From assembly GCF_018070025.1 (NCBI RefSeq), contig NZ_JAGPYQ010000002.1, positions 2,232,001-2,296,000 of the forward strand: 64,000 nt of DNA. Reading direction: 5' to 3'. The stretch comes from Streptomyces liliiviolaceus. GTDB lineage: Bacteria; Actinomycetota; Actinomycetes; Streptomycetales; Streptomycetaceae. Below, piece after piece: positions 1-64,000 of this stretch. Under the pieces are notes generated by a model that ran no database searches, was not told the DNA's origin, and saw only the letters and a program-made list of their open reading frames with translations. A program made the position numbers and the translations under genes. Every line of letters begins with the position of its first letter. The first letter of the stretch is position 1.

Positions 1-117
1 AAGGGCGAGGGCCACACCGGTTACTCCTCGTCGAAGTGCGTGCACCGGAAGATCGACGACTTCCTGCTGTACGGGCGACTGCCGGCCGACGGCAGCTCGT
101 GCGGCTCGGAGGAGTGA
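1..117 (+). CDS. C-terminal end of a secreted alpha/beta-hydrolase (TAP-like peptidase), truncated by the window edge
   Basis: The window opens inside a reading frame whose last 38 residues contain GEGHTGYSSSKC, then a segment close to V..KIDDFLLYGRLP, and finish SSCGSEE. The Gly-x-Gly-His-Thr motif with the catalytic-type His, a following Cys, and the YGRLPADGSSC tail are typical of the C-terminal TAP-like domain of Streptomyces tripeptidyl aminopeptidases and related secreted hydrolases. The signal peptide, nucleophile elbow and acid residue lie upstream of the window, so the substrate cannot be judged. It converges on the arginine deiminase gene with a 35-base gap. Confidence 0.65.
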   Translation, partial: KGEGHTGYSSSKCVHRKIDDFLLYGRLPADGSSCGSEE

Positions 118-152
118 GCCACGTACACGTACGACACACGCGGGCGGCCGGT

Positions 153-1415
153 TCAGAAGTCGACCGGGTCGCGGACGATCGGGCACGTCATGCAGTGCCC
201 GCCGCCCCTCCCCCGCCCCAGCTCGGCGCCGACGATGGTGATGACCTCGACGCCCGCCTCGCGCAGCAGGGCGTTGGTCTGGGTGTTGCGGTCGTACGTG
301 AACACCACGCCGGGCTCAAGCGCGACGGCGTTGTTGCCGCTGTCCCACTGCTGGCGCTCCGAGGCGTAGACGTCGCCGCCCGTCTCGACGACCCGCAGTG
401 CGGGAAGTCCGAGGGCCTTGGCCACGACGTCCACGAAGGGGCGGGAGCCCTCGTCGGTCAGTTCGACGCCGGGTGCCTTGTCGGCGGGCCGCAGGGAGAA
501 GGTGTGGACCTTGTCCATGATGGTCGGGTACAGGGTCACGAGGTCGCGGTCGGCGAAGGTGAACACGGTGTCGAGGTGCATCGCGGACCGCAGTCTGGGC
601 ATGCCCGCGACGATCACGTGCTCGGCGGCCCCCTGGGCGAACAGGGCGGCCGCGACCTGGGTGATGGCCTGGCGGGAGGTGCGCTCGCTCATGCCCATGA
701 GGACCACGCCGTTGCCGACGGGCATGATGTCGCCGCCCTCGAACGTGGCCTGCCCCCAGTCGAGTTCGGGATCCCCCCACCACACCGTGGAGCCCCGGTA
801 GTCCGGGTGGAAGGTGTAGATCGCCTTCATGAGGAGCGTCTCGTCGTGCCGGGCGGGCCAGTACAGCGGGTTGAAGGTGAGCCCGCCGTAGAGCCAGCAG
901 GTCGTGTCCCGGGTGTAGAGGGTGTTCGGCAGCGGCGGCATCAAGTACTCGCGTGCGCCGGTCGATTCGCGGGCCAGCGCCACGTAGCCGTCGCGGAACT
1001 CGTCGGGCAGGTCGACGGTGGACAGGCCGCCGATCAGGTACTCGGCGAGTCCGCGGGGCTCCAGTGACTCCAGGAAGGCGCGGGTGTCGTCGAGGAGTCC
1101 GAGGCCGACCTCGTTCGCGGTGATCTTCCGGTCGAGCAGCCAGTCGCGTGCCTGCGGGTCGGCGACGGTCTGTGCGAGCAGGTCGTGCAGTTCGACGACG
1201 TCGACGTCCCGTTCGCGCATCTTGTCGACGAAGTCGGCGTGGTCGCGCTGGGCGTTCTCCACCCACATGACGTCGTCGAAGAGCAGGTCGTCGGAGTTGG
1301 TGGGGGTGAGTCTGCGGTGGGCGAGGCCGGGTGCGCAGACCAGTACCTTGCGCAGTCTGCCGACCTCGGAGTGGACGCCGTACGCGGGCCGGGTCGGGGT
1401 GTCCTGTGGGGTCAC
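153..1415 (-). CDS. arcA: Arginine deiminase
   Basis: Converts L-arginine to L-citrulline and ammonia in the cytoplasm, the first step of the arginine deiminase pathway. The 420-residue product has the family's length and landmarks: [31 protein letters not shown], the His in [11 protein letters not shown], and a C-terminal [13 protein letters not shown] carrying the catalytic Cys (about residue 408). I chose the GTG at 1415 because AAAGG sits 6-7 bases upstream and the protein then begins just before the conserved [16 protein letters not shown]. The open frame extends upstream into the permease gene but that stretch is not deiminase-like. It is 37 bases downstream of the antiporter gene, so the two probably form one operon. 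Genes for ornithine transcarbamylase and carbamate kinase are not adjacent. Confidence 0.95.
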
Positions 1416-1452
1416 GGGCTGCCTTTCGCGGAGTGGGTCCGGGTCTGCGGGG

Positions 1453-2922
1453 TCAGAGGCTGATCCAGCCGCGCGCGAGCGCGACGACGCCCACGACGGC
1501 CCCGGCCACCGAGACCGCGAGGATGACGAGTTCGCGGGGCGAGAAGAGCCGGCGGCCCTGTTCACGGCGGGCCATGACGAACAGGATCGTGGCGGGGGCG
1601 TAGACGATGAGGGACACGAGGAGGTACTTGAGGCCGGCCGCGTAGATGAGGAACGCGGTGTAGACGGTGGCCAGGGCGGCGACCGGGAGGTCCCACCGGC
1701 CCGCGCCGCCGGACCGCGCGACCATGACGGCGAACGCGGCGGCCAGCAGGAACGGGATGAGGGTCAGGGCGCTGGTCAGATCGAGCGCGAAGTTGAACGC
1801 GTCGTCCGAGAAGAGCGTGACGACGAGCACGATCTGGGTCAGCACGGTGGTGATCAGCAGGGCGGGCACGGGCACGTCGGCCGCCGTGGAGCGCCCCAGG
1901 AAGCGGGGCATGTCCTCGTCCTTCGCGGCGACGAAGAGCACTTCGGCGGCCATCAGGGTCCAGGCGAGGTAGGCGCCGAGGACGGAGACGATCAGGCCGA
2001 CGCTGACGAACACCTTGCCCCAGGTGCCGACCGCCTCCTCCAGGACGCCCGCCATGGACGGCTGCCGCAGCTCGGCGATCTCGCTCATCGGCAGGATGCC
2101 GTACGACACGACGGTGACCGAGGCGAAGATCGCGAAGACGCTGAGGAAGCCCAGGACGGTCGCGCGTCCGACGTCCTCGCGGCGTCTGGCGTGCCGGGAG
2201 TAGACGCTGGCGCCCTCGACCCCGAGGAACACGAAGACCGTGGCCAGCATGGTGCCCTTGACCTGCTGGAACAGTGATCCGGCGTAGTCGGCGCCGGTGA
2301 AGTTCTCGGCGAAGACACTGGGCTTGAGGCAGAACAGCGCGATGAGGACGAAGACCAGGATGGGCACGACCTTGGCGACCGTGACGATCCGGTTGATGGC
2401 CGCGGCCTCCTTGACCCCGCGGCTGATGAGCAGGAAGAACGCCCACAGGCCGGCGGAGGAGAGCAGCATGGCGAGGACCGTGTCGCCGTCGCCGAGCGCC
2501 GGGGCGATCGCCCCGATCGTCGACATGATGAGGACCCAGTACGTCACGTTGCCGACGCAGGCGCTCGCCCAGTAGCCGAAGGCGGCGAAGAAGCCGAGGT
2601 ACTCGCCGAAGCCCGCCTTCGCGTAGGCGTAGACACCGGCGTCGAGGTCGGGTCTGCGCAGCGCGAGCCGCTGGAAGACGAAGGCCAGCATGAGCATGCC
2701 GGCGCCGGCCACCGCCCAGGCGATGAGCGCGCCGGCCACGCCGGTCTCCTGGCCGAAGCGGCGGGGCAGCGAGAAGACGCCCGCACCGACCATGGAGCCG
2801 ACGACCATCGTGGTCAGCGTGGGCAGGGTCAGTTTGGCTGCGGATGTCCGGGGCTCGGTTCCGTTTCCGGTCCCGTTTCCGGCCCCGGTTCCGGTCCCTT
2901 TTCCGGTCTCGGCCTGGCTCAT
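1453..2922 (-). CDS. arcD: APC-superfamily amino acid permease, probable arginine:ornithine antiporter
   Basis: A 489-residue, about 12-helix membrane transporter. The first helix carries the APC signature [14 protein letters not shown] (unwound glycine-rich TM1), followed by [14 protein letters not shown] and a [10 protein letters not shown] loop seen in basic amino acid/polyamine antiporters. Its place directly upstream of arginine deiminase argues that it exchanges extracellular arginine for ornithine or citrulline. The ATG at 2922 was chosen because GAGG lies about 8 bases upstream. The cytoplasmic N-terminus is a low-complexity [16 protein letters not shown] stretch encoded by short DNA repeats, which may vary between strains. 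An alternative is a general cationic amino acid permease; the arc context is the main argument. Confidence 0.85.
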
Positions 2923-3048
2923 GGAGGTCCTCGGGCGTGGCAGGGAGACACGACGCGACTGCCCGGTGACATTAACAGCGAATTGCCCCCTTTGCCCGAC
3001 CTGATTCCTCCGCATGACTCGCCGCCGATTCAGTCATATGGTGCATCT

Positions 3049-4146
3049 ATGGAGCATCTTCTGAGCCCCGCCACCCTCACCGAGCTGCGCCGGCCGCGGC
3101 CCTACCCGGCGGTGTCGGTGCTGACGCCGACCCACCGCAGGGAGCCCGACAACGCGCAGGACCCCGTCCGGTTGCGCAATGTGCTGGCCGAGGCGAAGAA
3201 GCAACTGGAGGCCGATCCCGCGGTCACCCGTGAGCGGCGGACGGACGTCGTCGAGCAGCTCGAACAGGCGCTGGCGGAGGTCGATCTGAGCCACTCCGAG
3301 GACGGCCTCGCGATCTTCGCGGCCCCCGGGGAGCACCAGGTGTGGTCGCTGGCCCGGACCGTTCCTGAGCGCGTCGTCCTGTCGGACACGTTCCTGACCC
3401 GCAATCTCGTCGCCGCGCAGGCCGCCGAGAGCCCGTTCTGGGTGCTGACGGTCTCCGCCGACCGGATCTCGCTGTGGAGCGGCGGCGCGGAACGCGTCAC
3501 CGAGGCGGCGACGGCGGGCTTCCCGATGGCGCGGAGCCTGGAACCGCAGGACGTCGAGCGCGAGGAACGGGTCGGCGAGGTGCCCAGCACCTTCCGCGAC
3601 GAGGAGACACGTCACTTCCTGCGGGACGCGGACACCGTCCTCGCCGCCGTCCTGCGCTCCGACCCGCGGCCCGTGTACGTGGCCGGTGAACAGGCCGCGC
3701 TCTCACTCCTCGGCGAGGTCGGCAACGTCACCAAGGACGCCGTTCACGTGCCGCACGGCGGTCTCGGGCACGCCGGGGCCGAGGCGGTGTGGCAGGCGGT
3801 CCGTCCGCTGGTCACGGCCGAGGACCGGAGGAACGTCGAGAACGTGACGGCCGAACTGGAGAACGCCAAGGGCCGCCGGGCGTTCGCGGCGGGCGTCGAC
3901 GAGCTCTGGCAGCACGCGACCGCCGGCCGCGTGGGTCTGCTGGCCGTCGAGGAGAACTACCGGGTGACGGTACGCGACGACGGCGGCGACCATCTCGTGC
4001 CGGCCGACGGCGACGATCTCGACGCCCGGCACGACATCGTGGACGAGATCGTCGAGCAGTGCCTGGACACCGGCGCGCAGGTCCGCTTCGTTCCGGACGG
4101 GACGCTGGCCGAGGCGCGGGGCATCGCGGGTGTGCTCCGGTACTGA
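3049..4146 (+). CDS. baeRF family 3-type (archaeo-eukaryotic release factor-like) protein
   Basis: A 365-residue soluble protein opening MEHLLSPATLTELRRPRPYPAVSVLTPTHR. It ends GAQVRFVPDGTLAEARGIAGVLRY, the closing strand pattern of bacterial homologues of eRF1 domain 2/3 (baeRF). The family is thought to act at ribosomes or on stalled translation, but no member of this type has a settled role that I can name. The ATG at 3049 has no clear Shine-Dalgarno sequence, so the message may be leaderless. It is divergent from the permease (about 126 bases between starts) and its end is 12 bases from the convergent acyl-CoA dehydrogenase gene. Confidence 0.7.
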   Translation: MEHLLSPATLTELRRPRPYPAVSVLTPTHRREPDNAQDPVRLRNVLAEAKKQLEADPAVTRERRTDVVEQLEQALAEVDLSHSEDGLAIFAAPGEHQVWSLARTVPERVVLSDTFLTRNLVAAQAAESPFWVLTVSADRISLWSGGAERVTEAATAGFPMARSLEPQDVEREERVGEVPSTFRDEETRHFLRDADTVLAAVLRSDPRPVYVAGEQAALSLLGEVGNVTKDAVHVPHGGLGHAGAEAVWQAVRPLVTAEDRRNVENVTAELENAKGRRAFAAGVDELWQHATAGRVGLLAVEENYRVTVRDDGGDHLVPADGDDLDARHDIVDEIVEQCLDTGAQVRFVPDGTLAEARGIAGVLRY

Positions 4147-4158
4147 GGGCCGCTGCGC

Positions 4159-5367
4159 TCAGCCCAGTTCCGCGCTTCCGAGGTGCTGCAGGAGCTGGTC
4201 GGTGGTCAGCGGGTGGAACGGTCCGCTGCGCGCGTCGCGGTACAGCCTCTCCAGCGGGTGACCGCGGCGGTAGGCGCCGCCGCCGACCAGGCGCATGCCG
4301 ATGTCGACGACTTGGATCGCGTTCTCGGTCGCCACGACCTTCGGGATCTCCAGCGCGCCGAGCCTCAGCGCCGGGTCGTCGGGCAGGTCGCGCCGCTCGT
4401 TGAGGCGCGCGGCGGCGACCTCGATCGTGTTGGCCGCGGCCTCGATGAGGACGCGCATCTCCCCGACACCGACCTGCACCAGTTGCTGGTCGCCGACCCT
4501 GACGTCGGCGGCCTCGGGCACCGCGCCGAGCCGTTTCGTCCGCAGGATCGCGCGCGTCTCGTCGTACGCCCGGCGTGCGAGCCCGAGGTACACCGACGCG
4601 AAGGTCAGCGTCTGCCATTCCAGGTTCGCGAACAGACCCGGCCGGAACTCCGGCGACACCAGGTCGGCGGCCGGTACGAACACGTCCTCGAACACCACGG
4701 TCTCGGTGCCCGTCGCGCGCATGCCCAGGGCGTCCCAGGTCTTGTCGACGCGCACACCCTCGGCCGAGGCCGGGCAGACCAGCAGCACCTCGCGTGTCGC
4801 GCGGACCGCGTGGTCGGCCGGCAGTTCGCCGTCGGGCTCGGTGATCGTCGCGTTGAGTGTGTGGAAGTCGGCCACCGGCGCCAGGGTGCCCCAGCTCTTG
4901 CGCCCGCTGACACGGAAGCCGCCATCGACCGGCACGGCTCGGGTGTCGGCCAGGCCGATCACACCGGCGCGGGTCTCGCTGTACGCGCCGTCGAAGAGGT
5001 GTCCGTCGCGGGCCACGCCCGGGAAGAAGCGCTCCTGGTGTTCCTCGCTCCACATGCCGCGGAAGAAGCCGATCACGCCCCAGTGCATGTTGAAGGCCAG
5101 GGCGATCGCCGGATCTCCGTACGCCAGCAGTTCGACGCACCGGGCGGTGGTGGCGATGTCGGCGCCCCAACCGCCGTACCGCTTGGGCACGTTGAGGCCG
5201 GGGAGCCGCAGCGCGCGTACGCGCTCGGCCAGTTCGTACGGGAACGTGTTCTCCGCGTCGTGCCGCGGCCCGGCCTTGCCGAACTCCTCGGCCAGTTGGC
5301 GGCAGGTCTCGTACGCCTGCTCGCGCTCGGCGGAGGTCATCTCGACGACGTGCACCGGTGGGGCCAT
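4159..5367 (-). CDS. Acyl-CoA dehydrogenase family protein
   Basis: A 402-residue flavoprotein of the acyl-CoA dehydrogenase fold. The N-terminal helical domain contains LPGLNVPKRYGGWGAD, the middle beta domain contains GGFRVSGRKSWGTLAPVADF, and the C-terminal helical bundle ends with MRLVGGGAYRRGHPLERLYRDARSG, the usual FAD/CoA closing segment. Related proteins include true dehydrogenases and flavin-dependent monooxygenases, so the exact reaction is open. The ATG at 5367 follows GAGGAGG at a spacing of 5; the GTG three bases upstream is too close to that site. Its upstream leader region carries the octamer tandem repeat at 5410-5487. Confidence 0.85.
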   Translation of the reverse strand: MAPPVHVVEMTSAEREQAYETCRQLAEEFGKAGPRHDAENTFPYELAERVRALRLPGLNVPKRYGGWGADIATTARCVELLAYGDPAIALAFNMHWGVIGFFRGMWSEEHQERFFPGVARDGHLFDGAYSETRAGVIGLADTRAVPVDGGFRVSGRKSWGTLAPVADFHTLNATITEPDGELPADHAVRATREVLLVCPASAEGVRVDKTWDALGMRATGTETVVFEDVFVPAADLVSPEFRPGLFANLEWQTLTFASVYLGLARRAYDETRAILRTKRLGAVPEAADVRVGDQQLVQVGVGEMRVLIEAAANTIEVAAARLNERRDLPDDPALRLGALEIPKVVATENAIQVVDIGMRLVGGGAYRRGHPLERLYRDARSGPFHPLTTDQLLQHLGSAELG

Positions 5368-5409
5368 CACGTCCTCCTCGCTCGCGACGGCGCGGAACGC
5401 CGCCGGACT

Positions 5410-5487
5410 CTGCGGGGCTGCGGGGCTGCGGGGCTGCGGGGCTGCGGGGCTACGGGGCTACGGGGCTACGGGGCTACGGGGCTACGG
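5410..5487. repeat. Tandem octamer repeat, 9.75 copies
   Basis: Five perfect copies of CTGCGGGG are followed directly by four of CTACGGGG and a partial CTACGG. The switch from G to A at the third base happens once, so the array looks like two homogenised blocks. It lies in the 252-base gap between the end of the PI-PLC-like gene and the start of the acyl-CoA dehydrogenase gene, about 43 bases upstream of the latter's start codon and so probably in its leader or promoter. Such arrays change copy number by slippage. Confidence 0.9.
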
Positions 5488-5583
5488 CAGGGTCGTGCGG
5501 GAATCACCTACAGCAGAATCAAATACCGCAGGCCTCGCCCAGGCCGCAAGAACGCCTGCCCGACCTGTCCGAAACGGTCTTGT

Positions 5584-5607
5584 GGCCGGGGCCGGGGCCG
5601 GGGCCGG
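5584..5607. repeat. Short GGGGCC hexamer run
   Basis: About four copies of the hexamer GGGGCC lie 12 bases past the stop codon of the PI-PLC-like gene (in its downstream direction). The G-rich strand could form a quadruplex. No function can be assigned. Confidence 0.7.
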
Positions 5608-5619
5608 AGCGGGACCGGG

Positions 5620-7785
5620 TCAGTCGCGCTCCGCGTTGAGCCGGTCCACCGCGGCCTTCGCGTCCCCGACGGTCAGGTAGTCGACGGCGACGAAGTTGAC
5701 CGGCCCACCCCTCACCCGTTCGCACCGGTGCGCGCGGTCCAGCACGGCCTGGCGGGTGTTGATGGCGCCCGCGTCGAGACGGCTGCCGCCGTCGGCGGTG
5801 ATGAAGTGGTTGAGCAGGAACAGCCGCTTGCCCGTGCCACCCCGGTGCGGGACACAGCTCAGTTCGCCGGGGGAACGGAAGGCGAACGGCGTCTCCATGG
5901 CGTACCGGTAGAAGTTGCGGTACCAGGGCGCCGGCCCGTCGGCCCGCTCGGCGAAGACCACGAGCCGGCGCCCGCTGTCGATCATCTCGCCGAGTGTCGG
6001 CCAGGGCCGGTCCGGATCCTCGTCCGGGGTGAACACCAGGTCCCCCAGACCCGCTTCGCGGAACGCGCCCTCCGTGTCCTCGCCGCTGACGGCGTCCTGG
6101 ACGATCAGTGTGAGGACGTCGCCCGGGTGGGCTCGCAGCCAGTCGCCGATCTGCCGCAGCGTCGGCACGAGTTCGATCGCGCCCGCACGGCAGACGGAGT
6201 GACAGAGCCACAGGCCAGGCCTCGGCGGGTTGAGCCCCTGGACGGCGGCGGTGATCTGGCGGCGCAGCTCGGGCGGGAAGTCCGACTCGTCGAGCCGGTC
6301 GGTCACTTCCTCGGGCCGTTCCCAGCGGTAGGTGTCGAGTTGCAGGGCCCGTACGCCCGCGTCGAGCTGATCGGCGATGAGGGGGTCCTGGAGGGGGCCG
6401 ATGAACCTGTCGGCGGTGGTGGACATGGCGTTGTGCGAGGTGAGGTGGGCGACCTCGTCGTACCGCCGGTCGCACAGCCGCGGGCTGCCCTGGCAGCTGC
6501 GTGGGGCGTCGTCGGAGAAGGCGATCGGCACGAGTGCGACGCCCGCGAGGGCGAGGGCCGTCGCGCCGGCCGCGGGCCACAGCCCCGGCCGCCACGCGCG
6601 TGCGGGCATCTTGCGCCGCTCCCCCGCCCAGGCCAGGCCGACCAGGAGGGCGCCGGCCACCACCGGCACGAGGGCCGCGGTCAGCATTCCCGCGAGGAAG
6701 CGGTCGACCGCGGTGGTCTGCAGGTCGTCGAGCAGCCGGACCGCCGACTCCGGCCAGGCCGCGGAGATCTCCACCGGATCGCGGCCCACGGTCCACAGGA
6801 TCACGAGCGCGACGAGCGCCGTGCACAGTCCGCCGGCCGCGAGCGCCCAGCCGAGGTGCCTCAGCCGCCGGGGCCGGGAGTCGGGGCCGGTGAACCAGAG
6901 TGCGGCGAGGGCCGCGATGCCGAGGGCGGCGGCCAGGGGTTCGACGACGTCGAGGGTGAGGTGGGTGGCCGCGCGGACCCGACGTACCTCGTCGAGTTCG
7001 AGGTCGGCGGCGATGTCCCAGGTCCCGCCGTCCGCGGCCGTGCGCAGCCGGGCGGCGGCGGCGCGGGTGCGCTCCGAGAAGGCCGCCGGTCCGACGGCGG
7101 CGAGGGCGGTGGCCACGTCGCCGTTCTGCAGGGCGACCGTGACCTCCGGGCGCAGCGTGCCGCGTACGTCCTCGGGGGCGGCCCGCAGCAGGGCGTCGGC
7201 GGCGGTGGCCGCCTGGGTCTTCGTCAGGGCCAGCGACGGCAGGCCTTCCGGGGGCTCTCCGGCACCGACCTGACCCACCGCGTCCTTCAGGTCGGCGAGG
7301 AAGGCCGGAAAGTCCGGTTCCCGCTGCTCCTGGAGCGAGGAGACCATGTCGCCGAAGTACGCCCTGGTCAGGCCGGTGACGTTGGCGATGACCGGCCGCA
7401 GGTCGACGGAGAGCCGCAGGTCGTCCCTGTTTCCGCGCAGGTAGTCGACGAGGTGCCCGATCTGTTCGTCCGTCAGCGCGCGCAGGGTCTCGGGCGGGAG
7501 AACCGTCTTGAGGTTGGAGGTCAGCACGGCCTCGGGCACCGGCAGCCGTCCCAGCAGGTCGCGGGTGACGGGCGTGATCCGCGGGTCGACCAGCACCTGG
7601 TTGTAGAGCCGGTCGTACGCGTGTTCGTCGGCCAGCACCGAACGGTGGAAGCCCGCGCTCAGTACGGTGCTGCGCGCGGTGGCCGTCAGCGCGACGACCG
7701 CGACGCACAGGACCGCGCAGATCCAGGCCCCGCAGCGCAGCGCTCGTATCCGGGTCGACCCGACCATGCCCTCATGCTGCGCCAA
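5620..7785 (-). CDS. Multi-pass membrane protein with PI-PLC-like X domain
   Basis: A 721-residue protein with two parts. Residues 1-400 hold an N-terminal membrane segment (GAWICAVLCVAVVALTATA), a long extracytoplasmic region, and then further membrane segments (AALGIAALAALWF, GALLVGLAWAG, ATALALAGVALVPIAF). The C-terminal 300 residues resemble the phosphatidylinositol-specific phospholipase C X domain: TSHNAMSTTADRF with a catalytic-type His, LDAGVRALQLDTYRW, and LWLCHSVCRAG with the second His. This predicts a surface phosphodiesterase, but the true substrate is unknown. The start at 7785 has no strong ribosome binding site; a second ATG at 7767, behind GAGG, is an alternative. It is divergent from the lipoprotein gene. 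Confidence 0.75.
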   Translation of the reverse strand: MAQHEGMVGSTRIRALRCGAWICAVLCVAVVALTATARSTVLSAGFHRSVLADEHAYDRLYNQVLVDPRITPVTRDLLGRLPVPEAVLTSNLKTVLPPETLRALTDEQIGHLVDYLRGNRDDLRLSVDLRPVIANVTGLTRAYFGDMVSSLQEQREPDFPAFLADLKDAVGQVGAGEPPEGLPSLALTKTQAATAADALLRAAPEDVRGTLRPEVTVALQNGDVATALAAVGPAAFSERTRAAAARLRTAADGGTWDIAADLELDEVRRVRAATHLTLDVVEPLAAALGIAALAALWFTGPDSRPRRLRHLGWALAAGGLCTALVALVILWTVGRDPVEISAAWPESAVRLLDDLQTTAVDRFLAGMLTAALVPVVAGALLVGLAWAGERRKMPARAWRPGLWPAAGATALALAGVALVPIAFSDDAPRSCQGSPRLCDRRYDEVAHLTSHNAMSTTADRFIGPLQDPLIADQLDAGVRALQLDTYRWERPEEVTDRLDESDFPPELRRQITAAVQGLNPPRPGLWLCHSVCRAGAIELVPTLRQIGDWLRAHPGDVLTLIVQDAVSGEDTEGAFREAGLGDLVFTPDEDPDRPWPTLGEMIDSGRRLVVFAERADGPAPWYRNFYRYAMETPFAFRSPGELSCVPHRGGTGKRLFLLNHFITADGGSRLDAGAINTRQAVLDRAHRCERVRGGPVNFVAVDYLTVGDAKAAVDRLNAERD

Positions 7786-7974
7786 GGGTCACGCGGTGGC
7801 GAGCCGTGGGGCGGAACGGGTGAGGCGTTTTCGGACGGCCCCGCGGCCTGCGGACCCACACGGCATGCCTGAGCGGATTTTCCGACATAAAGTGCATTTC
7901 GACCGACGCCCGATTTCCCCGGCTCATCGACAACAACAGCGACAGCGACACGGCGACAGCGAGGACAGCACTCG

Positions 7975-8625
7975 ATGAACACACCACCGTCCCCGGAGCG
8001 GCCCCTCGGACCCCGCGGGCCCCGCCGACCGGGCCGTACGCGTTCGACCGTCGTCGCGGTGGCGGTCCTGGCCGCGGTCGTGGGCGCCGTCACCTCGTGC
8101 AGCACCGACAGCGGCTCGGACACCTCCACCCCCTCCTTCAGCGAACGCCCCTCGCCTCCCGACACCGCGTCCTTCTCGGGAACGGCTCCCTCGATGAAGG
8201 AGTCGGTCGTCGAGTCCGCGCGCGCCGCGGCCTCCGCGGCGGCGTCCTCCGCCTCGGCCGCGGCCTCCTCCTTCGAGGCGTCCGTGTCGGCCGAGACGGA
8301 ACGGGCCGACAAGGCCGCGGAGAAGGCGCTCAAGGACGTCGACGGCCAGGGAAACGCGATGTCCGACGTCTCCATGACCGGCAAACCCCGGTCCGGGACC
8401 GGCGGCCTGCTCGTCGTCATGGTGAACATCACCAACAAGACCGACAGCGAGGCCTCGTACGCCGCGCGGGTCGATTTCCTCGACTCCTCCGGCAAGACGG
8501 TGGAAACAAGGTACGTCGGCGCGGAGAACCTCGCCCCCGGCGAACGCGCCCAGCCGCTCGCCGTCAGCCGCAAACCGGCCGATCCACCCCTGACCCCGAA
8601 ACTGTCCCAGGCCCAGCGGTACTGA
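7975..8625 (+). CDS. Secreted lipoprotein with FxLYD-like domain
   Basis: A 216-residue predicted lipoprotein. A basic N-terminus (RGPRRPGRTR) precedes the hydrophobic stretch STVVAVAVLAAVVGAVTSC, whose last residues form a lipobox with Cys at about 42. A long Ala/Ser-rich helix ([19 protein letters not shown]) spaces the lipid anchor from a C-terminal beta domain, VVMVNITNKTDSEASYAA...YVGAENLAPGE, the pattern of small FxLYD/DUF-type extracellular domains. The ATG at 7975 follows GAGGA by about 9 bases. The role is unknown; it probably sits on the outer face of the membrane. Confidence 0.75.
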   Translation: MNTPPSPERPLGPRGPRRPGRTRSTVVAVAVLAAVVGAVTSCSTDSGSDTSTPSFSERPSPPDTASFSGTAPSMKESVVESARAAASAAASSASAAASSFEASVSAETERADKAAEKALKDVDGQGNAMSDVSMTGKPRSGTGGLLVVMVNITNKTDSEASYAARVDFLDSSGKTVETRYVGAENLAPGERAQPLAVSRKPADPPLTPKLSQAQRY

Positions 8626-8686
8626 CGACCACACACCCGAGAACACCGGGCGGAGCACGGCCCGCACTTCCAGATGGACTCGTGCA

Positions 8687-9106
8687 CAAGAAGGGCTGGC
8701 CGACCCTGATGCCATCGGGGCACAGCGCGCGCACCGGCACGCGTTCACCACGTGGTACGCGTCGGTGCGGGAGCTCGCGCCGTGCGCGGACGCGCTCTAC
8801 GCGCAGTTGCAGGCACCCGAGCACTGGGTGCCGTACGCGGACACGCGGTCCACGCTCGCACGGCTGACCGACGCGGAGGTCTCGCACGCCTGCCGCGAGT
8901 TGGGGGTCGTGCCCGCCGAGACTCTGATGGTGGGTGATCATCCGGCGAAGGACGGTGGGGCGGCGGGTGCCGGGCTCCGTGCCTACGTGCTGCCCGTCGG
9001 CGCCGTGCCGGGCGCGCCCCGGGGGCTGGACGCCGTGCTGCGGCTGGCAGGAGCGGCCGGGGTGGGTCGCGCTCCCTCGGCTCCCCGTGTCGAGTACGAC
9101 CGTTGA
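8687..9106 (+). pseudogene. HAD-family hydrolase remnant with an internal deletion
   Basis: One frame reads QEGLADPDAIGAQRAHR, then VRELAPCADALY and HWVPYADTRSTLARL, and then jumps to TDAEVSHACRELGVVPAETL, MVGDHPAKDGGAAGAGLRA. The first part is the cap region and the second the C-terminal motif IV of a HAD-IA phosphatase. The N-terminal DxDGT nucleophile motif is absent. The roughly 35-residue segment that should carry motif II (Ser/Thr) and the motif III Lys between TLARL and ACRELG is also missing, with the frame kept. No start codon with a ribosome binding site exists before the conserved part. I read it as a gene decayed by a 5' loss and an in-frame internal deletion. Confidence 0.6.
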
Positions 9107-9296
9107 GTACGGTCCGACCGTCGATCCGCGTACCGGATTCGCCCCGGTCAGCTCCCGCGGCAGGACGGTGGCACGTGCCAGCGGCACCACCCTGTCGTGT
9201 GTTGCCGAATCCCTTACAGCGCGTCGCAGGCTGTGCAACAGTCGTAACGGTCCTTCCCTCTGCCTTGGTCGTACCGTGCCTGTATCGGAGTACGTC

Positions 9297-10766
9297 ATGC
9301 CGTCCCATCTCTCGGCGGACCACCCTGCCGCCCAGCCGCCTGAGCGCGGCTCGGTCGACGCGCTCATCTCGCAGACGCGCCGGCTCCGGGGCGACATGGA
9401 CGCCGTACGACGTGACGCGCCGGCCGACGGCACGGACCCGGAGCGGCGCTGGCAGCGCGCCCTGTGCGACCTGGCCATGCATCAGCTCGACGACCTCGAC
9501 GCGCACTTGGCGCAGTTGCGGGACGGTCCCTCGACCGTGCCCGCCGAGCGGGAGGCGGCACTCCCCGTCGTACAGGCGGTGCCGCCCGCTTCCCCCGGGG
9601 GCGGCTCGCTGATCAGCCGGGTCGGCAGTGCCGAGTGGAACCTGCTGACGGACGAGGCGACCTGGTCCGGTGAGCTGTACCAGATCCTCGGCAGGGACCC
9701 CGCCGCTCCCCCGCTCACCCTCGACGAACTGCCCTCCGTCGTCCTGGACGAGGACCGGCCGAGGCTGACCTCGATGGTCACGGACTGTCTGATCGACGGC
9801 AAGCCGATCGACGGGGAGTTCGGCATGGTCCGGCCCGACGGCGGCGTACGGACCGTGCACATGATGGGTGAGCCGGTGCTCGACGCGGACGGCAGCACCG
9901 CCTCCATGTGGGCCGTCCTGCGGGACGTCAGCGAACTGCGCCGCAGCCAGCGGACCGTGACGGAGACCTGTGACTCGCTGCAGCGCCAACGGCAGGCCGC
10001 GCAGACCGAACACCGCCTCGCGGTCGAGTTGCAGGAAGCCGTCCTGCCGCCGTGGCGCGGCTCCCCGACACTCCCGCGGCAGGGCCCGGGAACACTGGAT
10101 CTGGCCGCCCGTTATCTGCCCTCCTCCACCAGCACGCTGATCGGCGGCAATTGGTACGACGCCCTCGACATGCCCGACGGGCAGACGCTGTTGAGCGTCG
10201 GCGACCTCACCGGCCACGGCGTCGCCGTCACCTCGGGCATGGCGATGCTGCTCGGCGCGCTGCGCGGCATGGCCGTGGCGGGCACCGAACCCGGCCAGCT
10301 GATGTCCTGGCTCAACCAGTTACTCGACGCCTCCGTCCAGCCCGCCCTGGGCAGCGCGGTGTGCTGCCGCTACCGGCCCCAGAGCCGGACCCTCGTGTGG
10401 GCGCAGGCCGGACACCCCGCCCCGCTGCTGTTCCGCAACGGGACGGGGCGGATGCTCGCCCCGCCCGACGGCGTCCTGCTCGGGGCCACCTCGGGTGCCG
10501 TCTACGGGCAGGCCGAAGTGCCCCTCGAACCGGGCGACCTGCTCCTCCTGCACACCGACGGACTGGTCCCCGCACGGTGGGGGTGCCGCCCGGACGCGAC
10601 CGGCACGGTGGAGAGCACCGCGGACGTCAGCCGCCTGCTCGACCTCGCCCCCCGCTTCCAGGAGGCCCGCAGCGCACAGGACTGCGTACGGATCGTGGTG
10701 GAGGAGTTCGGTGAGACGCAGCGCGAGGACGACGCCTGCGTACTCGTCGCCCGGGTCACCACCTGA
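9297..10766 (+). CDS. PAS domain / PP2C-type SpoIIE phosphatase with a TTA codon
   Basis: A 489-residue cytoplasmic signalling protein. An N-terminal helical region (residues 1-90) leads to a PAS fold (about 100-200: GSAEWNLLTDEATWSGELYQ, then RPDGGVRTVHMMGEP and WAVLRDVSELRRSQ). The SpoIIE/PP2C phosphatase domain spans about 235-488, with GGNWYDALDMPDG, VGDLTGHGVAVTSGMAML and LLHTDGLVP carrying the metal-binding aspartates. Such proteins dephosphorylate anti-anti-sigma factors. The ATG at 9297 is preceded by GGAG at 6 bases. Leu342 is encoded by TTA (10320-10322), so translation should depend on the bldA tRNA. Confidence 0.88.
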   Translation: MPSHLSADHPAAQPPERGSVDALISQTRRLRGDMDAVRRDAPADGTDPERRWQRALCDLAMHQLDDLDAHLAQLRDGPSTVPAEREAALPVVQAVPPASPGGGSLISRVGSAEWNLLTDEATWSGELYQILGRDPAAPPLTLDELPSVVLDEDRPRLTSMVTDCLIDGKPIDGEFGMVRPDGGVRTVHMMGEPVLDADGSTASMWAVLRDVSELRRSQRTVTETCDSLQRQRQAAQTEHRLAVELQEAVLPPWRGSPTLPRQGPGTLDLAARYLPSSTSTLIGGNWYDALDMPDGQTLLSVGDLTGHGVAVTSGMAMLLGALRGMAVAGTEPGQLMSWLNQLLDASVQPALGSAVCCRYRPQSRTLVWAQAGHPAPLLFRNGTGRMLAPPDGVLLGATSGAVYGQAEVPLEPGDLLLLHTDGLVPARWGCRPDATGTVESTADVSRLLDLAPRFQEARSAQDCVRIVVEEFGETQREDDACVLVARVTT

Positions 10767-10860
10767 GGAATCCTGAGGCAGGCGGCCCGGGTCGTCCCGT
10801 CGCTCTCGTCGTTCTCTCTCGGCGGTCTCGGTCTCTCGGCGGTCTCGGCGCGCAAGCCCC

Positions 10861-12378
10861 CTATGCCCGCGCGCCGCCTGCGCCGCCCCTCGGCTTCGAC
10901 GAACCGGACTTCAACGAGCCCTTGGGCAGGGACAGTTTGATCTCCTCACGCAGCTCGTGGATCTTCGGATAGCTGGAGTACTGCCCCGTCAGCCGGTACA
11001 TCTCGCGGAGCCGGTCCCAGGTGCGATGGGAGGAGTTCGACCCCATCGACGTCAGGGCCAGGCGTGCGTACCGGTCGGCCTGTTCGGGGTCGTCGGCGAT
11101 GAAACAGGCGGAGGCGAGCGAGAGATGGTCGAAGATCTTCGACCGGTCCCGGCCCTTCTCCCGGAGCGCCAGGGCCTCCTTGGCATGGCGCTGCGCGACG
11201 GCGGCCGCGGCCGGGTCGTGCTCCGCCAGCGTCCGGTAGGCCAGGGCCTGCATCCCGTGCATGTCCGCCTCGTCGAAGAGCTGCATCCAACTCGGCGGCG
11301 GCACGTCGCCCTTGTCCGAGACGAAGAGGTCCTCCGCCTCGCCCAGGGTGCGCCGCATGGCCTGGCCCTTGCCCAGTGACGCCTGCGCCCAGGCCTCGAT
11401 GGTGCAGAGCATGGCCCGCGTACGCGGCAGGACCTCGTCGCCCGATCCCGACTTGGCGAGGTTCATGAGGTCGAGCGCGTCGTCGGGCCGGCCCAGGTGC
11501 ACCATCTGACGGGCCGCCCGCGAGAGCGCCTCGCCCGCACGGGGCCGGTCACCGCCTTCCCGGGCCGCGTGCGCGGCGATGATGAAGTACTTCTGAGCCG
11601 TGGGCTCCAGGCCGACGTCGTGCGACATCCAGCCCGCGAGCACGGCGAGATTGGCGGCGACGCCCCACAGGCGCCGCTGCAGATGGTCGGGGTGCCGGTA
11701 GGAGAGCATGCCTCCCACTTCGTTGAGCTGTCCTACGACAGCCTTTCTCTGCAGGCCGCCACCGCGGGACGCGTCCCAGGCCCGGAACACCTCGACCGAG
11801 CGCTCCAGTTCCTCGATCTCCTGCGACCCGATGGGGGCGGCCTCGTAACGGTCGAACCCGGCGGGGTCGGCGTGCAGGGGATCGTCGGTGTCAGGGGCGT
11901 CGGCCACCAGGGCCGGATCGGTGTGCAGCCACTCGTGCATGGAGCTGCTGATGGCGGATCCTGCGGCGAGCGCGGCGCCCGCGCCCACCAAGCCGCGTCG
12001 GTTGAGCATGAGGTCCATTCCCGTGAATTCGGTGAGGACCGCGGCAGTCCGCTCGGGCGCCCACGGCACACCGTCGGGATGTTCAGCACTCCCGCCGCTT
12101 GGCCGTTTCCCCGTACGCCCGTGCCGGACCAGACCGAGATCCTCGATGGTCACGACACGGCCGAGACGCTCGGTGAACAGTGCTGCCAGCACCCGTGGCA
12201 CCGGATCGCGCGGGATCTCTCCCGTGTCGATCCACCGCCGCACCCTTGAGGTGTCCGTCGCCAGCTGGGGGTGGCCCATGGCCGCCGCCTGCCGGTTGAC
12301 CAGCCTCGCGAGTTCGCCCTTGGACCAGCCGGCCAGGCCGAACAGGTCCGACAGTCGGGTGTTGGGTTGTCCGCTCAC
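10861..12378 (-). CDS. NsdA/sporulation-associated family regulator with TPR-like repeats
   Basis: A 505-residue protein of the Streptomyces family that includes NsdA, a negative regulator of differentiation and antibiotic production. The N-terminus has the family signature WSKGELARLVNRQA, TDTSRVRRWIDTGEIPRDPV, VLAALFTERLGRVVTIEDLG. The middle holds GGGLQRKAVVGQLNEVGGML and GWMSHDVGLEPTAQKYFIIA, and the C-terminal half is a series of TPR-like helices. Several paralogues exist in each Streptomyces genome, and I cannot say which one this is. A hydrophobic RRGLVGAGAALAAGSAI stretch near residue 160 is shared by the family. The GTG at 12378 fits a GGGGG site and the usual SGQPNTRLSDLFG start. It is divergent from the APH-fold gene. 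Confidence 0.8.
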   Translation of the reverse strand: MSGQPNTRLSDLFGLAGWSKGELARLVNRQAAAMGHPQLATDTSRVRRWIDTGEIPRDPVPRVLAALFTERLGRVVTIEDLGLVRHGRTGKRPSGGSAEHPDGVPWAPERTAAVLTEFTGMDLMLNRRGLVGAGAALAAGSAISSSMHEWLHTDPALVADAPDTDDPLHADPAGFDRYEAAPIGSQEIEELERSVEVFRAWDASRGGGLQRKAVVGQLNEVGGMLSYRHPDHLQRRLWGVAANLAVLAGWMSHDVGLEPTAQKYFIIAAHAAREGGDRPRAGEALSRAARQMVHLGRPDDALDLMNLAKSGSGDEVLPRTRAMLCTIEAWAQASLGKGQAMRRTLGEAEDLFVSDKGDVPPPSWMQLFDEADMHGMQALAYRTLAEHDPAAAAVAQRHAKEALALREKGRDRSKIFDHLSLASACFIADDPEQADRYARLALTSMGSNSSHRTWDRLREMYRLTGQYSSYPKIHELREEIKLSLPKGSLKSGSSKPRGGAGGARA

Positions 12379-12405
12379 GTCAAGCCCCCAGGTTCTCGGC
12401 TGAGT

Positions 12406-12424
12406 TGACAGTAACCGTCTGTCA
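12406..12424. promoter_or_regulatory. Inverted repeat in the NsdA-like/APH divergent promoter region
   Basis: TGACAG and CTGTCA face each other across seven bases, 28 bases upstream of the NsdA-like start. The spot also holds a TTGACA hexamer on the plus strand. It could be an operator for either gene, but there is no second copy to support this. Confidence 0.3.
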
Positions 12425-12610
12425 GTTGCTGAGCGACTATTCGCCAGGGTTCGCCAGGGCACGCCAGATGGTGTGCCAGTGGGCGCCGGGTGTCAGGTAG
12501 GAACGCGCCACCCCGACCCGGTCGCCGAGGGACATTCCCCAGGGTGTACCGGCGCGACCGGGGCGGGTAGCGCGGCAACTCGCCGGCACACGAAGGGATC
12601 TGTCTCGCCC

Positions 12611-13753
12611 ATGTACACAGCATCGTCCTCCGTGTCCGCCCCACCCCGGTCGCTGCACGCCCGCCCGGTCGGCGGCGGCCCGTACCTCGACCCCGCGCGT
12701 CCCGCGGCGGCCCCCGTGCTCGGTGCCGGCCGGACGCGGCGCATTCCGGGGCTCGGGACGCCACCGCTCAGCGGGAGACTCGACTTGTCCGGCCCCCAGG
12801 GAGCCCAGTTGCGTACGGCGATCGCGTCGGTGCACCGGATCTGCCCGGAGTTCGCTCCGGTGCAGGTGCTGCGCCGCAGCGGACGCTCCGTGCTCCTGGT
12901 GGGCACGACAGGGCGCAGCACCGCGGTGGCCAAGTGTTTACTGGACCACTCTCCCGTGTGGACCGAGCGGATCCGGCACGAGATAGCGGCATACCGCTCG
13001 TTCGTGCGGCACCGGCCGCCGGTGCGGGTACCCCGGCTGATCGCGGCGGACCCGGACAACTGCACCCTGGTGATCGAGCGGATGCCGGGACGGGTGGCGG
13101 CGCTGAACCGGCATCCGGTGGAGGCCCCGCCCCGTGCGGACATCAGGGCCGCGCTCGGCGCGATCTGCCGGCTGAACGCGTGGCGTCCGCCGGCGGGGAC
13201 GTTCGACGCCCCGCTGGACTACGCGGCGCGGATCTCCCGGTACCACGAACTGGGGCTGCTCACCGACCGGGACATGGGCGACCTGCAGAAACTGGTGCAC
13301 GGCATCGCGCATTCGGCCGGCCGCCAGGGCATGGGCCAGTTCTGTCACGGCGATTCCCTCCTGTCGAACATGCTCCTGTCACCGGCCGGTCCAGTGCTGG
13401 TGGACTGGGAGCACGCGGGTTGGTATCTGCCGGGGTACGACCTGGCGACGCTGTGGGCGGTCCTCGGGGAGGCGCCCGTCGCCCGCCGGCAGATCAGCCA
13501 GCTGGCCCAGTCGGCGGGTCCCGCGGCGCGTGACGCGTTCCTGGTGAACCTGATGCTCGTCCTGACCAGGGAGATCCGTACGTACGAGACGGCCGTGCAG
13601 CGGTCGATGCAGGATGCGACTCCGGCGGCACCGGGACCGGCCCACCCGGGCGCCGCGCCGTCCGGTGAGGAACAGCGGCTGCTGCTGAGGCGGCTGCACG
13701 ACGACTGCCAGATGGCCCGCAAGGCCGTTCGCGCGGCGGTCGGTACTCGCTGA
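12611..13753 (+). CDS. Aminoglycoside phosphotransferase/choline kinase-fold protein with a TTA codon
   Basis: A 380-residue protein with the APH fold in its C-terminal 280 residues: [20 protein letters not shown] (N-lobe lysine and helix C), [10 protein letters not shown] (hinge), [13 protein letters not shown] (Brenner-type catalytic loop) and [18 protein letters not shown] (Mg-binding DWE). The first 60 residues are proline-rich and not conserved-looking. Such stand-alone proteins in Streptomyces phosphorylate small molecules that are mostly unknown, and resistance should not be assumed. Leu110 is TTA (12938-12940), which implies bldA-dependent translation. The ATG at 12611 has only a distant GAAGGG (about 13 bases), so the start is less certain. 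Confidence 0.78.
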
Positions 13754-14098
13754 CGGGGACGAAGGCCCGCGGTACGCCCAGGGACAGGGCGCACCGCGGG
13801 CCTTCTCCGTGTCCGCAGCCTGTTCTGCGGGCGGTCCGCCGCCTGTTCCGCGGCCCGTCCGCCGCCTTTCCGCCGCGTCGCTTCGCGGCCCCTCCCACCG
13901 CCTCGGCATCAGAGGTCCACTCCACTGACGCCTCGCAGGCCGGGTCACCACCGCACCGAAAGCGGTGAATCCCCCACCGCTGACGTGGGAAATCATCCGC
14001 CTCTGGGAATGATTGACGGATCGTCGGACAGCCGGTACCACTGACGCACACCCGCCCCCGTACGCACCGTCACGCCCGATCGTCCCAGGAGGCCTGCT
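13754..14098. other. Intergenic stretch before the amidase gene
   Basis: After the hairpin at 13761-13805 there are GC-rich direct repeats (GTCCGCCGCCT-type, about 13827-13870). They are followed by a less GC-rich leader with an AATCAT/ATGATT inverted pair near 13991-14013 and the motif GCGGTGAATC near 13963. The end carries AGGAGG for the amidase TTG start. No gene is visible. Confidence 0.5.
13761..13805 (+). terminator. Strong hairpin terminator after the APH-fold gene
   Basis: A perfect 13-base stem (GAAGGCCCGCGGT paired with ACCGCGGGCCTTC, loop 19 bases) begins eight bases past the stop codon. It lacks a T tract, as is usual for Streptomyces terminators. Confidence 0.85.
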
Positions 14099-16150
14099 TT
14101 GCGAGGATCCCCCACCGACCCCAGCACTTCCGCCCGGCACAGACGTGCCCGCCGGACCGCGGGTGCCGTCGCCTCGGCCGCACTGCTGCTGCCCCTGCTC
14201 GGTGCCGCCCCGTACGACGGCGACGGCAGCCCGGCGTCCGCGCCCTCCGCGCGTCTGCAGAATGCTTTCGCCGACGCCGCCGATGACTACGACGTACCGC
14301 AGAGCGTGCTCCTGGCCGTCTCCTATCTGCAGTCCCGGTGGGACGCGCACGAGGGGGCTCCGAGCGTCACGGGCGGCTACGGCCCGATGCATCTGACCGA
14401 CGCCCGCACGGCGATCGCCCGGACCGTGGCACCGCACCACAGCGACGGTACGGAGGACGCGCGGGGCGACGACTCCCGCGGCCCCCGCCTGCCCGACGCT
14501 CAGGATCCGGACACGCGGGAGTCGGGCACGCAGGAGTCGGGCACGCCGGAGTCGGACACGCGGGTTCCGGCGAACGCCGAGCTTCCGGCGCGCCTCAAGA
14601 CGCTGACGAAGGCCGCCGAGCTGAGCGGCCTTCCCGCGGAGCGGCTGCGGACGGACGCCGCGGCGAACGTGGCGGGCGGTGCCGCGCTGCTGGCGGCGGC
14701 CCAGAAGCAGCTGGGCGAGCCGCTCAGTGCCGACACGGCCGACTGGTACGGAGCGGTGGCGCGCTACTCGGGCGCCGACGACACGGCGACGGCGGCGACG
14801 TACGCCGACGACGTCTTCGACGTGATCCGCCGCGGCGAGGAGCGCACGACGGACTCGGGGCAGCGGATCACGCTCGCCGCTCAGCCCCGATTGCGGCCGG
14901 CGACCGCCCAGTTGAGGGCGGCGGGGCTGCGGGCTCCGGCGGCGGGCACCACCGAGTGTCCGTCGACGGTGTCCTGCGAGTGGATTCCGGCGCCGTACGA
15001 GGAGTTCGGGGACGGCGACTACGGCAACCACGACCTGGGGAACCGGCCGAAGTCCCAGAGCATCAAGTACATCGTCGTCCATGACACCGAGGGCGCCTGG
15101 GACGGCGTCCTCAACCTGGTGCAGGACCCGACCTATGTGTCGTGGCAGTACACCCTGCGCTCCACCGACGGGCACATCGCCCAGCACGTGAAGGCCAAGG
15201 ACGTGGCCTGGCACGCGGGCAACTGGTACATCAACGCCAAGTCGATCGGCCTGGAGCACGAGGGGTTCCTGACCGCGCCCGACACCTGGTACACGGAGGC
15301 GATGTACCGGTCGTCCGCGCGTCTGGTGACGTACCTGGCCAAGAAGTACGGCATCCCGCTGGACCGGCAGCACATCCTCGGCCACGACACCGTGCCCGGT
15401 ACGACGACCGCGACCATCCCGGGGATGCACACGGACCCGGGCCCGTACTGGGACTGGCAGCACTACTTCGCGCTGCTCGGCAAGCCGCTGCACGCGACGG
15501 CCGGGCCGAAGGGCGGGCTGGTGACCGTCGCGCCGAAGTTCGCCGTGAACCAGCCGGTGTTCACCGGGTGCGTCACGGCGGGTCAGCCCTGTGCCGCCCA
15601 CGGATCCAGCGCCGTACGCCTCTACACCGAGCCGCGCGAGGACGCCCCGCTGATCAAGGACATCGGTCTGCGGCCCGGCGGCGGTGACTCCACCACCGAT
15701 GTGAACGACCTGGGTTCGCGGGTCTCCACCGGTCAGCGGTACGCGGTCGCCGGGCGCGACGGCGACTGGACCGCGATCTGGTACCTCGGCCAGAAGGCCT
15801 GGTTCAAGAACCCGGCCAAGCAGCCGACGGCGGTGGACGCGGCCGGTGCCGTCATCACCCCGAAGGCCGGGCTGACCGACATCCCGGTGTACGGGCGGGC
15901 GTACCCGGAGAAGGAGGCGTACCCGGAGGGTGTGCCCGTCCAGTCGGTGTCGCCGCTGCCGTACAAGCTGCTCGCGGGGCAGAAGTACGCGGTCGGTGAC
16001 AAGGTGCCCGGCGAGTACTTCTACGCGCCGACCTTCGACACGACACCGCACCGGGTGGTACGGGGTTCGGACATGTACTACGAGATCCAGTTCGGGCACC
16101 GGGTGGCGTTCGTCCGGGCCGCCGATGTGCGGGTGATGCCGTCCGCGTGA
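14099..16150 (+). CDS. Secreted N-acetylmuramoyl-L-alanine amidase (Amidase_2/PGRP) with extra N- and C-terminal domains
   Basis: A 683-residue exported cell-wall hydrolase that should cleave the lactyl-amide bond between N-acetylmuramic acid and the stem peptide. After the signal peptide (RRTAGAVASAALLLPLLGAAP), residues 55-105 and 170-260 look like a lysozyme-like helical domain (DDYDVPQSVLLAVSYLQSRW, GGYGPMHLTD), separated by a hydrophilic insert containing three imperfect ESGT repeats (DNA 14517-14563). The amidase domain covers about 320-460: KYIVVHDTEG with the first zinc His, WHAGNW, ILGHDTVPG and MHTDPGPYWDW. SH3-like modules follow. It starts with TTG at 14099 behind AGGAGG (spacing about 6); no better ATG or GTG exists. 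Confidence 0.9.
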   Translation: MRGSPTDPSTSARHRRARRTAGAVASAALLLPLLGAAPYDGDGSPASAPSARLQNAFADAADDYDVPQSVLLAVSYLQSRWDAHEGAPSVTGGYGPMHLTDARTAIARTVAPHHSDGTEDARGDDSRGPRLPDAQDPDTRESGTQESGTPESDTRVPANAELPARLKTLTKAAELSGLPAERLRTDAAANVAGGAALLAAAQKQLGEPLSADTADWYGAVARYSGADDTATAATYADDVFDVIRRGEERTTDSGQRITLAAQPRLRPATAQLRAAGLRAPAAGTTECPSTVSCEWIPAPYEEFGDGDYGNHDLGNRPKSQSIKYIVVHDTEGAWDGVLNLVQDPTYVSWQYTLRSTDGHIAQHVKAKDVAWHAGNWYINAKSIGLEHEGFLTAPDTWYTEAMYRSSARLVTYLAKKYGIPLDRQHILGHDTVPGTTTATIPGMHTDPGPYWDWQHYFALLGKPLHATAGPKGGLVTVAPKFAVNQPVFTGCVTAGQPCAAHGSSAVRLYTEPREDAPLIKDIGLRPGGGDSTTDVNDLGSRVSTGQRYAVAGRDGDWTAIWYLGQKAWFKNPAKQPTAVDAAGAVITPKAGLTDIPVYGRAYPEKEAYPEGVPVQSVSPLPYKLLAGQKYAVGDKVPGEYFYAPTFDTTPHRVVRGSDMYYEIQFGHRVAFVRAADVRVMPSA

Positions 16151-16174
16151 GCCGGGGGCGGGCTGTGCCGGGTC

Positions 16175-17029
16175 TCAGGACTCGATCCGGCGCAGCCGCT
16201 CGGCGTCGCAGGTGCGCGGGCAGGTGGCGCAGGCCTCGGCGGGGCGGATCGTGTAGTAGAGGCAGCAGCCCATACGGGTGCGGGTCGGGTGTTGCCGGCC
16301 GTCGCCGCCGGTGAGATGGCGGAAGTCCGCGCCACCGGGGAAGGGCGCGACGGCGGAGGGCAGCAGCGCGGTGGCGGCCCGCACGGAGTCCGGTTCCCGG
16401 CCGAGCATGCGGCCGAGGTACCAGATACCGGAGACGAGGTCGTCGGTGACCAGGCCCCACAGCGCGCGCGGGCCGCGCCGGATGTAGGGACCGATCGCGG
16501 AGAGCAGCGGCTCCATGTGGTCGGCGACGGCGACCCTCAACTCCGCCCGCAGTGCTTCCTCGTGAGGAACAGTCAGAACGCCGGGGAGCACGCCGGCCGA
16601 GTCGTCCGGCAGACAGGCCAGGTCCGACCCGGGGGTGATCTCGAACGTGCCGGACGACAGCTCGATCCACACGTCCTCGGGGCGCACACGCGGCACCCGG
16701 CCGGTGAGATACCAGACGCCGCTCATCAGCAGGCCGACCGACCACGCGTAGTCGTGCAGGGCGCGGGACGCGGCGACATCGCGGCGCGGGACGTGGTCGT
16801 AGCGTTCCCGGATGCGGGAGTCCTCGGCCGACAGGAACGCCTCAAGGGCCTCCTGATTCTTCGTCAACTCCGCGCCGCTCAGGCCCGTTCGAGTGAAGTC
16901 CGATGCCGGGTCCGCCATGCGCACCGTCAACGCCGGGCACACCTGGACCAGTTGCCGATACGTGTCGGAGAGCAGGCCTGACACGGTCGTGGGCGCACCG
17001 GTCGACACGGTCTCCAGGGCCACGGTCAT
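16175..17029 (-). CDS. FhuF-like ferric siderophore reductase with C-terminal 2Fe-2S motif
   Basis: A 284-residue protein ending in MGCCLYYTIRPAEACATCPRTC. This CC-x(10)-C-x2-C pattern binds a [2Fe-2S] cluster in FhuF-type reductases, which release iron from imported siderophores in the cytoplasm. The middle carries GVWYLTGRVPRV and GPYIRRGPRALWGLVTDDL, seen in the actinobacterial siderophore-iron reductase group. The ATG at 17029 follows AGGAG at 6 bases. It is divergent from the siderophore synthesis genes, and the shared promoter region contains an iron box, so both sides should be induced by iron limitation. Confidence 0.85.
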   Translation of the reverse strand: MTVALETVSTGAPTTVSGLLSDTYRQLVQVCPALTVRMADPASDFTRTGLSGAELTKNQEALEAFLSAEDSRIRERYDHVPRRDVAASRALHDYAWSVGLLMSGVWYLTGRVPRVRPEDVWIELSSGTFEITPGSDLACLPDDSAGVLPGVLTVPHEEALRAELRVAVADHMEPLLSAIGPYIRRGPRALWGLVTDDLVSGIWYLGRMLGREPDSVRAATALLPSAVAPFPGGADFRHLTGGDGRQHPTRTRMGCCLYYTIRPAEACATCPRTCDAERLRRIES

Positions 17030-17062
17030 CGGTACTCCTGTGCATGGGGGAAAGCAGGAAAA

Positions 17063-17081
17063 GCAGGTAAGCCTTACCTTA
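17063..17081. promoter_or_regulatory. Iron box (DmdR1/IdeR-type operator)
   Basis: AGGTAAG and CTTACCT (17065-17071, 17073-17079) form a 7-base inverted repeat around one central base, matching the core of actinobacterial DtxR-family sites (TTAGGTTAGGCTAACCTAA type). It lies 36 bases upstream of the FhuF-like start and about 100 bases upstream of the ATP-grasp start. A TATACT-like -10 for the minus-strand gene and TAGTAT for the plus-strand gene lie just beside it. Fe-loaded repressor bound here should shut both promoters. Confidence 0.8.
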
Positions 17082-17181
17082 GTATAGAGATCGCTAACAG
17101 CGGTGCGTGACGACACCCCCTGAGCAACGATCAAGGGAGGCGCACGTCACAGCACGTCCATGGCCGGTTGAGAAACAGAAC

Positions 17182-18501
17182 ATGCCTAACCTGATTTCAC
17201 TTAATGTGACTGCGCCCGAACAGGCCGCACCTGCGCGGGCAGAGCCCTGCCTCACCACGCCCCACCGGCCTGCCGCTCGTCCTCACCCGCCCACCCACGA
17301 GCGGAAGTTGTTCTCCCGCGTGCGTATGTACCTGCTTGCCCGTAACCCCACCGACTCCGTCACCGAGGGGTTTCTGCCCGCCGCGGCACGGCTCGGCCTC
17401 GACGTGACCGTGCTCACCGACCAGCCGGACACCCATCGGCGCGTGTACCCGGAGACGGACATCGTGGAGTGCGACGTCCGCGACTTCCGTTCCGTCGTCA
17501 CCGCCGTCTCGACGCTCGGCCGCCCCGACGCGATCTTCTCCAACAGCGACCATCTGCAGACCCAGACCGCGCTGGCCGCCGACTACTTCGGTCTGCCGGG
17601 CAAGGACTGGCGGGTCGCCCTGCGGACCAAGGACAAGGCGGAGATGCGGCGCCGTCTCGCGTCCGCCGGCCTGGACGCGGTGTGGTCGGCGGAGGTCGCC
17701 GAGGACACGGACGTGGCCGCCCTCGCCGCGCCGTTCCCGTGTGTCGTCAAGCCGCGTGAGGGCGTGGCCAGCGAGGACGTCGTACGCGTCGAGGACCTCG
17801 GGGAGCTGGTGGCCCGCTGCGCGGAGATCCATGGCCGACGTCCCGGGGCCGCCCTGGTCGTCGAGGAGTATCTGCCCGGCGAGCTGTACACCCTGGAGAC
17901 GCTCGGCGACGGCCGAATCCGCCATGTCCTGGGCGGCTTCCACACCGTGCTGTCCCCGCCGCCGTACTTCATCGAGGAGCGACTGACCTTCGTCGCGGCC
18001 CATCCCGAGCCGGTCGTCGCCCAGGTGCTCGCCCAACTCGACGCACTCGGGGTCGGTTTCGGCGCCTGTCACACCGAGTTCGTGGTGCACGAGGGACGCG
18101 CGAGGATCATCGAGGTCAACTACCGTGCCATAGGCGACCAGTGCGATCTGCTGCTGGCACACCTGCTGGATGTCCCGCTCTTCGAGCACATCCTGCGTAC
18201 GCACCTGGGTGAGCCCCTGCCCGCCTCGCTCGGAGCGCGGCGCGACGGCGTGGCCCGCCTGGACTACCCGTACGCCGAGAGCGCGGGCACGCTGACGGCG
18301 GCCCCGGCCGCGACCGAACTCGACTCCGGCGGGGTGCGGTTGACCTACCGGCCGCTCCGCGAGATCGGTGAGCGGCACGAGGTGTACCGCACCAACCGCG
18401 ACTTCCTCGGCGTGGTGCGGGCCATCGGGACCGTCCAGGAGGACGTGGACAAGGCTGTGGCCGGGTTCCTGGCCGGTCAGCGGTGGGACATCCAGCCGTG
18501 A
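17182..18501 (+). CDS. ATP-grasp amide ligase of a vibrioferrin-type siderophore pathway (PvsA/XssA-like)
   Basis: A 439-residue ATP-grasp enzyme. An N-terminal pre-ATP-grasp region (LARNPTDSVTEGFLPAAARL) is followed by CVVKPREGVASEDV (nucleotide-binding lysine), LVVEEYLPGELYTLET and RARIIEVNYRAIGDQCDLLL (metal-binding Glu/Asn). In vibrioferrin synthesis the equivalent enzyme PvsA ligates an amino acid (alanine) to the citryl-ethanolamine intermediate; the same role is inferred here. The ATG at 17182 precedes MPNLISLNV; its ribosome site (GAGAAAC) is poor, and a GTG at 17107 in the same frame is an alternative. Its stop overlaps the next start (GTGA), showing translational coupling. Confidence 0.8.
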   Translation: MPNLISLNVTAPEQAAPARAEPCLTTPHRPAARPHPPTHERKLFSRVRMYLLARNPTDSVTEGFLPAAARLGLDVTVLTDQPDTHRRVYPETDIVECDVRDFRSVVTAVSTLGRPDAIFSNSDHLQTQTALAADYFGLPGKDWRVALRTKDKAEMRRRLASAGLDAVWSAEVAEDTDVAALAAPFPCVVKPREGVASEDVVRVEDLGELVARCAEIHGRRPGAALVVEEYLPGELYTLETLGDGRIRHVLGGFHTVLSPPPYFIEERLTFVAAHPEPVVAQVLAQLDALGVGFGACHTEFVVHEGRARIIEVNYRAIGDQCDLLLAHLLDVPLFEHILRTHLGEPLPASLGARRDGVARLDYPYAESAGTLTAAPAATELDSGGVRLTYRPLREIGERHEVYRTNRDFLGVVRAIGTVQEDVDKAVAGFLAGQRWDIQP

Positions 18502-20258
18502 TCGGTTCCGAGGGCGCACTGGTGATCCGGGTGCTCGGCGCCCTGCTGCGCGAGGACGTCGTCGGCCTGCGCTCGTCGGGCAGACTCGTGCACCGCCCGG
18601 ACGGCGCCTGGCTGCGACGGGACGCCGGTGAGGGGCAGGCGTTTCTGCTGCCGGTCGTCGAGGACGGGTTCCAGTGCGAGTACGCGGCACGACTGCCGTT
18701 GCTCGTAGCGGAGTTCAGTGGCTCCGAGGAGTCCGTGTCCTACCTGTCGTGCGACACGATCCTCGCCGCCCTGCGCGGTCTCGCCCACCCCCTCGACCGG
18801 GACGGATTCGACGCGTTCGCCGAGGAGTGCCGTCAGACGCTGGCCACCATGCGGCTGCACACGGCGGTCCGCGACGAGGTGGCCGGGCGGCTGACGGACA
18901 CTCATGGACATTCGCCCGCAGGCTGGTCGGGGATGTCCGGAGGGCTGGCGTACGACACCCTCGCCGCCCACCTGGACCATCCCGTCTACCCCACGGCCCG
19001 CGGCCGATCCGGGCTGGACGAGCGCCAACTCCGCTCGTACGCGCCGGAGATGGCTCCGCGCTTCGCACTGCGCTGGCTCGCGCTGCCGCAAGACGCTGTC
19101 GCGGTCACCGGAACGCTTCCGGAGGGCTGGCCCACCCCCGCGCGGCTCGGGCTCACGGGCCTCGACGGCACGCATGTGGCCCTGCCCGTGCACCCGTTGA
19201 CCGTCGGGCCCGCGCTGGAGGAGGCCCTGCGCGCGACCGGGGCGGCGGACCGGGCCGTGCTCGCCGACCGGGCCCACCTCGACGTCGTACCGACCCTGTC
19301 GATGCGTACCGTGGCCCTGACCGCCCAGCCGCTCCTGCACGTCAAACTCCCTTTGGCCACCGCCAGCTTGGGGCTGCGCAACCGGCGGACCATCAAGCCC
19401 GGCACGCTCCTCGACGGGGCCGCGGGACAGCGTCTGATCGAGCAGATCGTCGACCGCGAGCCGCGCTTCGCGCGCACGATCCTGCACGCCGACGAGACCG
19501 TGTACGCGCATGCCGGGCACGAACTGCTCGCCGCCCTGTTCCGCCGGTACCCCGACGGCCTCCAGGACTCCGCCGTCGTACCCATGGCCGCCCTCCTGGC
19601 CGAAGCACCGGGCGGACGGCTGGTCGCCGACCACCTCGCCGACCGTTTCTACGACGGTGACGTCCTCGGGCTGCTCGACGCGTGTCTGACCCTGCTCTTC
19701 GACTGGCAGACCACCCTGTTCGGGTACGGGATCGCGCTTGAGTCGCACCAGCAGAACATCTCGCTGGTGCTGGACCGGCGGCCCGACGGCCGTACCCGGC
19801 TGCGGCTGCTGTTGAAGGACAACGACGGGCCGCGCATCAACGGCGCGCGGCTGGGCGAGCGGCTGGGGGCCGCGGCGCCGGGCCCCGCGGACTTCGACGA
19901 CGTCAGGACCTTCACCGACGGCGACCGGCCGGTCGTCGACCTGTTCACCACCATCACGGTCCATCTGTGCGCGGGCGCCTACGCCTTCGGGCTCGCGGGG
20001 CACGGCCGGGCACCCCTGCCGGTGCTGCTGCGGCTCGTGCGCGACCGGCTCGCCGAGGCGATCGAACGACTCGGTACGGGGACCGGCGAACCCGGTGCCG
20101 TGCTGCGGGCCCAGGTGCTGGACGCGCCGCGCCTGCCGGTCAAGGCGATGGTCACCGCCGGAACGCTCCTCAGCAAGGAACGCTCGGGCGCGGCGGACAT
20201 CAACAAGCACTACACCAGCGGGCCCAACTACCTGCTCCGCGCCGGGACTTCGGCATGA
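18498..20258 (+). CDS. IucA/IucC-family NIS siderophore synthetase (first of two)
   Basis: A 586-residue NRPS-independent siderophore synthetase. Visible family blocks are DHPVYPTARGRSGL (the HPxxP-type ATP-loop), VALPVHPLTVGP, TLSMRTVAL with TASLGLRNRRTIKP, and the catalytic block LESHQQNISLVLDRR with LLLKDNDGPRIN, followed by a FhuF-like C-terminal region. These enzymes adenylate a carboxylate of citrate or a dicarboxylate and join it to an amine or alcohol. By position it corresponds to PvsB/XssB, which in vibrioferrin adds the 2-oxoglutarate part. The GTG at 18498 overlaps the previous stop (GTGA). The next gene starts after 99 bases, where vibrioferrin operons carry an MFS exporter gene. 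Confidence 0.85.
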   Translation: MIGSEGALVIRVLGALLREDVVGLRSSGRLVHRPDGAWLRRDAGEGQAFLLPVVEDGFQCEYAARLPLLVAEFSGSEESVSYLSCDTILAALRGLAHPLDRDGFDAFAEECRQTLATMRLHTAVRDEVAGRLTDTHGHSPAGWSGMSGGLAYDTLAAHLDHPVYPTARGRSGLDERQLRSYAPEMAPRFALRWLALPQDAVAVTGTLPEGWPTPARLGLTGLDGTHVALPVHPLTVGPALEEALRATGAADRAVLADRAHLDVVPTLSMRTVALTAQPLLHVKLPLATASLGLRNRRTIKPGTLLDGAAGQRLIEQIVDREPRFARTILHADETVYAHAGHELLAALFRRYPDGLQDSAVVPMAALLAEAPGGRLVADHLADRFYDGDVLGLLDACLTLLFDWQTTLFGYGIALESHQQNISLVLDRRPDGRTRLRLLLKDNDGPRINGARLGERLGAAAPGPADFDDVRTFTDGDRPVVDLFTTITVHLCAGAYAFGLAGHGRAPLPVLLRLVRDRLAEAIERLGTGTGEPGAVLRAQVLDAPRLPVKAMVTAGTLLSKERSGAADINKHYTSGPNYLLRAGTSA

Positions 20259-20357
20259 GCGTCGAGGCGCGGCGCTGCCGGCCCCCGCCCCGGCCGACGC
20301 CCCGATCTTCGGACGCTCGACCGTTCTTCGCTCTCTTCGCACTTGCTGGAGCCGCAC

Positions 20358-22178
20358 ATGCCCCCGCTGACCGACTCGCTCGGTAGCACCTCCCTCGCCA
20401 CCCCCCGCCGTACCCCCAGCCCCGCTCCCGACCCCGCGCCGCAGGCTCACCTCCCCACCGCCGACGAGGTCGTGGCGCACACGCTCCTCAACTGCCTGTT
20501 GCGCGAGGTGTCGGCCCCCGAGCACCAGACCGCCCTCACCGACCGCCATCTGCTGCTGCGGCTGCCCCGCCGCGGTGTGCTGCTGCGGGTCGCGCTGCGG
20601 CGTACGTCGATGCTCGGCGCGCACCGCTTCACCGGGCCGGTGAGTGAGCGGACGGCCGATGGCGGCTGGAGCGAGATCGGCTGGCGGCGGCTGGCGGAGC
20701 ACACACAGGACGAGCTGTCCCTGCGGACCGGTGTGCGCAACGAGGAGTTCCTGGAGCAGATCGACTCCAGCCACCGGAGTATCGCCGCGTCCTTCGCCGT
20801 ACGGGCCGGGGCTCACCGCGTGCGGCGCGGTACCGGCCCGGCAGCGGCGGACACACCCGTCGCCGCCTATCTGGCCTCCGAGCAGTCGCTGCTGTTCGGG
20901 CACCGCTTCCACCCCACACCCAAGGCCCGCACCGGGGACGCGGACTCCTGGCCCGCCTACGCGCCGGAGGCCGGCGCGGCCTTCCCGCTGCGCCACCTCG
21001 CCGTGCGCGAACACCTGATCGCGGAGGAGTCCGCGGAGCCCGGCGCCCTGGACGCACTCGACCGGCTGACCGCGCCCACCTCACTCCCCCAGGGCTACCG
21101 GCTGCTGCCCGCGCACCCCTGGCAGTACGAGATGCTGCGCGAGCACCCGACACTGCGCGCGGCTCTGGGACGCGGGGACATCCTCGACCTCGGGCAGACC
21201 GGCAGGCCGTTCGCCGCCACGGCGTCCGTGCGGACCCTGTACGACGGCGAGTCGTTCCTGAAGTTCAGCCTGAACATCAGGATCACCAACTGCCTGCGCA
21301 AGAACGCCAGTTACGAGCTGTCCGGCGCCGTCGCGCTCACCCGGGTACTGGGTCCGGTCCTGGCCGACCTGGCCGAGCGGTTCCCCGGCAGCGCGGTGCT
21401 CCGCGAGCCCGCCTACCGCAGTCTCGCCCTGGCAGGACCCGACGGAACACCGGACCGCGAGCTGCTCGAAGGCTTCGGCGTCATCGTCCGCGAGGGCCTG
21501 GCCCACCGGCTCCTGCCCGGCACCACCCCACTGCTCGCGGGCGCCGTGGCGGACGAGTACCCCACCAGCGCCGCGCACATCTCCCGGCTCCTCGACGGGG
21601 CCGGACCGCGGGCCGCACTCGACTGGTGGGCGGCCTACCTCAGGCTCCTCGTGCCGCCCGTGCTCGCCGCCTACTTCGACCACGGCCTCGTACTGGAACC
21701 CCACTTGCAGAACGTGCTGATCTGCGTCGACGGCGACGGCATGCCCGCCCAGGTCCTCTTCCGTGACCTGGAGGGCACCAAGCTCGTGCCCGAGCGGCAC
21801 GCCGAGACCCTCGCCTCGCTGCCGCCCGAGGTCGCGGGCCCGATGACGTACGACGCGCAGCGCGGCTGGGACCGGGTCGTCTACTGCCTGCTCGTGAACC
21901 ACGTCGCCGAACTGCTCGCGGCCATCGCCGATCTCCATCCCCGCGCCGAGGCCGCGTTGTGGGCCGAGGTCCGCGGCGCCCTGCGCACGTACGCCGACCG
22001 CTACGGCTGCCCTCCGCCGCTGGCCGCCCTGCTCGCGGGAGTGCCCCTGCCCGCCAAGACGAACCTGCTGACCCGCTGGGCGCGCAAGGCCGACCGCGAG
22101 GCCGGATACGTCCGTCTGCCCTCGCCCCTCGGCGAACCGGTCACTGCCGCCGCCACCGCCCCCGGGAGCGCCCGATGA
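20358..22178 (+). CDS. IucA/IucC-family NIS siderophore synthetase (second of two)
   Basis: A 606-residue NIS synthetase, distinct from the preceding one. It shows FGHRFHPTPKARTGD (ATP-loop with HP.pK.R.G), LLPAHPWQYEML, ATASVRTLYDGESFLKFSLN with RITNCLRKNASYELSG, and the C-terminal block GLVLEPHLQNVLICVD with FRDLEGTKLV. The canonical HP, RT, SLNIRITN, HxQN and RD residues are all present, so it should be active. It corresponds to PvsD/XssD, reported to condense citrate with L-serine in vibrioferrin synthesis. The ATG at 20358 has GGAG at 6 bases. Its stop overlaps the next gene's ATG (ATGA). Confidence 0.88.
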   Translation: MPPLTDSLGSTSLATPRRTPSPAPDPAPQAHLPTADEVVAHTLLNCLLREVSAPEHQTALTDRHLLLRLPRRGVLLRVALRRTSMLGAHRFTGPVSERTADGGWSEIGWRRLAEHTQDELSLRTGVRNEEFLEQIDSSHRSIAASFAVRAGAHRVRRGTGPAAADTPVAAYLASEQSLLFGHRFHPTPKARTGDADSWPAYAPEAGAAFPLRHLAVREHLIAEESAEPGALDALDRLTAPTSLPQGYRLLPAHPWQYEMLREHPTLRAALGRGDILDLGQTGRPFAATASVRTLYDGESFLKFSLNIRITNCLRKNASYELSGAVALTRVLGPVLADLAERFPGSAVLREPAYRSLALAGPDGTPDRELLEGFGVIVREGLAHRLLPGTTPLLAGAVADEYPTSAAHISRLLDGAGPRAALDWWAAYLRLLVPPVLAAYFDHGLVLEPHLQNVLICVDGDGMPAQVLFRDLEGTKLVPERHAETLASLPPEVAGPMTYDAQRGWDRVVYCLLVNHVAELLAAIADLHPRAEAALWAEVRGALRTYADRYGCPPPLAALLAGVPLPAKTNLLTRWARKADREAGYVRLPSPLGEPVTAAATAPGSAR

Positions 22179-23440
22179 CTGACCCCACCGACGCCGTACG
22201 GGACCGGGTGCTCGCCCTCCCCTCCGGTGAACTTCCGGCTTACGTCTACGACTTGGCGGCGCTGCGTGCTCACGCGGCGGCCGTGCGGGCCTGTCTGCCC
22301 GAGCGCGTCGAGCTGTACTACGCGGCGAAGGCCAACCCGGAGCCGGAGATCCTGGCCGCGCTGAGTGCGTACGTGGACGGTTACGAGGTCGCGTCGGGCG
22401 GCGAACTCGCCCATGTCGCCGAGGCGGTGCCGGGCCGCCCGCTGGCCTTCGGCGGTCCCGGCAAGACTCCCGCCGAGATCGTGGCCGCGCTGGACCTCGG
22501 TGTGGAGCGCTTCCATGTGGAGAGCGAGTACGAGCTGCGCATGCTGGCCGAACTGGCCCGGCAGGTGCGCCCCGGCGGCCGGGTGGGAGTGCTGCCGCGT
22601 TTCAATCTTCCGGTCGCCGCGGGCTCGTTGGCGGGGAGTTCCCTCGCCATGGGCGGGCGCCCCTCCCCCTTCGGCCTGGACCCGGCCCGGGCCGACACGG
22701 TCATGGGCCTGCTCACCGACGGCACGTATCCTCATCTCGAACTCAAGGGTGTGCACGCCCACCTGGTCAGCGGACTGAGGGCTCCTGAGCTGCTCGCGGT
22801 GGCCGAGTCGATCGTGGACTGGTCCGTGCGGCTGGCGGAGCGGCACGGGGTACACCTGGCGGAGGTGAATGTCGGCGGGGGCATGACGGTCGATTACGCG
22901 GCCCCCGACGAACGCTTCGACTGGGCCGCGTACGGGACCGGTCTCGCCCGACTTCTGGCACGGCACAGCGATCTGACGTTGCGTATCGAACCAGGGCGGG
23001 CGCTGACGGCGTACTGCGGCTGGTACGCGACCGAGGTCCTGGACGTGAAGCCGAGTCACGGCGAGGAGTTCGCGGTGGTCCGCGGCGGCACGCATCACCT
23101 GCGCACTCCGGCGACCAAGGGGCACGACCAGCCCTGCACCCTGCTCAAGGTGGAGGACTGGCCGCATCCGTGGGACCGGCCGGTCGTGCGAGGCGAACTC
23201 GTCACACTCGCAGGCCAGTTGTGCACCCCGAAGGACGTCCTGGCCAGGAACGTCCCCGCATCGGAACTGCGCGCCGGCGATCGTGTGGCGTTCGGGCTGG
23301 CGGGTGCCTACGCGTGGAACATCTCCCACCACGACTTCCTCATGCACCCGCGACCCGGTTTCCACTTCCTCGGTGCGCCGGGCCGAGTGTCCGGTCGGCA
23401 CCGGGTTCCTCAAGCGCCGGGCGGTGCGCCCCAGACGTAG
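22175..23440 (+). CDS. Type III PLP-dependent decarboxylase of the siderophore operon (PvsE/XssE-like)
   Basis: A 421-residue alanine-racemase-fold decarboxylase related to diaminopimelate decarboxylase: YYAAKANPEPEIL supplies the PLP lysine, YEVASGGELAHV and FGGPGKTPAEI follow, then GVHAHLVSGL (PLP-stacking His region), VNVGGGMTVDY, LRIEPGRALTAYCGWYATEV and GQLCTPKDVLA with the catalytic-type Cys. In the vibrioferrin pathway PvsE removes the carboxylate of the citryl-serine intermediate to leave ethanolamine. The ATG at 22175 overlaps the previous stop and has GGGAG at 7 bases. Its last 31 bases overlap the end of the convergent GH95 gene. Confidence 0.85.
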   Translation: MTDPTDAVRDRVLALPSGELPAYVYDLAALRAHAAAVRACLPERVELYYAAKANPEPEILAALSAYVDGYEVASGGELAHVAEAVPGRPLAFGGPGKTPAEIVAALDLGVERFHVESEYELRMLAELARQVRPGGRVGVLPRFNLPVAAGSLAGSSLAMGGRPSPFGLDPARADTVMGLLTDGTYPHLELKGVHAHLVSGLRAPELLAVAESIVDWSVRLAERHGVHLAEVNVGGGMTVDYAAPDERFDWAAYGTGLARLLARHSDLTLRIEPGRALTAYCGWYATEVLDVKPSHGEEFAVVRGGTHHLRTPATKGHDQPCTLLKVEDWPHPWDRPVVRGELVTLAGQLCTPKDVLARNVPASELRAGDRVAFGLAGAYAWNISHHDFLMHPRPGFHFLGAPGRVSGRHRVPQAPGGAPQT

Positions 23441-25881
23441 GTCCGGCCCGCGATCGCCTTGAACGTGGTCTCGCCGTCGGGCACCAGCCCGCTGCGGACG
23501 GTGAGGCGTCGCGTGCGGGAGGCGGTCAGGGCGACGCGGGTCGCGCGGCCGTCGGCCCATGCGATGTCGACGGTGGCGCCGCCGCGGGCGCGCAGCCCGC
23601 TGACCGAGCCGTCCCGCCAGGCGGCGGGCAGCGCGGGGAGAATCTCGATGATGTCGTACTGGCTCTGCAGCAGCATCTCGACGACTCCGGACGTCGCTCC
23701 GAAGTTGCCGTCGATCTGGAACGGCGGATGCGTGTCCCAGAGGTTGGGCAGGGTCGAGGACTTGAGCTGTTCGGCGAGCATCTTGTGCGCGTGGTCGCCG
23801 TCGCGCAGCCGCGCCCAGAAGTTGATCTTCCAGGCCTTGGACCAGCCGGTGCCGCCGTCCCCGCGTGCCGTGAGCGAGACCTTCGCGGCGTCGGCCCACG
23901 CGCTGCCGGGCTCGACCTGGCGGCCGGGGTGCAGCGCGTAGAGGTGGGAGACGTGCCGGTGGTCGTCCGCCGGGTCGTCCAGATCGGCCTTCCACTCCTG
24001 GAGCTGACCCCAGGAGCCGATACGCAGGCCGGGGTCCAGGTCGGCGAGGGTCCTCTCCAGTTCCGCGCGGAACGCGGGGCTGTCGCCCAGGGTGCGGGCC
24101 GCCTCCAGGGTGTTGGTCAGCAGGTCGTGCACGATCTGCTGGGACATGGCCGCGCCCGCGGTGAAGTCGCCGTGCTCGGGCGAGTAGCTGGGCGTGACGA
24201 CGAGCGTGCCGTCGCGGGGATCGGTGCGCAGGTTGTCGAGCCAGAACTCGGCGGCCTCCTTCATCACCGGGTACGCCGTCGAGCGCAGATACTCCACGGA
24301 CCCGCCGAACCGGTAGTGCTCGTACAGCTGTTGCGTCAGCCACGCGGCGGCCTCGGGGAACCAGAAGGCGGTGGGCCAGTCGTGCACGCCGGTGAAGCCG
24401 TACGGGTTGGTCTCGTTGTGCACGACCCAGCCCCGCGAGCCGAACATCTCCTTCGCCATAAGGCGTCCGGGTGCGCGCAGCGCCTCGACGAAGCGGTCGT
24501 AGGGCGCCGTGGTCTCGGCGAGGTTCGCGGCCTCGGCGGGCCAGTAGTTCATCTGCAGGTTGATGTTGACGTGGTAGTCGGCCGACCAGGGCGGTGACGT
24601 GCTGTTGTTCCAGAGGCCCTGGAGGTTGGCGGGCAGTGAGCCGGGGCGTGAGGAGGCGATCAGGAGGTAGCGGCCGTACTGGAAGTAGAGAGCTTCCAGG
24701 GCGCGGTCCGTGGCCGTGGCGCCGCCGGTGTAGTTCGCCAGCAGCTGGTCCGTCGGGACGTCGGGGACCTCGGCGCGTACGTCCAGCGCCACGCGGCCGA
24801 ACAGGGCCCGGTGATCTCGTACATGACGGGCCATCAACGTCTCGAAGCGTTCGCCGCCCGCCTTGTCGACGGCCCGGGTGACGGCCGCGTGCGGGTCCTC
24901 GCCCCGGTAGCCGGGGTACGTGTCGGCGTAGTCCGTACCGGCGGCCAGCACGAACCAGGCGCTGTCGGCGTCCGTCACGGTCAGAGTGCCGTCGGAGTTC
25001 GCGGTGACGGCGCCGCGCTCGCCGCTCACGCGGACGCGGAGCTGCGCCTCGAAGCGCAGTCCGTTGTCGGCCAGGGCGCCGCGCACCGTCAGCCTTCCGC
25101 CGGCCGCGGTGGTGGCGGACGTGACGGTGAAGTCGGTGCGGGGCGAGGTGTAACGGAGGGTGAGGGCGACACTGCCCGGCCGGTCCGCGCTCAGCCGTCC
25201 CGCGATCACCCCGTCGGGGTGCGAGGCGAAGAACTCCCGCCGGTGGCTCACCTCTTGGTGGGTGTGGACGACGGTCGCCACGGCGTCGGCGATGTCGAGT
25301 GCGCGTCGGTAGGTGTCCGGGGGCGTCGCCGGTGCGTCCGGCACGTCGATGTGGAGGTCGCCGAAGGTCTGGTGGGCGCCGTACCCGGCCTTCGGCTGGC
25401 CGAGTTCATCGGCGACGGCCTCGGGGTCGAGACGGGTCCCCGCGTCGATGCGGTCCTGCACGGCGGTGATCGCGCCGGGACGGGCGTCGCGCCAGTTGCC
25501 GTGGTCGTACCCCTGGACCGAACCGGGGCCGCCGGTCCAGAGGGTCTTCTCGTTGAGCTGCAGTCGCTCGGAGGCGAGCGTCCCGAAAACCGTGGCGCCG
25601 AGGGCGCCGTTGCCGATGGGCAGCGCCTCACGCTCCCAGTCGTCGGCCGGGGCGGTGTACCAGAGGGACGAGAGTCCGGGTGACGGTGGTGACGCCACCG
25701 CCGACACATCCGATGTATTTGGCGTATCCGCAGCCACCGCCTCTCCGGAACCAAGGGCGCCGGACCCCAGGGCGATACCGGCCGCACCGCCAACTGCGGT
25801 CCTCAGCGTGGCTCTTCGGGAGGGTAGGGAGAGTTCTCGGGTCGATCGCGCGTCGCGTGGTTCAGATGACTGAAACGACAT
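23410..25881 (-). CDS. Secreted glycoside hydrolase family 95 (alpha-L-fucosidase type)
   Basis: An 823-residue exported enzyme. The N-terminus has a Tat-like signal (SRRATLRTAVGGAAGIALGSGALG). The mature protein has the N-terminal beta-sandwich (WYTAPADDWEREALPIGNG, LQLNEKTLWTGGPG), a linker, the (alpha/alpha)6 barrel and a C-terminal beta domain. GH95 catalytic blocks are visible: VNINLQMNYWPAE (the two asparagines), TPSYSPEHG (Glu) and QIDGNFGATSGVVEM (Asp). It should release terminal alpha-L-fucose or L-galactose by inversion. The ATG at 25881 follows AGGGG at 3-4 bases; an upstream GTG frame is open but would bury the signal peptide. Confidence 0.92.
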   Translation of the reverse strand: MSFQSSEPRDARSTRELSLPSRRATLRTAVGGAAGIALGSGALGSGEAVAADTPNTSDVSAVASPPSPGLSSLWYTAPADDWEREALPIGNGALGATVFGTLASERLQLNEKTLWTGGPGSVQGYDHGNWRDARPGAITAVQDRIDAGTRLDPEAVADELGQPKAGYGAHQTFGDLHIDVPDAPATPPDTYRRALDIADAVATVVHTHQEVSHRREFFASHPDGVIAGRLSADRPGSVALTLRYTSPRTDFTVTSATTAAGGRLTVRGALADNGLRFEAQLRVRVSGERGAVTANSDGTLTVTDADSAWFVLAAGTDYADTYPGYRGEDPHAAVTRAVDKAGGERFETLMARHVRDHRALFGRVALDVRAEVPDVPTDQLLANYTGGATATDRALEALYFQYGRYLLIASSRPGSLPANLQGLWNNSTSPPWSADYHVNINLQMNYWPAEAANLAETTAPYDRFVEALRAPGRLMAKEMFGSRGWVVHNETNPYGFTGVHDWPTAFWFPEAAAWLTQQLYEHYRFGGSVEYLRSTAYPVMKEAAEFWLDNLRTDPRDGTLVVTPSYSPEHGDFTAGAAMSQQIVHDLLTNTLEAARTLGDSPAFRAELERTLADLDPGLRIGSWGQLQEWKADLDDPADDHRHVSHLYALHPGRQVEPGSAWADAAKVSLTARGDGGTGWSKAWKINFWARLRDGDHAHKMLAEQLKSSTLPNLWDTHPPFQIDGNFGATSGVVEMLLQSQYDIIEILPALPAAWRDGSVSGLRARGGATVDIAWADGRATRVALTASRTRRLTVRSGLVPDGETTFKAIAGRTYVWGAPPGA

Positions 25882-25982
25882 GACCCCTGACGCTAGAGGT
25901 CCGATCACCCGAGCGGCAAGGGTCATGACAAAGACGGTGTGCGGCGGAGAGGTGGCTCACCCGCTGGAGGGGTTCAGGAGGT

Positions 25983-26480
25983 TCAGCCCTGCTGGAACAG
26001 CTCCGCGGGCAGCGGCTTGAGGAGCGCGTACAGGTCGTCGGTGATGGGGCGGTCCCAGGCGGCGATCGTCACGAGGACCTTGTCGCTGCGGTCGAACTGC
26101 ACACACGAGATACGCGTCTCGGAGAGCTTCAGCCGGCGCACGATGAGGAGGTTGTCCCCCTGCATGACCGGCATGTCCTCGGCGCCGGTGACGACGACCT
26201 CTTCGTCGTTCTCCAGCGCCTGCAGCAGCTGGGCCACCTCGAACGGGACCTCTCCCTCGGCGACCTCCCGGGCCGGGGAGCCCTCCGGCAGATTGCCGAT
26301 GATCATCGCCGGACCGCGGCCGCCGAACAGGTCGTAACGCAGGAACACACCCTGGCAGCTGCCATCGGGGGCGGGCAGCAGGCCCGCGCCGAGATTGCCC
26401 GGCCAGTCGCCCGGATCCATGGCCAGAACGTCGAAGTCTGGCCCGGCGGGAGTGGCGCTACGGCGGCGGAGGAAGGACAT
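25983..26480 (-). CDS. Conserved actinobacterial hypothetical protein
   Basis: A 165-residue soluble acidic protein starting MSFLRRRSATPAGPDFDVLAMDPGDWPG. It has no signal peptide, membrane segment or metal motif. The sequence alternates short strands (GVFLRYDLFGGRGPAMIIGN, VVVTGAEDMPVMQGDNLLIV, ISCVQFDRSDKVLVTIAAWD), suggesting a small beta-rich fold. I recognise it only as a type common in Streptomyces and cannot give a function. It stands alone between GH95 and the LAL regulator, transcribed in the same direction as both. Confidence 0.7.
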   Translation of the reverse strand: MSFLRRRSATPAGPDFDVLAMDPGDWPGNLGAGLLPAPDGSCQGVFLRYDLFGGRGPAMIIGNLPEGSPAREVAEGEVPFEVAQLLQALENDEEVVVTGAEDMPVMQGDNLLIVRRLKLSETRISCVQFDRSDKVLVTIAAWDRPITDDLYALLKPLPAELFQQG

Positions 26481-26555
26481 GCCGCAATGGTACGTGCATC
26501 GGAGGGCGTACGGCCGTGGGGTCGGCGGCCACCCACGGAGATCGTCAGACAGGGC

Positions 26556-29500
26556 CTAAGCCCCGGGGCTCTCCCTTCTCGCCGTCCCCAACGCCGCTCG
26601 CAGCCCCGTCCGCTCCGTCCCCACCTTTCGGTAGACCGCCGACAGCAGCCGTACCACCGTCGTCTCCTCCGTGCGGAGCTGTTCGGCGATGGTGGCCGTG
26701 GTGAGGCCCCGCACGGCCAGTTCCGCGACCGCGGACTCCCGGGCGGTGAGCGTGTCCGTCTCGGCGCTGTGCAGGCGGCGGGGCCGCAGTCCGGCGGCCT
26801 CCAGCTCGTCGCGCGCCGTCTCGGCCAGCCCGTCGGCGCCGCACTGCACGGCCGCGTCGAGCCCCCGGTAGAGGTGCTCGGCGGCCTCCCCGGGACGGCT
26901 GCCGCGGCGCAGCTCCGCGCCGAGGGCGACCAGCGCGCACGCCAGTTCGTACGCCGCCGGGGAGCGCTCCAGCTGGTCGACGGACTCTTCGAGGAGGTTG
27001 ACGCGGGCCAGGCCGGAGGAGACGTCGGCCGCCGCGCGCAGCGCCTGGCCGACCGCCGACGGCGCTCCGTACAGCCGGGCCCGCCGCACCGCGTCGGCCG
27101 CCGTGGCGACTGCCCGCTCGGGAGCGTCGTGGCTCTCGGCGCGGGCCAGGTGCAGCTGCCACGGGCACCAGGCGGGGTTGCGCATGCCGCGCGGATCGAG
27201 GCGGCGCCCGGCCGCGGCGAGTTCGGCGGCGGCGTCCCCGGTCAGGCCCCTGGCCAGCAGCAGCTCGCCGTGCACGGTCTGGGAATCGGGGAAGACGACG
27301 GCGGCGGGGAACGGTTCCTCGAAGGCGTGGTCCTCGGCGAGCTGCGCGGCCTCGGTGAGCCGGCCGCGGGCGAGAAGGACCTCGACGAGGATGCCGACCG
27401 CGTACCAGTGGGCCGGGGTGCCGGGGCCGACCCGTTCGGCGAGCCTGAGCCCCGCGCGGACGAAGTCCTCGGCCTCGGCGAGCCGGCCGCGGCGGAAGCG
27501 TACGTACGCGAGCAGGGTGTAGCCGAAGGAGAGGTGGGCGCCGTGCCAGCCCTGCCGTTCGAAGTCGGCGATCCCGGCGGCGAACAGTTCCTCGGTGCGC
27601 CCCGGCCGGTCGGCGTACATGAAGGTGAGGGCGACGAGGACGGGCACCTCGAAGCCGCGGTCGGCCTCGGCCCAGCCGAAACCGCCGGCCAGGGCGCGCT
27701 CCGCGTGGTGGACCGCGATGTGGGCGGGTTCGCCGCGCAGGGTGGCGTCCCAGGCGCGCAGGCCGATCACATAGCGCTCGGTGAGATCGCGGCCGGTGAG
27801 CCGGTCGGCGAGCCGGGCCAGCCGGCGGGAGCGGGCCGGCGATTCGGGTTCGTCGGCCCGGAAGGCGTCCCACATGAACTGCTCCGACTGCATCCGCAGC
27901 CGTACGCGTACGTCCCCGGTCACCTTGATCTCGCGGGCGAGAGTGTCGGAAGCCTCGCCGAGCCGGTCGCTGTGGGCGAGGACCTGGGAGAGCCGGTAGA
28001 CGACGTTGTGGCGCAGCGCGGGGTCGTCGATCGGCTCTTCGAGGGCGGCCCGCAGATGGTTGACGGTGGTCGCCGGTTCGGTGAGCAGGGAGGCGCAGCC
28101 CAGTTCGTAGAGGACGGCGGCGCGTTCCGCGAGGGGCGGGGGTTCGCGCAGGGCGCGGGCCAGGTGGCGGCGCGCGGCGTCGGGTGCTCCGGCGCGCAGG
28201 GTCTCGCGGGCGGCGGCCCGCAGTTGCTGGACGACCCAGGTGTCGCCGTCGGGATGGGTCTCCATGAGGTGTCGGGCGGCGGCGGACGGACCGAGCCCCG
28301 CGTCGATGACGCACCAGGCGGCCTGTCCGTGCAGGGCGACCCGGAAGCCGCCGGGGATGGCGCGGTAGACGGCGGTGGCGATGAGCGGGTGGACGAATTC
28401 GAGAAGGCCCTCGTCCGTCCCGGAGCCGGTGAGGATACGGGCGTCGCGCAGGGCGTCCGCCGCGTCGGCGGCCTCCTCGGCGCCGAGGCCCGCCACGGCC
28501 GCGGCGAGCGTCGGGGAGATCTCGGTGCCGAGGAGGGCGCAGGCCCAGGCGAAGCGGACGGTGGAGGTGCCGAGGCGTTCGAGGCGGGCGATGAGCCCGC
28601 TGCCCTTGACCGCGGCGGCCAGGTCACGCAGCAGGTGCGCGCCCGGTTCGGTCGGGGCCAGGCCGCGGTCGCGTACCTTCGCGGTGAGTTCGACGGTCTC
28701 GAACGGGTTGCCCGCGGTGACGGCCCAGCACTCCCGGCAGAACGCGTCGTCGGCCCGCGTACCGAGGCTCTCGCGCACCAGGCGCGCCACGGCGTCGGCG
28801 CTCAGCGGTTCCAGATCGAGGGGGCGTCCGCCCGCACGGCCGGGCAGGCCCCTGAACGCCTCGGCGTGGTCCGGGAGTTCGTCGGGGCGGTAGGCGACGA
28901 CGAGGAGCAGCGGCAGTTGCTCGGCGCGGGGCGCGAACGCGGCGAGCCACCGCAGCGACTCCGGGTCGGCCCAGTGCGCGTCGTCGAGGACGAGCACCAT
29001 CGGGGCGCGGCGCACGGCGAGGTGGGTGAGGACCCAGTCGAGTCCGTCGCGCAGGCCCTGCTGGTCGGGCGGCGAGCCCTCGGTGGTCGCGCACAGTCCG
29101 AGCGCGGGTCCGACGATGGCGTACCAACTGCCCAGCGTGGTACGGAGTTCTGCCTCGGGAACGCCCGCCAGCTGGGGTTGGAGGAGTTGGCGTGCGACGT
29201 GGAAGGCGACGCGCTGTTCCTGGTCGCCGCCTCGTGCGGACAGGACCGTGCAGCCCTTGGCCTCGGCGCGCCTGCGCACTTCGGCGAGGAGGCTCGTCTT
29301 GCCGATTCCGGCGCGTCCGGCGAAGGCGAGCAGTCCGCCGCGGGGCCGGCCGGGCGGCTCGGCGCCGTCCCTGGGAGGGGTGCCGTCCCTGGTAGGGAGG
29401 GCGTCCCTGGTAGGGAGGGCGTCCCTGGTAGGGAGGGCGTCCCTGGTAGGGAGGGCGTCCCTGGTGGGGAGGGCGTTTTTGGGAGGGACGGTGTTCTTGG

Positions 29501-29750
29501 GAAGGGCGGCGTCCCGCTGTGGCGCGGCGTCTTCTCGGTGGGGCCCGGCACCAGATCGGTCGGGCCGGTGGGTCCCGGGGATGTCCGTGCGGACGCCGGT
29601 GGCGATCGCACGGAGTCCGAGAGGGTCCGCGCCGAGTCCGAAGGTGCCCGTGCGCAGCCCGGTCACCTCGCCCAACGCCTCGTCCACCGCGGCGAGTTCC
29701 ATCTCGCGTTCGAAGAGCGTTCTACTGCTCCGCATGCCCTGCCGCCCCAT
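26556..29750 (-). CDS. Large ATP-binding LuxR (LAL) family transcriptional regulator with a repeat insert
   Basis: A 1064-residue STAND-type regulator. The N-terminus (LFEREMELAAVDEAL) leads normally within about 30 residues to the Walker A motif, but here about 100 residues intervene, including five perfect ALPTRD hexapeptides. Then come FAGRAGIGKTSLL (Walker A), LVLDDAHWADPESLRWL (Walker B), a sensor region VVAYRPDELP, a long helical repeat domain (about 400-980), and a C-terminal HTH: LTARESAVAELAVRGLTTATI, RKVG. The recognition helix segment (RTEETTVVRLLSAVY) departs from the usual T.KTVE.HL consensus. The ATG at 29750 follows AGGGGG at about 7 bases; ATG 29735 is an alternative. The regulated genes are unknown. 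Confidence 0.88.
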   Translation of the reverse strand: MGRQGMRSSRTLFEREMELAAVDEALGEVTGLRTGTFGLGADPLGLRAIATGVRTDIPGTHRPDRSGAGPHREDAAPQRDAALPKNTVPPKNALPTRDALPTRDALPTRDALPTRDALPTRDGTPPRDGAEPPGRPRGGLLAFAGRAGIGKTSLLAEVRRRAEAKGCTVLSARGGDQEQRVAFHVARQLLQPQLAGVPEAELRTTLGSWYAIVGPALGLCATTEGSPPDQQGLRDGLDWVLTHLAVRRAPMVLVLDDAHWADPESLRWLAAFAPRAEQLPLLLVVAYRPDELPDHAEAFRGLPGRAGGRPLDLEPLSADAVARLVRESLGTRADDAFCRECWAVTAGNPFETVELTAKVRDRGLAPTEPGAHLLRDLAAAVKGSGLIARLERLGTSTVRFAWACALLGTEISPTLAAAVAGLGAEEAADAADALRDARILTGSGTDEGLLEFVHPLIATAVYRAIPGGFRVALHGQAAWCVIDAGLGPSAAARHLMETHPDGDTWVVQQLRAAARETLRAGAPDAARRHLARALREPPPLAERAAVLYELGCASLLTEPATTVNHLRAALEEPIDDPALRHNVVYRLSQVLAHSDRLGEASDTLAREIKVTGDVRVRLRMQSEQFMWDAFRADEPESPARSRRLARLADRLTGRDLTERYVIGLRAWDATLRGEPAHIAVHHAERALAGGFGWAEADRGFEVPVLVALTFMYADRPGRTEELFAAGIADFERQGWHGAHLSFGYTLLAYVRFRRGRLAEAEDFVRAGLRLAERVGPGTPAHWYAVGILVEVLLARGRLTEAAQLAEDHAFEEPFPAAVVFPDSQTVHGELLLARGLTGDAAAELAAAGRRLDPRGMRNPAWCPWQLHLARAESHDAPERAVATAADAVRRARLYGAPSAVGQALRAAADVSSGLARVNLLEESVDQLERSPAAYELACALVALGAELRRGSRPGEAAEHLYRGLDAAVQCGADGLAETARDELEAAGLRPRRLHSAETDTLTARESAVAELAVRGLTTATIAEQLRTEETTVVRLLSAVYRKVGTERTGLRAALGTARRESPGA
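29367..29510. repeat. 18-base in-frame tandem repeat inside the LAL regulator gene
   Basis: About eight copies of an 18-base unit, five of them nearly identical (GTCCCTGGTAGGGAGGGC, from 29385 to 29474), with degenerate copies at both ends. Each encodes ALPTRD on the minus strand. Copy number changes would keep the frame and only lengthen or shorten the linker before Walker A. Confidence 0.9.
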
Positions 29751-29860
29751 GCTGCACCCCCTGCCACGGTGGTGCGGCCGACGCGGGGAGACGGTGCGCA
29801 CCGTGGCTTACAGGCACCTCAGCGTACGCCGGGGGCGAGTGCCGCGGGCCCGTCCGGGTG

Positions 29861-30286
29861 TTACCGCCCGGAGCGTTCGGCCAGCTGTTCCAGCAGGGCC
29901 ACGGCCTCGGCGGCCCGCTCGTGCGGGACGAAGAGGTGGTCGTGGTGGAAGCCCGCGACGACGTTGCAGCTCAGGCCCTCTTCGGCGAGGGCCCGGGCGA
30001 CGGCGGCCGTGAGTCCGACGGCGTCCAGCGCCGAGTGGATGCGCAGGGTGATCCACCCGGCCACATAGTCGTAGGCCAGGCGTGCCGCGTCGGCGCCCTC
30101 CTGTTCGACGACGAGGGTCAGGCCCTCGTCCTCGACGACGGTGACGACGGGCGAGAGACCCGGGGGTGCCGTGCGGCCGGGGACCGTGGTGAAGACGTAG
30201 CGGCCGGGGTGCAGGGCGGGTTCCATACCGCTCAGCAGCCGACCGAGATCACGTTCCGCGCCCGTTCCACCGCTCGCTCCGCTCAT
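29861..30286 (-). CDS. ACT-domain protein
   Basis: A 141-residue soluble protein. It has two ACT-like halves: ALHPGRYVFTTVPG with SPVVTVVEDEGLTLVVEQEGAD, and AGWITLRIHSALDAVGLTAAVARALAEEGLSCNVVAGFHHDHLFVPHERAAEAVALL. The second half is a clear ACT beta-alpha-beta-beta-alpha-beta pattern; such small double ACT proteins are thought to sense amino acids. The ATG at 30286 has no Shine-Dalgarno sequence (the bases upstream read CCTCC on this strand), so it may be leaderless or start elsewhere. Confidence 0.75.
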   Translation of the reverse strand: MSGASGGTGAERDLGRLLSGMEPALHPGRYVFTTVPGRTAPPGLSPVVTVVEDEGLTLVVEQEGADAARLAYDYVAGWITLRIHSALDAVGLTAAVARALAEEGLSCNVVAGFHHDHLFVPHERAAEAVALLEQLAERSGR

Positions 30287-30376
30287 GCCAGGAGGTTATG
30301 CCGTTTTCCTGTGCCGTTCGTGGTGCCGGGGTCCGCCGACCGTACGCGAGGGCATGATGCAGGCCTTCGGGCCCGT

Positions 30377-31309
30377 TCAGCCCTCCGCAGTCTCCGCCGT
30401 CTCTGGCGTCTCCGGCGTCTCCGGCGTCTCCGGCGGAATCACCGCCACCGGGCTCGCCGCGTGCAGCAGTACCGCCTGGGTGACCGAGCCCATCATGCGG
30501 GCGGGTGCGAGCAGGCGCCGGCGGTGGCGGCCCACCACCACGAGGTCCGCCCCTCGGGAGGCCGCGACGAGCTGGCCCGCCGCGTCGCCGGGCAGTACGT
30601 ACAGGTCGACGCCGACCCCGGGATGCCGCTCGGCGTGCGGTGCGACGAAGCCCGCGGTCAGGGTCCTCGTCTCGGACTCGATGGCGTCCTCGTCGACGAC
30701 CGGCGACGGGACGAGGTCGCCGGACTGCACCGGCCAGGGGAACACGGCGAGCACCTGGAGGCGGGCCTCGCGCCGCGCGGCCTCGGCGAACGCGAACGCG
30801 AGGGCCTCGCTGTTCGGGCTGTCCACGTGCAGCCCGACGACCACCCGTGGCCCTGGGGTGACGAGTTCCGAGTCGTGCACCTCGCGTCCGGGCCTGGGGA
30901 CCACCACGACGGGGCACTCCGCGTCGCGCGCGGCGGCCGTGCCGTTCGAACCGAGGAGCAGGCTCGCGAAACCGCCGCGGCCCCGGGAGCCGAACACCAT
31001 CAGCTGCGCGTCGGAGCCCAGGCCGGGCAGCAGACCCGCGGGGGCGCCGTCCAGCGCGAGGTACTCCGTGACCGGCGCGTCCTCGCCCAGCCCCTTGAGC
31101 CGGTCACGGACCAGGTCGAGCACCTGATCGGTGTCCGGCTCGGGCTGGACGGCGGCCAGTGTCTCCGGCCGCAGCAGAGGCCCGTACTCCCGCACATGGA
31201 CCACGCGCAGGGGCGCCTCGCGTCTGCGGGCCGCGTCGAGGGCCCAGTCGAGGGCGCGCAGGCTGTCGTCCGATCCGTCGACCGCAGCGATGACCGGCAG
31301 GGTGTTCAT
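30377..31309 (-). CDS. Tandem UspA universal stress protein
   Basis: A 310-residue cytoplasmic protein with two Usp domains. The first (1-145) has VIAAVDGSDDSLRALDWAL and the ATP-binding GSRGRGGFASLLLGSNG; the second (150-290) has RVVVGLHVDSPNSEALAFAF and VGRHRRRLLAPARMMGSVTQAVL, where the loop is R-rich and lacks the strict G-x2-G-x9-G(S/T) form. The C-terminus is a repeated ETP tail (ETPETPETPETAETAEG), coded by a 9-base tandem repeat around 30392-30436. The ATG at 31309 has GGAGG at about 10 bases. Such proteins help survival under hypoxia or stasis in actinobacteria. Confidence 0.9.
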   Translation of the reverse strand: MNTLPVIAAVDGSDDSLRALDWALDAARRREAPLRVVHVREYGPLLRPETLAAVQPEPDTDQVLDLVRDRLKGLGEDAPVTEYLALDGAPAGLLPGLGSDAQLMVFGSRGRGGFASLLLGSNGTAAARDAECPVVVVPRPGREVHDSELVTPGPRVVVGLHVDSPNSEALAFAFAEAARREARLQVLAVFPWPVQSGDLVPSPVVDEDAIESETRTLTAGFVAPHAERHPGVGVDLYVLPGDAAGQLVAASRGADLVVVGRHRRRLLAPARMMGSVTQAVLLHAASPVAVIPPETPETPETPETAETAEG

Positions 31310-31443
31310 GGAATTCTCGCCTCCGGAACGTCTTCTTCCGCTTCCTGTGGCCAGCCTCGCTCAGGCCGGGCCCCAGGAAGGGGTCGAAGATCGCGTGTCC
31401 GGAAAAAGGGACGGGAAACTCCCCCCTCGGGCGGGACCGGATC

Positions 31444-31686
31444 TCAGGTGAGGTCGAACTCCCCCTCCCGTGCCCCCGACACGAACGCGCCCCACTCCGC
31501 GGGCGTGAAGATCAAGGACGGGCTTTCCGGGCGGCCGCTGTTGCGCATCGCGATGAAACCCTCGACAAAGGCGATCTGGACATCCCCCTGCCCGCGGCTG
31601 CTCGAATGCCAGTCGGCGCTGCTGAGGTCAAGCTCCGGCTTGTCCCAGCCCGCGAGCGGGTGCTGCTGGATGGTGCTCTCGGCCAC
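31444..31686 (-). CDS. DUF397 protein (orphan)
   Basis: An 80-residue protein matching the DUF397 pattern: a W..S..S..... stretch (ADWHSSSRGQGDVQIAFVEGFIAMRNS), then SPSLIFTPAEWGAFVSGAREGEFD. DUF397 genes in Streptomyces nearly always follow an XRE-type helix-turn-helix gene and modulate it (BldB is a distant relative). No such partner is next to this one. The GTG at 31686 follows GGGAGGAG at 7 bases. Confidence 0.85.
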   Translation of the reverse strand: MAESTIQQHPLAGWDKPELDLSSADWHSSSRGQGDVQIAFVEGFIAMRNSGRPESPSLIFTPAEWGAFVSGAREGEFDLT

Positions 31687-31767
31687 GTCCGTGCTCCTCC
31701 CGGTTCGTCGTCCGCGGCCAGCCTAGCTTTCGGCACCTGCCGCGCACAGGCCACGTAAGAAGGACAT

Positions 31768-32982
31768 TCACGAGGTGGGCGGCGCCGCTCCGACCAGCCA
31801 CATCGAGAAGAACTGGGAGCCGCCGCCGTACGCGTGCCCGAGGACCCGGCGTGCGCCGTCGACCTGGTGTTCTCCGGCCTGCCCACGCACCTGGAGTGCG
31901 GCTTCGGCGAAGCGGATCATCCCGGAGGCACCGATGGGGTTGGTGGAGAGCACCCCGCCCGACATGTTCACCGGAAGGTCGCCGTCCAGTTCCGTGACCC
32001 CGGACTCGGTGAGTTTCCAGCCCTCGCCCTCGTCGGCGAAGCCCAGATTCTCCAGCCACATGGGCTCGTACCAGGAGAACGGGACGTACATCTCGACCGC
32101 GTCGATGTCCCGGCGGGGGTCCGCGATGCCCGCCTGCCGGTACACGTCGGCCGCGCAGTCCTTGCCGGCCTGCGGGGAGACGAAGTCCTTGCCCGCGAAG
32201 AGCGTCGGTTCGCTGCGCATCGCGCCGCCGTGCATCCAGGCGGCCGGCCGCGGCGAACGGGCCGCGCCCGCCCGGTCGGTGAGGACCATCGCGCAGGCGC
32301 CGTCGGAGGACGGGCAGGTCTCCGAGTAGCGGATCGGATCCCAGAGCATCGGCGAGGCCTGGACCTTCTCCAGCGTGATGTCGTGCTCGTGCAGATGCGC
32401 GTACGGGTTCTTGAGCGCGTTGCGGCGGTCCTTGTACGCGACCAGGGAGCCGACCGTGTCGGGGGCGCCGGTGCGCCGCATGTAGGCGCGCACGTGCGGG
32501 GCGAAGAAGCCGCCCGCTCCGGCGAGCAGGGGCTGCTGGAAGGGGATCGGCAGGGACAGGCCCCACATGGCGTTCGACTCGGACTGCTTCTCGTAGGCGA
32601 GGGTCAGTACGGTGCCGTGGACACGGCCCGCGATCAGGTTCGTGGCGACGAGCGCGGTCGAGCCGCCCACGGAGCCCGCGGTGTGGACGCGCAGCATCGG
32701 TTTGCCGACCGCGCCGAGGGCGTCGGCGAGGTACAGCTCGGGCATCATGACGCCCTCGAAGAAGTCGGGCGCCTTGCCGATGACGACGGCGTCGATGTCG
32801 GCCCAGGTCAACTCGGCGTCGTCGAGGGCGCGTCGGGCGGCCTCACGGACGAGTCCCGCGATCGACACGTCCCGTCGGGCCGCCACGTGCTTGGTCTGGC
32901 CGATCCCGACGACGGCCACGGGCTCCTTGCCCGTCGCGGGGCCCGTCGCGGGGCTCGTCCCAGGGCTCGCTGCGGGGCTCAT
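31768..32982 (-). CDS. Thiolase-fold lipid-transfer protein, Ltp3-like (Rv3523 type)
   Basis: A 404-residue SCP-x-type thiolase-fold protein: VAVVGIGQTKHVAARRDVS, LRVHTAGSVGGSTALVATNL, YSETCPSSDGACAMVLTD, SGGVLSTNPIGASGMIRFAEA and a final HAYGGGSQFFSMWL. The usual nucleophilic Cys in the H-x-A-C-x-S/G block is replaced (TAGSVGGS), so it is unlikely to be an ordinary thiolase. Ltp-type relatives instead perform retro-aldol cleavage of sterol side chains together with a DUF35 protein, and just such a gene is in this operon. The ATG at 32982 overlaps the upstream stop (ATGA) and has GGAG. Gene order and sizes match mycobacterial Rv3521-Rv3522-Rv3523. Confidence 0.8.
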   Translation of the reverse strand: MSPAASPGTSPATGPATGKEPVAVVGIGQTKHVAARRDVSIAGLVREAARRALDDAELTWADIDAVVIGKAPDFFEGVMMPELYLADALGAVGKPMLRVHTAGSVGGSTALVATNLIAGRVHGTVLTLAYEKQSESNAMWGLSLPIPFQQPLLAGAGGFFAPHVRAYMRRTGAPDTVGSLVAYKDRRNALKNPYAHLHEHDITLEKVQASPMLWDPIRYSETCPSSDGACAMVLTDRAGAARSPRPAAWMHGGAMRSEPTLFAGKDFVSPQAGKDCAADVYRQAGIADPRRDIDAVEMYVPFSWYEPMWLENLGFADEGEGWKLTESGVTELDGDLPVNMSGGVLSTNPIGASGMIRFAEAALQVRGQAGEHQVDGARRVLGHAYGGGSQFFSMWLVGAAPPTS

Positions 32983-34055
32983 CGCGGGTCTCCTTCCAGT
33001 ACGGCGACCAGGTTCTGTTGCAGACAGGGCCCCGAAGTGGCGTGTGCCAGTGCCCGGTCGGAGTCACCGCGCCCGATCCGGGCGGCGGCCTCGCCGATCC
33101 GGATGAGGCCCGCGGCCATGATGGGGTGGGCGGCGAGCGCTCCCCCGGACGGATTGACGTCGACGTCGTCGCCCAGCCGCAGGGCTTTGCGCAGCACCAC
33201 TTCCTGGGAGCTGAAGGGCGCGTGCAACTCGGCCGTGTCCACGGGCCGTTCGAAGGCGCCCGCCCGTTCCGCCGCCAGCCGCGCGGAGGGCGAGTCGGTC
33301 AGGTCCCGTACACCCAGGCCGTGCGCCTCGATGCGGTGGTCGATGCCCCGTATCCAGGCGGGCCGCTCGCACAGTTCACGGGCCCGCTCCCCCGCGGCGA
33401 GGATCACGGCGGCGGCTCCGTCGCCGATGGGCGGACAGTCCCCGGTACGCAGAGGGCGTACGGCGTACTCGCCGTGCGGCACCGAACCACGCAGCTGCGC
33501 ATGGGAGTTGTCGGTCGCCGCGGCCCGGCTGCGGGTGGCGACGGCGGCGAGCGCCGGCTCGTCGGTGTCGCCCGCGTCGATGAGCGCCTGCGCCTGGAGG
33601 GCGGCCAGCGCGACGGAGTCGGGCCACAGGGGGGCCACGTAGTACGGGTCGAGCTGCCGGGTCAGCACATCGCGTACGGAGCCGGGGGACGACTTGCCGT
33701 ACGCGTACACCAGCGCGGTGTCCGCGTCGCCGGTGAGGAGCTTCGTCCAGGCCTCGTACAGGGCCCACGCGCCGTCCATCTCCACATGCGACTCGGAGAT
33801 CGGCGGCCAGGCCCCCACACCGTCCAGGGCCATGGTGAAGGAGAAGGCCCGGCCCGCGAGATAGTCCGTGGAGCCGGAGCAGGTGAAGCCGATGTCGCTG
33901 GTCCTCAGCCCGGTCTGCGCCAGCACCTGGTGCAGGACCGGCATGAGCATCTCCACCTCGGAGAGCTCGTCGCTGGTGCGCCGGTGGTCGGTCTGCGCGA
34001 AGGCGACGACGGCGATGTCCCTGAGCGGGCGGGGTGCGGACCTCGGTGCGGGCAT
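32979..34055 (-). CDS. Thiolase-fold lipid-transfer protein, Ltp4-like (Rv3522 type)
   Basis: A 358-residue thiolase-fold protein: DIAVVAFAQTDHRRTSDELSE, TSDIGFTCSGSTDYLAGRAF, SHVEMDGAWALYEAWTKLLT and NPSGGALAAHPIMAAGLIRIGEAA. As in its neighbour, the nucleophile Cys position is not Cys (MDGAWAL), pointing to an aldolase or scaffold role. In Rhodococcus and mycobacteria Ltp3 and Ltp4 are needed to cleave C24-branched sterol side chains. Its start abuts the TAG stop of the DUF35 gene, and its stop overlaps the next start by four bases, so the three products are made together, as expected for a complex. Confidence 0.8.
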   Translation of the reverse strand: MPAPRSAPRPLRDIAVVAFAQTDHRRTSDELSEVEMLMPVLHQVLAQTGLRTSDIGFTCSGSTDYLAGRAFSFTMALDGVGAWPPISESHVEMDGAWALYEAWTKLLTGDADTALVYAYGKSSPGSVRDVLTRQLDPYYVAPLWPDSVALAALQAQALIDAGDTDEPALAAVATRSRAAATDNSHAQLRGSVPHGEYAVRPLRTGDCPPIGDGAAAVILAAGERARELCERPAWIRGIDHRIEAHGLGVRDLTDSPSARLAAERAGAFERPVDTAELHAPFSSQEVVLRKALRLGDDVDVNPSGGALAAHPIMAAGLIRIGEAAARIGRGDSDRALAHATSGPCLQQNLVAVLEGDPR

Positions 34056-35000
34056 CTACAACAGCTCCTTGTACGTCTCGTAGTCCGCGTCGGGTTCGCC
34101 GGTGGGCCGGTAGTGGTCGGGGTGGCCGCCCCCGTCCGACCAGACGGGCTCGACCCGCAGCCCCATGCGCACCTGGTCGTAGGGGATGCCGCCGATCCGG
34201 CCGTGCAGGGCGAGGTCGGCGCCGTCGAGAGCGATGTGCGCGTAGACGTACGGCACTTCGATGTCGAGGTTCTTCGCCTTGATGTTGACGATGCAGTAGG
34301 TGGTCACTGTGCCGCGCGGACCTACTTCGACCCGTTCCGATGTGGCCACACCACATGTGGGGCACGCACCCCTCGGCGGGACGTACACCTTGCGGCACGA
34401 CGGGCAGCGCTCCCCGACGACCCGCCGTTCGGCGAGCGCGTGGAGGTAGGCGCTCTGGGCACGGCCCGGCGAGTACGTGTAGTCGAGCCGGGCGGGTGCG
34501 ACGATGCCGGTCACCAGATCCTCGAACCGGCCGTCGCTGCCGGCGAGTTCGGCGGTGGCCTCGTCGTGGGGCTCGAAGCAGGCGATGTCCGTGATGGCGC
34601 CGGAGCGTTCGCCGGCCCAGCGGACCCGGACACGCATACCGGTGTGCACGGAGTCGGGGCCGCCGGGGGCGTCGAGCACGTGCAGCAGCCCGGTGTCGGC
34701 CCCGTCGAGCCGCACCAGCACCCAGGCGAACGGCCGGTCCAGCGGCTGCCCCCGGCGGGGTTCGTGATTCCAGGCCCAGGTGGTGACGGTCCCGGTGGCC
34801 GCGACCTCGACGAGCTCGCTCAACTCCTCCGAGGTGACGGGGTCGTACTCGACGGGCGGCACCAGCGTGCGCCCGTCGGCGGTCCTCACCCCCAGGACGA
34901 CGCGCTCGCGCAGCCCGGTGAGAAACGCGCTCTGGACGGGCCCGAGGGACCGGGTGAAGGGAAACTCGACGACAAGGGGAGCTTTGAGAACTTCGGGCAC
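34056..35000 (-). CDS. DUF35 double OB-fold acyl-CoA-binding protein (Rv3521-like)
   Basis: A 314-residue protein with two OB folds. The N-terminal one (60-140: GTVTTWAWNHEPRRG, FAWVLVRLDGADTGLLHVL) lacks a zinc ribbon. The C-terminal one (195-300) has a rubredoxin-like ribbon with Cys199, Cys202, Cys213 and Cys216 (CPSC...CPTC), then GTVTTYCIVNIK and VYAHIALDGADLALHG. DUF35 proteins bind acyl-CoA and activate partner hydratases or Ltp aldolases (as ChsH2 does with Ltp2). The direct junction with two Ltp-like genes supports that role. The GTG at 35000 follows GAGGAG at about 6 bases. Confidence 0.85.
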   Translation of the reverse strand: MPEVLKAPLVVEFPFTRSLGPVQSAFLTGLRERVVLGVRTADGRTLVPPVEYDPVTSEELSELVEVAATGTVTTWAWNHEPRRGQPLDRPFAWVLVRLDGADTGLLHVLDAPGGPDSVHTGMRVRVRWAGERSGAITDIACFEPHDEATAELAGSDGRFEDLVTGIVAPARLDYTYSPGRAQSAYLHALAERRVVGERCPSCRKVYVPPRGACPTCGVATSERVEVGPRGTVTTYCIVNIKAKNLDIEVPYVYAHIALDGADLALHGRIGGIPYDQVRMGLRVEPVWSDGGGHPDHYRPTGEPDADYETYKELL

Positions 35001-35046
35001 GGATTCTCCTCACACGCAGAGGGGACTTTCGCCCCCGTCAGGGGCA

Positions 35047-35101
35047 GCGCCCCGTACGGGGCGCGGGGAACTGCGCGACCAGCCACGACGGACCCGCAGC
35101 G
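35047..35101 (+). repeat. Single copy of a Streptomyces-type intergenic repeat element
   Basis: The 192-base gap between the enoyl-CoA hydratase and DUF35 genes holds a short palindrome (GCCCCGTACGGGGC), then GCGCGGGGAACTGCGCGACC and GACCCGCAG. The same core occurs three times at 48560-48822 (reverse orientation) and four times at 50455-50740. Elements of this form are widespread between Streptomyces genes. The rest of the gap shows nothing recognisable. Confidence 0.8.
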
Positions 35102-35192
35102 ACGAACCGACCTCCCGCGAAGCGGCACAACGGCGAGGCGAAGCGCGGCGGGGGCGGGGGCGAGGGCGGGCCACGACACGCCACGGCGAGGC

Positions 35193-35993
35193 TCACTGCC
35201 GCCGATACACCGCGGGCCGCCGCTCGGCAAAGGCCCGAGCCCCTTCCTTCGCATCAGCGGTGTCGAACACCGGCCACCCCCGCTTCAGCTCGGCGGCCAG
35301 CCCCTCCGACTCCCCCATCTCCGCGGTCTCGTACACGGACGCCTTCACCGCTTCCACGGCCAGCGGCCCGCACGCGTTGACCTGCTCCGCGATACCCAGC
35401 GCCTTCTCCAGCGCGGTCCCGTCGGGCACGACATGCCCGATCAGCCCGATGTCGGCGGCTTCCCGCGCCGAGTACGGCCGCCCGGTCAGCAGCATCTCCA
35501 GCGCGTGCGTACGCGGAATCTGCCGCTGGAGCCGCACCGTCGAGCCCCCGATCGGAAACAGCCCGCGCCGCACCTCGAAGAGCCCGAACGTGGCGGACTC
35601 CCCCGCGACCCGGATGTCGGTCCCCTGGAGGATCTCGGTACCGCCGGCCACACAGTGGCCCTCGACCGCTGCGATCACGGGTTTGCGCGGCCGGTGATGA
35701 CGCAGCATCGCCTTCCAGTGCAGATCGGGGTCGGCCGTGAGGCGCTCCCGGTGCTGCTGCCCCTCCATCCCCTTGCCCGCGAGGGCCTTGAGGTCCATGC
35801 CCGCGCAGAACGCGCCGCCCGCACCGGTCAGGACGATCGAGCGGATGGCGTCGTCCTCGTCGGCCTCGACCCAGCCGTCGTACAGGCCGACCAGCATCGG
35901 CAGCGAGAGCGCGTTCTTGGCCTCGGGCCTGTTGAGCGTGAGCACCAGTGTGGCGCCTTCGCGCTGCACGGTGAGGTGTTCCGTCCCACCCAT
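35193..35993 (-). CDS. Enoyl-CoA hydratase, EchA19-like
   Basis: A 266-residue crotonase. The oxyanion-hole segments are FCAGMDLKAL and VEGHCVAGGTEILQGTDIRVAG, and the catalytic region shows TFGLFEVRRGLFPIGGSTV, where the hydratase glutamates are expected (E of FEVR) while the second position is Gly-rich. It should hydrate an enoyl-CoA. It is divergent from the FadD19-like ligase, exactly as echA19 (Rv3516) and fadD19 (Rv3515c) are arranged in M. tuberculosis, so a sterol side-chain enoyl-CoA is the likely substrate. The ATG at 35993 has GGGAGG at 6 bases. Confidence 0.88.
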   Translation of the reverse strand: MGGTEHLTVQREGATLVLTLNRPEAKNALSLPMLVGLYDGWVEADEDDAIRSIVLTGAGGAFCAGMDLKALAGKGMEGQQHRERLTADPDLHWKAMLRHHRPRKPVIAAVEGHCVAGGTEILQGTDIRVAGESATFGLFEVRRGLFPIGGSTVRLQRQIPRTHALEMLLTGRPYSAREAADIGLIGHVVPDGTALEKALGIAEQVNACGPLAVEAVKASVYETAEMGESEGLAAELKRGWPVFDTADAKEGARAFAERRPAVYRRQ

Positions 35994-36057
35994 AGCCGTC
36001 CTCCCGTCTCAGGAACGAGAACAGGTTGCAGGAGGCGCCGAAGCAGTTCAAGGGTTT

Positions 36058-36074
36058 TCTGACAGACAGTCAGA
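36058..36074. promoter_or_regulatory. TetR-type palindrome in the echA19/fadD19-like divergent promoter
   Basis: TCTGAC and GTCAGA are inverted around AGACA, giving a 17-base palindrome (core 36059-36073) flanked by a T-rich run on each side. It lies 65 bases upstream of the hydratase start and about 170 upstream of the ligase start, in a 251-base gap. A very similar site, with the same T-rich flanks, is at 46584-46598 in front of the nitronate monooxygenase gene. The pair points to one repressor governing both. The same gap also contains GAGAACAGGTTGCA (36017-36030), a weak match to the mycobacterial KstR consensus. Confidence 0.65.
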
Positions 36075-36244
36075 TTTCTTGTGCGCGGACCCTTCACAGT
36101 TGTGGCGGGCTTTGCTCTGATGACCGGCGAAGCGATGACGCACGTCCCTTCATCGACGCGCGGCCGATACGCCCCACGCCCGTCTCGGCGCACGTCGATG
36201 TCCGTCGATGCTTGCCGGGGCCTGCTCCGGGGTCTGGAGGAGCG

Positions 36245-37873
36245 GTGGAGTACAACCTTGCCGACCTGTTCGAGTCGGTCGTCGACGCGGTCCCCGACCG
36301 TGAGGCGCTGGTCCACCTCGACCATCCCGGTACGGGAGCCGAGCGCCGCCTCACCTACGCCGAGCTGGACGCGGCGGCCAACCGCGTCGCCCACCACCTG
36401 ATCGACAGCGGCATCCGCCCCGGAGAGCACCTCGGACTGCACCTCTACAACGGCATCGAGTACCTGCAGACCGTCCTCGGGTGCCTGAAGGCCAGGATCG
36501 TGCCGGTCAACGTCAACTACCGTTATGTCGAAGAGGAGTTGATCTACCTCTACAAGGACGCCGACCTGGTGGCGCTGGTCTTCGACGCGGAGTTCACCGA
36601 CCGGGTGGCGGCGGCCCTGCCCCGCACCCCGGCACTGCGCCTCCTCGTGCGCGTGGGAGTTCCGGACCCGGACGCGCCCGCGCTGCCGGCGCTGGACTTC
36701 GCGGCCGCCGAAGCCACCGGATCCCCCGGGCGGGGCTTCCCGGAGCGGTCGGCCGACGACCAGTTCATCATCTACACCGGCGGCACGACCGGGATGCCCA
36801 AGGGTGTGATGTGGCGTCAGGAGGACCTGTTCTTCTCGGGGTTGGGAGGAGGAGCTCCGACCGGCGAGCCGGTGAAGAAGCCGGAGGAGCTGGCCGAGCG
36901 GGTGGCGGCCGGCGGCGACGGGATCACCTTCTTCCCCACGGCTCCGCTCATGCACGGCACCTCGACCCTCACCGCGTTCATCGGCTTCCACTTCGGTCAA
37001 CGCGTGGTGATCCACAGCAAGTTCGTGCCCGACCAGGTGCTGCGGACCATCGAGAAGGAGAAGGTGACCAGCGTGTCGCTGGTCGGCGACGCGATGCTGC
37101 GGCCACTGATCGACGCGCTCAACGGGTCCATGAAGGGCACCGACTGCTCCTCCCTGTTCAGCGTCTCCTCGTCCGGCGCGATCATGTCGGAGACGGTGCG
37201 CGCCCAGTTCCAGGCCCTCGTGCCGAACGTGATGCTGCTCAACAACTTCGGCTCCTCGGAGTCCGGCTTCAACGGCACGGCGACCGCCGACTCGGGCCCC
37301 GGCCGAGGCTTCCGCATCCAGGTCAACTCCCGTACGCAGGTGGTGGACCCGGCGACGTACGAGCCGGTCCCGGTCGGCGAACCCGGGCGCATCGCACAGC
37401 GCGGGCACGTGCCCCTCGGCTACTACAACGACCCGAGGAAAACCGCCGAGACCTTCTTCGAGAAGGACGGCGAGCGCTGGGTGCTGCTCGGCGACATGGC
37501 GACGGTCGACGAGGAGGGCGTCGTCACCGTGCTGGGCCGCGGCTCGCAGTGCATCAACACCGGTGGGGAGAAGGTGTATCCGGAGGAGGTCGAGCAGGCG
37601 CTCAAGTCGCACCCCGACGTGTACGACGCGCTGGTGGCCGGAGTGCCCGACGAGACCTGGGGCAACCATGTGGCGGCCGTGGTGCAGCTGCGCGAAGGCG
37701 GCGGAAGGCCCTCCCTGGACGAGATCCAGACCCACTGCCGTACCCATCTGGCGGGCTACAAGATCCCGCGCCAGCTGGTGATCACCGACTCCATCCAGCG
37801 GTCCCCGAGCGGCAAGGCGGACTACCGGTGGGCACGGTCGGTGGCGGCGGACGCGGCGCAGACCCCACGCTGA
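36245..37873 (+). CDS. Acyl-CoA synthetase, FadD19-like
   Basis: A 542-residue ANL-superfamily ligase that activates a carboxylic acid to its CoA thioester via an acyl-AMP. The P-loop is IIYTGGTTGMPKGVMW, followed by FFPTAPLMHGTSTLTAF, NNFGSSESGFNGT, LGDMATVDEEGVVTVLGRG, INTGGEKVYPEEVEQAL and the catalytic Lys in RSPSGKADYRW. From NYRYVEEEL to the C-terminal VYDALVAGVPDE it follows mycobacterial FadD19, which activates C24-branched sterol side chains. The GTG at 36245 follows GGAGGAG at 4 bases; the longer open frame upstream covers the operator and is not coding. It ends nine bases before the convergent hypothetical gene. Confidence 0.88.
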   Translation: MEYNLADLFESVVDAVPDREALVHLDHPGTGAERRLTYAELDAAANRVAHHLIDSGIRPGEHLGLHLYNGIEYLQTVLGCLKARIVPVNVNYRYVEEELIYLYKDADLVALVFDAEFTDRVAAALPRTPALRLLVRVGVPDPDAPALPALDFAAAEATGSPGRGFPERSADDQFIIYTGGTTGMPKGVMWRQEDLFFSGLGGGAPTGEPVKKPEELAERVAAGGDGITFFPTAPLMHGTSTLTAFIGFHFGQRVVIHSKFVPDQVLRTIEKEKVTSVSLVGDAMLRPLIDALNGSMKGTDCSSLFSVSSSGAIMSETVRAQFQALVPNVMLLNNFGSSESGFNGTATADSGPGRGFRIQVNSRTQVVDPATYEPVPVGEPGRIAQRGHVPLGYYNDPRKTAETFFEKDGERWVLLGDMATVDEEGVVTVLGRGSQCINTGGEKVYPEEVEQALKSHPDVYDALVAGVPDETWGNHVAAVVQLREGGGRPSLDEIQTHCRTHLAGYKIPRQLVITDSIQRSPSGKADYRWARSVAADAAQTPR

Positions 37874-37882
37874 CGGGCCGGT

Positions 37883-38392
37883 TCAGGTGTTGAAGGGCCG
37901 GTAGTGGACGAGGGCGAGGCCGTCGCTGCCGTCCCGCAACGTCAGCTCCACCGCCACGGCGCCCCCTTCGGCGTACGGGTCCAGGGTCAGCACCCCGCAG
38001 CGGTCGGCGTCCTCCTGGACGCAGCCCGTACGCAACTCCATGTCGGGGTAGGCGTCGGCCAGCCAGGTGTCGAGGTCGGTCCGCGGGATACGGAACCGGA
38101 CGTCGTACAACGTGTCGATGCCGTGCTGCACGACGCAGGACGCGTCCTTCGCCCCGGCCGGCAGCCGCTCCTGATCCGCGAACCGCAACGCCTCCCGGCA
38201 CGGCACCTTCACCCCTGCGACCCGCGGGTCCTCGGTCCGCGTACCCCCGGTCCGTACACCGCCGGTCCGCGCGTCCTCACCCTCGCCGGGCCCGGCGGAG
38301 GCCGTCGCCCACACCGCCCAGCCGAGACAGGCCAGCGCCAGCACGGCGACCAGCCCGCCCACCCCGGCGACCCTTCCCCCAGTACGTGACAC
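37883..38392 (-). CDS. Small membrane-anchored or secreted hypothetical protein
   Basis: A 169-residue protein with one N-terminal membrane segment (GVGGLVAVLALACLGWAVWA) followed by a low-complexity GGVRTGGTRTED stretch and an extracellular domain with three or four cysteines (VPCREAL, ASCVVQHG, TGCVQEDADRCGVL) that could pair. No family is recognised. The GTG at 38392 has a strong GAAGGAGG at 7 bases, which supports expression. It is divergent from paaK and convergent with the FadD19-like gene. Confidence 0.65.
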   Translation of the reverse strand: MSRTGGRVAGVGGLVAVLALACLGWAVWATASAGPGEGEDARTGGVRTGGTRTEDPRVAGVKVPCREALRFADQERLPAGAKDASCVVQHGIDTLYDVRFRIPRTDLDTWLADAYPDMELRTGCVQEDADRCGVLTLDPYAEGGAVAVELTLRDGSDGLALVHYRPFNT

Positions 38393-38540
38393 CCGCGGTC
38401 CTCCTTCTCATACTCCTGCGCCTGGACACCGCTCGCCCGCTCGTCCGCTCGGCAGGGAAGAGGGGTGATCGGCGGACCCGGTTCCCGTCGCACGCCTTGA
38501 CGGCCGCCCGTACGGCTGGATTACTTGATCCGCAAGGACA

Positions 38541-38558
38541 CGACCGAATGATCGGTCG
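38541..38558. promoter_or_regulatory. TetR-type palindrome upstream of paaK
   Basis: CGACCGA and TCGGTCG are perfect inverted repeats separated by ATGA, 33 bases before the paaK GTG. The ACCGA...TCGGT form is typical of TetR-family operators in actinobacterial phenylacetate genes. A TTGATC hexamer lies at 38525-38530, so the site would overlap the core promoter. Confidence 0.6.
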
Positions 38559-38591
38559 CCCGAAATGGTCCAGGGGTGAGGGAGAAGGCCT

Positions 38592-39887
38592 GTGGCGGAT
38601 GTGACGGACCTGCTGGACGCGGGCGAGCGGCTCGACGCCGACGGCCTGCGCGCGCTCCAGCTGGAGCGGCTGCGGACCACCCTGCGGCACGCGTACGAGA
38701 ACGTGCCGTTCTACCGCGACTCCTTCGACAAGGCGGGGCTGCGGCCCGAGGACTGCCACTCACTTGCCGATCTGGCCCGCTTCCCCTTCACCACGAAGGC
38801 GGACCTGCGCGACAACTATCCGTACGGGATGTTCGCCGTGCCGCGGGACCGTATTCGCCGTATCCATGCCTCCAGTGGCACCACAGGGCTCCCCACGGTC
38901 GTCGGATACACCGAGAACGACCTCTCCATGTGGTCCGACATGGTGGCCCGCTCGATCCGCGCGGCGGGCGGCCGGCCCGGTGACATCGCCCATGTGGCCT
39001 ACGGCTATGGCCTGTTCACCGGTGGGCTCGGCGCACACTACGGCGCCGAACGGCTCGGCTGTACGGTCGTCCCCGCGTCCGGCGGCATGACCGCGCGCCA
39101 GGTCCAGCTGATCCAGGACCTGAAGCCCGGGATCATCATGGTGACGCCCTCCTACATGCTGACGATTCTCGACGAGTTCGAGCGGCAGGGTGTGGATCCG
39201 CGCCACACCTCGCTCCGCGTGGGCATCTTCGGTGCCGAGCCCTGGACCGAGGAGATGCGCCGGGAGATCGAGGAGCGGTTCGCCATCGACGCGGTCGACA
39301 TATACGGGCTGTCGGAGGTGATCGGCCCCGGGGTGGCCCAGGAGTGCGTGGAGACGAAGGACGGACTGCACATCTGGGAGGACCACTTCTACCCGGAGGT
39401 CGTCGATCCGCTCACGGGCGAGGTGCTGCCGGACGGCGAGGAGGGCGAGCTGGTGTTCACCTCCCTCACCAAGGAGGCCATGCCGGTGATCCGCTACCGG
39501 ACCCGGGACCTGACCACGCTGATGCCCGGGACGGCCCGGGTCTTCCGCCGGATGCGGAAGATCACCGGCCGCAGCGACGACCTGGTCATCGTGCGCGGGG
39601 TGAACCTCTTCCCCACCCAGGTCGAGGAGATCGTCCTGCGCACACCGGGCGTCGCCCCGCACTTCCAGCTGCGGCTGACCCGCGAGGGCCGCCTCGACTC
39701 GCTCACCGTACGGGCCGAGGCCCGCACGGGCGCCACCCCGGAGATCCGCGACGAGGCCGCGCGCTCCATCGCGGCGGCCGTGAAGGACGGCATCGGCGTC
39801 TCGGCGCGGGTCGAGATCGTCGAACCGGAGTCGCTGGAACGGTCGGTGGGCAAGATCAGGCGCATCGTGGACCTGCGCCCGCGATAG
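38592..39887 (+). CDS. paaK: Phenylacetate-CoA ligase
   Basis: A 431-residue class of ANL ligase specific for phenylacetate and related aryl acids. Family marks: YENVPFYRDSFDKAGL, FPFTTKADLRDNYPYGMFA, the P-loop HASSGTTGLPTVVGYT, YGYGLFTGGLGAHYGAERLG, IYGLSEVIGPGVAQECVE, WEDHFYPEVVDP, RTRDLTTLM, RMRKITGRSDDLVIVRGVNLFPTQVEE and a C-terminal GKIRRIVDLRPR with the catalytic Lys. It converts phenylacetate, CoA and ATP to phenylacetyl-CoA, but no other paa gene is in the window. The GTG at 38592 has GGAGAAGG at 5 bases. A palindrome upstream suggests TetR-type control. Confidence 0.93.
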   Translation: MADVTDLLDAGERLDADGLRALQLERLRTTLRHAYENVPFYRDSFDKAGLRPEDCHSLADLARFPFTTKADLRDNYPYGMFAVPRDRIRRIHASSGTTGLPTVVGYTENDLSMWSDMVARSIRAAGGRPGDIAHVAYGYGLFTGGLGAHYGAERLGCTVVPASGGMTARQVQLIQDLKPGIIMVTPSYMLTILDEFERQGVDPRHTSLRVGIFGAEPWTEEMRREIEERFAIDAVDIYGLSEVIGPGVAQECVETKDGLHIWEDHFYPEVVDPLTGEVLPDGEEGELVFTSLTKEAMPVIRYRTRDLTTLMPGTARVFRRMRKITGRSDDLVIVRGVNLFPTQVEEIVLRTPGVAPHFQLRLTREGRLDSLTVRAEARTGATPEIRDEAARSIAAAVKDGIGVSARVEIVEPESLERSVGKIRRIVDLRPR

Positions 39888-39902
39888 CACCACACCGAAG
39901 GG

Positions 39903-39939
39903 CATGTGGGTCCGGACCACATGGATCCGGACCCACATG
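39903..39939. terminator. Bidirectional hairpin terminator between paaK and the sulfatase gene
   Basis: A perfect 14-base stem (CATGTGGGTCCGGA with TCCGGACCCACATG, nine-base loop) begins 16 bases after the paaK stop and lies 23 bases from the end of the convergent sulfatase gene. It can serve both. Confidence 0.88.
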
Positions 39940-39961
39940 TGTGCGGGAGTTACTAAACCCC

Positions 39962-41899
39962 CTACGGGTGGGGCGTCGAGCCGTACGCCATCAGGAAGCG
40001 GTCGCGGAAGGAGTCCATCCGCCAGACCGGCGCCGTGTCGTCGGGCTTGAGGCCCTCGGTCCAGTTCCAGTCGTCGATCTTGTCGAGTACGGACTTGTCG
40101 TGGGCGACGATCGAGACCGGCACGTCCCGGTTGGCGTCGTCGCCGCTCACCCTGGCCAGGGGCTGGTGGTCGCCCAGGAAGACCAGCACGGTGTTCTTGT
40201 TGCCGTACTTGACCACGTAGTCGATGAGGCTGGTCACGGAGTACTCGACGGACTTGCCGTACTCCTCCTTGACCTTGGTCGAGTCGTAGAAGACGTCCGC
40301 GGGCTTCTTGCCCTCCTTCTGGATGTCCTTGTAGACCGAGCCGTCGCCGACCTCGTCCCAGGGGATCGTCCTGGGGATCGGGGCCCAGGGCTGGTGGCTG
40401 GAGGTCAGGATGATCTCCGACATCAGCGGCTTGTCGCGCTTCTTGCCGTGCTCAAGGCGCTGGTAGGCGCTGAGGGCGTACTGGTCGGGCATGGTCGACC
40501 AGCTGAACTTGGGGCCCTTGTAGCCGAGTTCCCGTGAGTCGTAGACGTTGTCGAGGCCGTAGAACGAGCCCTCGGGCCAGTTCTTCTGGACGCCCGGCAT
40601 GATGCCCACGGTCCGCCAGTCGCCGGTGCGCTGGAAGGCACCGGTGAGCGTCAGGTGATCGCCCGCGGTGACGGTGCGGTAGCGGGCCTGGTTGCTGATC
40701 CACAGCCCGGACAGGAACGTGGAGTGGCCGAGCCAGCTGCTGCCGCCGTACGTCGCCGAGGTGAGCCAGCCGCTCTTGGCCGCGTACCCGGCCTCGGTCA
40801 GCTCCGCCGTCTTGTCGTCGAGCACGGCGTCGACCCCGGGCGCCATGACCGGGTCCTCGATGGCGCTGCGGCCGTAACTCTCGATGAAGGCGAAGATGAC
40901 GTCCTTGCCGCGCAGATCGGGGACGAGCTGGTCCGGCGGTGTCTTCGCGAACTTGTCCTTCTTGGCGATCTTGGCGAACTCCGCCTCGTCCTTGAGGGTC
41001 GCCTGCACCCGGTCCACCCGGTTCTGGACGGCGCCGGCGGTGCTGCGGGCCGCGAACTGCACCCCCGCGAACTGCACGCCGAGCGCCGAGCAGGCCACCC
41101 AGACCGTGCCGGCGACCAGCGTGGCACGGGTCGCACGCCCGCTCTGCCGGGCCAGCAGGTTGCCGAGCCGGACGACGGAGAGGGCCATCAGCGCGAATAT
41201 GGCGACGACGAGCACGATGACCGCGATCACGACGGCGACCGCCCCGGTCTTGCCCATCGAGTCCTCAAGGTACGTCCGGGCGTCGTTGAACAGGGTCCAG
41301 TCGAGTACGACGTTGAAGCCGCGTCCGAGGAATTCGTTGAAGCCGAGGTCGAGGAGGTTCAGGACGGTCATCGCGCCCAGGCTCAGACCGGCGAGGACGG
41401 CGGTGATCAGCCTCAGCGTCTTCGGCAGGACCATGAGGACGGCCGCGCCGAAGATCGCCTCCACCGGCAGCCGCAGGAACACGGCGGGCCGGAAGCGGTC
41501 GGGGTCGTTCGGCATGAGCAGCGCGAAGAGCACGAGCAGCGCGGCGAGGGAGGTGATCGTGTACGTCACGGTCCGGGCGGCGCCGGGGTGCTTGGCGCGC
41601 CAGCCGCGGGGGGTGGGGGGTGCCTCGGCCGTCTCCTCGGCGCCGGTTGTGGCGTCCTCGTCGGCGTCGGCGGGCGCCTCCGCGTCGGTGGATATGTGCG
41701 CGCTGGCGGGTGCGGCCTCATCCTCCCCGGCGGGGGCCTCTTCGTCCTCGGCCTCGACAGGGGCGACCGCCGCACCGGTCGGCGCGTCCGCTGCCTCGGC
41801 GGGCTTCCCGACCCCGTCGGCGGCCGGGGCTGCCGGCTCGGCGGAAGGGTCCGCCTTCTCCGTGGATGTGCTGTCCGCCGGAGGCACTGCCTCGGGCAT
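39962..41899 (-). CDS. Membrane sulfatase / LTA synthase-like protein
   Basis: A 645-residue protein. Residues 1-105 are an acidic, Ala/Glu/Pro-rich cytoplasmic tail. About five membrane helices follow (YTITSLAALLVLFALL, FGAAVLMVLP, LSLGAMTVLNLLDLG, VAVVIAVIVLVVAIFALMAL, ATLVAGTVWVACSALGVQF). The extracellular C-terminal 330 residues form an alkaline-phosphatase-type domain: DVIFAFIESYGRSA (metal-binding), SATYGGSSWLGHSTFLSG with the nucleophile Thr/Ser region, LTSSHQPWAPIP and VLVFLGDHQPLARVSG with the metal-binding DH. This is the architecture of lipoteichoic acid synthases and phosphoglycerol transferases. The ATG at 41899 follows GAAGGA at about 8 bases. Confidence 0.88.
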   Translation of the reverse strand: MPEAVPPADSTSTEKADPSAEPAAPAADGVGKPAEAADAPTGAAVAPVEAEDEEAPAGEDEAAPASAHISTDAEAPADADEDATTGAEETAEAPPTPRGWRAKHPGAARTVTYTITSLAALLVLFALLMPNDPDRFRPAVFLRLPVEAIFGAAVLMVLPKTLRLITAVLAGLSLGAMTVLNLLDLGFNEFLGRGFNVVLDWTLFNDARTYLEDSMGKTGAVAVVIAVIVLVVAIFALMALSVVRLGNLLARQSGRATRATLVAGTVWVACSALGVQFAGVQFAARSTAGAVQNRVDRVQATLKDEAEFAKIAKKDKFAKTPPDQLVPDLRGKDVIFAFIESYGRSAIEDPVMAPGVDAVLDDKTAELTEAGYAAKSGWLTSATYGGSSWLGHSTFLSGLWISNQARYRTVTAGDHLTLTGAFQRTGDWRTVGIMPGVQKNWPEGSFYGLDNVYDSRELGYKGPKFSWSTMPDQYALSAYQRLEHGKKRDKPLMSEIILTSSHQPWAPIPRTIPWDEVGDGSVYKDIQKEGKKPADVFYDSTKVKEEYGKSVEYSVTSLIDYVVKYGNKNTVLVFLGDHQPLARVSGDDANRDVPVSIVAHDKSVLDKIDDWNWTEGLKPDDTAPVWRMDSFRDRFLMAYGSTPHP

Positions 41900-42068
41900 C
41901 TCGGGTTCCTTCGGGGTTGTCCGGTCCAGGTCCGGCAATGAGTGAGAGTTCGTGGTGCTAGACAACCCGAAGGTCCTTCCGTGCGAAACCCGGTGGTGGC
42001 TGGGCGGACCAGGCTCGGGTGGTCGGACCGCCGTAACGTAACTGGTACGGCCCACCGGCGGATTCAGT

Positions 42069-43643
42069 TCAGTGGGGCGGGGGTTCGCCCGGCAAAGATT
42101 CGGTCACCGGTGAGTCAAGGTCGCCAGGGGCCGCCACCTGGGAACCCTCCCCGAACCGGTCCCGCAGTTCCCGCTTGAGGATCTTCCCGCTCGCGTTGCG
42201 CGGCAGCTCGTCCACGAACACCACCCGCTTGGGCGCCTTGAAGTGGGCAAGCTTCTCCCGGGCGTGGGCGAGCAGTTCGTCCTCCGTGACCTCGCCGCGG
42301 CGTACGACGACCGCGGTGACGGCCTCGATCCACCGCTCGTCGGGCAGCCCGACCACCGCGGCCTCGGCCACCTCGGGGTGGGTGTAGAGCGCGTCCTCGA
42401 CCTGCCGTGAAGCGACCAGTACACCGCCGGAGTTGATGACGTCCTTCACCCTGTCGACGACGGTGAAGTACCCCTCGGCGTCCCGCACCACCAGATCGCC
42501 GGAGTGGAACCAGCCGTCCTGGAAGGCCTCGGCCGTCTCCTCGGGCTTGTCCCAGTAGCCCTCGCAGAGCTGCGGCGAGCGGTAGACGACCTCACCTGAG
42601 GTGCCGTCGGGCACGTCCTTGCCGTCCTCGTCGACCACCCGCGCGTCCACGAAGAGCACCGGACGTCCGCAGGAGTCCAGCCGCTTCTTCCGGTGCTCGT
42701 GCGGCCCGAGGACCATGGACAGCGGACCGATCTCGCTCTGGCCGAAGCAGTTGTAGAAGGCCAGCTTCGGCAGCCGGGCCCGCAGCCGTTCCAGGACGGG
42801 CACCGGCATGATCGACGCCCCGTAGTACGCCTTGCGCAGTCCGCTCAGGTCGCGGGTGGCGAAGTCGGGGCGGTTCGACAGACCGATCCACACGGTGGGC
42901 GGCGCGAAGAGGCTGTCCGCCCGGCCGGCCTCGACGAGGTCGAACAACAGGTCCCCGTCGGGGGCGTCGAGGATGGTGTTGGAGGCGCCGACCGCGAGGT
43001 ACGGCAGCAGGAACACATGCATCTGCGCCGAGTGGTAGAGCGGCAGCGAGTGCACGGGCAGATCCCCCGCGCTCAGGTCGAGGGCGGTGATCGCGCTCAG
43101 GTACTCGTGCACCAGCGCGCGGTGGGTCAGCATCGCGCCCTTGGGCAGGGCCGTCGTGCCCGAGGTGTAGAGCAGCTGCGCCAGGTCCTCGGTGCGCGGC
43201 TCGGGGCCGTCGTAGGCGGGTGTCGACTCCAGCCGGGCGAGCAGCGAGTCCTCGGCGTCGCGCAGCGGCAGCACCCGTACGCCGTCGGGGAGCCGGTCCG
43301 CGAGATCCGGGTCGGCCAGGACCAGGGTGCTGCCCGACTGGCCGACGATGTACGCGAGATCGTCGCCCGTGAGGTTCTGGTTCACCGGCACATGGACGAG
43401 CCCGGCGCGGGCGCAGGCCAGGAAGCCGATGAGGTACGCGTCGGAGTTGTGCCCGTAGGCGCCGACGCGGTCGCCCGGGGCGAGTCCCGAGGAGCGCAGT
43501 ACCTCGGCCGCGCGGGAGACGGCCTCGTCGAGTTCGGCGTAGGTCCAGGTGCGTTCGCGGTAGGTGACCGCTGCGCGAGCCGGGGTGCGCCGGGCGCTGC
43601 GTCGCAGTACCCCGTCAACCGTGCTGCCGTGTCCAGGCGTCAT
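42069..43643 (-). CDS. Acyl-CoA synthetase (class I adenylate-forming)
   Basis: A 524-residue fatty-acyl-CoA ligase type enzyme: TWTYAELDEAVSRAAEVL, the P-loop LLYTSGTTALPKGAMLTHRAL, LPLYHSAQMHVFLLPYL, YNCFGQSEIGPLSMVL, GWFHSGDLVVRDAEGYFTVVDR, KDVINSGGVLVASRQVEDAL and PRNASGKILKRELRDRF with the C-terminal catalytic Lys. All adenylation motifs are intact. The acid substrate cannot be read from sequence; medium or long chain acids or aromatic acids are possible. It lies downstream of another ligase and a nitronate monooxygenase on the same strand, with a 213-base gap containing a hairpin, so it is probably a separate transcript. Confidence 0.88.
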   Translation of the reverse strand: MTPGHGSTVDGVLRRSARRTPARAAVTYRERTWTYAELDEAVSRAAEVLRSSGLAPGDRVGAYGHNSDAYLIGFLACARAGLVHVPVNQNLTGDDLAYIVGQSGSTLVLADPDLADRLPDGVRVLPLRDAEDSLLARLESTPAYDGPEPRTEDLAQLLYTSGTTALPKGAMLTHRALVHEYLSAITALDLSAGDLPVHSLPLYHSAQMHVFLLPYLAVGASNTILDAPDGDLLFDLVEAGRADSLFAPPTVWIGLSNRPDFATRDLSGLRKAYYGASIMPVPVLERLRARLPKLAFYNCFGQSEIGPLSMVLGPHEHRKKRLDSCGRPVLFVDARVVDEDGKDVPDGTSGEVVYRSPQLCEGYWDKPEETAEAFQDGWFHSGDLVVRDAEGYFTVVDRVKDVINSGGVLVASRQVEDALYTHPEVAEAAVVGLPDERWIEAVTAVVVRRGEVTEDELLAHAREKLAHFKAPKRVVFVDELPRNASGKILKRELRDRFGEGSQVAAPGDLDSPVTESLPGEPPPH

Positions 43644-43809
43644 GGGACTTGATCCTGGTTCCGTCCAGGTCGCAGGTCAAGCCGGGCGGCACGGGCTCCG
43701 GGACCGGCTCCGGGACGGGCGATGGGGACGGTCTCCTGTGGCATGGGGTGGCATGGGACCACACAGGACCGGAGCGCATACGGGCCGGTAGCACATGGCA
43801 CCGGAGCAC

Positions 43810-43843
43810 ATGTGGGCCGAAGCCGTATGGCACCGACCCACAT
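43810..43843 (-). terminator. Imperfect hairpin after the second acyl-CoA synthetase
   Basis: ATGTGGGCCG and CGACCCACAT pair with one mismatch around a 14-base loop, 14 bases beyond the stop of the gene ending at 43857. The stem resembles the paaK terminator (both use an ATGTGGG arm). Confidence 0.55.
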
Positions 43844-43856
43844 CCGTGCCGGGGCC

Positions 43857-45434
43857 TCACACCGGTCGCGTACGACCCTCCCAGTACGGTTCCCGGAGCC
43901 GTCGTTTGTACAGCTTCCCGTTCGGGTCGCGTGGCATCGTCTCGATGAAGTCGACGCTCCCCGGGCGCTTGTACCCGGCGAGTTGCTGTGCGCAGTGTTC
44001 GAGGATCCGCGCGGCCAGCGCCTCGCCCGCTTCGAAGCCGGGCGCGGGTTCGACGACCGCCTTCACCGCCTCGCCCCAGTCGTCGTGCGGGATCCCGAAG
44101 GCGGCCGCGTCGGCGACGGCGGGGTGGGTGAGCAGCGCGGCCTCGATCTCGGCGGGATAGATGTTGACCCCGCCGGAGATGATCATGTCGATCTTGCGGT
44201 CGCGGAGGAAGAGATAGCCGTCCTCGTCGAGATATCCCAGGTCGCCGACGGTGAAGAAGTCCCCGATGCGGTTCTTCCTCGTCTTGGTCTCGTCCTTGTG
44301 GTAGGAGAATCCGCCGGTGCTCATCTTCATGTAGACGGTGCCGAGTTCGCCGGACGGCAGCCTGTTGCCGTCGTCGTCGAAGACGGCGAGTTCGCTGATG
44401 GGCCACGCCCTGCCGACCGTGCCGGGTTTCTTCAGCCAGTCCTCGGCGGTGGCGAAGGCCCCACCGCCCTCGCTGGCCGCGTAGTACTCCTCGACGCTGT
44501 GGCCCCACCACTCGATCATGGCCCGTTTCACATGGTCCGGGCAGGGGGCGGCGCCATGGATGGCGTGTCGCATGGACGACACGTCGTAGGCCTCTCTGGT
44601 GTGTTGCGGCAACGCGAGCAGGCGGTGGAACTGGGTCGGCACCATATGGGTGTGGGTGCACCGATGGGTGTCGATGAGCCGGAGCATCTCCTCGGGCGTC
44701 CACTTGTCCATCAGCACCAGCCGGTGCCCGATGTGCAGGGACGCGCCCGCGAACTGCAGGACCGCCGTGTGGTAGAGCGGCGAGCACACCAGATGCACAT
44801 TGCCGTCGAACGGCTTGATCCCGAAGATGCCGAGGAAACCGCCGAGATACGTCTCCTCGGGGAGCTTGCCGGGCAGCGGTCGGCGGATGCCGCGCGGTCG
44901 CCCCGTGGTGCCGGAGGTGTAGTTCATGACCCAGCCGAGCGTCCGGTCCGCGGGCACGGTCCCGGGCTGCCCGTCGAGGAGGTCGCCGTACGGCCGGAAC
45001 CCCTCGATCGCACCGGCCGTGCTCGTCGTACCGGCCGCACCGACCGCGTACCGCCGGTCCGCGGGGAGCTCCGCCTCGTCGGCCGCGTGGCGTGCGGCGT
45101 CGCCGAACCGCTCGTGCGCGATGAGGGCCTTGGCCCCGGAGTCGGCCACGATCCAGGCGATCTCGGGGCCGACCAGATGGTGGTTGACGGGCACGAGGTA
45201 GAAGCCGGCCTGGGAGGCGGCGAGGTAGACGGTGAGGAACTCGACGCCGTTGGGCAGCACGACGGCGAAGGAGTCGCCGCGTTCGAGTCCGGCGGCGCGC
45301 AGTCCGTGGACCAGGCGGTTGGCCTCGGCGTGCAGCCGTCCGGCGGTCCACTCCTCGCCGTCGGTCGCGACGAGCACGATGCGTTCAGGGTCGGCGGTGG
45401 CCTGGGACCAGAAGCCGTTGGGGGGCTGGCTCAC
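43857..45434 (-). CDS. Acyl-CoA synthetase (FadD-type)
   Basis: A 525-residue ANL ligase beginning VSQPPNGFWSQATADPERIVLV. It carries the P-loop MNYTSGTTGRPRGIRRPL, VCSPLYHTAVLQFAGASLHIG, EYYAASEGGGAFATAEDWLKKPG, FTVGDLGYLDEDGYLFLRDRKIDM, ISGGVNIYPAEIEAALL and MPRDPNGKLYKRRLREPYW, so it is complete and close to mycobacterial FadD enzymes of the sterol/fatty acid group. The GTG at 45434 overlaps the stop of the nitronate monooxygenase gene (GTGA) and has GGAAGGAG at 6 bases, showing a two-gene operon. It should therefore share the palindromic operator at 46584. Confidence 0.88.
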   Translation of the reverse strand: MSQPPNGFWSQATADPERIVLVATDGEEWTAGRLHAEANRLVHGLRAAGLERGDSFAVVLPNGVEFLTVYLAASQAGFYLVPVNHHLVGPEIAWIVADSGAKALIAHERFGDAARHAADEAELPADRRYAVGAAGTTSTAGAIEGFRPYGDLLDGQPGTVPADRTLGWVMNYTSGTTGRPRGIRRPLPGKLPEETYLGGFLGIFGIKPFDGNVHLVCSPLYHTAVLQFAGASLHIGHRLVLMDKWTPEEMLRLIDTHRCTHTHMVPTQFHRLLALPQHTREAYDVSSMRHAIHGAAPCPDHVKRAMIEWWGHSVEEYYAASEGGGAFATAEDWLKKPGTVGRAWPISELAVFDDDGNRLPSGELGTVYMKMSTGGFSYHKDETKTRKNRIGDFFTVGDLGYLDEDGYLFLRDRKIDMIISGGVNIYPAEIEAALLTHPAVADAAAFGIPHDDWGEAVKAVVEPAPGFEAGEALAARILEHCAQQLAGYKRPGSVDFIETMPRDPNGKLYKRRLREPYWEGRTRPV

Positions 45435-46540
45435 TCGTGGCTCCTTCCGGCGATGCGGTCGAGTCGGTCCACGGCCTCCTCGAAGCCGCGGGTGAGGTCG
45501 TCGACGACCTCCTGGACTGCGCGTTCGCTGTTCATGCGGCCGACGATCTGGCCCACGGGTGTGCCGAGCAGCGGTTCCACCTCGTGCTTCTGGATCCGTG
45601 AGAGCGCCTCGGCGACCAGGAGTCCCTGCAGGGGCATGGGGAGCGTGCCGGGCCCGTTCGGGTCGTCCCAGGCGTCGGTCCATTCGGTACGCAGCTGCCG
45701 TGCGGGTTTCCCGGTCAGAGCGCGCGAGCGGACGGTGTCGCCGGACCCGGCGGCCAGGAGTTTCCGGGTCACGGCGCGCGAGTGCATATCGGCTTCTGTG
45801 GTGGTCAGCCATATGGAGCCGAGCCACACACCCTGGGCACCGAGTGTGAGCGCTGCAGCCATCTGCTGTCCGCTGCCGATGCCCCCCGCGGCGAGCACGG
45901 GCAGGGGCGCCACGGCCTCGACGACCTCCGGGGTCAGCACCATGGAGCCGATCTCGCCGGTGTGTCCGCCGCCCTCGTAGCCCTGGGCGACGACGATGTC
46001 GATGCCCGCCTCGGCGTGCTTGCGCGCGTGCCGGGCGCTGCCCGCGAGGGCGGCGACGAGCACGCCCTTCTCGTGGGCGCGCTCGATGACGTCGGCGGGC
46101 GGCGAGCCGAGCGCGTTGGCCAGCAGCTTGATCGGGTAGTCGAAGGCGACGTCCAGCTGGGTGCGGGCGACCTGTTCCATCCAGCCGGTGATGCGCCAGC
46201 CGGAGGCCTCCCCCTCGTCGAGTTCGGGCACCGCGTACTTGGCCAGGGTGTCCCTGACGAACTGGCGGTGCCCCTCGGGGATCATCGCCTCGACGTCGGC
46301 CTCGGTGACACCCTCGACCTTCTTGGCGGGCATGACGACATCGAGCCCGTACGGCATCGAGTCGACGTGTGCCTCGATCCAGTCGAGGTCCCGTTTGAGT
46401 TCATCGGGGTCGGCGTAGCGGACCGCGCCGAGCACACCGAATCCACCGGCCCGGCTGATGGCAGCGGCGACGGCGGGGAACGGCGTGAAGCCGAAGAGGG
46501 CGTGCTCGACTCCCAGTTTCTTGCTCAACTCCGTCTGCAT
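45431..46540 (-). CDS. Nitronate monooxygenase (2-nitropropane dioxygenase) family flavoenzyme
   Basis: A 369-residue FMN-binding TIM barrel: ISRAGGFGVLGAVRYADPDEL, LLANALGSPPADVI, VAALAGSARHARKHAEAGIDIVVAQGYEGGGHTGEIGS (FMN phosphate loop and catalytic-type His), VPLPVLAAGGIGSGQQMAAAL with GAQGVWLGSIW. The family oxidises alkyl nitronates, but members in actinobacterial lipid catabolism clusters instead introduce or remove double bonds in CoA esters, so the name is only a family label. The ATG at 46540 lacks a clear ribosome binding site; the nearby palindrome may lie at the promoter of a short-leader transcript. Confidence 0.87.
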   Translation of the reverse strand: MQTELSKKLGVEHALFGFTPFPAVAAAISRAGGFGVLGAVRYADPDELKRDLDWIEAHVDSMPYGLDVVMPAKKVEGVTEADVEAMIPEGHRQFVRDTLAKYAVPELDEGEASGWRITGWMEQVARTQLDVAFDYPIKLLANALGSPPADVIERAHEKGVLVAALAGSARHARKHAEAGIDIVVAQGYEGGGHTGEIGSMVLTPEVVEAVAPLPVLAAGGIGSGQQMAAALTLGAQGVWLGSIWLTTTEADMHSRAVTRKLLAAGSGDTVRSRALTGKPARQLRTEWTDAWDDPNGPGTLPMPLQGLLVAEALSRIQKHEVEPLLGTPVGQIVGRMNSERAVQEVVDDLTRGFEEAVDRLDRIAGRSHE

Positions 46541-46583
46541 GGGCGCAGGATGCCGCAGTCCCGTGGACGAGGGAAGAGCTTTT

Positions 46584-46598
46584 CTGATGGACCGTCAG
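46584..46598. promoter_or_regulatory. TetR-type palindrome upstream of the nitronate monooxygenase operon
   Basis: CTGATGG and CCGTCAG are inverted around a central A (one G-T mismatch), 44 bases upstream of the nitronate monooxygenase start in a 189-base divergent gap. It matches the site at 36059-36073 in 12 of 15 bases, and both are preceded by TTTT and followed by a T run. The serine hydrolase gene on the other side begins 132 bases away. Confidence 0.65.
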
Positions 46599-46729
46599 TT
46601 TTTTGGACCGTGGACGAGTCGGAGCGCCACCGTTGACACCGCCCTCCTCTGACACAAAAGTTTCACCGGGCACGGTGTGGGCGGAAAAATACTTTCAAGC
46701 GGCGTGACGGCGTGACGGGAGGCTCTTCA

Positions 46730-48538
46730 ATGGCATCGATGTCATCGACGGGGGACAGAGCGGACGGCGGGCCGACCCGCCGTCAAGTGGGGCGCGGTCT
46801 GACGGCGTTGGGAGGCGCGTTGATCCTGGCGCCTCTGCCCGCGGCGTCGGCTGCGCCCGGCACGGGCAAGGGCGACGGAGCCGGGGGCTCCAAGCACCCG
46901 ACCCTGCGCCACGGCTCCGCCGAACGCGCCGGCCTGCTGCCTGGCCCGCTGCGCCAACTCGTCACCGACGCCGAGTCGTTCCTCGCACCCTCCCCCAAGT
47001 ACCCCTGGTACGCGGGTGCCGTGCTGCTCGCGGGCCGCGGCGCTACGGTCGCCCTGCACGAGCCGATCGGCAAGGCGGTGCGCTACTCGGCGTACGACGA
47101 GAAGACCGACACCGCCGTGGAGTTCCCCGCGGAGCGGCAGATCGCGATGGCCGAGGACACGGTCTTCGACCTGGCCTCGGTGTCCAAGCTGTTCACATCG
47201 ATCCTCGCCGTGCAGCAGATCGAGCGCGGCACGCTGGAACTGGAGGGCAAGGTCGCCTCGTACCTCCCGGACTTCGGCGGCGCGGGCAAGCAGGACATCA
47301 CGATCCGCCAACTGCTCACCCACACCTCGGGGTTCCGCGCCTGGATCCCGCTCTACAGCGCGCCGACGTACGAGGAGAAGCTCCAACTCGTCTGGAAGGA
47401 GGCGCCCCTCAATCCGCCGGGCACCAAGTACCTCTACTCGGACCTCAATCTGATCTCGCTGCAGCTGGTCCTGGAGAAGATCACCGGCCGCGCCCTGGAC
47501 GTCCTGCTCCGCACCGAGATCACCGCGCCGCTCGGCATGCGCCGCACCCGATACAACCCGCCGGCCTCCTGGAAGCCGGGGATCGCCGCCACCGAGGACG
47601 CCCGCAAGCCGTGGTCGGGGCTCGACCGGGGGCTCGTATGGGGTGAGGTGCACGACGAGAACGCGTACAGCCTGGGCGGTGTCGCGGGGCACGCCGGTGT
47701 CTTCTCCACCGCGTGGGACCTCGCGGTACTCGGCCGGACGCTGCTCAACGGCGGGGTGTACGGCAGGGCGCGCATCCTGGAGCCGGAGTCCGTGGACCTG
47801 ATGTTCACGGACTTCAACACGGCCTTCCCCGGCGACGAGCACGGTCTCGGCTTCGAGCTCTACCAGCACTGGTACATGGGCGCGATGGCCACTCCGCGCA
47901 CCGCGGGGCACACGGGCTTCACGGGGACCTCGCTCGTCCTCGACCCGACGACCGACTCGTTCCTCGTCCTCCTCGGCAACTCCGTTCATCCGGTGCGCAG
48001 TTGGCGCTCCGGTTCGGCTCCCCGGGTCGCCGCCGCCAACAACCTGGCCCGCGCTGTTCCGGTCCGGCCCGCGCGGGGGCGTGCGGCCTGGTTCTCCGGC
48101 ATGGCGACCGCGGCCTCCGCGACGCTGACACTGCCCGCGCTGGACGTGGGCGCCGGCGGGCGGCTGCGGTGCGCGCTGTGGTGGGACACCGAACCGCAGG
48201 CGGACGCGCTCTTCCTGGAGTCGTCGGCGGACGGCGGGGAGACGTGGCAGGCGGTGCCGTTCACGACCGTCCGCGACGGTGAGGCTCCCGCCGGGCATCC
48301 GGCCGGATCGGTGACCGGCTGGTCGGGCCGGGTGTGGCACCGGGTCGGCGCGGACCTTCCCGCTGCCGCGCGGCTCGTCCTGCGGTGGCGGTACACGACG
48401 GACCGGCTGTATGTGGGGCGGGGTGCGTACGTGGACGCGCTGCGGGTCGGTGACGACGGGCGTGTCCTGTTCGACGACGGCCGTCCGGCGGACTCGGCGC
48501 GCGTCGAGGCCGTGGGGTGGGTGGTGTCCTCGGACTGA
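46730..48538 (+). CDS. Secreted serine hydrolase (class C beta-lactamase/CubicO family)
   Basis: A 602-residue exported protein. A twin-arginine-like signal (TRRQVGRGLTALGGALILAPLPAASAAP) precedes a penicillin-binding-fold domain: FDLASVSKLFTS gives the SxxK pair (Ser150, Lys153), KYLYSDLNLISLQLVLEK the YxN-type triad element, and RTAGHTGFTGTSLVLDP the HTG motif. After about residue 430 a separate beta-rich domain follows (TLTLPALDVGAGGRLRCALWWDTEP, ESSADGGETWQAVPF), like immune-inhibitor/carbohydrate-binding jelly rolls. The substrate is unknown (esterase or D-aminopeptidase are possible). The ATG at 46730 has GGGAGG at 8 bases. Confidence 0.85.
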   Translation: MASMSSTGDRADGGPTRRQVGRGLTALGGALILAPLPAASAAPGTGKGDGAGGSKHPTLRHGSAERAGLLPGPLRQLVTDAESFLAPSPKYPWYAGAVLLAGRGATVALHEPIGKAVRYSAYDEKTDTAVEFPAERQIAMAEDTVFDLASVSKLFTSILAVQQIERGTLELEGKVASYLPDFGGAGKQDITIRQLLTHTSGFRAWIPLYSAPTYEEKLQLVWKEAPLNPPGTKYLYSDLNLISLQLVLEKITGRALDVLLRTEITAPLGMRRTRYNPPASWKPGIAATEDARKPWSGLDRGLVWGEVHDENAYSLGGVAGHAGVFSTAWDLAVLGRTLLNGGVYGRARILEPESVDLMFTDFNTAFPGDEHGLGFELYQHWYMGAMATPRTAGHTGFTGTSLVLDPTTDSFLVLLGNSVHPVRSWRSGSAPRVAAANNLARAVPVRPARGRAAWFSGMATAASATLTLPALDVGAGGRLRCALWWDTEPQADALFLESSADGGETWQAVPFTTVRDGEAPAGHPAGSVTGWSGRVWHRVGADLPAAARLVLRWRYTTDRLYVGRGAYVDALRVGDDGRVLFDDGRPADSARVEAVGWVVSSD

Positions 48539-48559
48539 GCGGGCCCGGCCCCACGACCT

Positions 48560-48822
48560 GCCGCGTCCGCCGCCGGCTCTGCCGTAGCGGATGCGGCTGC
48601 GGGTCGTGGGGGTCGCCCGCGCAGTTCCCCGCGCCCCCTGGGGCGGCCGCCCGCCGTCGGCCCTGCCCTAGCGGACGCGGCTGCGGGTCGTGGTGGGTCA
48701 CCCGCGCCGTTCCCCGCGCCCCTGAACAGCCCCCGCCGTTGGTCCTGCCGTAGCGGATGCGACCGCGGGTCGTGGGGGTTGCTCGCGCCGTTCCCCGCGC
48801 CCCTGAGGCGCCCCTACGGGGC
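48560..48822 (-). repeat. Array of three intergenic repeat units, about 83 bases each
   Basis: Three units (tagged by TAGCGGA at 48585, 48669 and 48751) each run through TGCGGGTCGTGG to GTTCCCCGCGCCCC. They fill the gap between the serine hydrolase and the FAD oxidoreductase, the last one running into the 3' end of the oxidoreductase gene. On the minus strand they read GCGCGGGGAAC...CGACCCGCA, the same element as at 35047 and 50455. Confidence 0.88.
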
Positions 48823-50376
48823 TTCCAGGAGGGCCATGGCCGCGTTGTGGCCCGGTACCCCGCTCACTCCTCCGCCCCGCACCGCGCCCGCGCCGCAGAG
48901 GAGGATGTTGGGGTGGGCGGTCTCGACGCCCCAGCGGCCCGTCTCCTCCTGGGTGTGGGGGAAGGCGAGGTCGCGGTGGAAGATGTTGCCGCCGGGGAGC
49001 CGCAGGTCGCGTTCCAGGTCGAGGGGGGTCTTGGCCTCGATGCACAGACGGCCGTCCCCGTCGGTCGCCAGGCAGTCGACGATCGGTTCGGCGAGGTGTG
49101 CGTCCAGTTGCGCCAGGGTCGACTTCAGCAGTTCGCGGCGTACGCCGTCGTTGTCCTGGGCGAAGAGCCGGGCGGGTGTGTGCAGCCCGAAGAGGGTCAG
49201 CGTGTGGTAGCCCTGCTGTTGGAGGTCGGGGCCCAGGATCGTGGGATCGGTCAGCGAGTGGCAGTAGATCTCGGAGGGCGGCGCCTCGGGCAGCACACCG
49301 GACGAGGCCTGCGCGTGCGCGGTCGCCAGCTGCTCGTACCCCTCGGCGATGTGGAAGGTCCCGGCGAAGGCCTCCCGCGGGTCGACGGAGGTGTCGCGCA
49401 GCCGGGGCAGCCGCTTCAGCAACATGTTGACCTTGAGCTGGGCGCCCTCGGCGGGGGTGGGCGCCTCGTCGCCGGTCAGTCGCGCGAGTTCCTGCGGGGA
49501 GGCGTTGACGAGCACGTGCCGGGCTGCGACGGTTCCCTCGCCGTCCGCGGTCCGGTAGGTGACCTCGGCGGCGCGTCCGTCGGTCTCCACCCGGAGCGCC
49601 TCGTGTCCGGTGGCAAGGACCGCGCCGGCGTTGCGCGCGGCGGTGGCCAGCGCGTGGGTGAGGGCGCCCATGCCGCCGACCGGGACGTCCCAGGCTCCGG
49701 TGCCGCCGCCGATCACGTGGTAGAGGAAGCAGCGGTTCTGCCGCAGGGTGGGGTCGTGGGCGTCGGCGAAGGTGCCGATGAGGGCGTCGGTGAGGACGAC
49801 TCCGCGGACGAGGTCGTCGGCGAAGGTGTCCTCGACGGCGATCCCCAGCGGTTCCTCGAAGAGGATGCGCCAGGCCTCCTCGTCGTCGATGCGGCGGCGC
49901 AGTTCGTCGCGGGTGGGGAGCGGTTCGGTGAGGGTGGGGAAGACCTTCTTGGCGAGGCGGCCGGTCATGCCGTAGAAGCGCTGCCAGGCCTGGTACTCAC
50001 TGCCCGAGCCGGTGAGCTTGGCGAAGGCCTCCCGGGTGCGCCGTTCGCCGCCCCCGACGAGCAGTCCGGCGGGCCGGCCGCCGCGCTCGGTGGGGGTGTA
50101 CGAGGACACGTTGCGGCCGCGGACCCGGAAGTCCAGGCCCAGGTCCCGGACGATCTTCCGGGGCAGCAGGCTGACCAGATAGGAGTAGCGCGACAGCCGG
50201 GCGTCGACCCCGGCGAACGGCCGCGTCGACACGGCGGCGCCGCCGGTGTTCGCCAGCCGCTCCAGAACGAGCACGGACTTCCCCGCGCGGGCCAGATAGG
50301 CGGCGGCCACCAGCCCGTTGTGCCCTCCGCCGACAATGACGACGTCGTGTTCCCGGTATCCCTCGTGAGCACCCAT
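48814..50376 (-). CDS. Phytoene dehydrogenase-related FAD-dependent oxidoreductase
   Basis: A 520-residue flavoprotein of the CrtI/RetSat-like group. The N-terminus has the dinucleotide fold DVVIVGGGHNGLVAAAYLARAGKSVLVLE followed by NTGGAAVSTRPFAG. The middle includes HVIGGGTGAWDVPVGGMGALTHAL, and the C-terminus closes with ILLCGAGAVRGGGVSGVPGHNAA, the FAD-binding end motif. Many such genes in Streptomyces are not carotenoid enzymes, and no carotenoid genes are nearby. The ATG at 50376 has AGGGGG directly upstream. Arrays of the same intergenic repeat lie on both sides in opposite orientation. Confidence 0.88.
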   Translation of the reverse strand: MGAHEGYREHDVVIVGGGHNGLVAAAYLARAGKSVLVLERLANTGGAAVSTRPFAGVDARLSRYSYLVSLLPRKIVRDLGLDFRVRGRNVSSYTPTERGGRPAGLLVGGGERRTREAFAKLTGSGSEYQAWQRFYGMTGRLAKKVFPTLTEPLPTRDELRRRIDDEEAWRILFEEPLGIAVEDTFADDLVRGVVLTDALIGTFADAHDPTLRQNRCFLYHVIGGGTGAWDVPVGGMGALTHALATAARNAGAVLATGHEALRVETDGRAAEVTYRTADGEGTVAARHVLVNASPQELARLTGDEAPTPAEGAQLKVNMLLKRLPRLRDTSVDPREAFAGTFHIAEGYEQLATAHAQASSGVLPEAPPSEIYCHSLTDPTILGPDLQQQGYHTLTLFGLHTPARLFAQDNDGVRRELLKSTLAQLDAHLAEPIVDCLATDGDGRLCIEAKTPLDLERDLRLPGGNIFHRDLAFPHTQEETGRWGVETAHPNILLCGAGAVRGGGVSGVPGHNAAMALLEAP

Positions 50377-50454
50377 CCCCCTAGGTAACACGCAAAGATC
50401 CACACCGACCACCCCCACACGCACCCGGCGGACACCCATGTGGGGGCGCCCCAG

Positions 50455-50740
50455 CCCCTAAGGGCCGCGGGGAACGGCGCGCCCAGCCACGGACAGCCCG
50501 CACCCGGCAAATCCGCCCGGCCCCCACCCACCCAGGGCCGCGGGGAACTGCGCGACCAGCCACGGCCGACCCGCACCCAAAAGAACCCGCCCACCCCCAC
50601 CCCCCTCAGGGGCGCGGGGAACGGCGCGCCCAGCCACGGACAGCCCGCACCCGGCAAATCCGCCCGACCCCCACCCACCCAGGGGCGCGGGGAACGGCGC
50701 GCCCAGCCCCCACCGGCCCGCACCCGAAAACAACCGGGGG
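50455..50740 (+). repeat. Array of four intergenic repeat units, about 73 bases each
   Basis: The core CGCGGGGAAC recurs at 50466, 50539, 50613 and 50686 (period 73-74), each followed by GCGCG(C/A)CCAGCCAC and GCCCGCACCC. Units 1 and 3 are nearly identical over the whole length. The array makes up most of the 410-base gap between the FAD oxidoreductase start and the kinase stop; no gene is visible in that gap. Confidence 0.9.
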
Positions 50741-50786
50741 GCCGGGGGGGCGCAGCCCCACGTGAGCCGAAAGACAGCCCGGTGCC

Positions 50787-53123
50787 TCACCAGGCCCCGG
50801 AAACCCGCTGCTGACGCAACGCAGCCACCCTCCGGTACAACGCCGCCGCCTCCCCCGCCCGCCCCAACTGCTCCAGACAGTGCGCCTCGTCGTTCCGGCT
50901 GGCCAGCGCGTCGGGATGGTCGGCGCCGAGCACCCGCTCACGCGCCCCGGCCACCTGCCGGTACTCCGCGAGCGCGTCCCCCCACCGGCCGAGCCAGCCG
51001 AGCCCGACGGCGACCTCGCGACGGCTCACCAGGGTGTCCGGGTGATCGGGCCCGAGGACCCGTTCCCGGATGGCGCACACGTCACGGGACTCGGCGAGCG
51101 CCTCCTCCCACCGGCCGAGCCGCCCGAGGTTGACCCCGAGGCCGTGCCGGGCGCGCAGGGTCTCGGGATGGGCGGGCCCGTGCACCCGGGTCCGGTCGTC
51201 GATCAGCCCCCGGTACAGCTCCAGGGCCTGCGCGCTGTGCCCGAGCCTGCCGAGGCTGATGCCGACCTCGTAGCGGGCGGCGAGCGTGTCCGGGTGGTCG
51301 GGCCCGAGGGCCTGCGCCCGGGCTCCCGCGACCTCCTGGTAGGTGCCCAGCGCCTCGGTCCACCGCCCCAACTGGCCGAGTGCGTAGGCGACTTCGTACC
51401 GGGTGACGAGGGTGTCTGGATGGTTCGCGCCGAGCACGCGGGCGCGCGCCGTGGCGACCTCGCTCGCCATCCGGTACGAGTCGTCGAGGCGTCCGAGCCT
51501 GCTGAGGTTGAAGGCGAGGTTGTGGCGGCAGCGCAGGGTGTCCGGGTGGTCGGGTCCCATGGCGCGTTCCCGGGTGGCGAGCACGCCCGTATAGACCTGG
51601 TGCGCCTCGAAGTGACGGCCCAACTGGCCGAGTACGTACGCCATTTCCTGGCGGGCGGCCAGGGTGTCCGGGTGTTCGGGGCCGAGTACGTGCTCCCTGG
51701 TGCGGGCCACGTGCGTGTACTCGCGCAGCGCGTCGGCGGGGCGGCCCGTGCGGCTGAGGGTGAAGCCGACCTCGTAGCGGCTGGCCAGGGTGTCGGGGTG
51801 GTCGGGCCCCAGGGCGTGCTCGCGTTCGGCGGCGACGGCGCGGTGCACCTCGCCCGCCTCCGCCCAGCGGCTCAGCCGGCCGAGGCTCAGCCCCGCGTTG
51901 TGGCGGCCGGTGAGCGCGGTGAGCAACTCGGGTGCCGGGGTGGGCCGTTCGGCGGGCGCCGGGTCCGGGGCGCCGCGGGTGTCGGTGCGGGCGATCCAGT
52001 CGCCGGTGAGGCCCGCGGCGGCATCCGGCGGTGTGGCGCGCAGCCCCGCGCCGGTCCCGGTCGCCTTGTGGCCGGTGGTCATGCCGCGGGTCCAGGACGG
52101 CAGCCGCGCCTCGCGGGCGACGGGCCGCCCGGCCGTCCCAGGGCTCCCCGCCCCTTCAGGACGTGCCGTCGTCCCAGGGCGTCCCGCCGCCTCGGGCCAC
52201 TCCCGTACCTCGGGCCACCTCACCGCCTCGGGCCGCAGGGGCGCCGACACCATGGTCGGCACGTACGCCGGTGTGGTGCGGCCCGCGCCGATCCGGCGGC
52301 CCAGCTCGCGGGCGTCGTGCGGGCGCCGTCCGGGCTCCTTGGCCAGCAGGTCGAGGATGATCCGGTCGAGGAACTCGGGGAGTTCGGCCCGGTGGCTGCG
52401 CGGCGGCTCGGGTGCCGTGTCCCGGTGTCCGACGAGGACCGCCCACGCGTCGTCGAGGTCGAACGGCGGGGCGCCGGTGGCGATCTCGTACAGGACGCAG
52501 CCGAAGGAGTAGAGGTCGCTGCGCTGGTCGACCTCGGTGCCGCCGATCTGCTCGGGCGACATGTAGTGCGGGGTGCCCATGGCTATGCCGGTGCCGGTGA
52601 GGCGTGAGGTGAAGCCGATGTCGTGGCCGAGGCGGGCGATGCCGAAGTCGCAGATCTTCACCGCGCCGTCGTCGAGCCGCATGATGTTGGCGGGCTTCAG
52701 ATCGCGGTGCACGATGCCCTGCTGGTGGGTGTAGGCGAGGGCGGCGGCGACCTGTTCGGCGACGTCCACGATGTCGCCGACCGGCAGGGGATGCTGTTTG
52801 TTGTCCTCCAGGAGCTGGCTCAGATTGCGGCCGTCGAGCAGCTCCATCACCAGGTACAGGACACCGTCGGACTCACCGAAGTCGTGGACGACGGTCACCC
52901 CGCGGTGCTGGAGGGCCGCGGCGACCCTGGCCTCGCGCCGGAACCGCTCCCGCAGCACCCGCGTGAACGCGTTGTCATGCTGCTGGCCCAGTGGTTTGAG
53001 GCACTTGACGGCGACCTGTCTGCCCAGCGACTCGTCCCGCGCCCGCCACACCTCTCCCATGCCGCCCCGACCTATCAGGTCGAGCAATCGGTACCGGCCC
53101 TGGATGAGCCTGGTCTCCCCCAT
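50787..53123 (-). CDS. Ser/Thr protein kinase with eight C-terminal TPR repeats
   Basis: A 778-residue PknB-type kinase. The catalytic domain (about 11-270) is complete: IGRGGMGEVWRARD (Gly loop), VAVKCLKP (Lys), VHRDLKPANIM (catalytic loop), ICDFGIARLG (DFG), MSPEQIGG. A proline-rich linker (280-410) follows, with no membrane segment, so it is cytosolic. The last 360 residues are eight 42-residue repeats each marked by LGPDHPDTL or a variant and an LGxLGRW..AL helix pair, a TPR form used for protein binding. The linker is rich in PG/RP repeats. The ATG at 53123 sits directly behind GGGAG, a close spacing. Confidence 0.92.
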   Translation of the reverse strand: MGETRLIQGRYRLLDLIGRGGMGEVWRARDESLGRQVAVKCLKPLGQQHDNAFTRVLRERFRREARVAAALQHRGVTVVHDFGESDGVLYLVMELLDGRNLSQLLEDNKQHPLPVGDIVDVAEQVAAALAYTHQQGIVHRDLKPANIMRLDDGAVKICDFGIARLGHDIGFTSRLTGTGIAMGTPHYMSPEQIGGTEVDQRSDLYSFGCVLYEIATGAPPFDLDDAWAVLVGHRDTAPEPPRSHRAELPEFLDRIILDLLAKEPGRRPHDARELGRRIGAGRTTPAYVPTMVSAPLRPEAVRWPEVREWPEAAGRPGTTARPEGAGSPGTAGRPVAREARLPSWTRGMTTGHKATGTGAGLRATPPDAAAGLTGDWIARTDTRGAPDPAPAERPTPAPELLTALTGRHNAGLSLGRLSRWAEAGEVHRAVAAEREHALGPDHPDTLASRYEVGFTLSRTGRPADALREYTHVARTREHVLGPEHPDTLAARQEMAYVLGQLGRHFEAHQVYTGVLATRERAMGPDHPDTLRCRHNLAFNLSRLGRLDDSYRMASEVATARARVLGANHPDTLVTRYEVAYALGQLGRWTEALGTYQEVAGARAQALGPDHPDTLAARYEVGISLGRLGHSAQALELYRGLIDDRTRVHGPAHPETLRARHGLGVNLGRLGRWEEALAESRDVCAIRERVLGPDHPDTLVSRREVAVGLGWLGRWGDALAEYRQVAGARERVLGADHPDALASRNDEAHCLEQLGRAGEAAALYRRVAALRQQRVSGAW

Positions 53124-53183
53124 CTCCCGCGATCGCCCCCGTCGTCCGGACCCGCCCTCCCCTGGCCCGCCCAGTATGACGAG

Positions 53184-54041
53184 CTATGGTCCGACTTTGT
53201 ACGGTGCGGGGCGCGAGCCGGGGCCGAGCCGTGACATGGCGCGGATAATGTGTTTGGGCGGCAGTTGCCAGCGCAGACGTGCGGGAACGCAGCGCAGCAC
53301 GGTGCCCGTGAGGCGCAGCCGGCGGGTCACCGCCCGGGTCGACCGTACGGATCTTCCGTACAACTCATGGGCGTGGGGCGGCAGTGAGGCGTACGCGGTC
53401 TGCGCCACCCAGCGCCACAGCAGGGCCCGCGCCGGGACCAGCAGCGGGTGGACGGGCGGTCTGCGCAGGAAGTCGTCGACGTCCCGCGCCTCCGGTCCTG
53501 CGGTCAGTTCCGGCCGCGTCTTCTCGAAGTAGGCGGCCAGTTCCGCCTGGTCGGACGGTACGTCGGCGGGGTCGAGGCCCACCAGGCGTGCGCTGACGCG
53601 GTGTTCGCCGATGTACCGGTCGGCCTGCGCGTCCGTGAGCCGGAGGCCGGAGCGGCGCAGGACGTGCAGATAGGAGTCGATCTCGGCGCAGTGGACCCAC
53701 AGCAGCAGCGCGGGTTCGTCGATGCCGTAGCGCTCGCCCGTGCCGGGGTCGGTCGCCGTGAGCATCGTGTGGATCCTCCGCACGCGCGCACCCGCCTTCT
53801 CGGCCGCCTCCTTCGTCCCGTACGTGGTGGTGCCGACGAAGTGGGCCGTCCTCATCAGCCGGCCCCAGGCGTCCTTGCGGAAGTCGGAGTTCTGCATGAC
53901 ACCGCGCACCGCGCGCGGATGGAGCGCCTGGAGGTAGAGCGCGCGGATCCCGGCGACCCACATCATGGGGTCGCCGTGCAGTTGCCAGGTCACGGAGTCC
54001 GGACCGAACAGACCCGGATCGCCGTGGTGCTCCCCATCCAT
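53184..54041 (-). CDS. MpaB/DUF2236-family oxygenase
   Basis: A 285-residue protein of the family that includes rubber oxygenase Lcp and fungal MpaB, probable heme-dependent oxygenases. Marks are WVAGIRALYLQALHPRAVRGV (with the conserved HP), RLMRTAHFVGTTTYGTKEAAEKA (R...T..Y..), RIHTMLTATDPGTGERY and LLLWVHCAEIDSYLHVL, where the conserved His near WVH is the likely heme ligand region. The C-terminus (PPHAHELYGRSVRSTRAVTRRLRLTG) is also family-like. It is divergent from the diiron monooxygenase operon with 140 bases between starts, so the two may share control. The substrate is unknown. Confidence 0.85.
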   Translation of the reverse strand: MDGEHHGDPGLFGPDSVTWQLHGDPMMWVAGIRALYLQALHPRAVRGVMQNSDFRKDAWGRLMRTAHFVGTTTYGTKEAAEKAGARVRRIHTMLTATDPGTGERYGIDEPALLLWVHCAEIDSYLHVLRRSGLRLTDAQADRYIGEHRVSARLVGLDPADVPSDQAELAAYFEKTRPELTAGPEARDVDDFLRRPPVHPLLVPARALLWRWVAQTAYASLPPHAHELYGRSVRSTRAVTRRLRLTGTVLRCVPARLRWQLPPKHIIRAMSRLGPGSRPAPYKVGP

Positions 54042-54092
54042 GGATGCAACCGTAACGGCCCTTTCTGCTTACCGACACGCATATGGCGCGGG

Positions 54093-54105
54093 CACCGTCG
54101 CGGTG
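54093..54105. promoter_or_regulatory. Short palindrome in the MpaB/tmo divergent promoter region
   Basis: CACCG and CGGTG are inverted around TCG, 77 bases before the tmoA start and 51 before the MpaB-family start. It could be an operator, but GC-rich palindromes this short arise by chance. Confidence 0.3.
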
Positions 54106-54181
54106 ATAGCCATGAGTGGACGTCACCGATCGGCACAGGCCGGTGGTACGAGCCGGCACCCCGTACGGAGGGAGACGGCGC

Positions 54182-55699
54182 ATGCCGCGTCTTGCCCGTT
54201 CCGAGTGGTACGACCTGACCCGTGACATGAACTGGTCCCTGTCCTATGTCAAGGAGGAGGAGGTCTGGCCGGCCGAGCTCTCCGACGGCTTCGGGCTGCC
54301 GGCCGAGGCGTGGTGGGTGTGGGACGAGCCGTACAAGGTCACGTACCCGGAGTACGTGCACAACCAGTACGGCAAGGACGCCGGTGTCTACGCGGTCAAC
54401 GCCGTCATCGGGCGGTCGAAGGTGTACGAGCAGCTGGATCCGGGGTGGAAGTCGGCGATCATCGCGCACTACGGCGTGATCGCGATCCCGGAGTACCTGG
54501 CGAGTCTCGCGGAGTCCCGGATGGGCCGGTTCGGGCGCGCGGCTGCGTGGCGGAACATGGCGACCTTCGGCACCCTCGACGAGATGCGCCACGGCCAGAT
54601 CCAGACCTACTTCCCCCACGGGCTGCTGGCCAGGGAGCCGCGGGCGGACTGGGCGCACAAGGCGCTGCACACGAACGAGTGGGGCGCGGTCGCCGCCCGC
54701 AGCCTGTTCGACGACATGTTCACCGCGAACGACGCGGTGTCCACGGCCGTCCAGCTGACCTTCACGTTCGAGACCGGGTTCACCAACCTGCAGTTCCTCG
54801 GGATGGCGGCGGACGCCATGAAGGTCGGGGACGTGGACTTCGGGGCGCTGATCTCGTCGATCCAGACCGACGAGGCCCGGCACTCCCAGCAGGGGGAACC
54901 GACCATCAAGCTCCTGGTGGAGCACGGCCGCAAGGATGCCGCGCAGCAGCTGGTGGACCACATGTTCTGGCGGTCGTGGCGGCTCTTCGCCCTGCTGACC
55001 GGGCTGTCGATGGACTACTACACGCCGCTGGAGCACCGCGGCCACTCCTTCAAGGAGTTCATGCAGGAGTGGATCTGCAAGCAGTTCCTGGACCAGTTCC
55101 GTGACTTCGGCCTGGAGAAGCCCTGGTACTGGGACGAGCACTTCCTGCCCGAACTCGACTGGTACCACCACGCCCTTCAGCTCGGCATCTGGTACTGGCG
55201 CCCGACCGTCTGGTGGAACCCCGACGCGGGTGTCGCTCCCGAGGAGCGGGAGTGGCTCGAAGAGAAGTACCCGGGCTGGCACGACACCTTCGGCGGGCAC
55301 TGGGACGTCATCGCCGCGAACCTCAGGGCGGGCCGTCCGGAGGCCACCCTGCCCGAGACGTTCCCCATGATCTGCAATCTGTGTCATGTCCCGGTGGTGG
55401 CGCCCGCCGGATACCGGGCGGGCAGGCTCGCCAGCCCGCTGCCGAAGATCCTCGACCGGGACGGGCGCCGGTACGTCTTCTGCTCGGCGCCCTGCCAGTG
55501 GGTCTTCGAACAGGCTCCGCGGCGCTTCCAGGGGCACACCACCGTCATCGACCGGTTCCTCGGCGGGCAGATCCAGCCGCCGACGATGGAGGGCGCGCTG
55601 GCCTACATGAGCCTGTCGCCGGAGGAGATGGGCCGGGACGCCACCGACTACGCCTGGGCGCAGGCCGCACCCGACGACCACGCCGCCGCCCGCGGCTGA
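54182..55699 (+). CDS. tmoA: Toluene-4-monooxygenase-type hydroxylase alpha subunit (diiron)
   Basis: A 505-residue catalytic subunit of a soluble diiron monooxygenase. The first 240 residues align with T4MO hydroxylase without a gap: the diiron ligands fall at Glu104, Glu134, His137 (TLDEMRHGQ), Glu197 (TFETGFTNLQF), Glu231 and His234 (QTDEARHSQQ), and the active-site Thr is Thr201. Later blocks also match (MDYYTPLEHRGHSFKEFM, KPWYWDEHFL, GIWYWRPTVWWNP, RFLGGQIQPPTMEGAL). At 103, a Gly in T4MO that affects regioselectivity, this protein has Pro. It should hydroxylate an aromatic or epoxidise an alkene. The ATG at 54182 follows GGAGGGAG. Confidence 0.93.
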   Translation: MPRLARSEWYDLTRDMNWSLSYVKEEEVWPAELSDGFGLPAEAWWVWDEPYKVTYPEYVHNQYGKDAGVYAVNAVIGRSKVYEQLDPGWKSAIIAHYGVIAIPEYLASLAESRMGRFGRAAAWRNMATFGTLDEMRHGQIQTYFPHGLLAREPRADWAHKALHTNEWGAVAARSLFDDMFTANDAVSTAVQLTFTFETGFTNLQFLGMAADAMKVGDVDFGALISSIQTDEARHSQQGEPTIKLLVEHGRKDAAQQLVDHMFWRSWRLFALLTGLSMDYYTPLEHRGHSFKEFMQEWICKQFLDQFRDFGLEKPWYWDEHFLPELDWYHHALQLGIWYWRPTVWWNPDAGVAPEEREWLEEKYPGWHDTFGGHWDVIAANLRAGRPEATLPETFPMICNLCHVPVVAPAGYRAGRLASPLPKILDRDGRRYVFCSAPCQWVFEQAPRRFQGHTTVIDRFLGGQIQPPTMEGALAYMSLSPEEMGRDATDYAWAQAAPDDHAAARG

Positions 55700-55775
55700 C
55701 GCCGGGGCCGACGACTCGAACGAACCGGATGTACGTGATGACCCGGCCGACCCGGGCGGAAGGGAAGGCTCGGCG

Positions 55776-56024
55776 ATGGCGCTGTTTCCTCTGCAGGCCC
55801 TGTTCGACGGGGACCTGGTGGTGCTGCTGGTCCCGGTGGACGACGCGGACCCGATGACCGTGGTCGCCGACAAGGTGGCCCACCATGTGGTCGACCGCCG
55901 GGTGGCGGCGCAGGACCGGCCGCTGCGGGTGCGGCACGACGGGAGGACACTGCCCGACGACGCCACCGTGGTGAGCGCGGGTGTGAAGCCGCTGGACGTG
56001 GTGGTCGTGGGGTACGCCTCATGA
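55776..56024 (+). CDS. tmoB: Monooxygenase hydroxylase gamma subunit (TmoB-like)
   Basis: An 82-residue ubiquitin-like subunit: MALFPLQALFDGDLVVLLVPVDDADPM, VADKVAHHVVDRRV, PLRVRHDGRTLPDDATVVSAGVKPLDVVVVGYA. Size and pattern match T4moB (84 residues), a small beta-grasp protein that packs on the hydroxylase. It begins 76 bases after tmoA behind GGGAAGG and its stop overlaps the Rieske gene start (ATGA). Confidence 0.88.
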   Translation: MALFPLQALFDGDLVVLLVPVDDADPMTVVADKVAHHVVDRRVAAQDRPLRVRHDGRTLPDDATVVSAGVKPLDVVVVGYAS

Positions 56025-56392
56025 GCGGCGCTCCGGTGCGGTGGTTCGACGTGCCGGAGGCCGAGGGGCTGTGGGAGGGCGATCTCGTCGAGGCCGAGGT
56101 CGCCGGTGAGCGGGTGCTCGTCGTGCACCACGTCGACGGGTCCTTCGCCGCCTACCAGGGGATGTGCCCGCACCAGGAGTTCCCGCTGGCCTACGGCAAG
56201 TGGGACGAGGAGGAGAACACCCTCACCTGCGCCGGACACGGCTGGGAGTTCGACCTGACCTCCGGCGCGGGCATCAACCCGTCCGGATGCCGGCTCCACC
56301 GGTACCCGATCCGGGCCACCGACGCGGGCGCCGTACGGATCGGTATCCCACAGGACGGCGAGGCCCGCCACGACAGCTCCCGAGAAGCGTGA
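56021..56392 (+). CDS. tmoC: Rieske ferredoxin of the monooxygenase (TmoC-like)
   Basis: A 123-residue Rieske [2Fe-2S] protein with Cys49/His51 (MCPHQEFPL) and Cys70/His73 (CAGHGWEFDLTSG) as cluster ligands. It should carry electrons from an NADH reductase to the diiron hydroxylase, as T4moC does. The presence of a Rieske protein separates toluene/alkene/isoprene monooxygenases from phenol and methane monooxygenases, which lack one. Confidence 0.93.
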   Translation: MSGAPVRWFDVPEAEGLWEGDLVEAEVAGERVLVVHHVDGSFAAYQGMCPHQEFPLAYGKWDEEENTLTCAGHGWEFDLTSGAGINPSGCRLHRYPIRATDAGAVRIGIPQDGEARHDSSREA

Positions 56393-56402
56393 GGACGAGA
56401 CG

Positions 56403-56714
56403 ATGACCGTATCCGGCACCGGTGCCGACAAGCGGGTGGGACCCGTGATCCGCGGCATCGACGGCGACCTCGCCGAGGCGGTGGCCGCCGCGATCGAACA
56501 GGACAATCCCGACGCCGAGGTGGCGGTCGACGATCAGGGCGGATACGTACGGATCAGCGTTCCCCGGCGGTGCGTGCTGACCCGCGCCAGCCTGGAGGAG
56601 GAGCTGGGCCGGGCGTTCCCGCTGAGTGAACTGGAGCCCGCGCTGGCGGCGTTCGCCGGGCGCCTCAAGCAGACCGACGAGCAGTTGGTCTGGTACCTGG
56701 AGAGGCAGGACTGA
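56403..56714 (+). CDS. tmoD: Monooxygenase effector (coupling) protein, MmoB/DmpM family (TmoD-like)
   Basis: A 103-residue cofactor-free protein, the same length as T4moD: VGPVIRGIDGDLAEAVAAAIEQDNPDAEVAVDDQGGYVRISVPRRC is family-like, followed by LTRASLEEELGRAFPLSELEPAL. It binds the hydroxylase surface and times substrate and oxygen access. The ATG at 56403 is 10 bases past tmoC behind GAGGACGAG, and tmoE follows after three bases. Confidence 0.9.
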   Translation: MTVSGTGADKRVGPVIRGIDGDLAEAVAAAIEQDNPDAEVAVDDQGGYVRISVPRRCVLTRASLEEELGRAFPLSELEPALAAFAGRLKQTDEQLVWYLERQD

Positions 56715-56717
56715 GCC

Positions 56718-57788
56718 ATGACCGGTGCGGCGGACAGGCGGCAGCAGAGGACCTGGAGCATGTTCGGGGACGTCCGGCGCAGGCCGACGCCCTACGAGGT
56801 GGTCACCGGCAGGTTCCACTACCACTTCCGGCGCGATCCGGTCCCCTTCGAGATGTCCCCCGAGTGGACCCTGAACAAGTGGTACCTCGCGCACCGGGAG
56901 GGGTCGCCGCTCCAGGTGGACGACTGGGAGGGCTTCCGCGACCCGGCGAAACTGACCTACCGCGACTATGTCGCGCTCCAGCACGACCGCGAGATCTACC
57001 TGGACGCGCTCGTCGACCGGTACGAGGAAAACGGGACCGCGGCGGCGCAGGCCCCCGGACGGTCCGACTCCGGACAGCCCGGCCTCGCAAGTCCCGACTC
57101 CGGACGGTCCGACCCGGGCTGGGTGGACACGTTACGGACGCTGTTCGTCCCCTTGCGCTTCCCGCTGCACGTGCTGCAGATGGTCAGCCTGTACGTCGGG
57201 CAGATGGCGCCCTCGTCGTACATCACCAACTGCGCGCACTTCCAGGCCGCCGACGAGATGCGCCGGATCCAGCGGATCGCCTACTGGACCAGGGTGCTGG
57301 CCGACGCGCACGGCGACGACCTGGCACGGACCGCCACCGCCCGCCGGGCCTGGGAGGACGGCCCCGCCTGGCAGCCGCTGCGGCAGACCCTGGAACACCT
57401 CCTGATCGCGTACGACTGGGGCGAGGCCTTCGCCGGGCTCAATCTCGCGGTCAAACCCGCGGTGGACACCCTCGTCAACGAGATGTTCGGGCGGCTGGCC
57501 GAGGCCAACGGGGACCGGTTCCTCGCCGAGCTGTGCACCGAGTTCGGCAGGGACGCCCGCCGCAGCCAGGACTGGACGCAGGCCCTGACGGGCTACGCGA
57601 TCGAGCGGCGGCCGGACCTGGCCGGGGTGCTCGACGACTGGGTGGCCAAGTGGCGGCCCCGCGCCGACGAGGGTGTCGAGGGCCTGGCCGAGCTGTTCGC
57701 CGCCGCGCCCCGGCCGCTGGCCGCCGCCGACGTGATCGCGCGCGTCCGCGAGGTCCACGACGAATTCCTCGTCGGCACCTCCATCTGA
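56718..57788 (+). CDS. tmoE: Monooxygenase hydroxylase beta subunit (TmoE-like) with an insert and a TTA codon
   Basis: A 356-residue ferritin-like subunit without diiron ligands: RRPTPYEVVTGRFHYHF, PFEMSPEWTLNKWYLAHREGSPL, FRDPAKLTYRDYVALQHDREIYLDAL, LFVPLRFPLHVLQMVSLYVGQMAPSSYITNCAHFQAADEMRRIQR, TLEHLLIAYDWGEAFAGLNL. It is about 30 residues longer than T4moE. The extra length is a Ser/Gly/Pro-rich segment at about 108-136 with DSG repeats (SDSGQPG, PDSGRSD). Leu139, just after it, is encoded by TTA (57132-57134), so full oxygenase production should need the bldA tRNA. Confidence 0.9.
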   Translation: MTGAADRRQQRTWSMFGDVRRRPTPYEVVTGRFHYHFRRDPVPFEMSPEWTLNKWYLAHREGSPLQVDDWEGFRDPAKLTYRDYVALQHDREIYLDALVDRYEENGTAAAQAPGRSDSGQPGLASPDSGRSDPGWVDTLRTLFVPLRFPLHVLQMVSLYVGQMAPSSYITNCAHFQAADEMRRIQRIAYWTRVLADAHGDDLARTATARRAWEDGPAWQPLRQTLEHLLIAYDWGEAFAGLNLAVKPAVDTLVNEMFGRLAEANGDRFLAELCTEFGRDARRSQDWTQALTGYAIERRPDLAGVLDDWVAKWRPRADEGVEGLAELFAAAPRPLAAADVIARVREVHDEFLVGTSI

Positions 57789-57808
57789 CGGCACCGCCCA
57801 CGCATCGG

Positions 57809-58999
57809 CTAGCGCCGCACCCTCGGCATCCCCAGGCCGATCCACGAGATGATCTCCCGCTGGATCTCGTTGTTTCCGCCGCCGAAGGTGAAGATGACGG
57901 CCGAGCGGTAGCCGCGCTCCAGGTCGCCGTGGAGGACCGCGCCCGCCGACCCCTCCTTGAGGACGCCCGCGACGGCGACGACCTCCATGAGCCAGGCGTA
58001 CGCGTCACGGCGGGCCTCGGACCCGTACACCTTGACCGCGGAGGCGTCCTGCGGGGTGAGGGTGCCCTCCTGGACGGCGTTCACCATCTGCCAGTTGAGG
58101 AGCTTCATCGCGTCGAGCCTGATGTGGGTCCGGGCGAGGGTCCGGCGCACCCAGGGCAGGTCGGCGACCCGGCTGCCGTCGGCGAGTTTGGTCTCCATGG
58201 CCCAGCGCTGTACGTCGTGCAGGGCGCGGATGGCCATGGTGCCGTGGGCGGCGAGCGTGACGCGCTCGTGGTTGAGCTGGTTGGTGATCAGCCGCCAGCC
58301 CTTGTTCTCCTCGCCGACCCGGCGCGAGGCGGGGACGCGGATGTTCTCGTAGTAGCTGGCGGTGGTGTCGTGCGAGGCGAGGGTGTTGATGAGCGTGCAG
58401 GAGTAGCCGGGGTCGGAGGTCGGCACGAGGAGCATGGTGATGCCCTTGTGCGGCGGGGCGTCGGGGTCGGTGCGGACGGCGAGCCAGACCCAGTCGGCCG
58501 TGTCGCCGTTCGTCGTCCAGATCTTCTGCCCGTCGACCGTGTAGTGGCCGCTGTCCTCGTCGCCCTCCCTGACCGCCCGTGTCCTGAGGGCGGCCAGGTC
58601 CGTGCCCGCGTCGGGTTCGCTGTAGCCGATCGCGAAGTCGATCTCGCCGGAGAGGATCTTCGGGAGGAAGTACGCCTTCTGCTCGTCCGTGCCGAACCTC
58701 ATGATGGTCGGACCGACCGTGTTCAGCGCCATCAGCGGCAGCGGTACGCCGGCCTGGGCGGCCTCGTCGAAGAAGATGAACTGCTCCATCGGCGTCAGAC
58801 CGCGTCCGCCGTACTCCTTCGGCCAGCCGACGCCCAGCCAGCCGTCGGCGCCCAGCCGGCGGATGGTGTCACGGTAGAAGCGCTTCTGCGCGGCCGGGTC
58901 GTCGTAGCGGGCGTGCACGTCGTCCGGTACGAGTTCGGTGAAATAGGCGCGCAGTTCGGTGCGCAACCGCTGCTGCTCCGGCGTGTATTCGAGATGCAC
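57809..58999 (-). CDS. Acyl-CoA dehydrogenase, FadE26-like
   Basis: A 396-residue flavoprotein: YTPEQQRLRTELRAYF, DGWLGVGWPKEYGGRGLTPMEQFIFFDEA, FAIGYSEPDAGTDLAALRTRAV, VDGQKIWTTNGDTADWVWLAVRT, LNHERVTLA, KVYGSEARRDAYAWLMEV and FGGGNNEIQREIISWIGLGMPR. It follows mycobacterial FadE26 closely from end to end. FadE26 and FadE27 form a heterotetramer that dehydrogenates sterol side-chain CoA esters. No FadE27-like partner is adjacent. The ATG at 58999 lies behind GGGAGGCGCC. A KstR-like operator is 61 bases upstream. It converges on tmoE with a 20-base gap. Confidence 0.9.
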   Translation of the reverse strand: MHLEYTPEQQRLRTELRAYFTELVPDDVHARYDDPAAQKRFYRDTIRRLGADGWLGVGWPKEYGGRGLTPMEQFIFFDEAAQAGVPLPLMALNTVGPTIMRFGTDEQKAYFLPKILSGEIDFAIGYSEPDAGTDLAALRTRAVREGDEDSGHYTVDGQKIWTTNGDTADWVWLAVRTDPDAPPHKGITMLLVPTSDPGYSCTLINTLASHDTTASYYENIRVPASRRVGEENKGWRLITNQLNHERVTLAAHGTMAIRALHDVQRWAMETKLADGSRVADLPWVRRTLARTHIRLDAMKLLNWQMVNAVQEGTLTPQDASAVKVYGSEARRDAYAWLMEVVAVAGVLKEGSAGAVLHGDLERGYRSAVIFTFGGGNNEIQREIISWIGLGMPRVRR

Positions 59000-59059
59000 G
59001 GCGCCTCCCTGGTTCCCCGGCCCGCTGCCGCGGGCGCCCGGACCTGACGGCGCACACCG

Positions 59060-59073
59060 TAGAACGTGTTCCA
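59060..59073. promoter_or_regulatory. KstR-like operator upstream of the FadE26-like gene
   Basis: TAGAACGTGTTCCA fits the mycobacterial KstR consensus TNNAACNNGTTNNA at every fixed base, with near-perfect dyad symmetry (one mismatch). It is 61 bases upstream of the start codon, inside a 108-base gap that also bounds the end of the copper-protein gene. KstR is a TetR repressor of cholesterol genes. Confidence 0.6.
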
Positions 59074-59107
59074 GAAATAGGGAATGCCGGTGACGGGCCC
59101 GGGTGGG

Positions 59108-59479
59108 TCACCTCAGCCGGGCGAGGAACTCCGTACAGGCACGGGCGCAGTCGCGGCAGGCCTGGGCGCTCCCCTCGGAATCGGGGACGAGGTCGAAGAC
59201 GTGGGCGGTTTCGAGGCAGACGGTGCGGCACCACTCGACCTGGGAGCGCATCGTGTCCTCGGACTGGGTGACCTGCTCCGCGAGGAGTCGGCAGGTCGCG
59301 TCGCAGACCTCCGTGCACAGGATGCTCTTGCGCCGGATCAGCTGCTGGTCCTCGGGACCGTCGATGTCGGCGAGGCTCGCACGCAGGGCACACGCCCTCG
59401 CGCACTCGGTGCAGGCCTGCGCACAGGCGAACCGGTCCTCAAGGAAGCGAACGAGTTCCTGAAGCTCTGTCACTGACAC
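59108..59479 (-). CDS. Four-helix-bundle copper-binding-type protein (DUF326 family)
   Basis: A 123-residue Cys-rich protein with regularly spaced cysteines: FACAQACTECARACALRA, SILCTEVCDATCRLL, EWCRTVCLETA, GSAQACRDCARACTEFL. This heptad-spaced pattern matches DUF326/Csp proteins, which store Cu(I) inside a four-helix bundle. No signal peptide is visible with the chosen start, so it would be cytosolic. The GTG at 59479 (or 59473) is preferred because the frame upstream is not family-like, but no good ribosome binding site marks either start. Confidence 0.8.
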   Translation of the reverse strand: MSVTELQELVRFLEDRFACAQACTECARACALRASLADIDGPEDQQLIRRKSILCTEVCDATCRLLAEQVTQSEDTMRSQVEWCRTVCLETAHVFDLVPDSEGSAQACRDCARACTEFLARLR

Positions 59480-59780
59480 ATGGTCCGGGTAGCCGGACAC
59501 CGCCGCGCCAAACCCGGCGGCAACGAGCGCGCCGCGAGTGGCCGGGCGGGGCGGAAGGGCCGGATGGACTGGATGGGCGAGGCGGGTCGCGCGGGTCGGG
59601 CGTGCCGAAGTTATTGACGTGGTCACGACCGCGCTCTACGTTCTGACCGGCTCACCGAACCTTGTTCGACATATCGACAGATCTCTCCGGGGGCGACCAT
59701 GTGCCCCGGCAACCAACCCGGTGCGGGCGACCACTGATCCGCGACGACATACGGATCGGATCGGCAGACAAGGAGGCCTC
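59480..59780. other. Divergent intergenic region before the pectate-lyase-fold gene
   Basis: About 300 bases without a convincing gene. It contains an AT-richer stretch (GAACCTTGTTCGACATATCG, 59657-59676), which is a plausible promoter area, a CCGGGG/CCCCGG hairpin at 59687-59709, and the ribosome site AAGGAGG just before the GTG at 59781. Open frames here read through from the flanking gene frames only. Confidence 0.5.
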
Positions 59781-61025
59781 GTGCGCACTGCGGGCATGCT
59801 CACAGGGACAGCGCTGAGTGCAGTACTGGCGGCCGTGGTGACCCCGGCTCCGGCGACGGCCGTCCCGGCCGCGCCCAACGCATCGACCACATCGACCGCG
59901 GCGACCGCGGCGACCATCGTGGTGGCGGTCGACGGCGACGACTCCGCCGCGGGCACCCTCGGACAACCGCTGCGGACCGTCCAGCAGGCCGTCGACAGGG
60001 CGGGGCCCGGTGACGTCATCGCGGTGCGCGGCGGCACCTACACGCTGACCGACAACATCACCGTCACCACCTCGGGAACGGCGTCGCAGCCGATCTCCCT
60101 GGGCCCCTACCAGGGCGAACGGGTCGTCATCGACGGCGACCAGTTGCCGGCCAGTCACACACCGGTCGGCGGCAGCATCCCGCGCGCCGAACGTGGCGCC
60201 GTCCACCAGGAGGCCTCGTACTGGAAGGTCTCCGGTCTGGAGATCGTCAACGGGCCGTACGGCTATTACTGCGACGGTTGCGACAACAACGTGTTCTCCC
60301 GTCTCATCACGCACGACAACTACGAGTCCGGCTTCCAGCTCCAGGGCGCCTCGGCGGGCAACCAGATCCTGGACCTGGACAGTTACGGCAACCGCGACCC
60401 GCGCAAGAACGGCGAGAGCGCCGACGGGCTGGCCATCAAGGAGGGCGGCGGGGCCGGCAACGTCGTGCGGGGCGCGCGGCTGTGGAACAACGTGGACGAC
60501 GGTTACGACGCCTGGAAGTTCACCTCGCCGGTCGTGGTGGAGAACACGATCGCGTACGGCAACGGCTACAACCGCTGGGGCTTCCCCGACTTCGCGGGCG
60601 ACGGCAACGGCTTCAAGCTGGGCGGCGGGAGTCCGGCCCCGGCGGTGGCCCACACGCTGCGCAACTCGGTCGCGTACCGGAACGCGGCGCACGGCGTCAC
60701 CGACAACGGCAATCCCGGCGCGCTCGCCCTGAGTCGCAACACGACGTTCCGCAACACGGGCACGGGCTTCGACGCGGACGGCTCGGGCGGGACGGCGGTC
60801 CTCACCGCCAACCTCTCCGTCGCGGACTCCCGGGCCGCCGCCCTAGGCCCCGCGACCACGTCCTCGGGCAACTCCTGGGATCTGGGCGGCACTTGGGGCG
60901 AGTCATCGGTCGTGAGCACGGACCCGGCCGCCGTCACCGGCCCGCGTGCGTCCGACGGCTCACTGCCCCCGGCGCGGGACTTCCTGGTCCCGCGGGACGG
61001 CACGCCGATCGGCGCGAGGTTCTGA
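59781..61025 (+). CDS. Secreted right-handed beta-helix polysaccharide lyase (PL9-like pectate lyase)
   Basis: A 414-residue exported protein. The signal peptide is VRTAGMLTGTALSAVLAAVVTPAPATAVPA. The mature part starts with the DGDDSAAGTLGQPLRTVQQAVDRAGPGDVIAVRGGTY pattern shared by parallel beta-helix proteins and family 9 lyases, followed by coils rich in Asn and Asp (NVFSRLITHDNYESGFQLQG, SADGLAIKEGGGAGNVVRGARLWNNVDDGYDAWKF, GNGFKLGGG). The DGYD/DGFD and NGFKLGG segments are typical of PL9 calcium and active-site coils. It should cleave pectate or a related uronan by beta-elimination. The GTG at 59781 has a near-perfect AAGGAGG at 5 bases. Confidence 0.85.
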   Translation: MRTAGMLTGTALSAVLAAVVTPAPATAVPAAPNASTTSTAATAATIVVAVDGDDSAAGTLGQPLRTVQQAVDRAGPGDVIAVRGGTYTLTDNITVTTSGTASQPISLGPYQGERVVIDGDQLPASHTPVGGSIPRAERGAVHQEASYWKVSGLEIVNGPYGYYCDGCDNNVFSRLITHDNYESGFQLQGASAGNQILDLDSYGNRDPRKNGESADGLAIKEGGGAGNVVRGARLWNNVDDGYDAWKFTSPVVVENTIAYGNGYNRWGFPDFAGDGNGFKLGGGSPAPAVAHTLRNSVAYRNAAHGVTDNGNPGALALSRNTTFRNTGTGFDADGSGGTAVLTANLSVADSRAAALGPATTSSGNSWDLGGTWGESSVVSTDPAAVTGPRASDGSLPPARDFLVPRDGTPIGARF

Positions 61026-61060
61026 ACCGACCGACTGAACCGCCCGCCTCAACCGGCCCC

Positions 61061-61163
61061 TGAGCCATACGCCTGAGCAGCCATACGCCTGAGCCTGTCA
61101 CCTGAGCCAGTCACCTGAACCGCCGCACCCGAACCACCAGCCCCACTGCCCACCGCCCACCGC
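61061..61163. repeat. Degenerate short direct repeats between two secreted-enzyme genes
   Basis: Two copies of GCCATACGCCTGAGC, then two of GTCACCTGA separated by GCCA, then three of CCCACCG. They occupy the 185-base gap between the lyase and the GH43-type gene and look like slippage products. No gene or clear terminator is seen there. Confidence 0.7.
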
Positions 61164-61210
61164 CCACCGCACCACGAACGGCAGGCACGCGCCCCCTAGG
61201 AGAGCCGCAC

Positions 61211-62659
61211 ATGATCACGCCAGACAGACCCGCCGGATTCCCCGGATCCGCCGCCACGCCGGACGCGACCGGTACGCCCCGGCCCTTCACCCCCTCGCGC
61301 CGGAGCCTGCTGCGGGCCATGGCCGCCGTACCGGTCTCGGCCCTCGCCGTGGGCGGACTGCCGGGGCTGCTCGGTCCGGCCGTGGCGGCAGCCCCGCCCA
61401 GCGGCTCCGCCACCCGCTACACCATCGTGCCGTTCCTCAACAGCAACGACGGCACGGTGAACGTCTACCAGTCGGACGACGCGACGGACTTCCGGCTCCT
61501 CAGGGCCTCCGCGTACACCCCGCCGGCGAACCGGATCCGGGACGCCAGCATCCTCAAGCACACCGACGGCTACTACTACATCACCTACACGACCCACACC
61601 TGGCAGGACACCAGCACCACCATCGGCTTCGCCCGCAGCTCGGACCGGAGCAACTGGACGTTCCTGTACGACTATCCGGTCCCCATCTCCAACCTGTCGC
61701 GCGCCTGGGCGCCGGAGTGGTTCGTCGACAGCGACGGCAGCGTGAACATCCTGGTGTCCTGCTCTACCGCCAACGACGAGTGGATCTTCACCCCTTACCG
61801 GCTGCGGGCCACCAACTCGGCTCTCACTGCCTGGAGTTCACCGGTCGCACTGTCCGGCATCGGCACCAACCACATCGACACGTTCGTGGTACGGACCGGC
61901 TCGACGTACCACGCCTTCACGAAGAACGAGACGTCGAAGTACATCGAGTACGCCACGGCCGGCGCGCTCACCGGGCCGTACACCATCAGCCGGACCGGCA
62001 ACTGGGCGGGCTGGGGCGGCACTCGCGAAGGCGCCGCGCTGATCCAGCTCGACAACGGCGCGTGGCGCATCTTCTTCGACGGGTACGGCGACGGCAGTTA
62101 CTACTACAGCGACAGCTACGACACCTTCACCACCTGGAGCGCGCCCCGGGCTCTGCCGGGCATCTCCGGTACCGCGCGCCACTTCACCGTGGTCAAGGAG
62201 ACGGTCTCCGGCGGGGTGAGCCTGCCGACAGGGGTGACCCGCTCGCTCCGGTCGGGCAACTACACCACCCGCTACTGGCAGGACCAGTCCGCCCTACTCA
62301 ACCTCCCCGTGGTGACCTCGTCCAGCACGGCCGCCGAGAAGCAGGCGTCCACGTTCACGATCGTGGCGGGGCTCGCCGACGGGAACGGCTACTCCTTCCG
62401 CAACGCGGCCGGCAACTACCTGCGGCACTGGGACTTCCGGGGCCGTTTCGACGCGAACGACGGCTCGTCCACGTTCGCCAGGGACGCCACGTTCATCGCG
62501 CGCACGGGCAGCGCCACCGGCTCGGTCCGGCTGGAGTCGTACAACTATCCCGGCTACTACCTGCGCCACTACAACTACCAGCTGCGCGTGGACGCACCGG
62601 ACGGCACCGATCTCTTCCGGCAGGACAGTTCGTTCGTGGCCACGACCGCCTGGGCCTAG
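61211..62659 (+). CDS. Secreted GH43-type glycoside hydrolase with C-terminal AbfB (CBM42) domain
   Basis: A 482-residue exported enzyme. A twin-arginine signal (SRRSLLRAMAAVPVSALAVGG) precedes a five-bladed beta-propeller (RIRDASILKHTDGYYYITYTT, RAWAPEWFVDSDGSVNILVS, HIDTFVVRTGSTYHAFTKNE, TREGAALIQLDNGAWRIFFDGY), where the acidic residues of GH43 active sites would be the D of IRDAS, the E of APEW and the E of TREGA. From about residue 335 comes an AbfB arabinose-binding beta-trefoil (SLRSGNYTTRYWQD, YSFRNAAGNYLRHWDFRGRF, RLESYNYPGYYLRHYNYQLRV). It probably acts on arabinose-containing plant polysaccharides. The ATG at 61211 follows AGGAGAG. Confidence 0.85.
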   Translation: MITPDRPAGFPGSAATPDATGTPRPFTPSRRSLLRAMAAVPVSALAVGGLPGLLGPAVAAAPPSGSATRYTIVPFLNSNDGTVNVYQSDDATDFRLLRASAYTPPANRIRDASILKHTDGYYYITYTTHTWQDTSTTIGFARSSDRSNWTFLYDYPVPISNLSRAWAPEWFVDSDGSVNILVSCSTANDEWIFTPYRLRATNSALTAWSSPVALSGIGTNHIDTFVVRTGSTYHAFTKNETSKYIEYATAGALTGPYTISRTGNWAGWGGTREGAALIQLDNGAWRIFFDGYGDGSYYYSDSYDTFTTWSAPRALPGISGTARHFTVVKETVSGGVSLPTGVTRSLRSGNYTTRYWQDQSALLNLPVVTSSSTAAEKQASTFTIVAGLADGNGYSFRNAAGNYLRHWDFRGRFDANDGSSTFARDATFIARTGSATGSVRLESYNYPGYYLRHYNYQLRVDAPDGTDLFRQDSSFVATTAWA

Positions 62660-62729
62660 AGGCGACCTGGGCCGAGAGGCATCCTGGGTCCGGAGGTCAT
62701 CCGGCCCCACGGACACGCAGCAGCCTCCG

Positions 62730-62747
62730 GCCGGACAAGCGTCCGGC
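62730..62747 (+). terminator. Hairpin downstream of the GH43-type gene
   Basis: GCCGGAC and GTCCGGC pair around AAGC, with further partial pairing (CCG/CGG) outside, 71 bases after the stop codon. Confidence 0.6.
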
Positions 62748-62950
62748 GGCCGGGCGAACCTCCATGGGGGAAGAGAGGTCCGTCCGGCCGCCGGATGTCA
62801 GCGTGCTCATGGGTGGTGTCCGGGCCGGTGCTTCCGGGTGGGGCCGGAAGCGTCGTCCGGGGCGGAGCTTCTGGTCGAGCGGAACTCAGTGGCGCTTCTC
62901 GCGTTCGCGGTGCCGGATGCAGGTCACGCTGATGAACCGGAACGTATTCG

Positions 62951-62962
62951 GTAAGCGCTTTC
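62951..62962. promoter_or_regulatory. LacI-type operator-like site
   Basis: GTAAGCGCTTTC is a near-perfect palindrome centred on AAGCGCTT, the core of many LacI/GalR-family operators controlling sugar genes. It is 165 bases upstream of the ATP-grasp gene and 290 downstream of the GH43-type gene, so the regulated gene is unclear; it may be a leftover of a lost sugar gene. Confidence 0.4.
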
Positions 62963-63126
62963 TAGTCAACGGCTCACGCAGTCCGTATCCGGCCAACTCC
63001 GCCCGACGCGTGGCCAGATGCCCCGGGGGCCCTGCCGCACCCCGCCCGCACCGGAACCCGGCGTCCGGCGAGTGGAATCGGCCGGGGTGTAATGGGAGGC
63101 CAGAGACCGAACCACCGGGAGTGTCC

Positions 63127-63972
63127 ATGGCAGCCGACCGGCCCAGACTGCTGTTCGTGACCGATCTGGCCTACCCCGCCAAGGGCCGCCGGTACTGCGA
63201 CGAGGACATCTTCCTGACCTCCCGGCTCCGCGAGGACTTCGACCTCGCCCTGTGCCACCCGCTCGACGCGCCCGCGCTGATGGACTCCCCCGGCTTCGAC
63301 GCGGTCGTGGTCCGCAACAGCGGGCCCGTCCTGCACCACCAGGCCGCGTACGACGCCTTCCGCGACCGGGCGACGGGCCGCGGGGTACCCGTCTGCACCC
63401 AGCTGACGGGCAAGGGCGACCAGGCCGGGAAGCAGTACCTCGTCGACCTCACCGCCCAGGGCTTTCCCGTGATCCCGACCGTCGACCGGCCCCAGGACCT
63501 CGGACTGCTTCCGGAAGCGGCCGAATACGTCGTGAAGCCGAAGCTCGGCGCGGACTCGATAGGCCTGGAGTTCGTCCCCCGGGAGCGGCTGCGGACCCTG
63601 GCGTTCGACGACGGCCCGGGCCTCCTCGTCCAGCCGCGCGTCGACTTCCGCTACGAGGTGTCGTTCTACTACGTCGACCACACCTTCCAGTACGCCCTGT
63701 ACGCGCCCCGCCCCGACCGGCGCTGGCACCTCGAACGCTACGAACCGACGCCCGCCGACCTGGACTTCGCGGCGCGGTTCATCGACTGGAACGACATCGA
63801 CCACGGCATCCAGCGGGTCGACGCCTGCCGCGCCCCGGACGGCGCGCTGCTGCTGGTCGAGCTGGAGGATCTCAACCCCTATCTGTCCCTGGACCTCCTC
63901 GACGACACGACCCGTGACTCCTTCGTGGTGAGCTTCAAGGCCTCGCTGCACCGCCTGCTCGGCCGCACCTGA
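63127..63972 (+). CDS. ATP-grasp domain protein
   Basis: A 281-residue protein with an ATP-grasp fold: RLLFVTDLAYPAKGRRYCDEDIFLTSRL (N-terminal domain), CTQLTGKGDQAGKQYL, EYVVKPKLGADSIGLEFV (nucleotide-binding Lys), LLVQPRVDFRYEVSFYYVD and LLLVELEDLNPYLSLDLL (metal-binding Glu/Asn). It resembles glutathione-synthetase-like ligases that join a carboxylate to an amine. The partner substrates are unknown. The ATG at 63127 follows GGGAG at 5 bases; a GTG six bases upstream is in frame. A GGGAGG lies at 63990-63995, right before the window ends, so a second gene of the operon probably begins just outside. Confidence 0.82.
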   Translation: MAADRPRLLFVTDLAYPAKGRRYCDEDIFLTSRLREDFDLALCHPLDAPALMDSPGFDAVVVRNSGPVLHHQAAYDAFRDRATGRGVPVCTQLTGKGDQAGKQYLVDLTAQGFPVIPTVDRPQDLGLLPEAAEYVVKPKLGADSIGLEFVPRERLRTLAFDDGPGLLVQPRVDFRYEVSFYYVDHTFQYALYAPRPDRRWHLERYEPTPADLDFAARFIDWNDIDHGIQRVDACRAPDGALLLVELEDLNPYLSLDLLDDTTRDSFVVSFKASLHRLLGRT

Positions 63973-64000
63973 TCTCCGCCGTACGCACCCGGGAGGAACC

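Follow-up and report, generated by a model that had tools for sequence, protein, structure and literature searches.

A 'vibrioferrin-like' gene cluster is already known from Streptomyces: PMC9394381 applies this term to avsABCD of S. avermitilis (SAV7320-7323), and in its table the avs entries, under consecutive numbers, are a decarboxylase and three components of synthetases. The PvsA and PvsB proteins of S. avermitilis are 78% and 76% identical, respectively, to those of the operon described here, which lies in a 64,000-nucleotide stretch of Streptomyces liliiviolaceus DNA (the window, meaning that whole stretch); the S. avermitilis proteins P0114 and P0162 are presumably encoded by avs, which would carry no transporter gene. 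The pvsABCDE operons of Vibrio (V. fortis, L008; V. chagasii, L019) encode orthologues of PvsA, PvsB, PvsD and PvsE in the same order as here, whereas the present locus lacks the PvsC exporter and adjoining uptake genes, and has an iron box and a FhuF-type gene instead. Two Xanthomonas loci, L056 and L081, are presumably xss (xanthoferrin) loci. L056 is alike in enzymes and order, but carries in addition an MFS gene and, upstream, a counterpart of the aldolase/citrate-lyase-family gene seen in other pvs loci. The plasmid operon of Rhodococcus sp. WAY2 (L011), likewise actinobacterial, reads A-B-(C)-D-E and, unlike the operon studied here, has retained the MFS gene, siderophore ABC importer genes and a gene of the aldolase/citrate-lyase family. 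Overall, 73 of 80 named loci carry A, B, C, D and E in order. The achromobactin and staphyloferrin B systems share the enzyme classes, and the loci of Sodalis (L017) and Pseudonocardia (L016), which we take to represent them, in part from an sbnA annotation, show in the stretches fetched three IucA/IucC genes but nothing annotated as ATP-grasp; with three NIS genes, these gene sets are excluded for the present locus.

The first-pass annotation had read this region as four coupled genes of a vibrioferrin/xanthoferrin-type operon. Family searches confirmed the types and order of the genes, with an ATP-grasp, two IucA/IucC and a PLP decarboxylase gene following each other on the + strand (Table 1), and all four reading frames are open. 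The coupling holds for the first and last pairs, which overlap, but not for the middle one, where a gap separates B from D. The operon start, placed earlier at 17182, had to be moved: the best ATP-grasp relatives begin aligning at residue 44-47 of the 17182 frame and, among the matches listed, are 390-410 aa long, so that gene 1 probably starts at GTG 17320 or ATG 17326. ATG 17182 itself falls within a stretch that resembles the importer-gene leader of fuller loci.

Table 1. Coordinates of the operon and its associated features (positions within the window).
Feature	Position	Strand	Remarks
FhuF-type [2Fe-2S] protein, probable ferric-siderophore reductase	16175..17029	-	Divergent from operon; PF11575 FhuF_C above cut-off
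Iron box	17063..17081	.	2 mismatches to DtxR/IdeR/DmdR-type consensus
Probable FecCD-type importer scar	17184..17231	+	Half second iron box + first permease codons (GTG 17206)
PvsA orthologue, ATP-grasp ligase	17320..18501	+	33-52% identity to PvsA of five annotated operons
A/B overlap	18498-18501	+	4 bp, GTGA
PvsB orthologue, NIS synthetase	18498..20258	+	28-43% identity to PvsB of five annotated operons; PvsB clade
pvsC deletion scar	20255..20357	.	Mostly the gene's 3' end; first ~28 bp less sure
B-D intergenic gap	20259-20357	.	99 bp
PvsD orthologue, AcsD-type NIS synthetase	20358..22178	+	PvsD group; AcsD match; citrate + L-serine predicted
D/E overlap	22175-22178	+	4 bp, ATGA
PvsE orthologue, PLP decarboxylase	22175..23440	+	O-citryl-serine -> O-citryl-ethanolamine predicted

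Identities, trees and invariant columns all identified the four genes as orthologues of PvsA, PvsB, PvsD and PvsE, in line with the kinship to pvs and xss proposed earlier; for PvsA the assignment comes from identity and invariant columns, the NIS tree comprising the two synthetases only. Columns that are invariant among the Gram-negative rows (17 in the case of PvsA) are retained at 62/76 positions in A, 72/93 in B, 78/81 in D and 98/112 in E, and those fixed differently in five actinobacterial rows number 3, 4, 1 and 4. The NIS tree, which included Vibrio, Xanthomonas (L056 and L081), Pseudomonas and other pvs loci together with the DesD-like protein of the same genome, and had no AlcC row, placed both synthetases in Pvs clades: gene 2 lies inside the PvsB clade (support 100/100), and gene 3 in an actinobacterial PvsD group (100/99) nested in a clade (98/96) of 24 rows, 22 of which are PvsD. 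The DesD-like protein (L001), so labelled from the families of its neighbours, sits elsewhere in the tree, which excludes DesD-type synthetases. Among solved structures, gene 3 is closest to AcsD (E=1.4e-74), with the alcaligin enzyme 2x0o at only 2.2e-19; its residues E447, R506 and K567 correspond, in an alignment counted by hand, to the serine-binding or catalytic E442, R501 and K563 of AcsD, and are conserved in 23 of 23 rows. For gene 2 the best solved relative was 7cbb, an IucA/IucC protein (1.9e-12), and the best NCBIfam match was SbnC, far under its cut-off.

The decarboxylase is 40-54% identical to PvsE of the five annotated operons and 27-31% to the three LysA proteins of the genome. 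It scored 169 and 168.3 bits against an NCBIfam lysA cut-off of 297.9, and grouped with PvsE, away from LysA, in a quick tree that carried SH-aLRT support only and a warning of long branches; an identity as LysA (diaminopimelate decarboxylase) is thus excluded.

Orthology, the NIS tree and the conserved AcsD residues support the vibrioferrin/xanthoferrin-type reading. Most likely this is an iron-repressed operon for a vibrioferrin-type carboxylate siderophore that has been cut down by loss of transport genes. Judging from the enzymes encoded, the product would be a siderophore of the vibrioferrin type. The PvsD orthologue would adenylate citrate and form an ester with L-serine, as AcsD does, and the PvsE orthologue would decarboxylate the citryl-serine to O-citryl-ethanolamine. 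The PvsA orthologue would then couple an amino acid, in vibrioferrin alanine, to the free amine, and the PvsB orthologue would acylate this amino acid with a dicarboxylate, either 2-oxoglutarate or one like it; the reaction order and the identities of amino acid and dicarboxylate are predictions. We propose this order because AcsD activity has been measured and because ATP-grasp enzymes usually form amides. Two reviews, in the passages that treat the pathway, assign the steps otherwise, with PvsE acting on free serine, PvsB and PvsD forming amides and PvsA the ester, and one of them states that the functions of the Pvs enzymes remain untested.

A related but different citrate siderophore, carrying another amino acid or dicarboxylate, or built with diaminopropionate instead of serine, is the alternative that we consider a substantial possibility, if the less favoured one. 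PvsB retained the smallest share of invariant columns of the four enzymes, and the amino acid or dicarboxylate may therefore differ; AcsD, moreover, also takes 2,3-diaminopropionate and favours amines about twofold over the corresponding alcohols. However, the drop in PvsB could be explained by divergence alone, the differently fixed actinobacterial columns show no bias to B, and no diaminopropionate (SbnA-type) gene was found in the neighbours scanned, unlike in Pseudonocardia L016.

The divergent FhuF-type gene and a single iron box belong to the same unit as the operon. The gene was searched as 16175-17032, with the ATG read at 17029; S. chartreusis (L012) has a protein 68% identical in the same place, and such a gene accompanies 27 of 42 complete Streptomyces loci. 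The iron box, which we take to be a DtxR/IdeR/DmdR-type operator, is the sole match at <=3 mismatches in the 64 kb (0 in 100 shuffles), and is also present in the leaders of L012, L014, L015 and L011. A DtxR-family repressor bound there would control both the operon and the reductase gene, presumably repressing them when iron is plentiful, and the FhuF-type reductase would release the iron once the ferri-siderophore has been taken up.

At the cut-offs used, no homologue of the PvsC exporter was detected in the operon or the genome, apart from the scar between B and D. A search at E 1e-20 detected PvsC in all 8 genomes that have a copy in place, and in none of the 12 others, among them this one; relocation was thus ruled out by two genome searches, one without positive control and one with eight, all found. 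Between positions 9001 and 31000 nothing matched the importer genes that fuller loci carry, and the best relative of the importer binding protein in the genome is 37% identical. On this basis we file the operon as a transport-less variant rather than as a complete pvs operon. Fuller Streptomyces loci encode PvsC and also an importer of the FecBCD type; both would have been deleted in this lineage, so that transport of the product probably relies on genes located elsewhere. An importer with an iron box at about 266 kb of G000:C1 (L158) is a candidate substitute.

Positions 20285-20360 match the 3' end of L109 pvsC at 59/76 bp (score 67, against 29 for the best of 100 shuffles), while the match of 20255-20282 to the start of pvsC of L112 is weak (34, best of 100 shuffles 31); comparison of the scar with L110, L111, L114, L115 and L121 gave no signal. 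The probable importer scar aligns to the importer leader of L111 with a DNA score of 51 (best of 100 shuffles 33), and scores above shuffles also for L110, L112, L114 and L115, not for L119 and L121; its translation VTAPEQAAPA compares with the permease start VTATQQGAPP, over only ~26 bp of permease coding sequence, and the second iron box is present in L171. The importer scar and the 5' part of the pvsC scar are both short. Remnants of pvsC were also found in the stripped loci L143 (348 bp), L147 (90 bp, 5' part) and L012 (125 bp), next to the 76 bp of this operon. In a scan of 28 exporter-less loci, the gap was too short in 7; of the remaining 21 gaps, 13 exceeded their shuffles and 8 failed to, the real gaps taking the best of 17 targets and the shuffles the best of 8, which biases the comparison toward real gaps. 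The matches of L113, L123 and L149 are limited to the last ~50 bp before D, and may be D leader.

PvsA was found in 47 of 199 sampled Streptomyces genomes. With the avs cluster in print as 'vibrioferrin-like' (PMC9394381), the earlier description of the gene set as unusual for Streptomyces was too strong. The 42 complete loci were selected for possession of A, B, D and E, leaving aside L122, which has only A and B, L139 and L157, which lie at contig ends, L150, whose matches are broken, and G150. Sixteen have both PvsC and the importer binding protein, 25 have neither and one has the exporter alone, where PvsC was scored present for matches >200 aa (L142, 229 aa, present; L143, 90 aa, absent) and L110 was counted as importer-positive despite short permease (136 aa) and ATPase (72 aa) matches. 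We did not find this joint presence or absence in the literature searched. Parsimony requires 8-9 transport-gene changes, of no given direction, on the 42-locus tree, a quick tree with SH-aLRT support only and a warning of long branches; a careful 24-row tree forces 6 changes, and a paired test with too few pairs gave p 0.0625. We lean towards the view that Streptomyces has repeatedly and jointly discarded the vibrioferrin-type exporter and importer and has kept synthesis, together with the FhuF-type reductase in roughly half of the stripped loci.

The converse, in which full clusters gained transport genes repeatedly and stripped ones never lost them, seems very improbable: the parsimony count is indifferent to direction and 8 of 21 testable exporter-less gaps scored no better than their own shuffles, but the pvsC remnants in L143, L147, L012 and this operon argue against it, as does an MFS gene in the same place in Vibrio, Pantoea, Cupriavidus, Rhodococcus and Piscirickettsia operons. 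That the operon is a decaying relic, which lost its transport genes first and whose synthesis is now useless, we regard as unlikely. The pvsC scar and the probable importer scar are compatible with decay, and of the fetched loci L122 and L150 are partial or broken; the 25/42 stripped loci provide no test, because the loci were chosen for A, B, D and E. Against decay, the four frames are open, the iron box is retained, and the genes differ mainly at silent sites from those of L108, the nearest stripped locus, which is likewise without either transport set and shows a comparable gap between B and D: dN/dS lies between 0.15 and 0.29 although both loci are stripped (A 0.24, B 0.29, D 0.29, E 0.15, FhuF 0.20). 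If repeated joint loss is correct, the product would depend on shared transporters for its movement or else serve outside the cell as a public chelator; this inverts the usual 'cheater' strategy, in which uptake is kept and synthesis dropped. Whether a siderophore pathway runs on borrowed transporters, and on which ones, is a testable question, for which close relatives with transport genes (L109) and without them (L108 and this operon) offer a natural comparison.

It had also been stated that this is not the desferrioxamine set usual in Streptomyces; this is correct in that the synthetases are not of the DesD type, but the genome also has a desABCD-like locus (L101), whose des-like genes are preceded by a perfect iron box, and the vibrioferrin-type genes are therefore an additional set. 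A named pathway is thereby added to a streptomycete with des-like genes, with a concrete product to seek. A second locus with a PvsD-like gene (L099) lacks an iron box, and neither ATP-grasp nor decarboxylase was found among the six proteins scanned. We also considered as exporter the ABC half-transporter that adjoins FhuF in fuller loci, and set it aside: this genome has an 87% relative elsewhere (L170:8211-9995), with the nearest iron box ~5 kb off (L170:3121), and relatives of at least 80% occur in 9 of 10 genomes searched, full or stripped alike (best in G174, 54%), so that we do not claim it as part of the operon.

The operon belongs to a type of system reported before in Streptomyces, here as a variant lacking transport genes: in the available parts of the sources, avsABCD of S. 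avermitilis is described as encoding a vibrioferrin-like polyhydroxycarboxylate siderophore (PMC9394381), and an antiSMASH region of S. tunisialbus has 18% similarity to vibrioferrin (PMC7385001). A Streptomyces genome study among the literature matches listed also names xanthoferrin (PMC13047742). In those matches, in which subscription journals are little covered, none reported that such a siderophore had been isolated from Streptomyces or that its transport genes had been lost. The point worth following is that exporter and importer are absent jointly, and repeatedly.

The first-pass annotation had described the four genes, here A, B, D and E after their Pvs orthologues, as coupled; this holds for A/B and D/E, which overlap by 4 bp each, but B and D lie 99 bp apart. 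Since alignments of the best relatives of A begin at residue 44-47 of the frame opened at 17182, and these relatives measure 390-410 residues among the matches listed, gene A probably starts at GTG 17320 or ATG 17326. Transporter families were absent from the neighbouring ORFs scanned (8.9-17 kb and 23.4-31.3 kb of the window), and searching 9001-31000 with the transport genes of fuller loci, for import and export alike, gave zero matches.

Features of the operon and its surroundings (window positions)
Feature	Position	Strand or placement
Four operon genes, in order: ATP-grasp, IucA/IucC, IucA/IucC, PLP decarboxylase		+ strand
FhuF-type [2Fe-2S] protein gene	16175-17029	divergent from operon
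Amidase gene	14099-16150	farther out from operon
GH95 glycoside hydrolase	23410-25926	farther out from operon
Iron-box-like palindrome	17063-17081	

Comparison with five annotated plasmid pvs-type operons, from V. fortis (L008), Pantoea soli (L009, whose first gene carries the PvsA annotation), C. necator H16 (L010), Rhodococcus (L011) and Piscirickettsia (L013), gave identities of 33-52% for A, 28-43% for B, 30-47% for D (the Pantoea value over 434 residues) and 40-54% for E. In a second set of at least 80 named loci taken from genomes, the order A, B, C (the PvsC MFS exporter), D, E was found in 73/80 among the matches listed; the other seven lack a gene or have another order, some of them close to contig ends. 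In a tree of 57 IucA/IucC-class (NIS) synthetases, gene B falls inside the PvsB clade (support 100/100), which adjoins one Pseudonocardia and one Sodalis synthetase, and gene D inside an actinobacterial PvsD group (100/99). A 98/96 clade comprises 22 PvsD rows, an AcsD-like Sodalis protein, weakly placed (92/76), and another NIS protein encoded in the window's genome (L005). A DesD-type identity was rejected, the DesD-like protein of the window's genome being placed elsewhere; the phylogenetic check proposed in the first-pass annotation sets both synthetases in Pvs clades, and its assignment to a Pvs/Xss kind of system was right. A quick tree puts E in one group with PvsE rows and the decarboxylases from the Sodalis and Pseudonocardia loci; three LysA proteins encoded in the window's genome fall outside this group, and a LysA identity was likewise discarded. 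Of the columns invariant across 17 Gram-negative rows, A keeps 62/76, B 72/93, D 78/81 and E 98/112, indicating that PvsB has diverged most at conserved columns. The window's genome carries a second PvsD-like NIS gene (L099:8270-11637, contig about 7.096-7.100 Mb), whose product is 36% identical to D and falls within the actinobacterial PvsD group; a further NIS gene lies divergent from it, and the neighbours include malate synthase, VWA and HipA-like genes. IucA/IucC genes (L002, L003 places) also lie beside a class III aminotransferase gene at L100 (about 7.753-7.772 Mb). No iron box was found at either locus.

PvsA was detected in 47/199 genomes of the genus (E 1e-40) and in 3/396 of a phylum-wide sample, all three from Streptomyces. 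We fetched 46 Streptomyces loci, the fuller of which mostly read FhuF (reverse), FecCD permease, ATPase, binding protein, A, B, C, D, E, with FhuF absent from 3/17 exporter-bearing loci. Among 42 complete loci, 16 have both exporter and binding protein, 25 neither, one the exporter without the binding protein, and none the reverse. On a quick tree of joined A, B, D and E proteins (47 rows), the exporter trait requires 9 changes, 8 of these forced by starred branches, and the binding-protein trait 8; in eight independent pairs differing in exporter, the binding protein differed in the same direction in seven and not at all in one (p 0.0156). Whole-genome searches of 20 genomes recovered PvsC in 8/8 with an in-place copy and in 0/12 of the remainder, including the window's own, and binding-protein relatives of at least 65% in only seven, all with a cluster copy. 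The best relative in the window's genome (37%) is accompanied by an iron box and a pair of FecCD genes (L158), and this importer is a candidate replacement. Three related stripped loci (L118:5998-7566, L138, L151) carry a different MFS gene divergent from PvsA, possibly a replacement exporter. We note that in one full Streptomyces cluster E is followed by a 72% match to the Rhodococcus operon's aldolase/citrate-lyase-family protein (L144:15304-16059, oriented locus), and that the window's genome encodes, at a site distant from the operon, an ABC half-transporter with 87% identity to the FhuF neighbour of fuller clusters (L170:8211-9995).

Probable scars of the missing transport genes are visible. 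In the gap between B and D of the window, 59/76 bp agree with the 3' end of pvsC from locus L109 (score 67, against at most 29 in 100 shuffles); matches were weak to the pvsC start of L112 (34 vs 31 for shuffles) and to an internal place in L119 (34 over 32), and scores did not exceed shuffles for L110, L111, L114, L115 and L121. The gap of L108, the nearest relative fetched, resembles that of the window, and clearer pvsC relics occur in L143 (348 bp), L147 (90 bp, 5' part) and S. chartreusis L012 (125 bp). Overall, 13/21 testable exporter-less gaps scored above their own shuffles and 8/21 did not. Ahead of A, the sequence matches the importer leaders of L109, L110, L111, L112, L114 and L115, leaving those of L119 and L121 unmatched, and reads from GTG 17206 as VTAPEQAAPA vs VTATQQGAPP at the permease start. 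L109, in which the exporter is kept and the permease match is down to 56 residues, is intermediate between full and stripped loci. When the window is compared with L108, which is stripped as well, dN/dS (Nei-Gojobori, custom script) is 0.24 for A, 0.29 for B and D, 0.15 for E and 0.20 for FhuF; provided that their similar gaps stem from one deletion, these low values speak for selection on the genes after transport loss.

The closest solved structure to gene D is AcsD (1.4e-74). In the available part of the AcsD study, E442 is the proposed general base, R501 and K563 are modelled by the authors as contacting the carboxylate group of serine, mutants E442D, E442Q and R501A have no activity with serine, and K563A is lowered in activity, not inactive (PMC3323832). 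These residues correspond to E447, R506 and K567 of gene D (alignment, counted by hand), with equivalents in 23/23 rows of the D alignment; because they are kept, our best guess from sequence is that the gene D product would first join citrate with L-serine. The gene E decarboxylase would then yield citryl-ethanolamine, and we infer that PvsA would handle the amino acid and PvsB the dicarboxylate. The available parts of two reviews give the opposing order, with PvsE acting on free serine, amides formed by PvsB and PvsD, and the ester by PvsA (PMC5577590, PMC6836290); one of them describes the Pvs enzyme functions as still untested. Given the divergence of PvsB at conserved columns, the product may be an analogue of vibrioferrin.

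The palindrome upstream of A, which from the iron-box consensus we take to be a DtxR-family operator, is the sole match within 3 mismatches in the 64-kb window (0 in 100 shuffles). Operon leaders carry boxes with 1 mismatch in S. chartreusis and Nonomuraea, 2 in Embleya and 3 in Rhodococcus, and the own genome's des-like locus has a perfect one. Where Streptomyces often has FhuF, Embleya has a divergent SIP-type FAD protein gene (L014:5658-6554) whose product has no similarity to the window's FhuF-type protein and is another reductase type at the same position; Nonomuraea has a NUDIX gene there. Elsewhere in the window, two PF02332 phenol/alkene-hydroxylase-type chains in 53184-57788, with an MpaB-type gene close by, may form a soluble diiron monooxygenase cluster.
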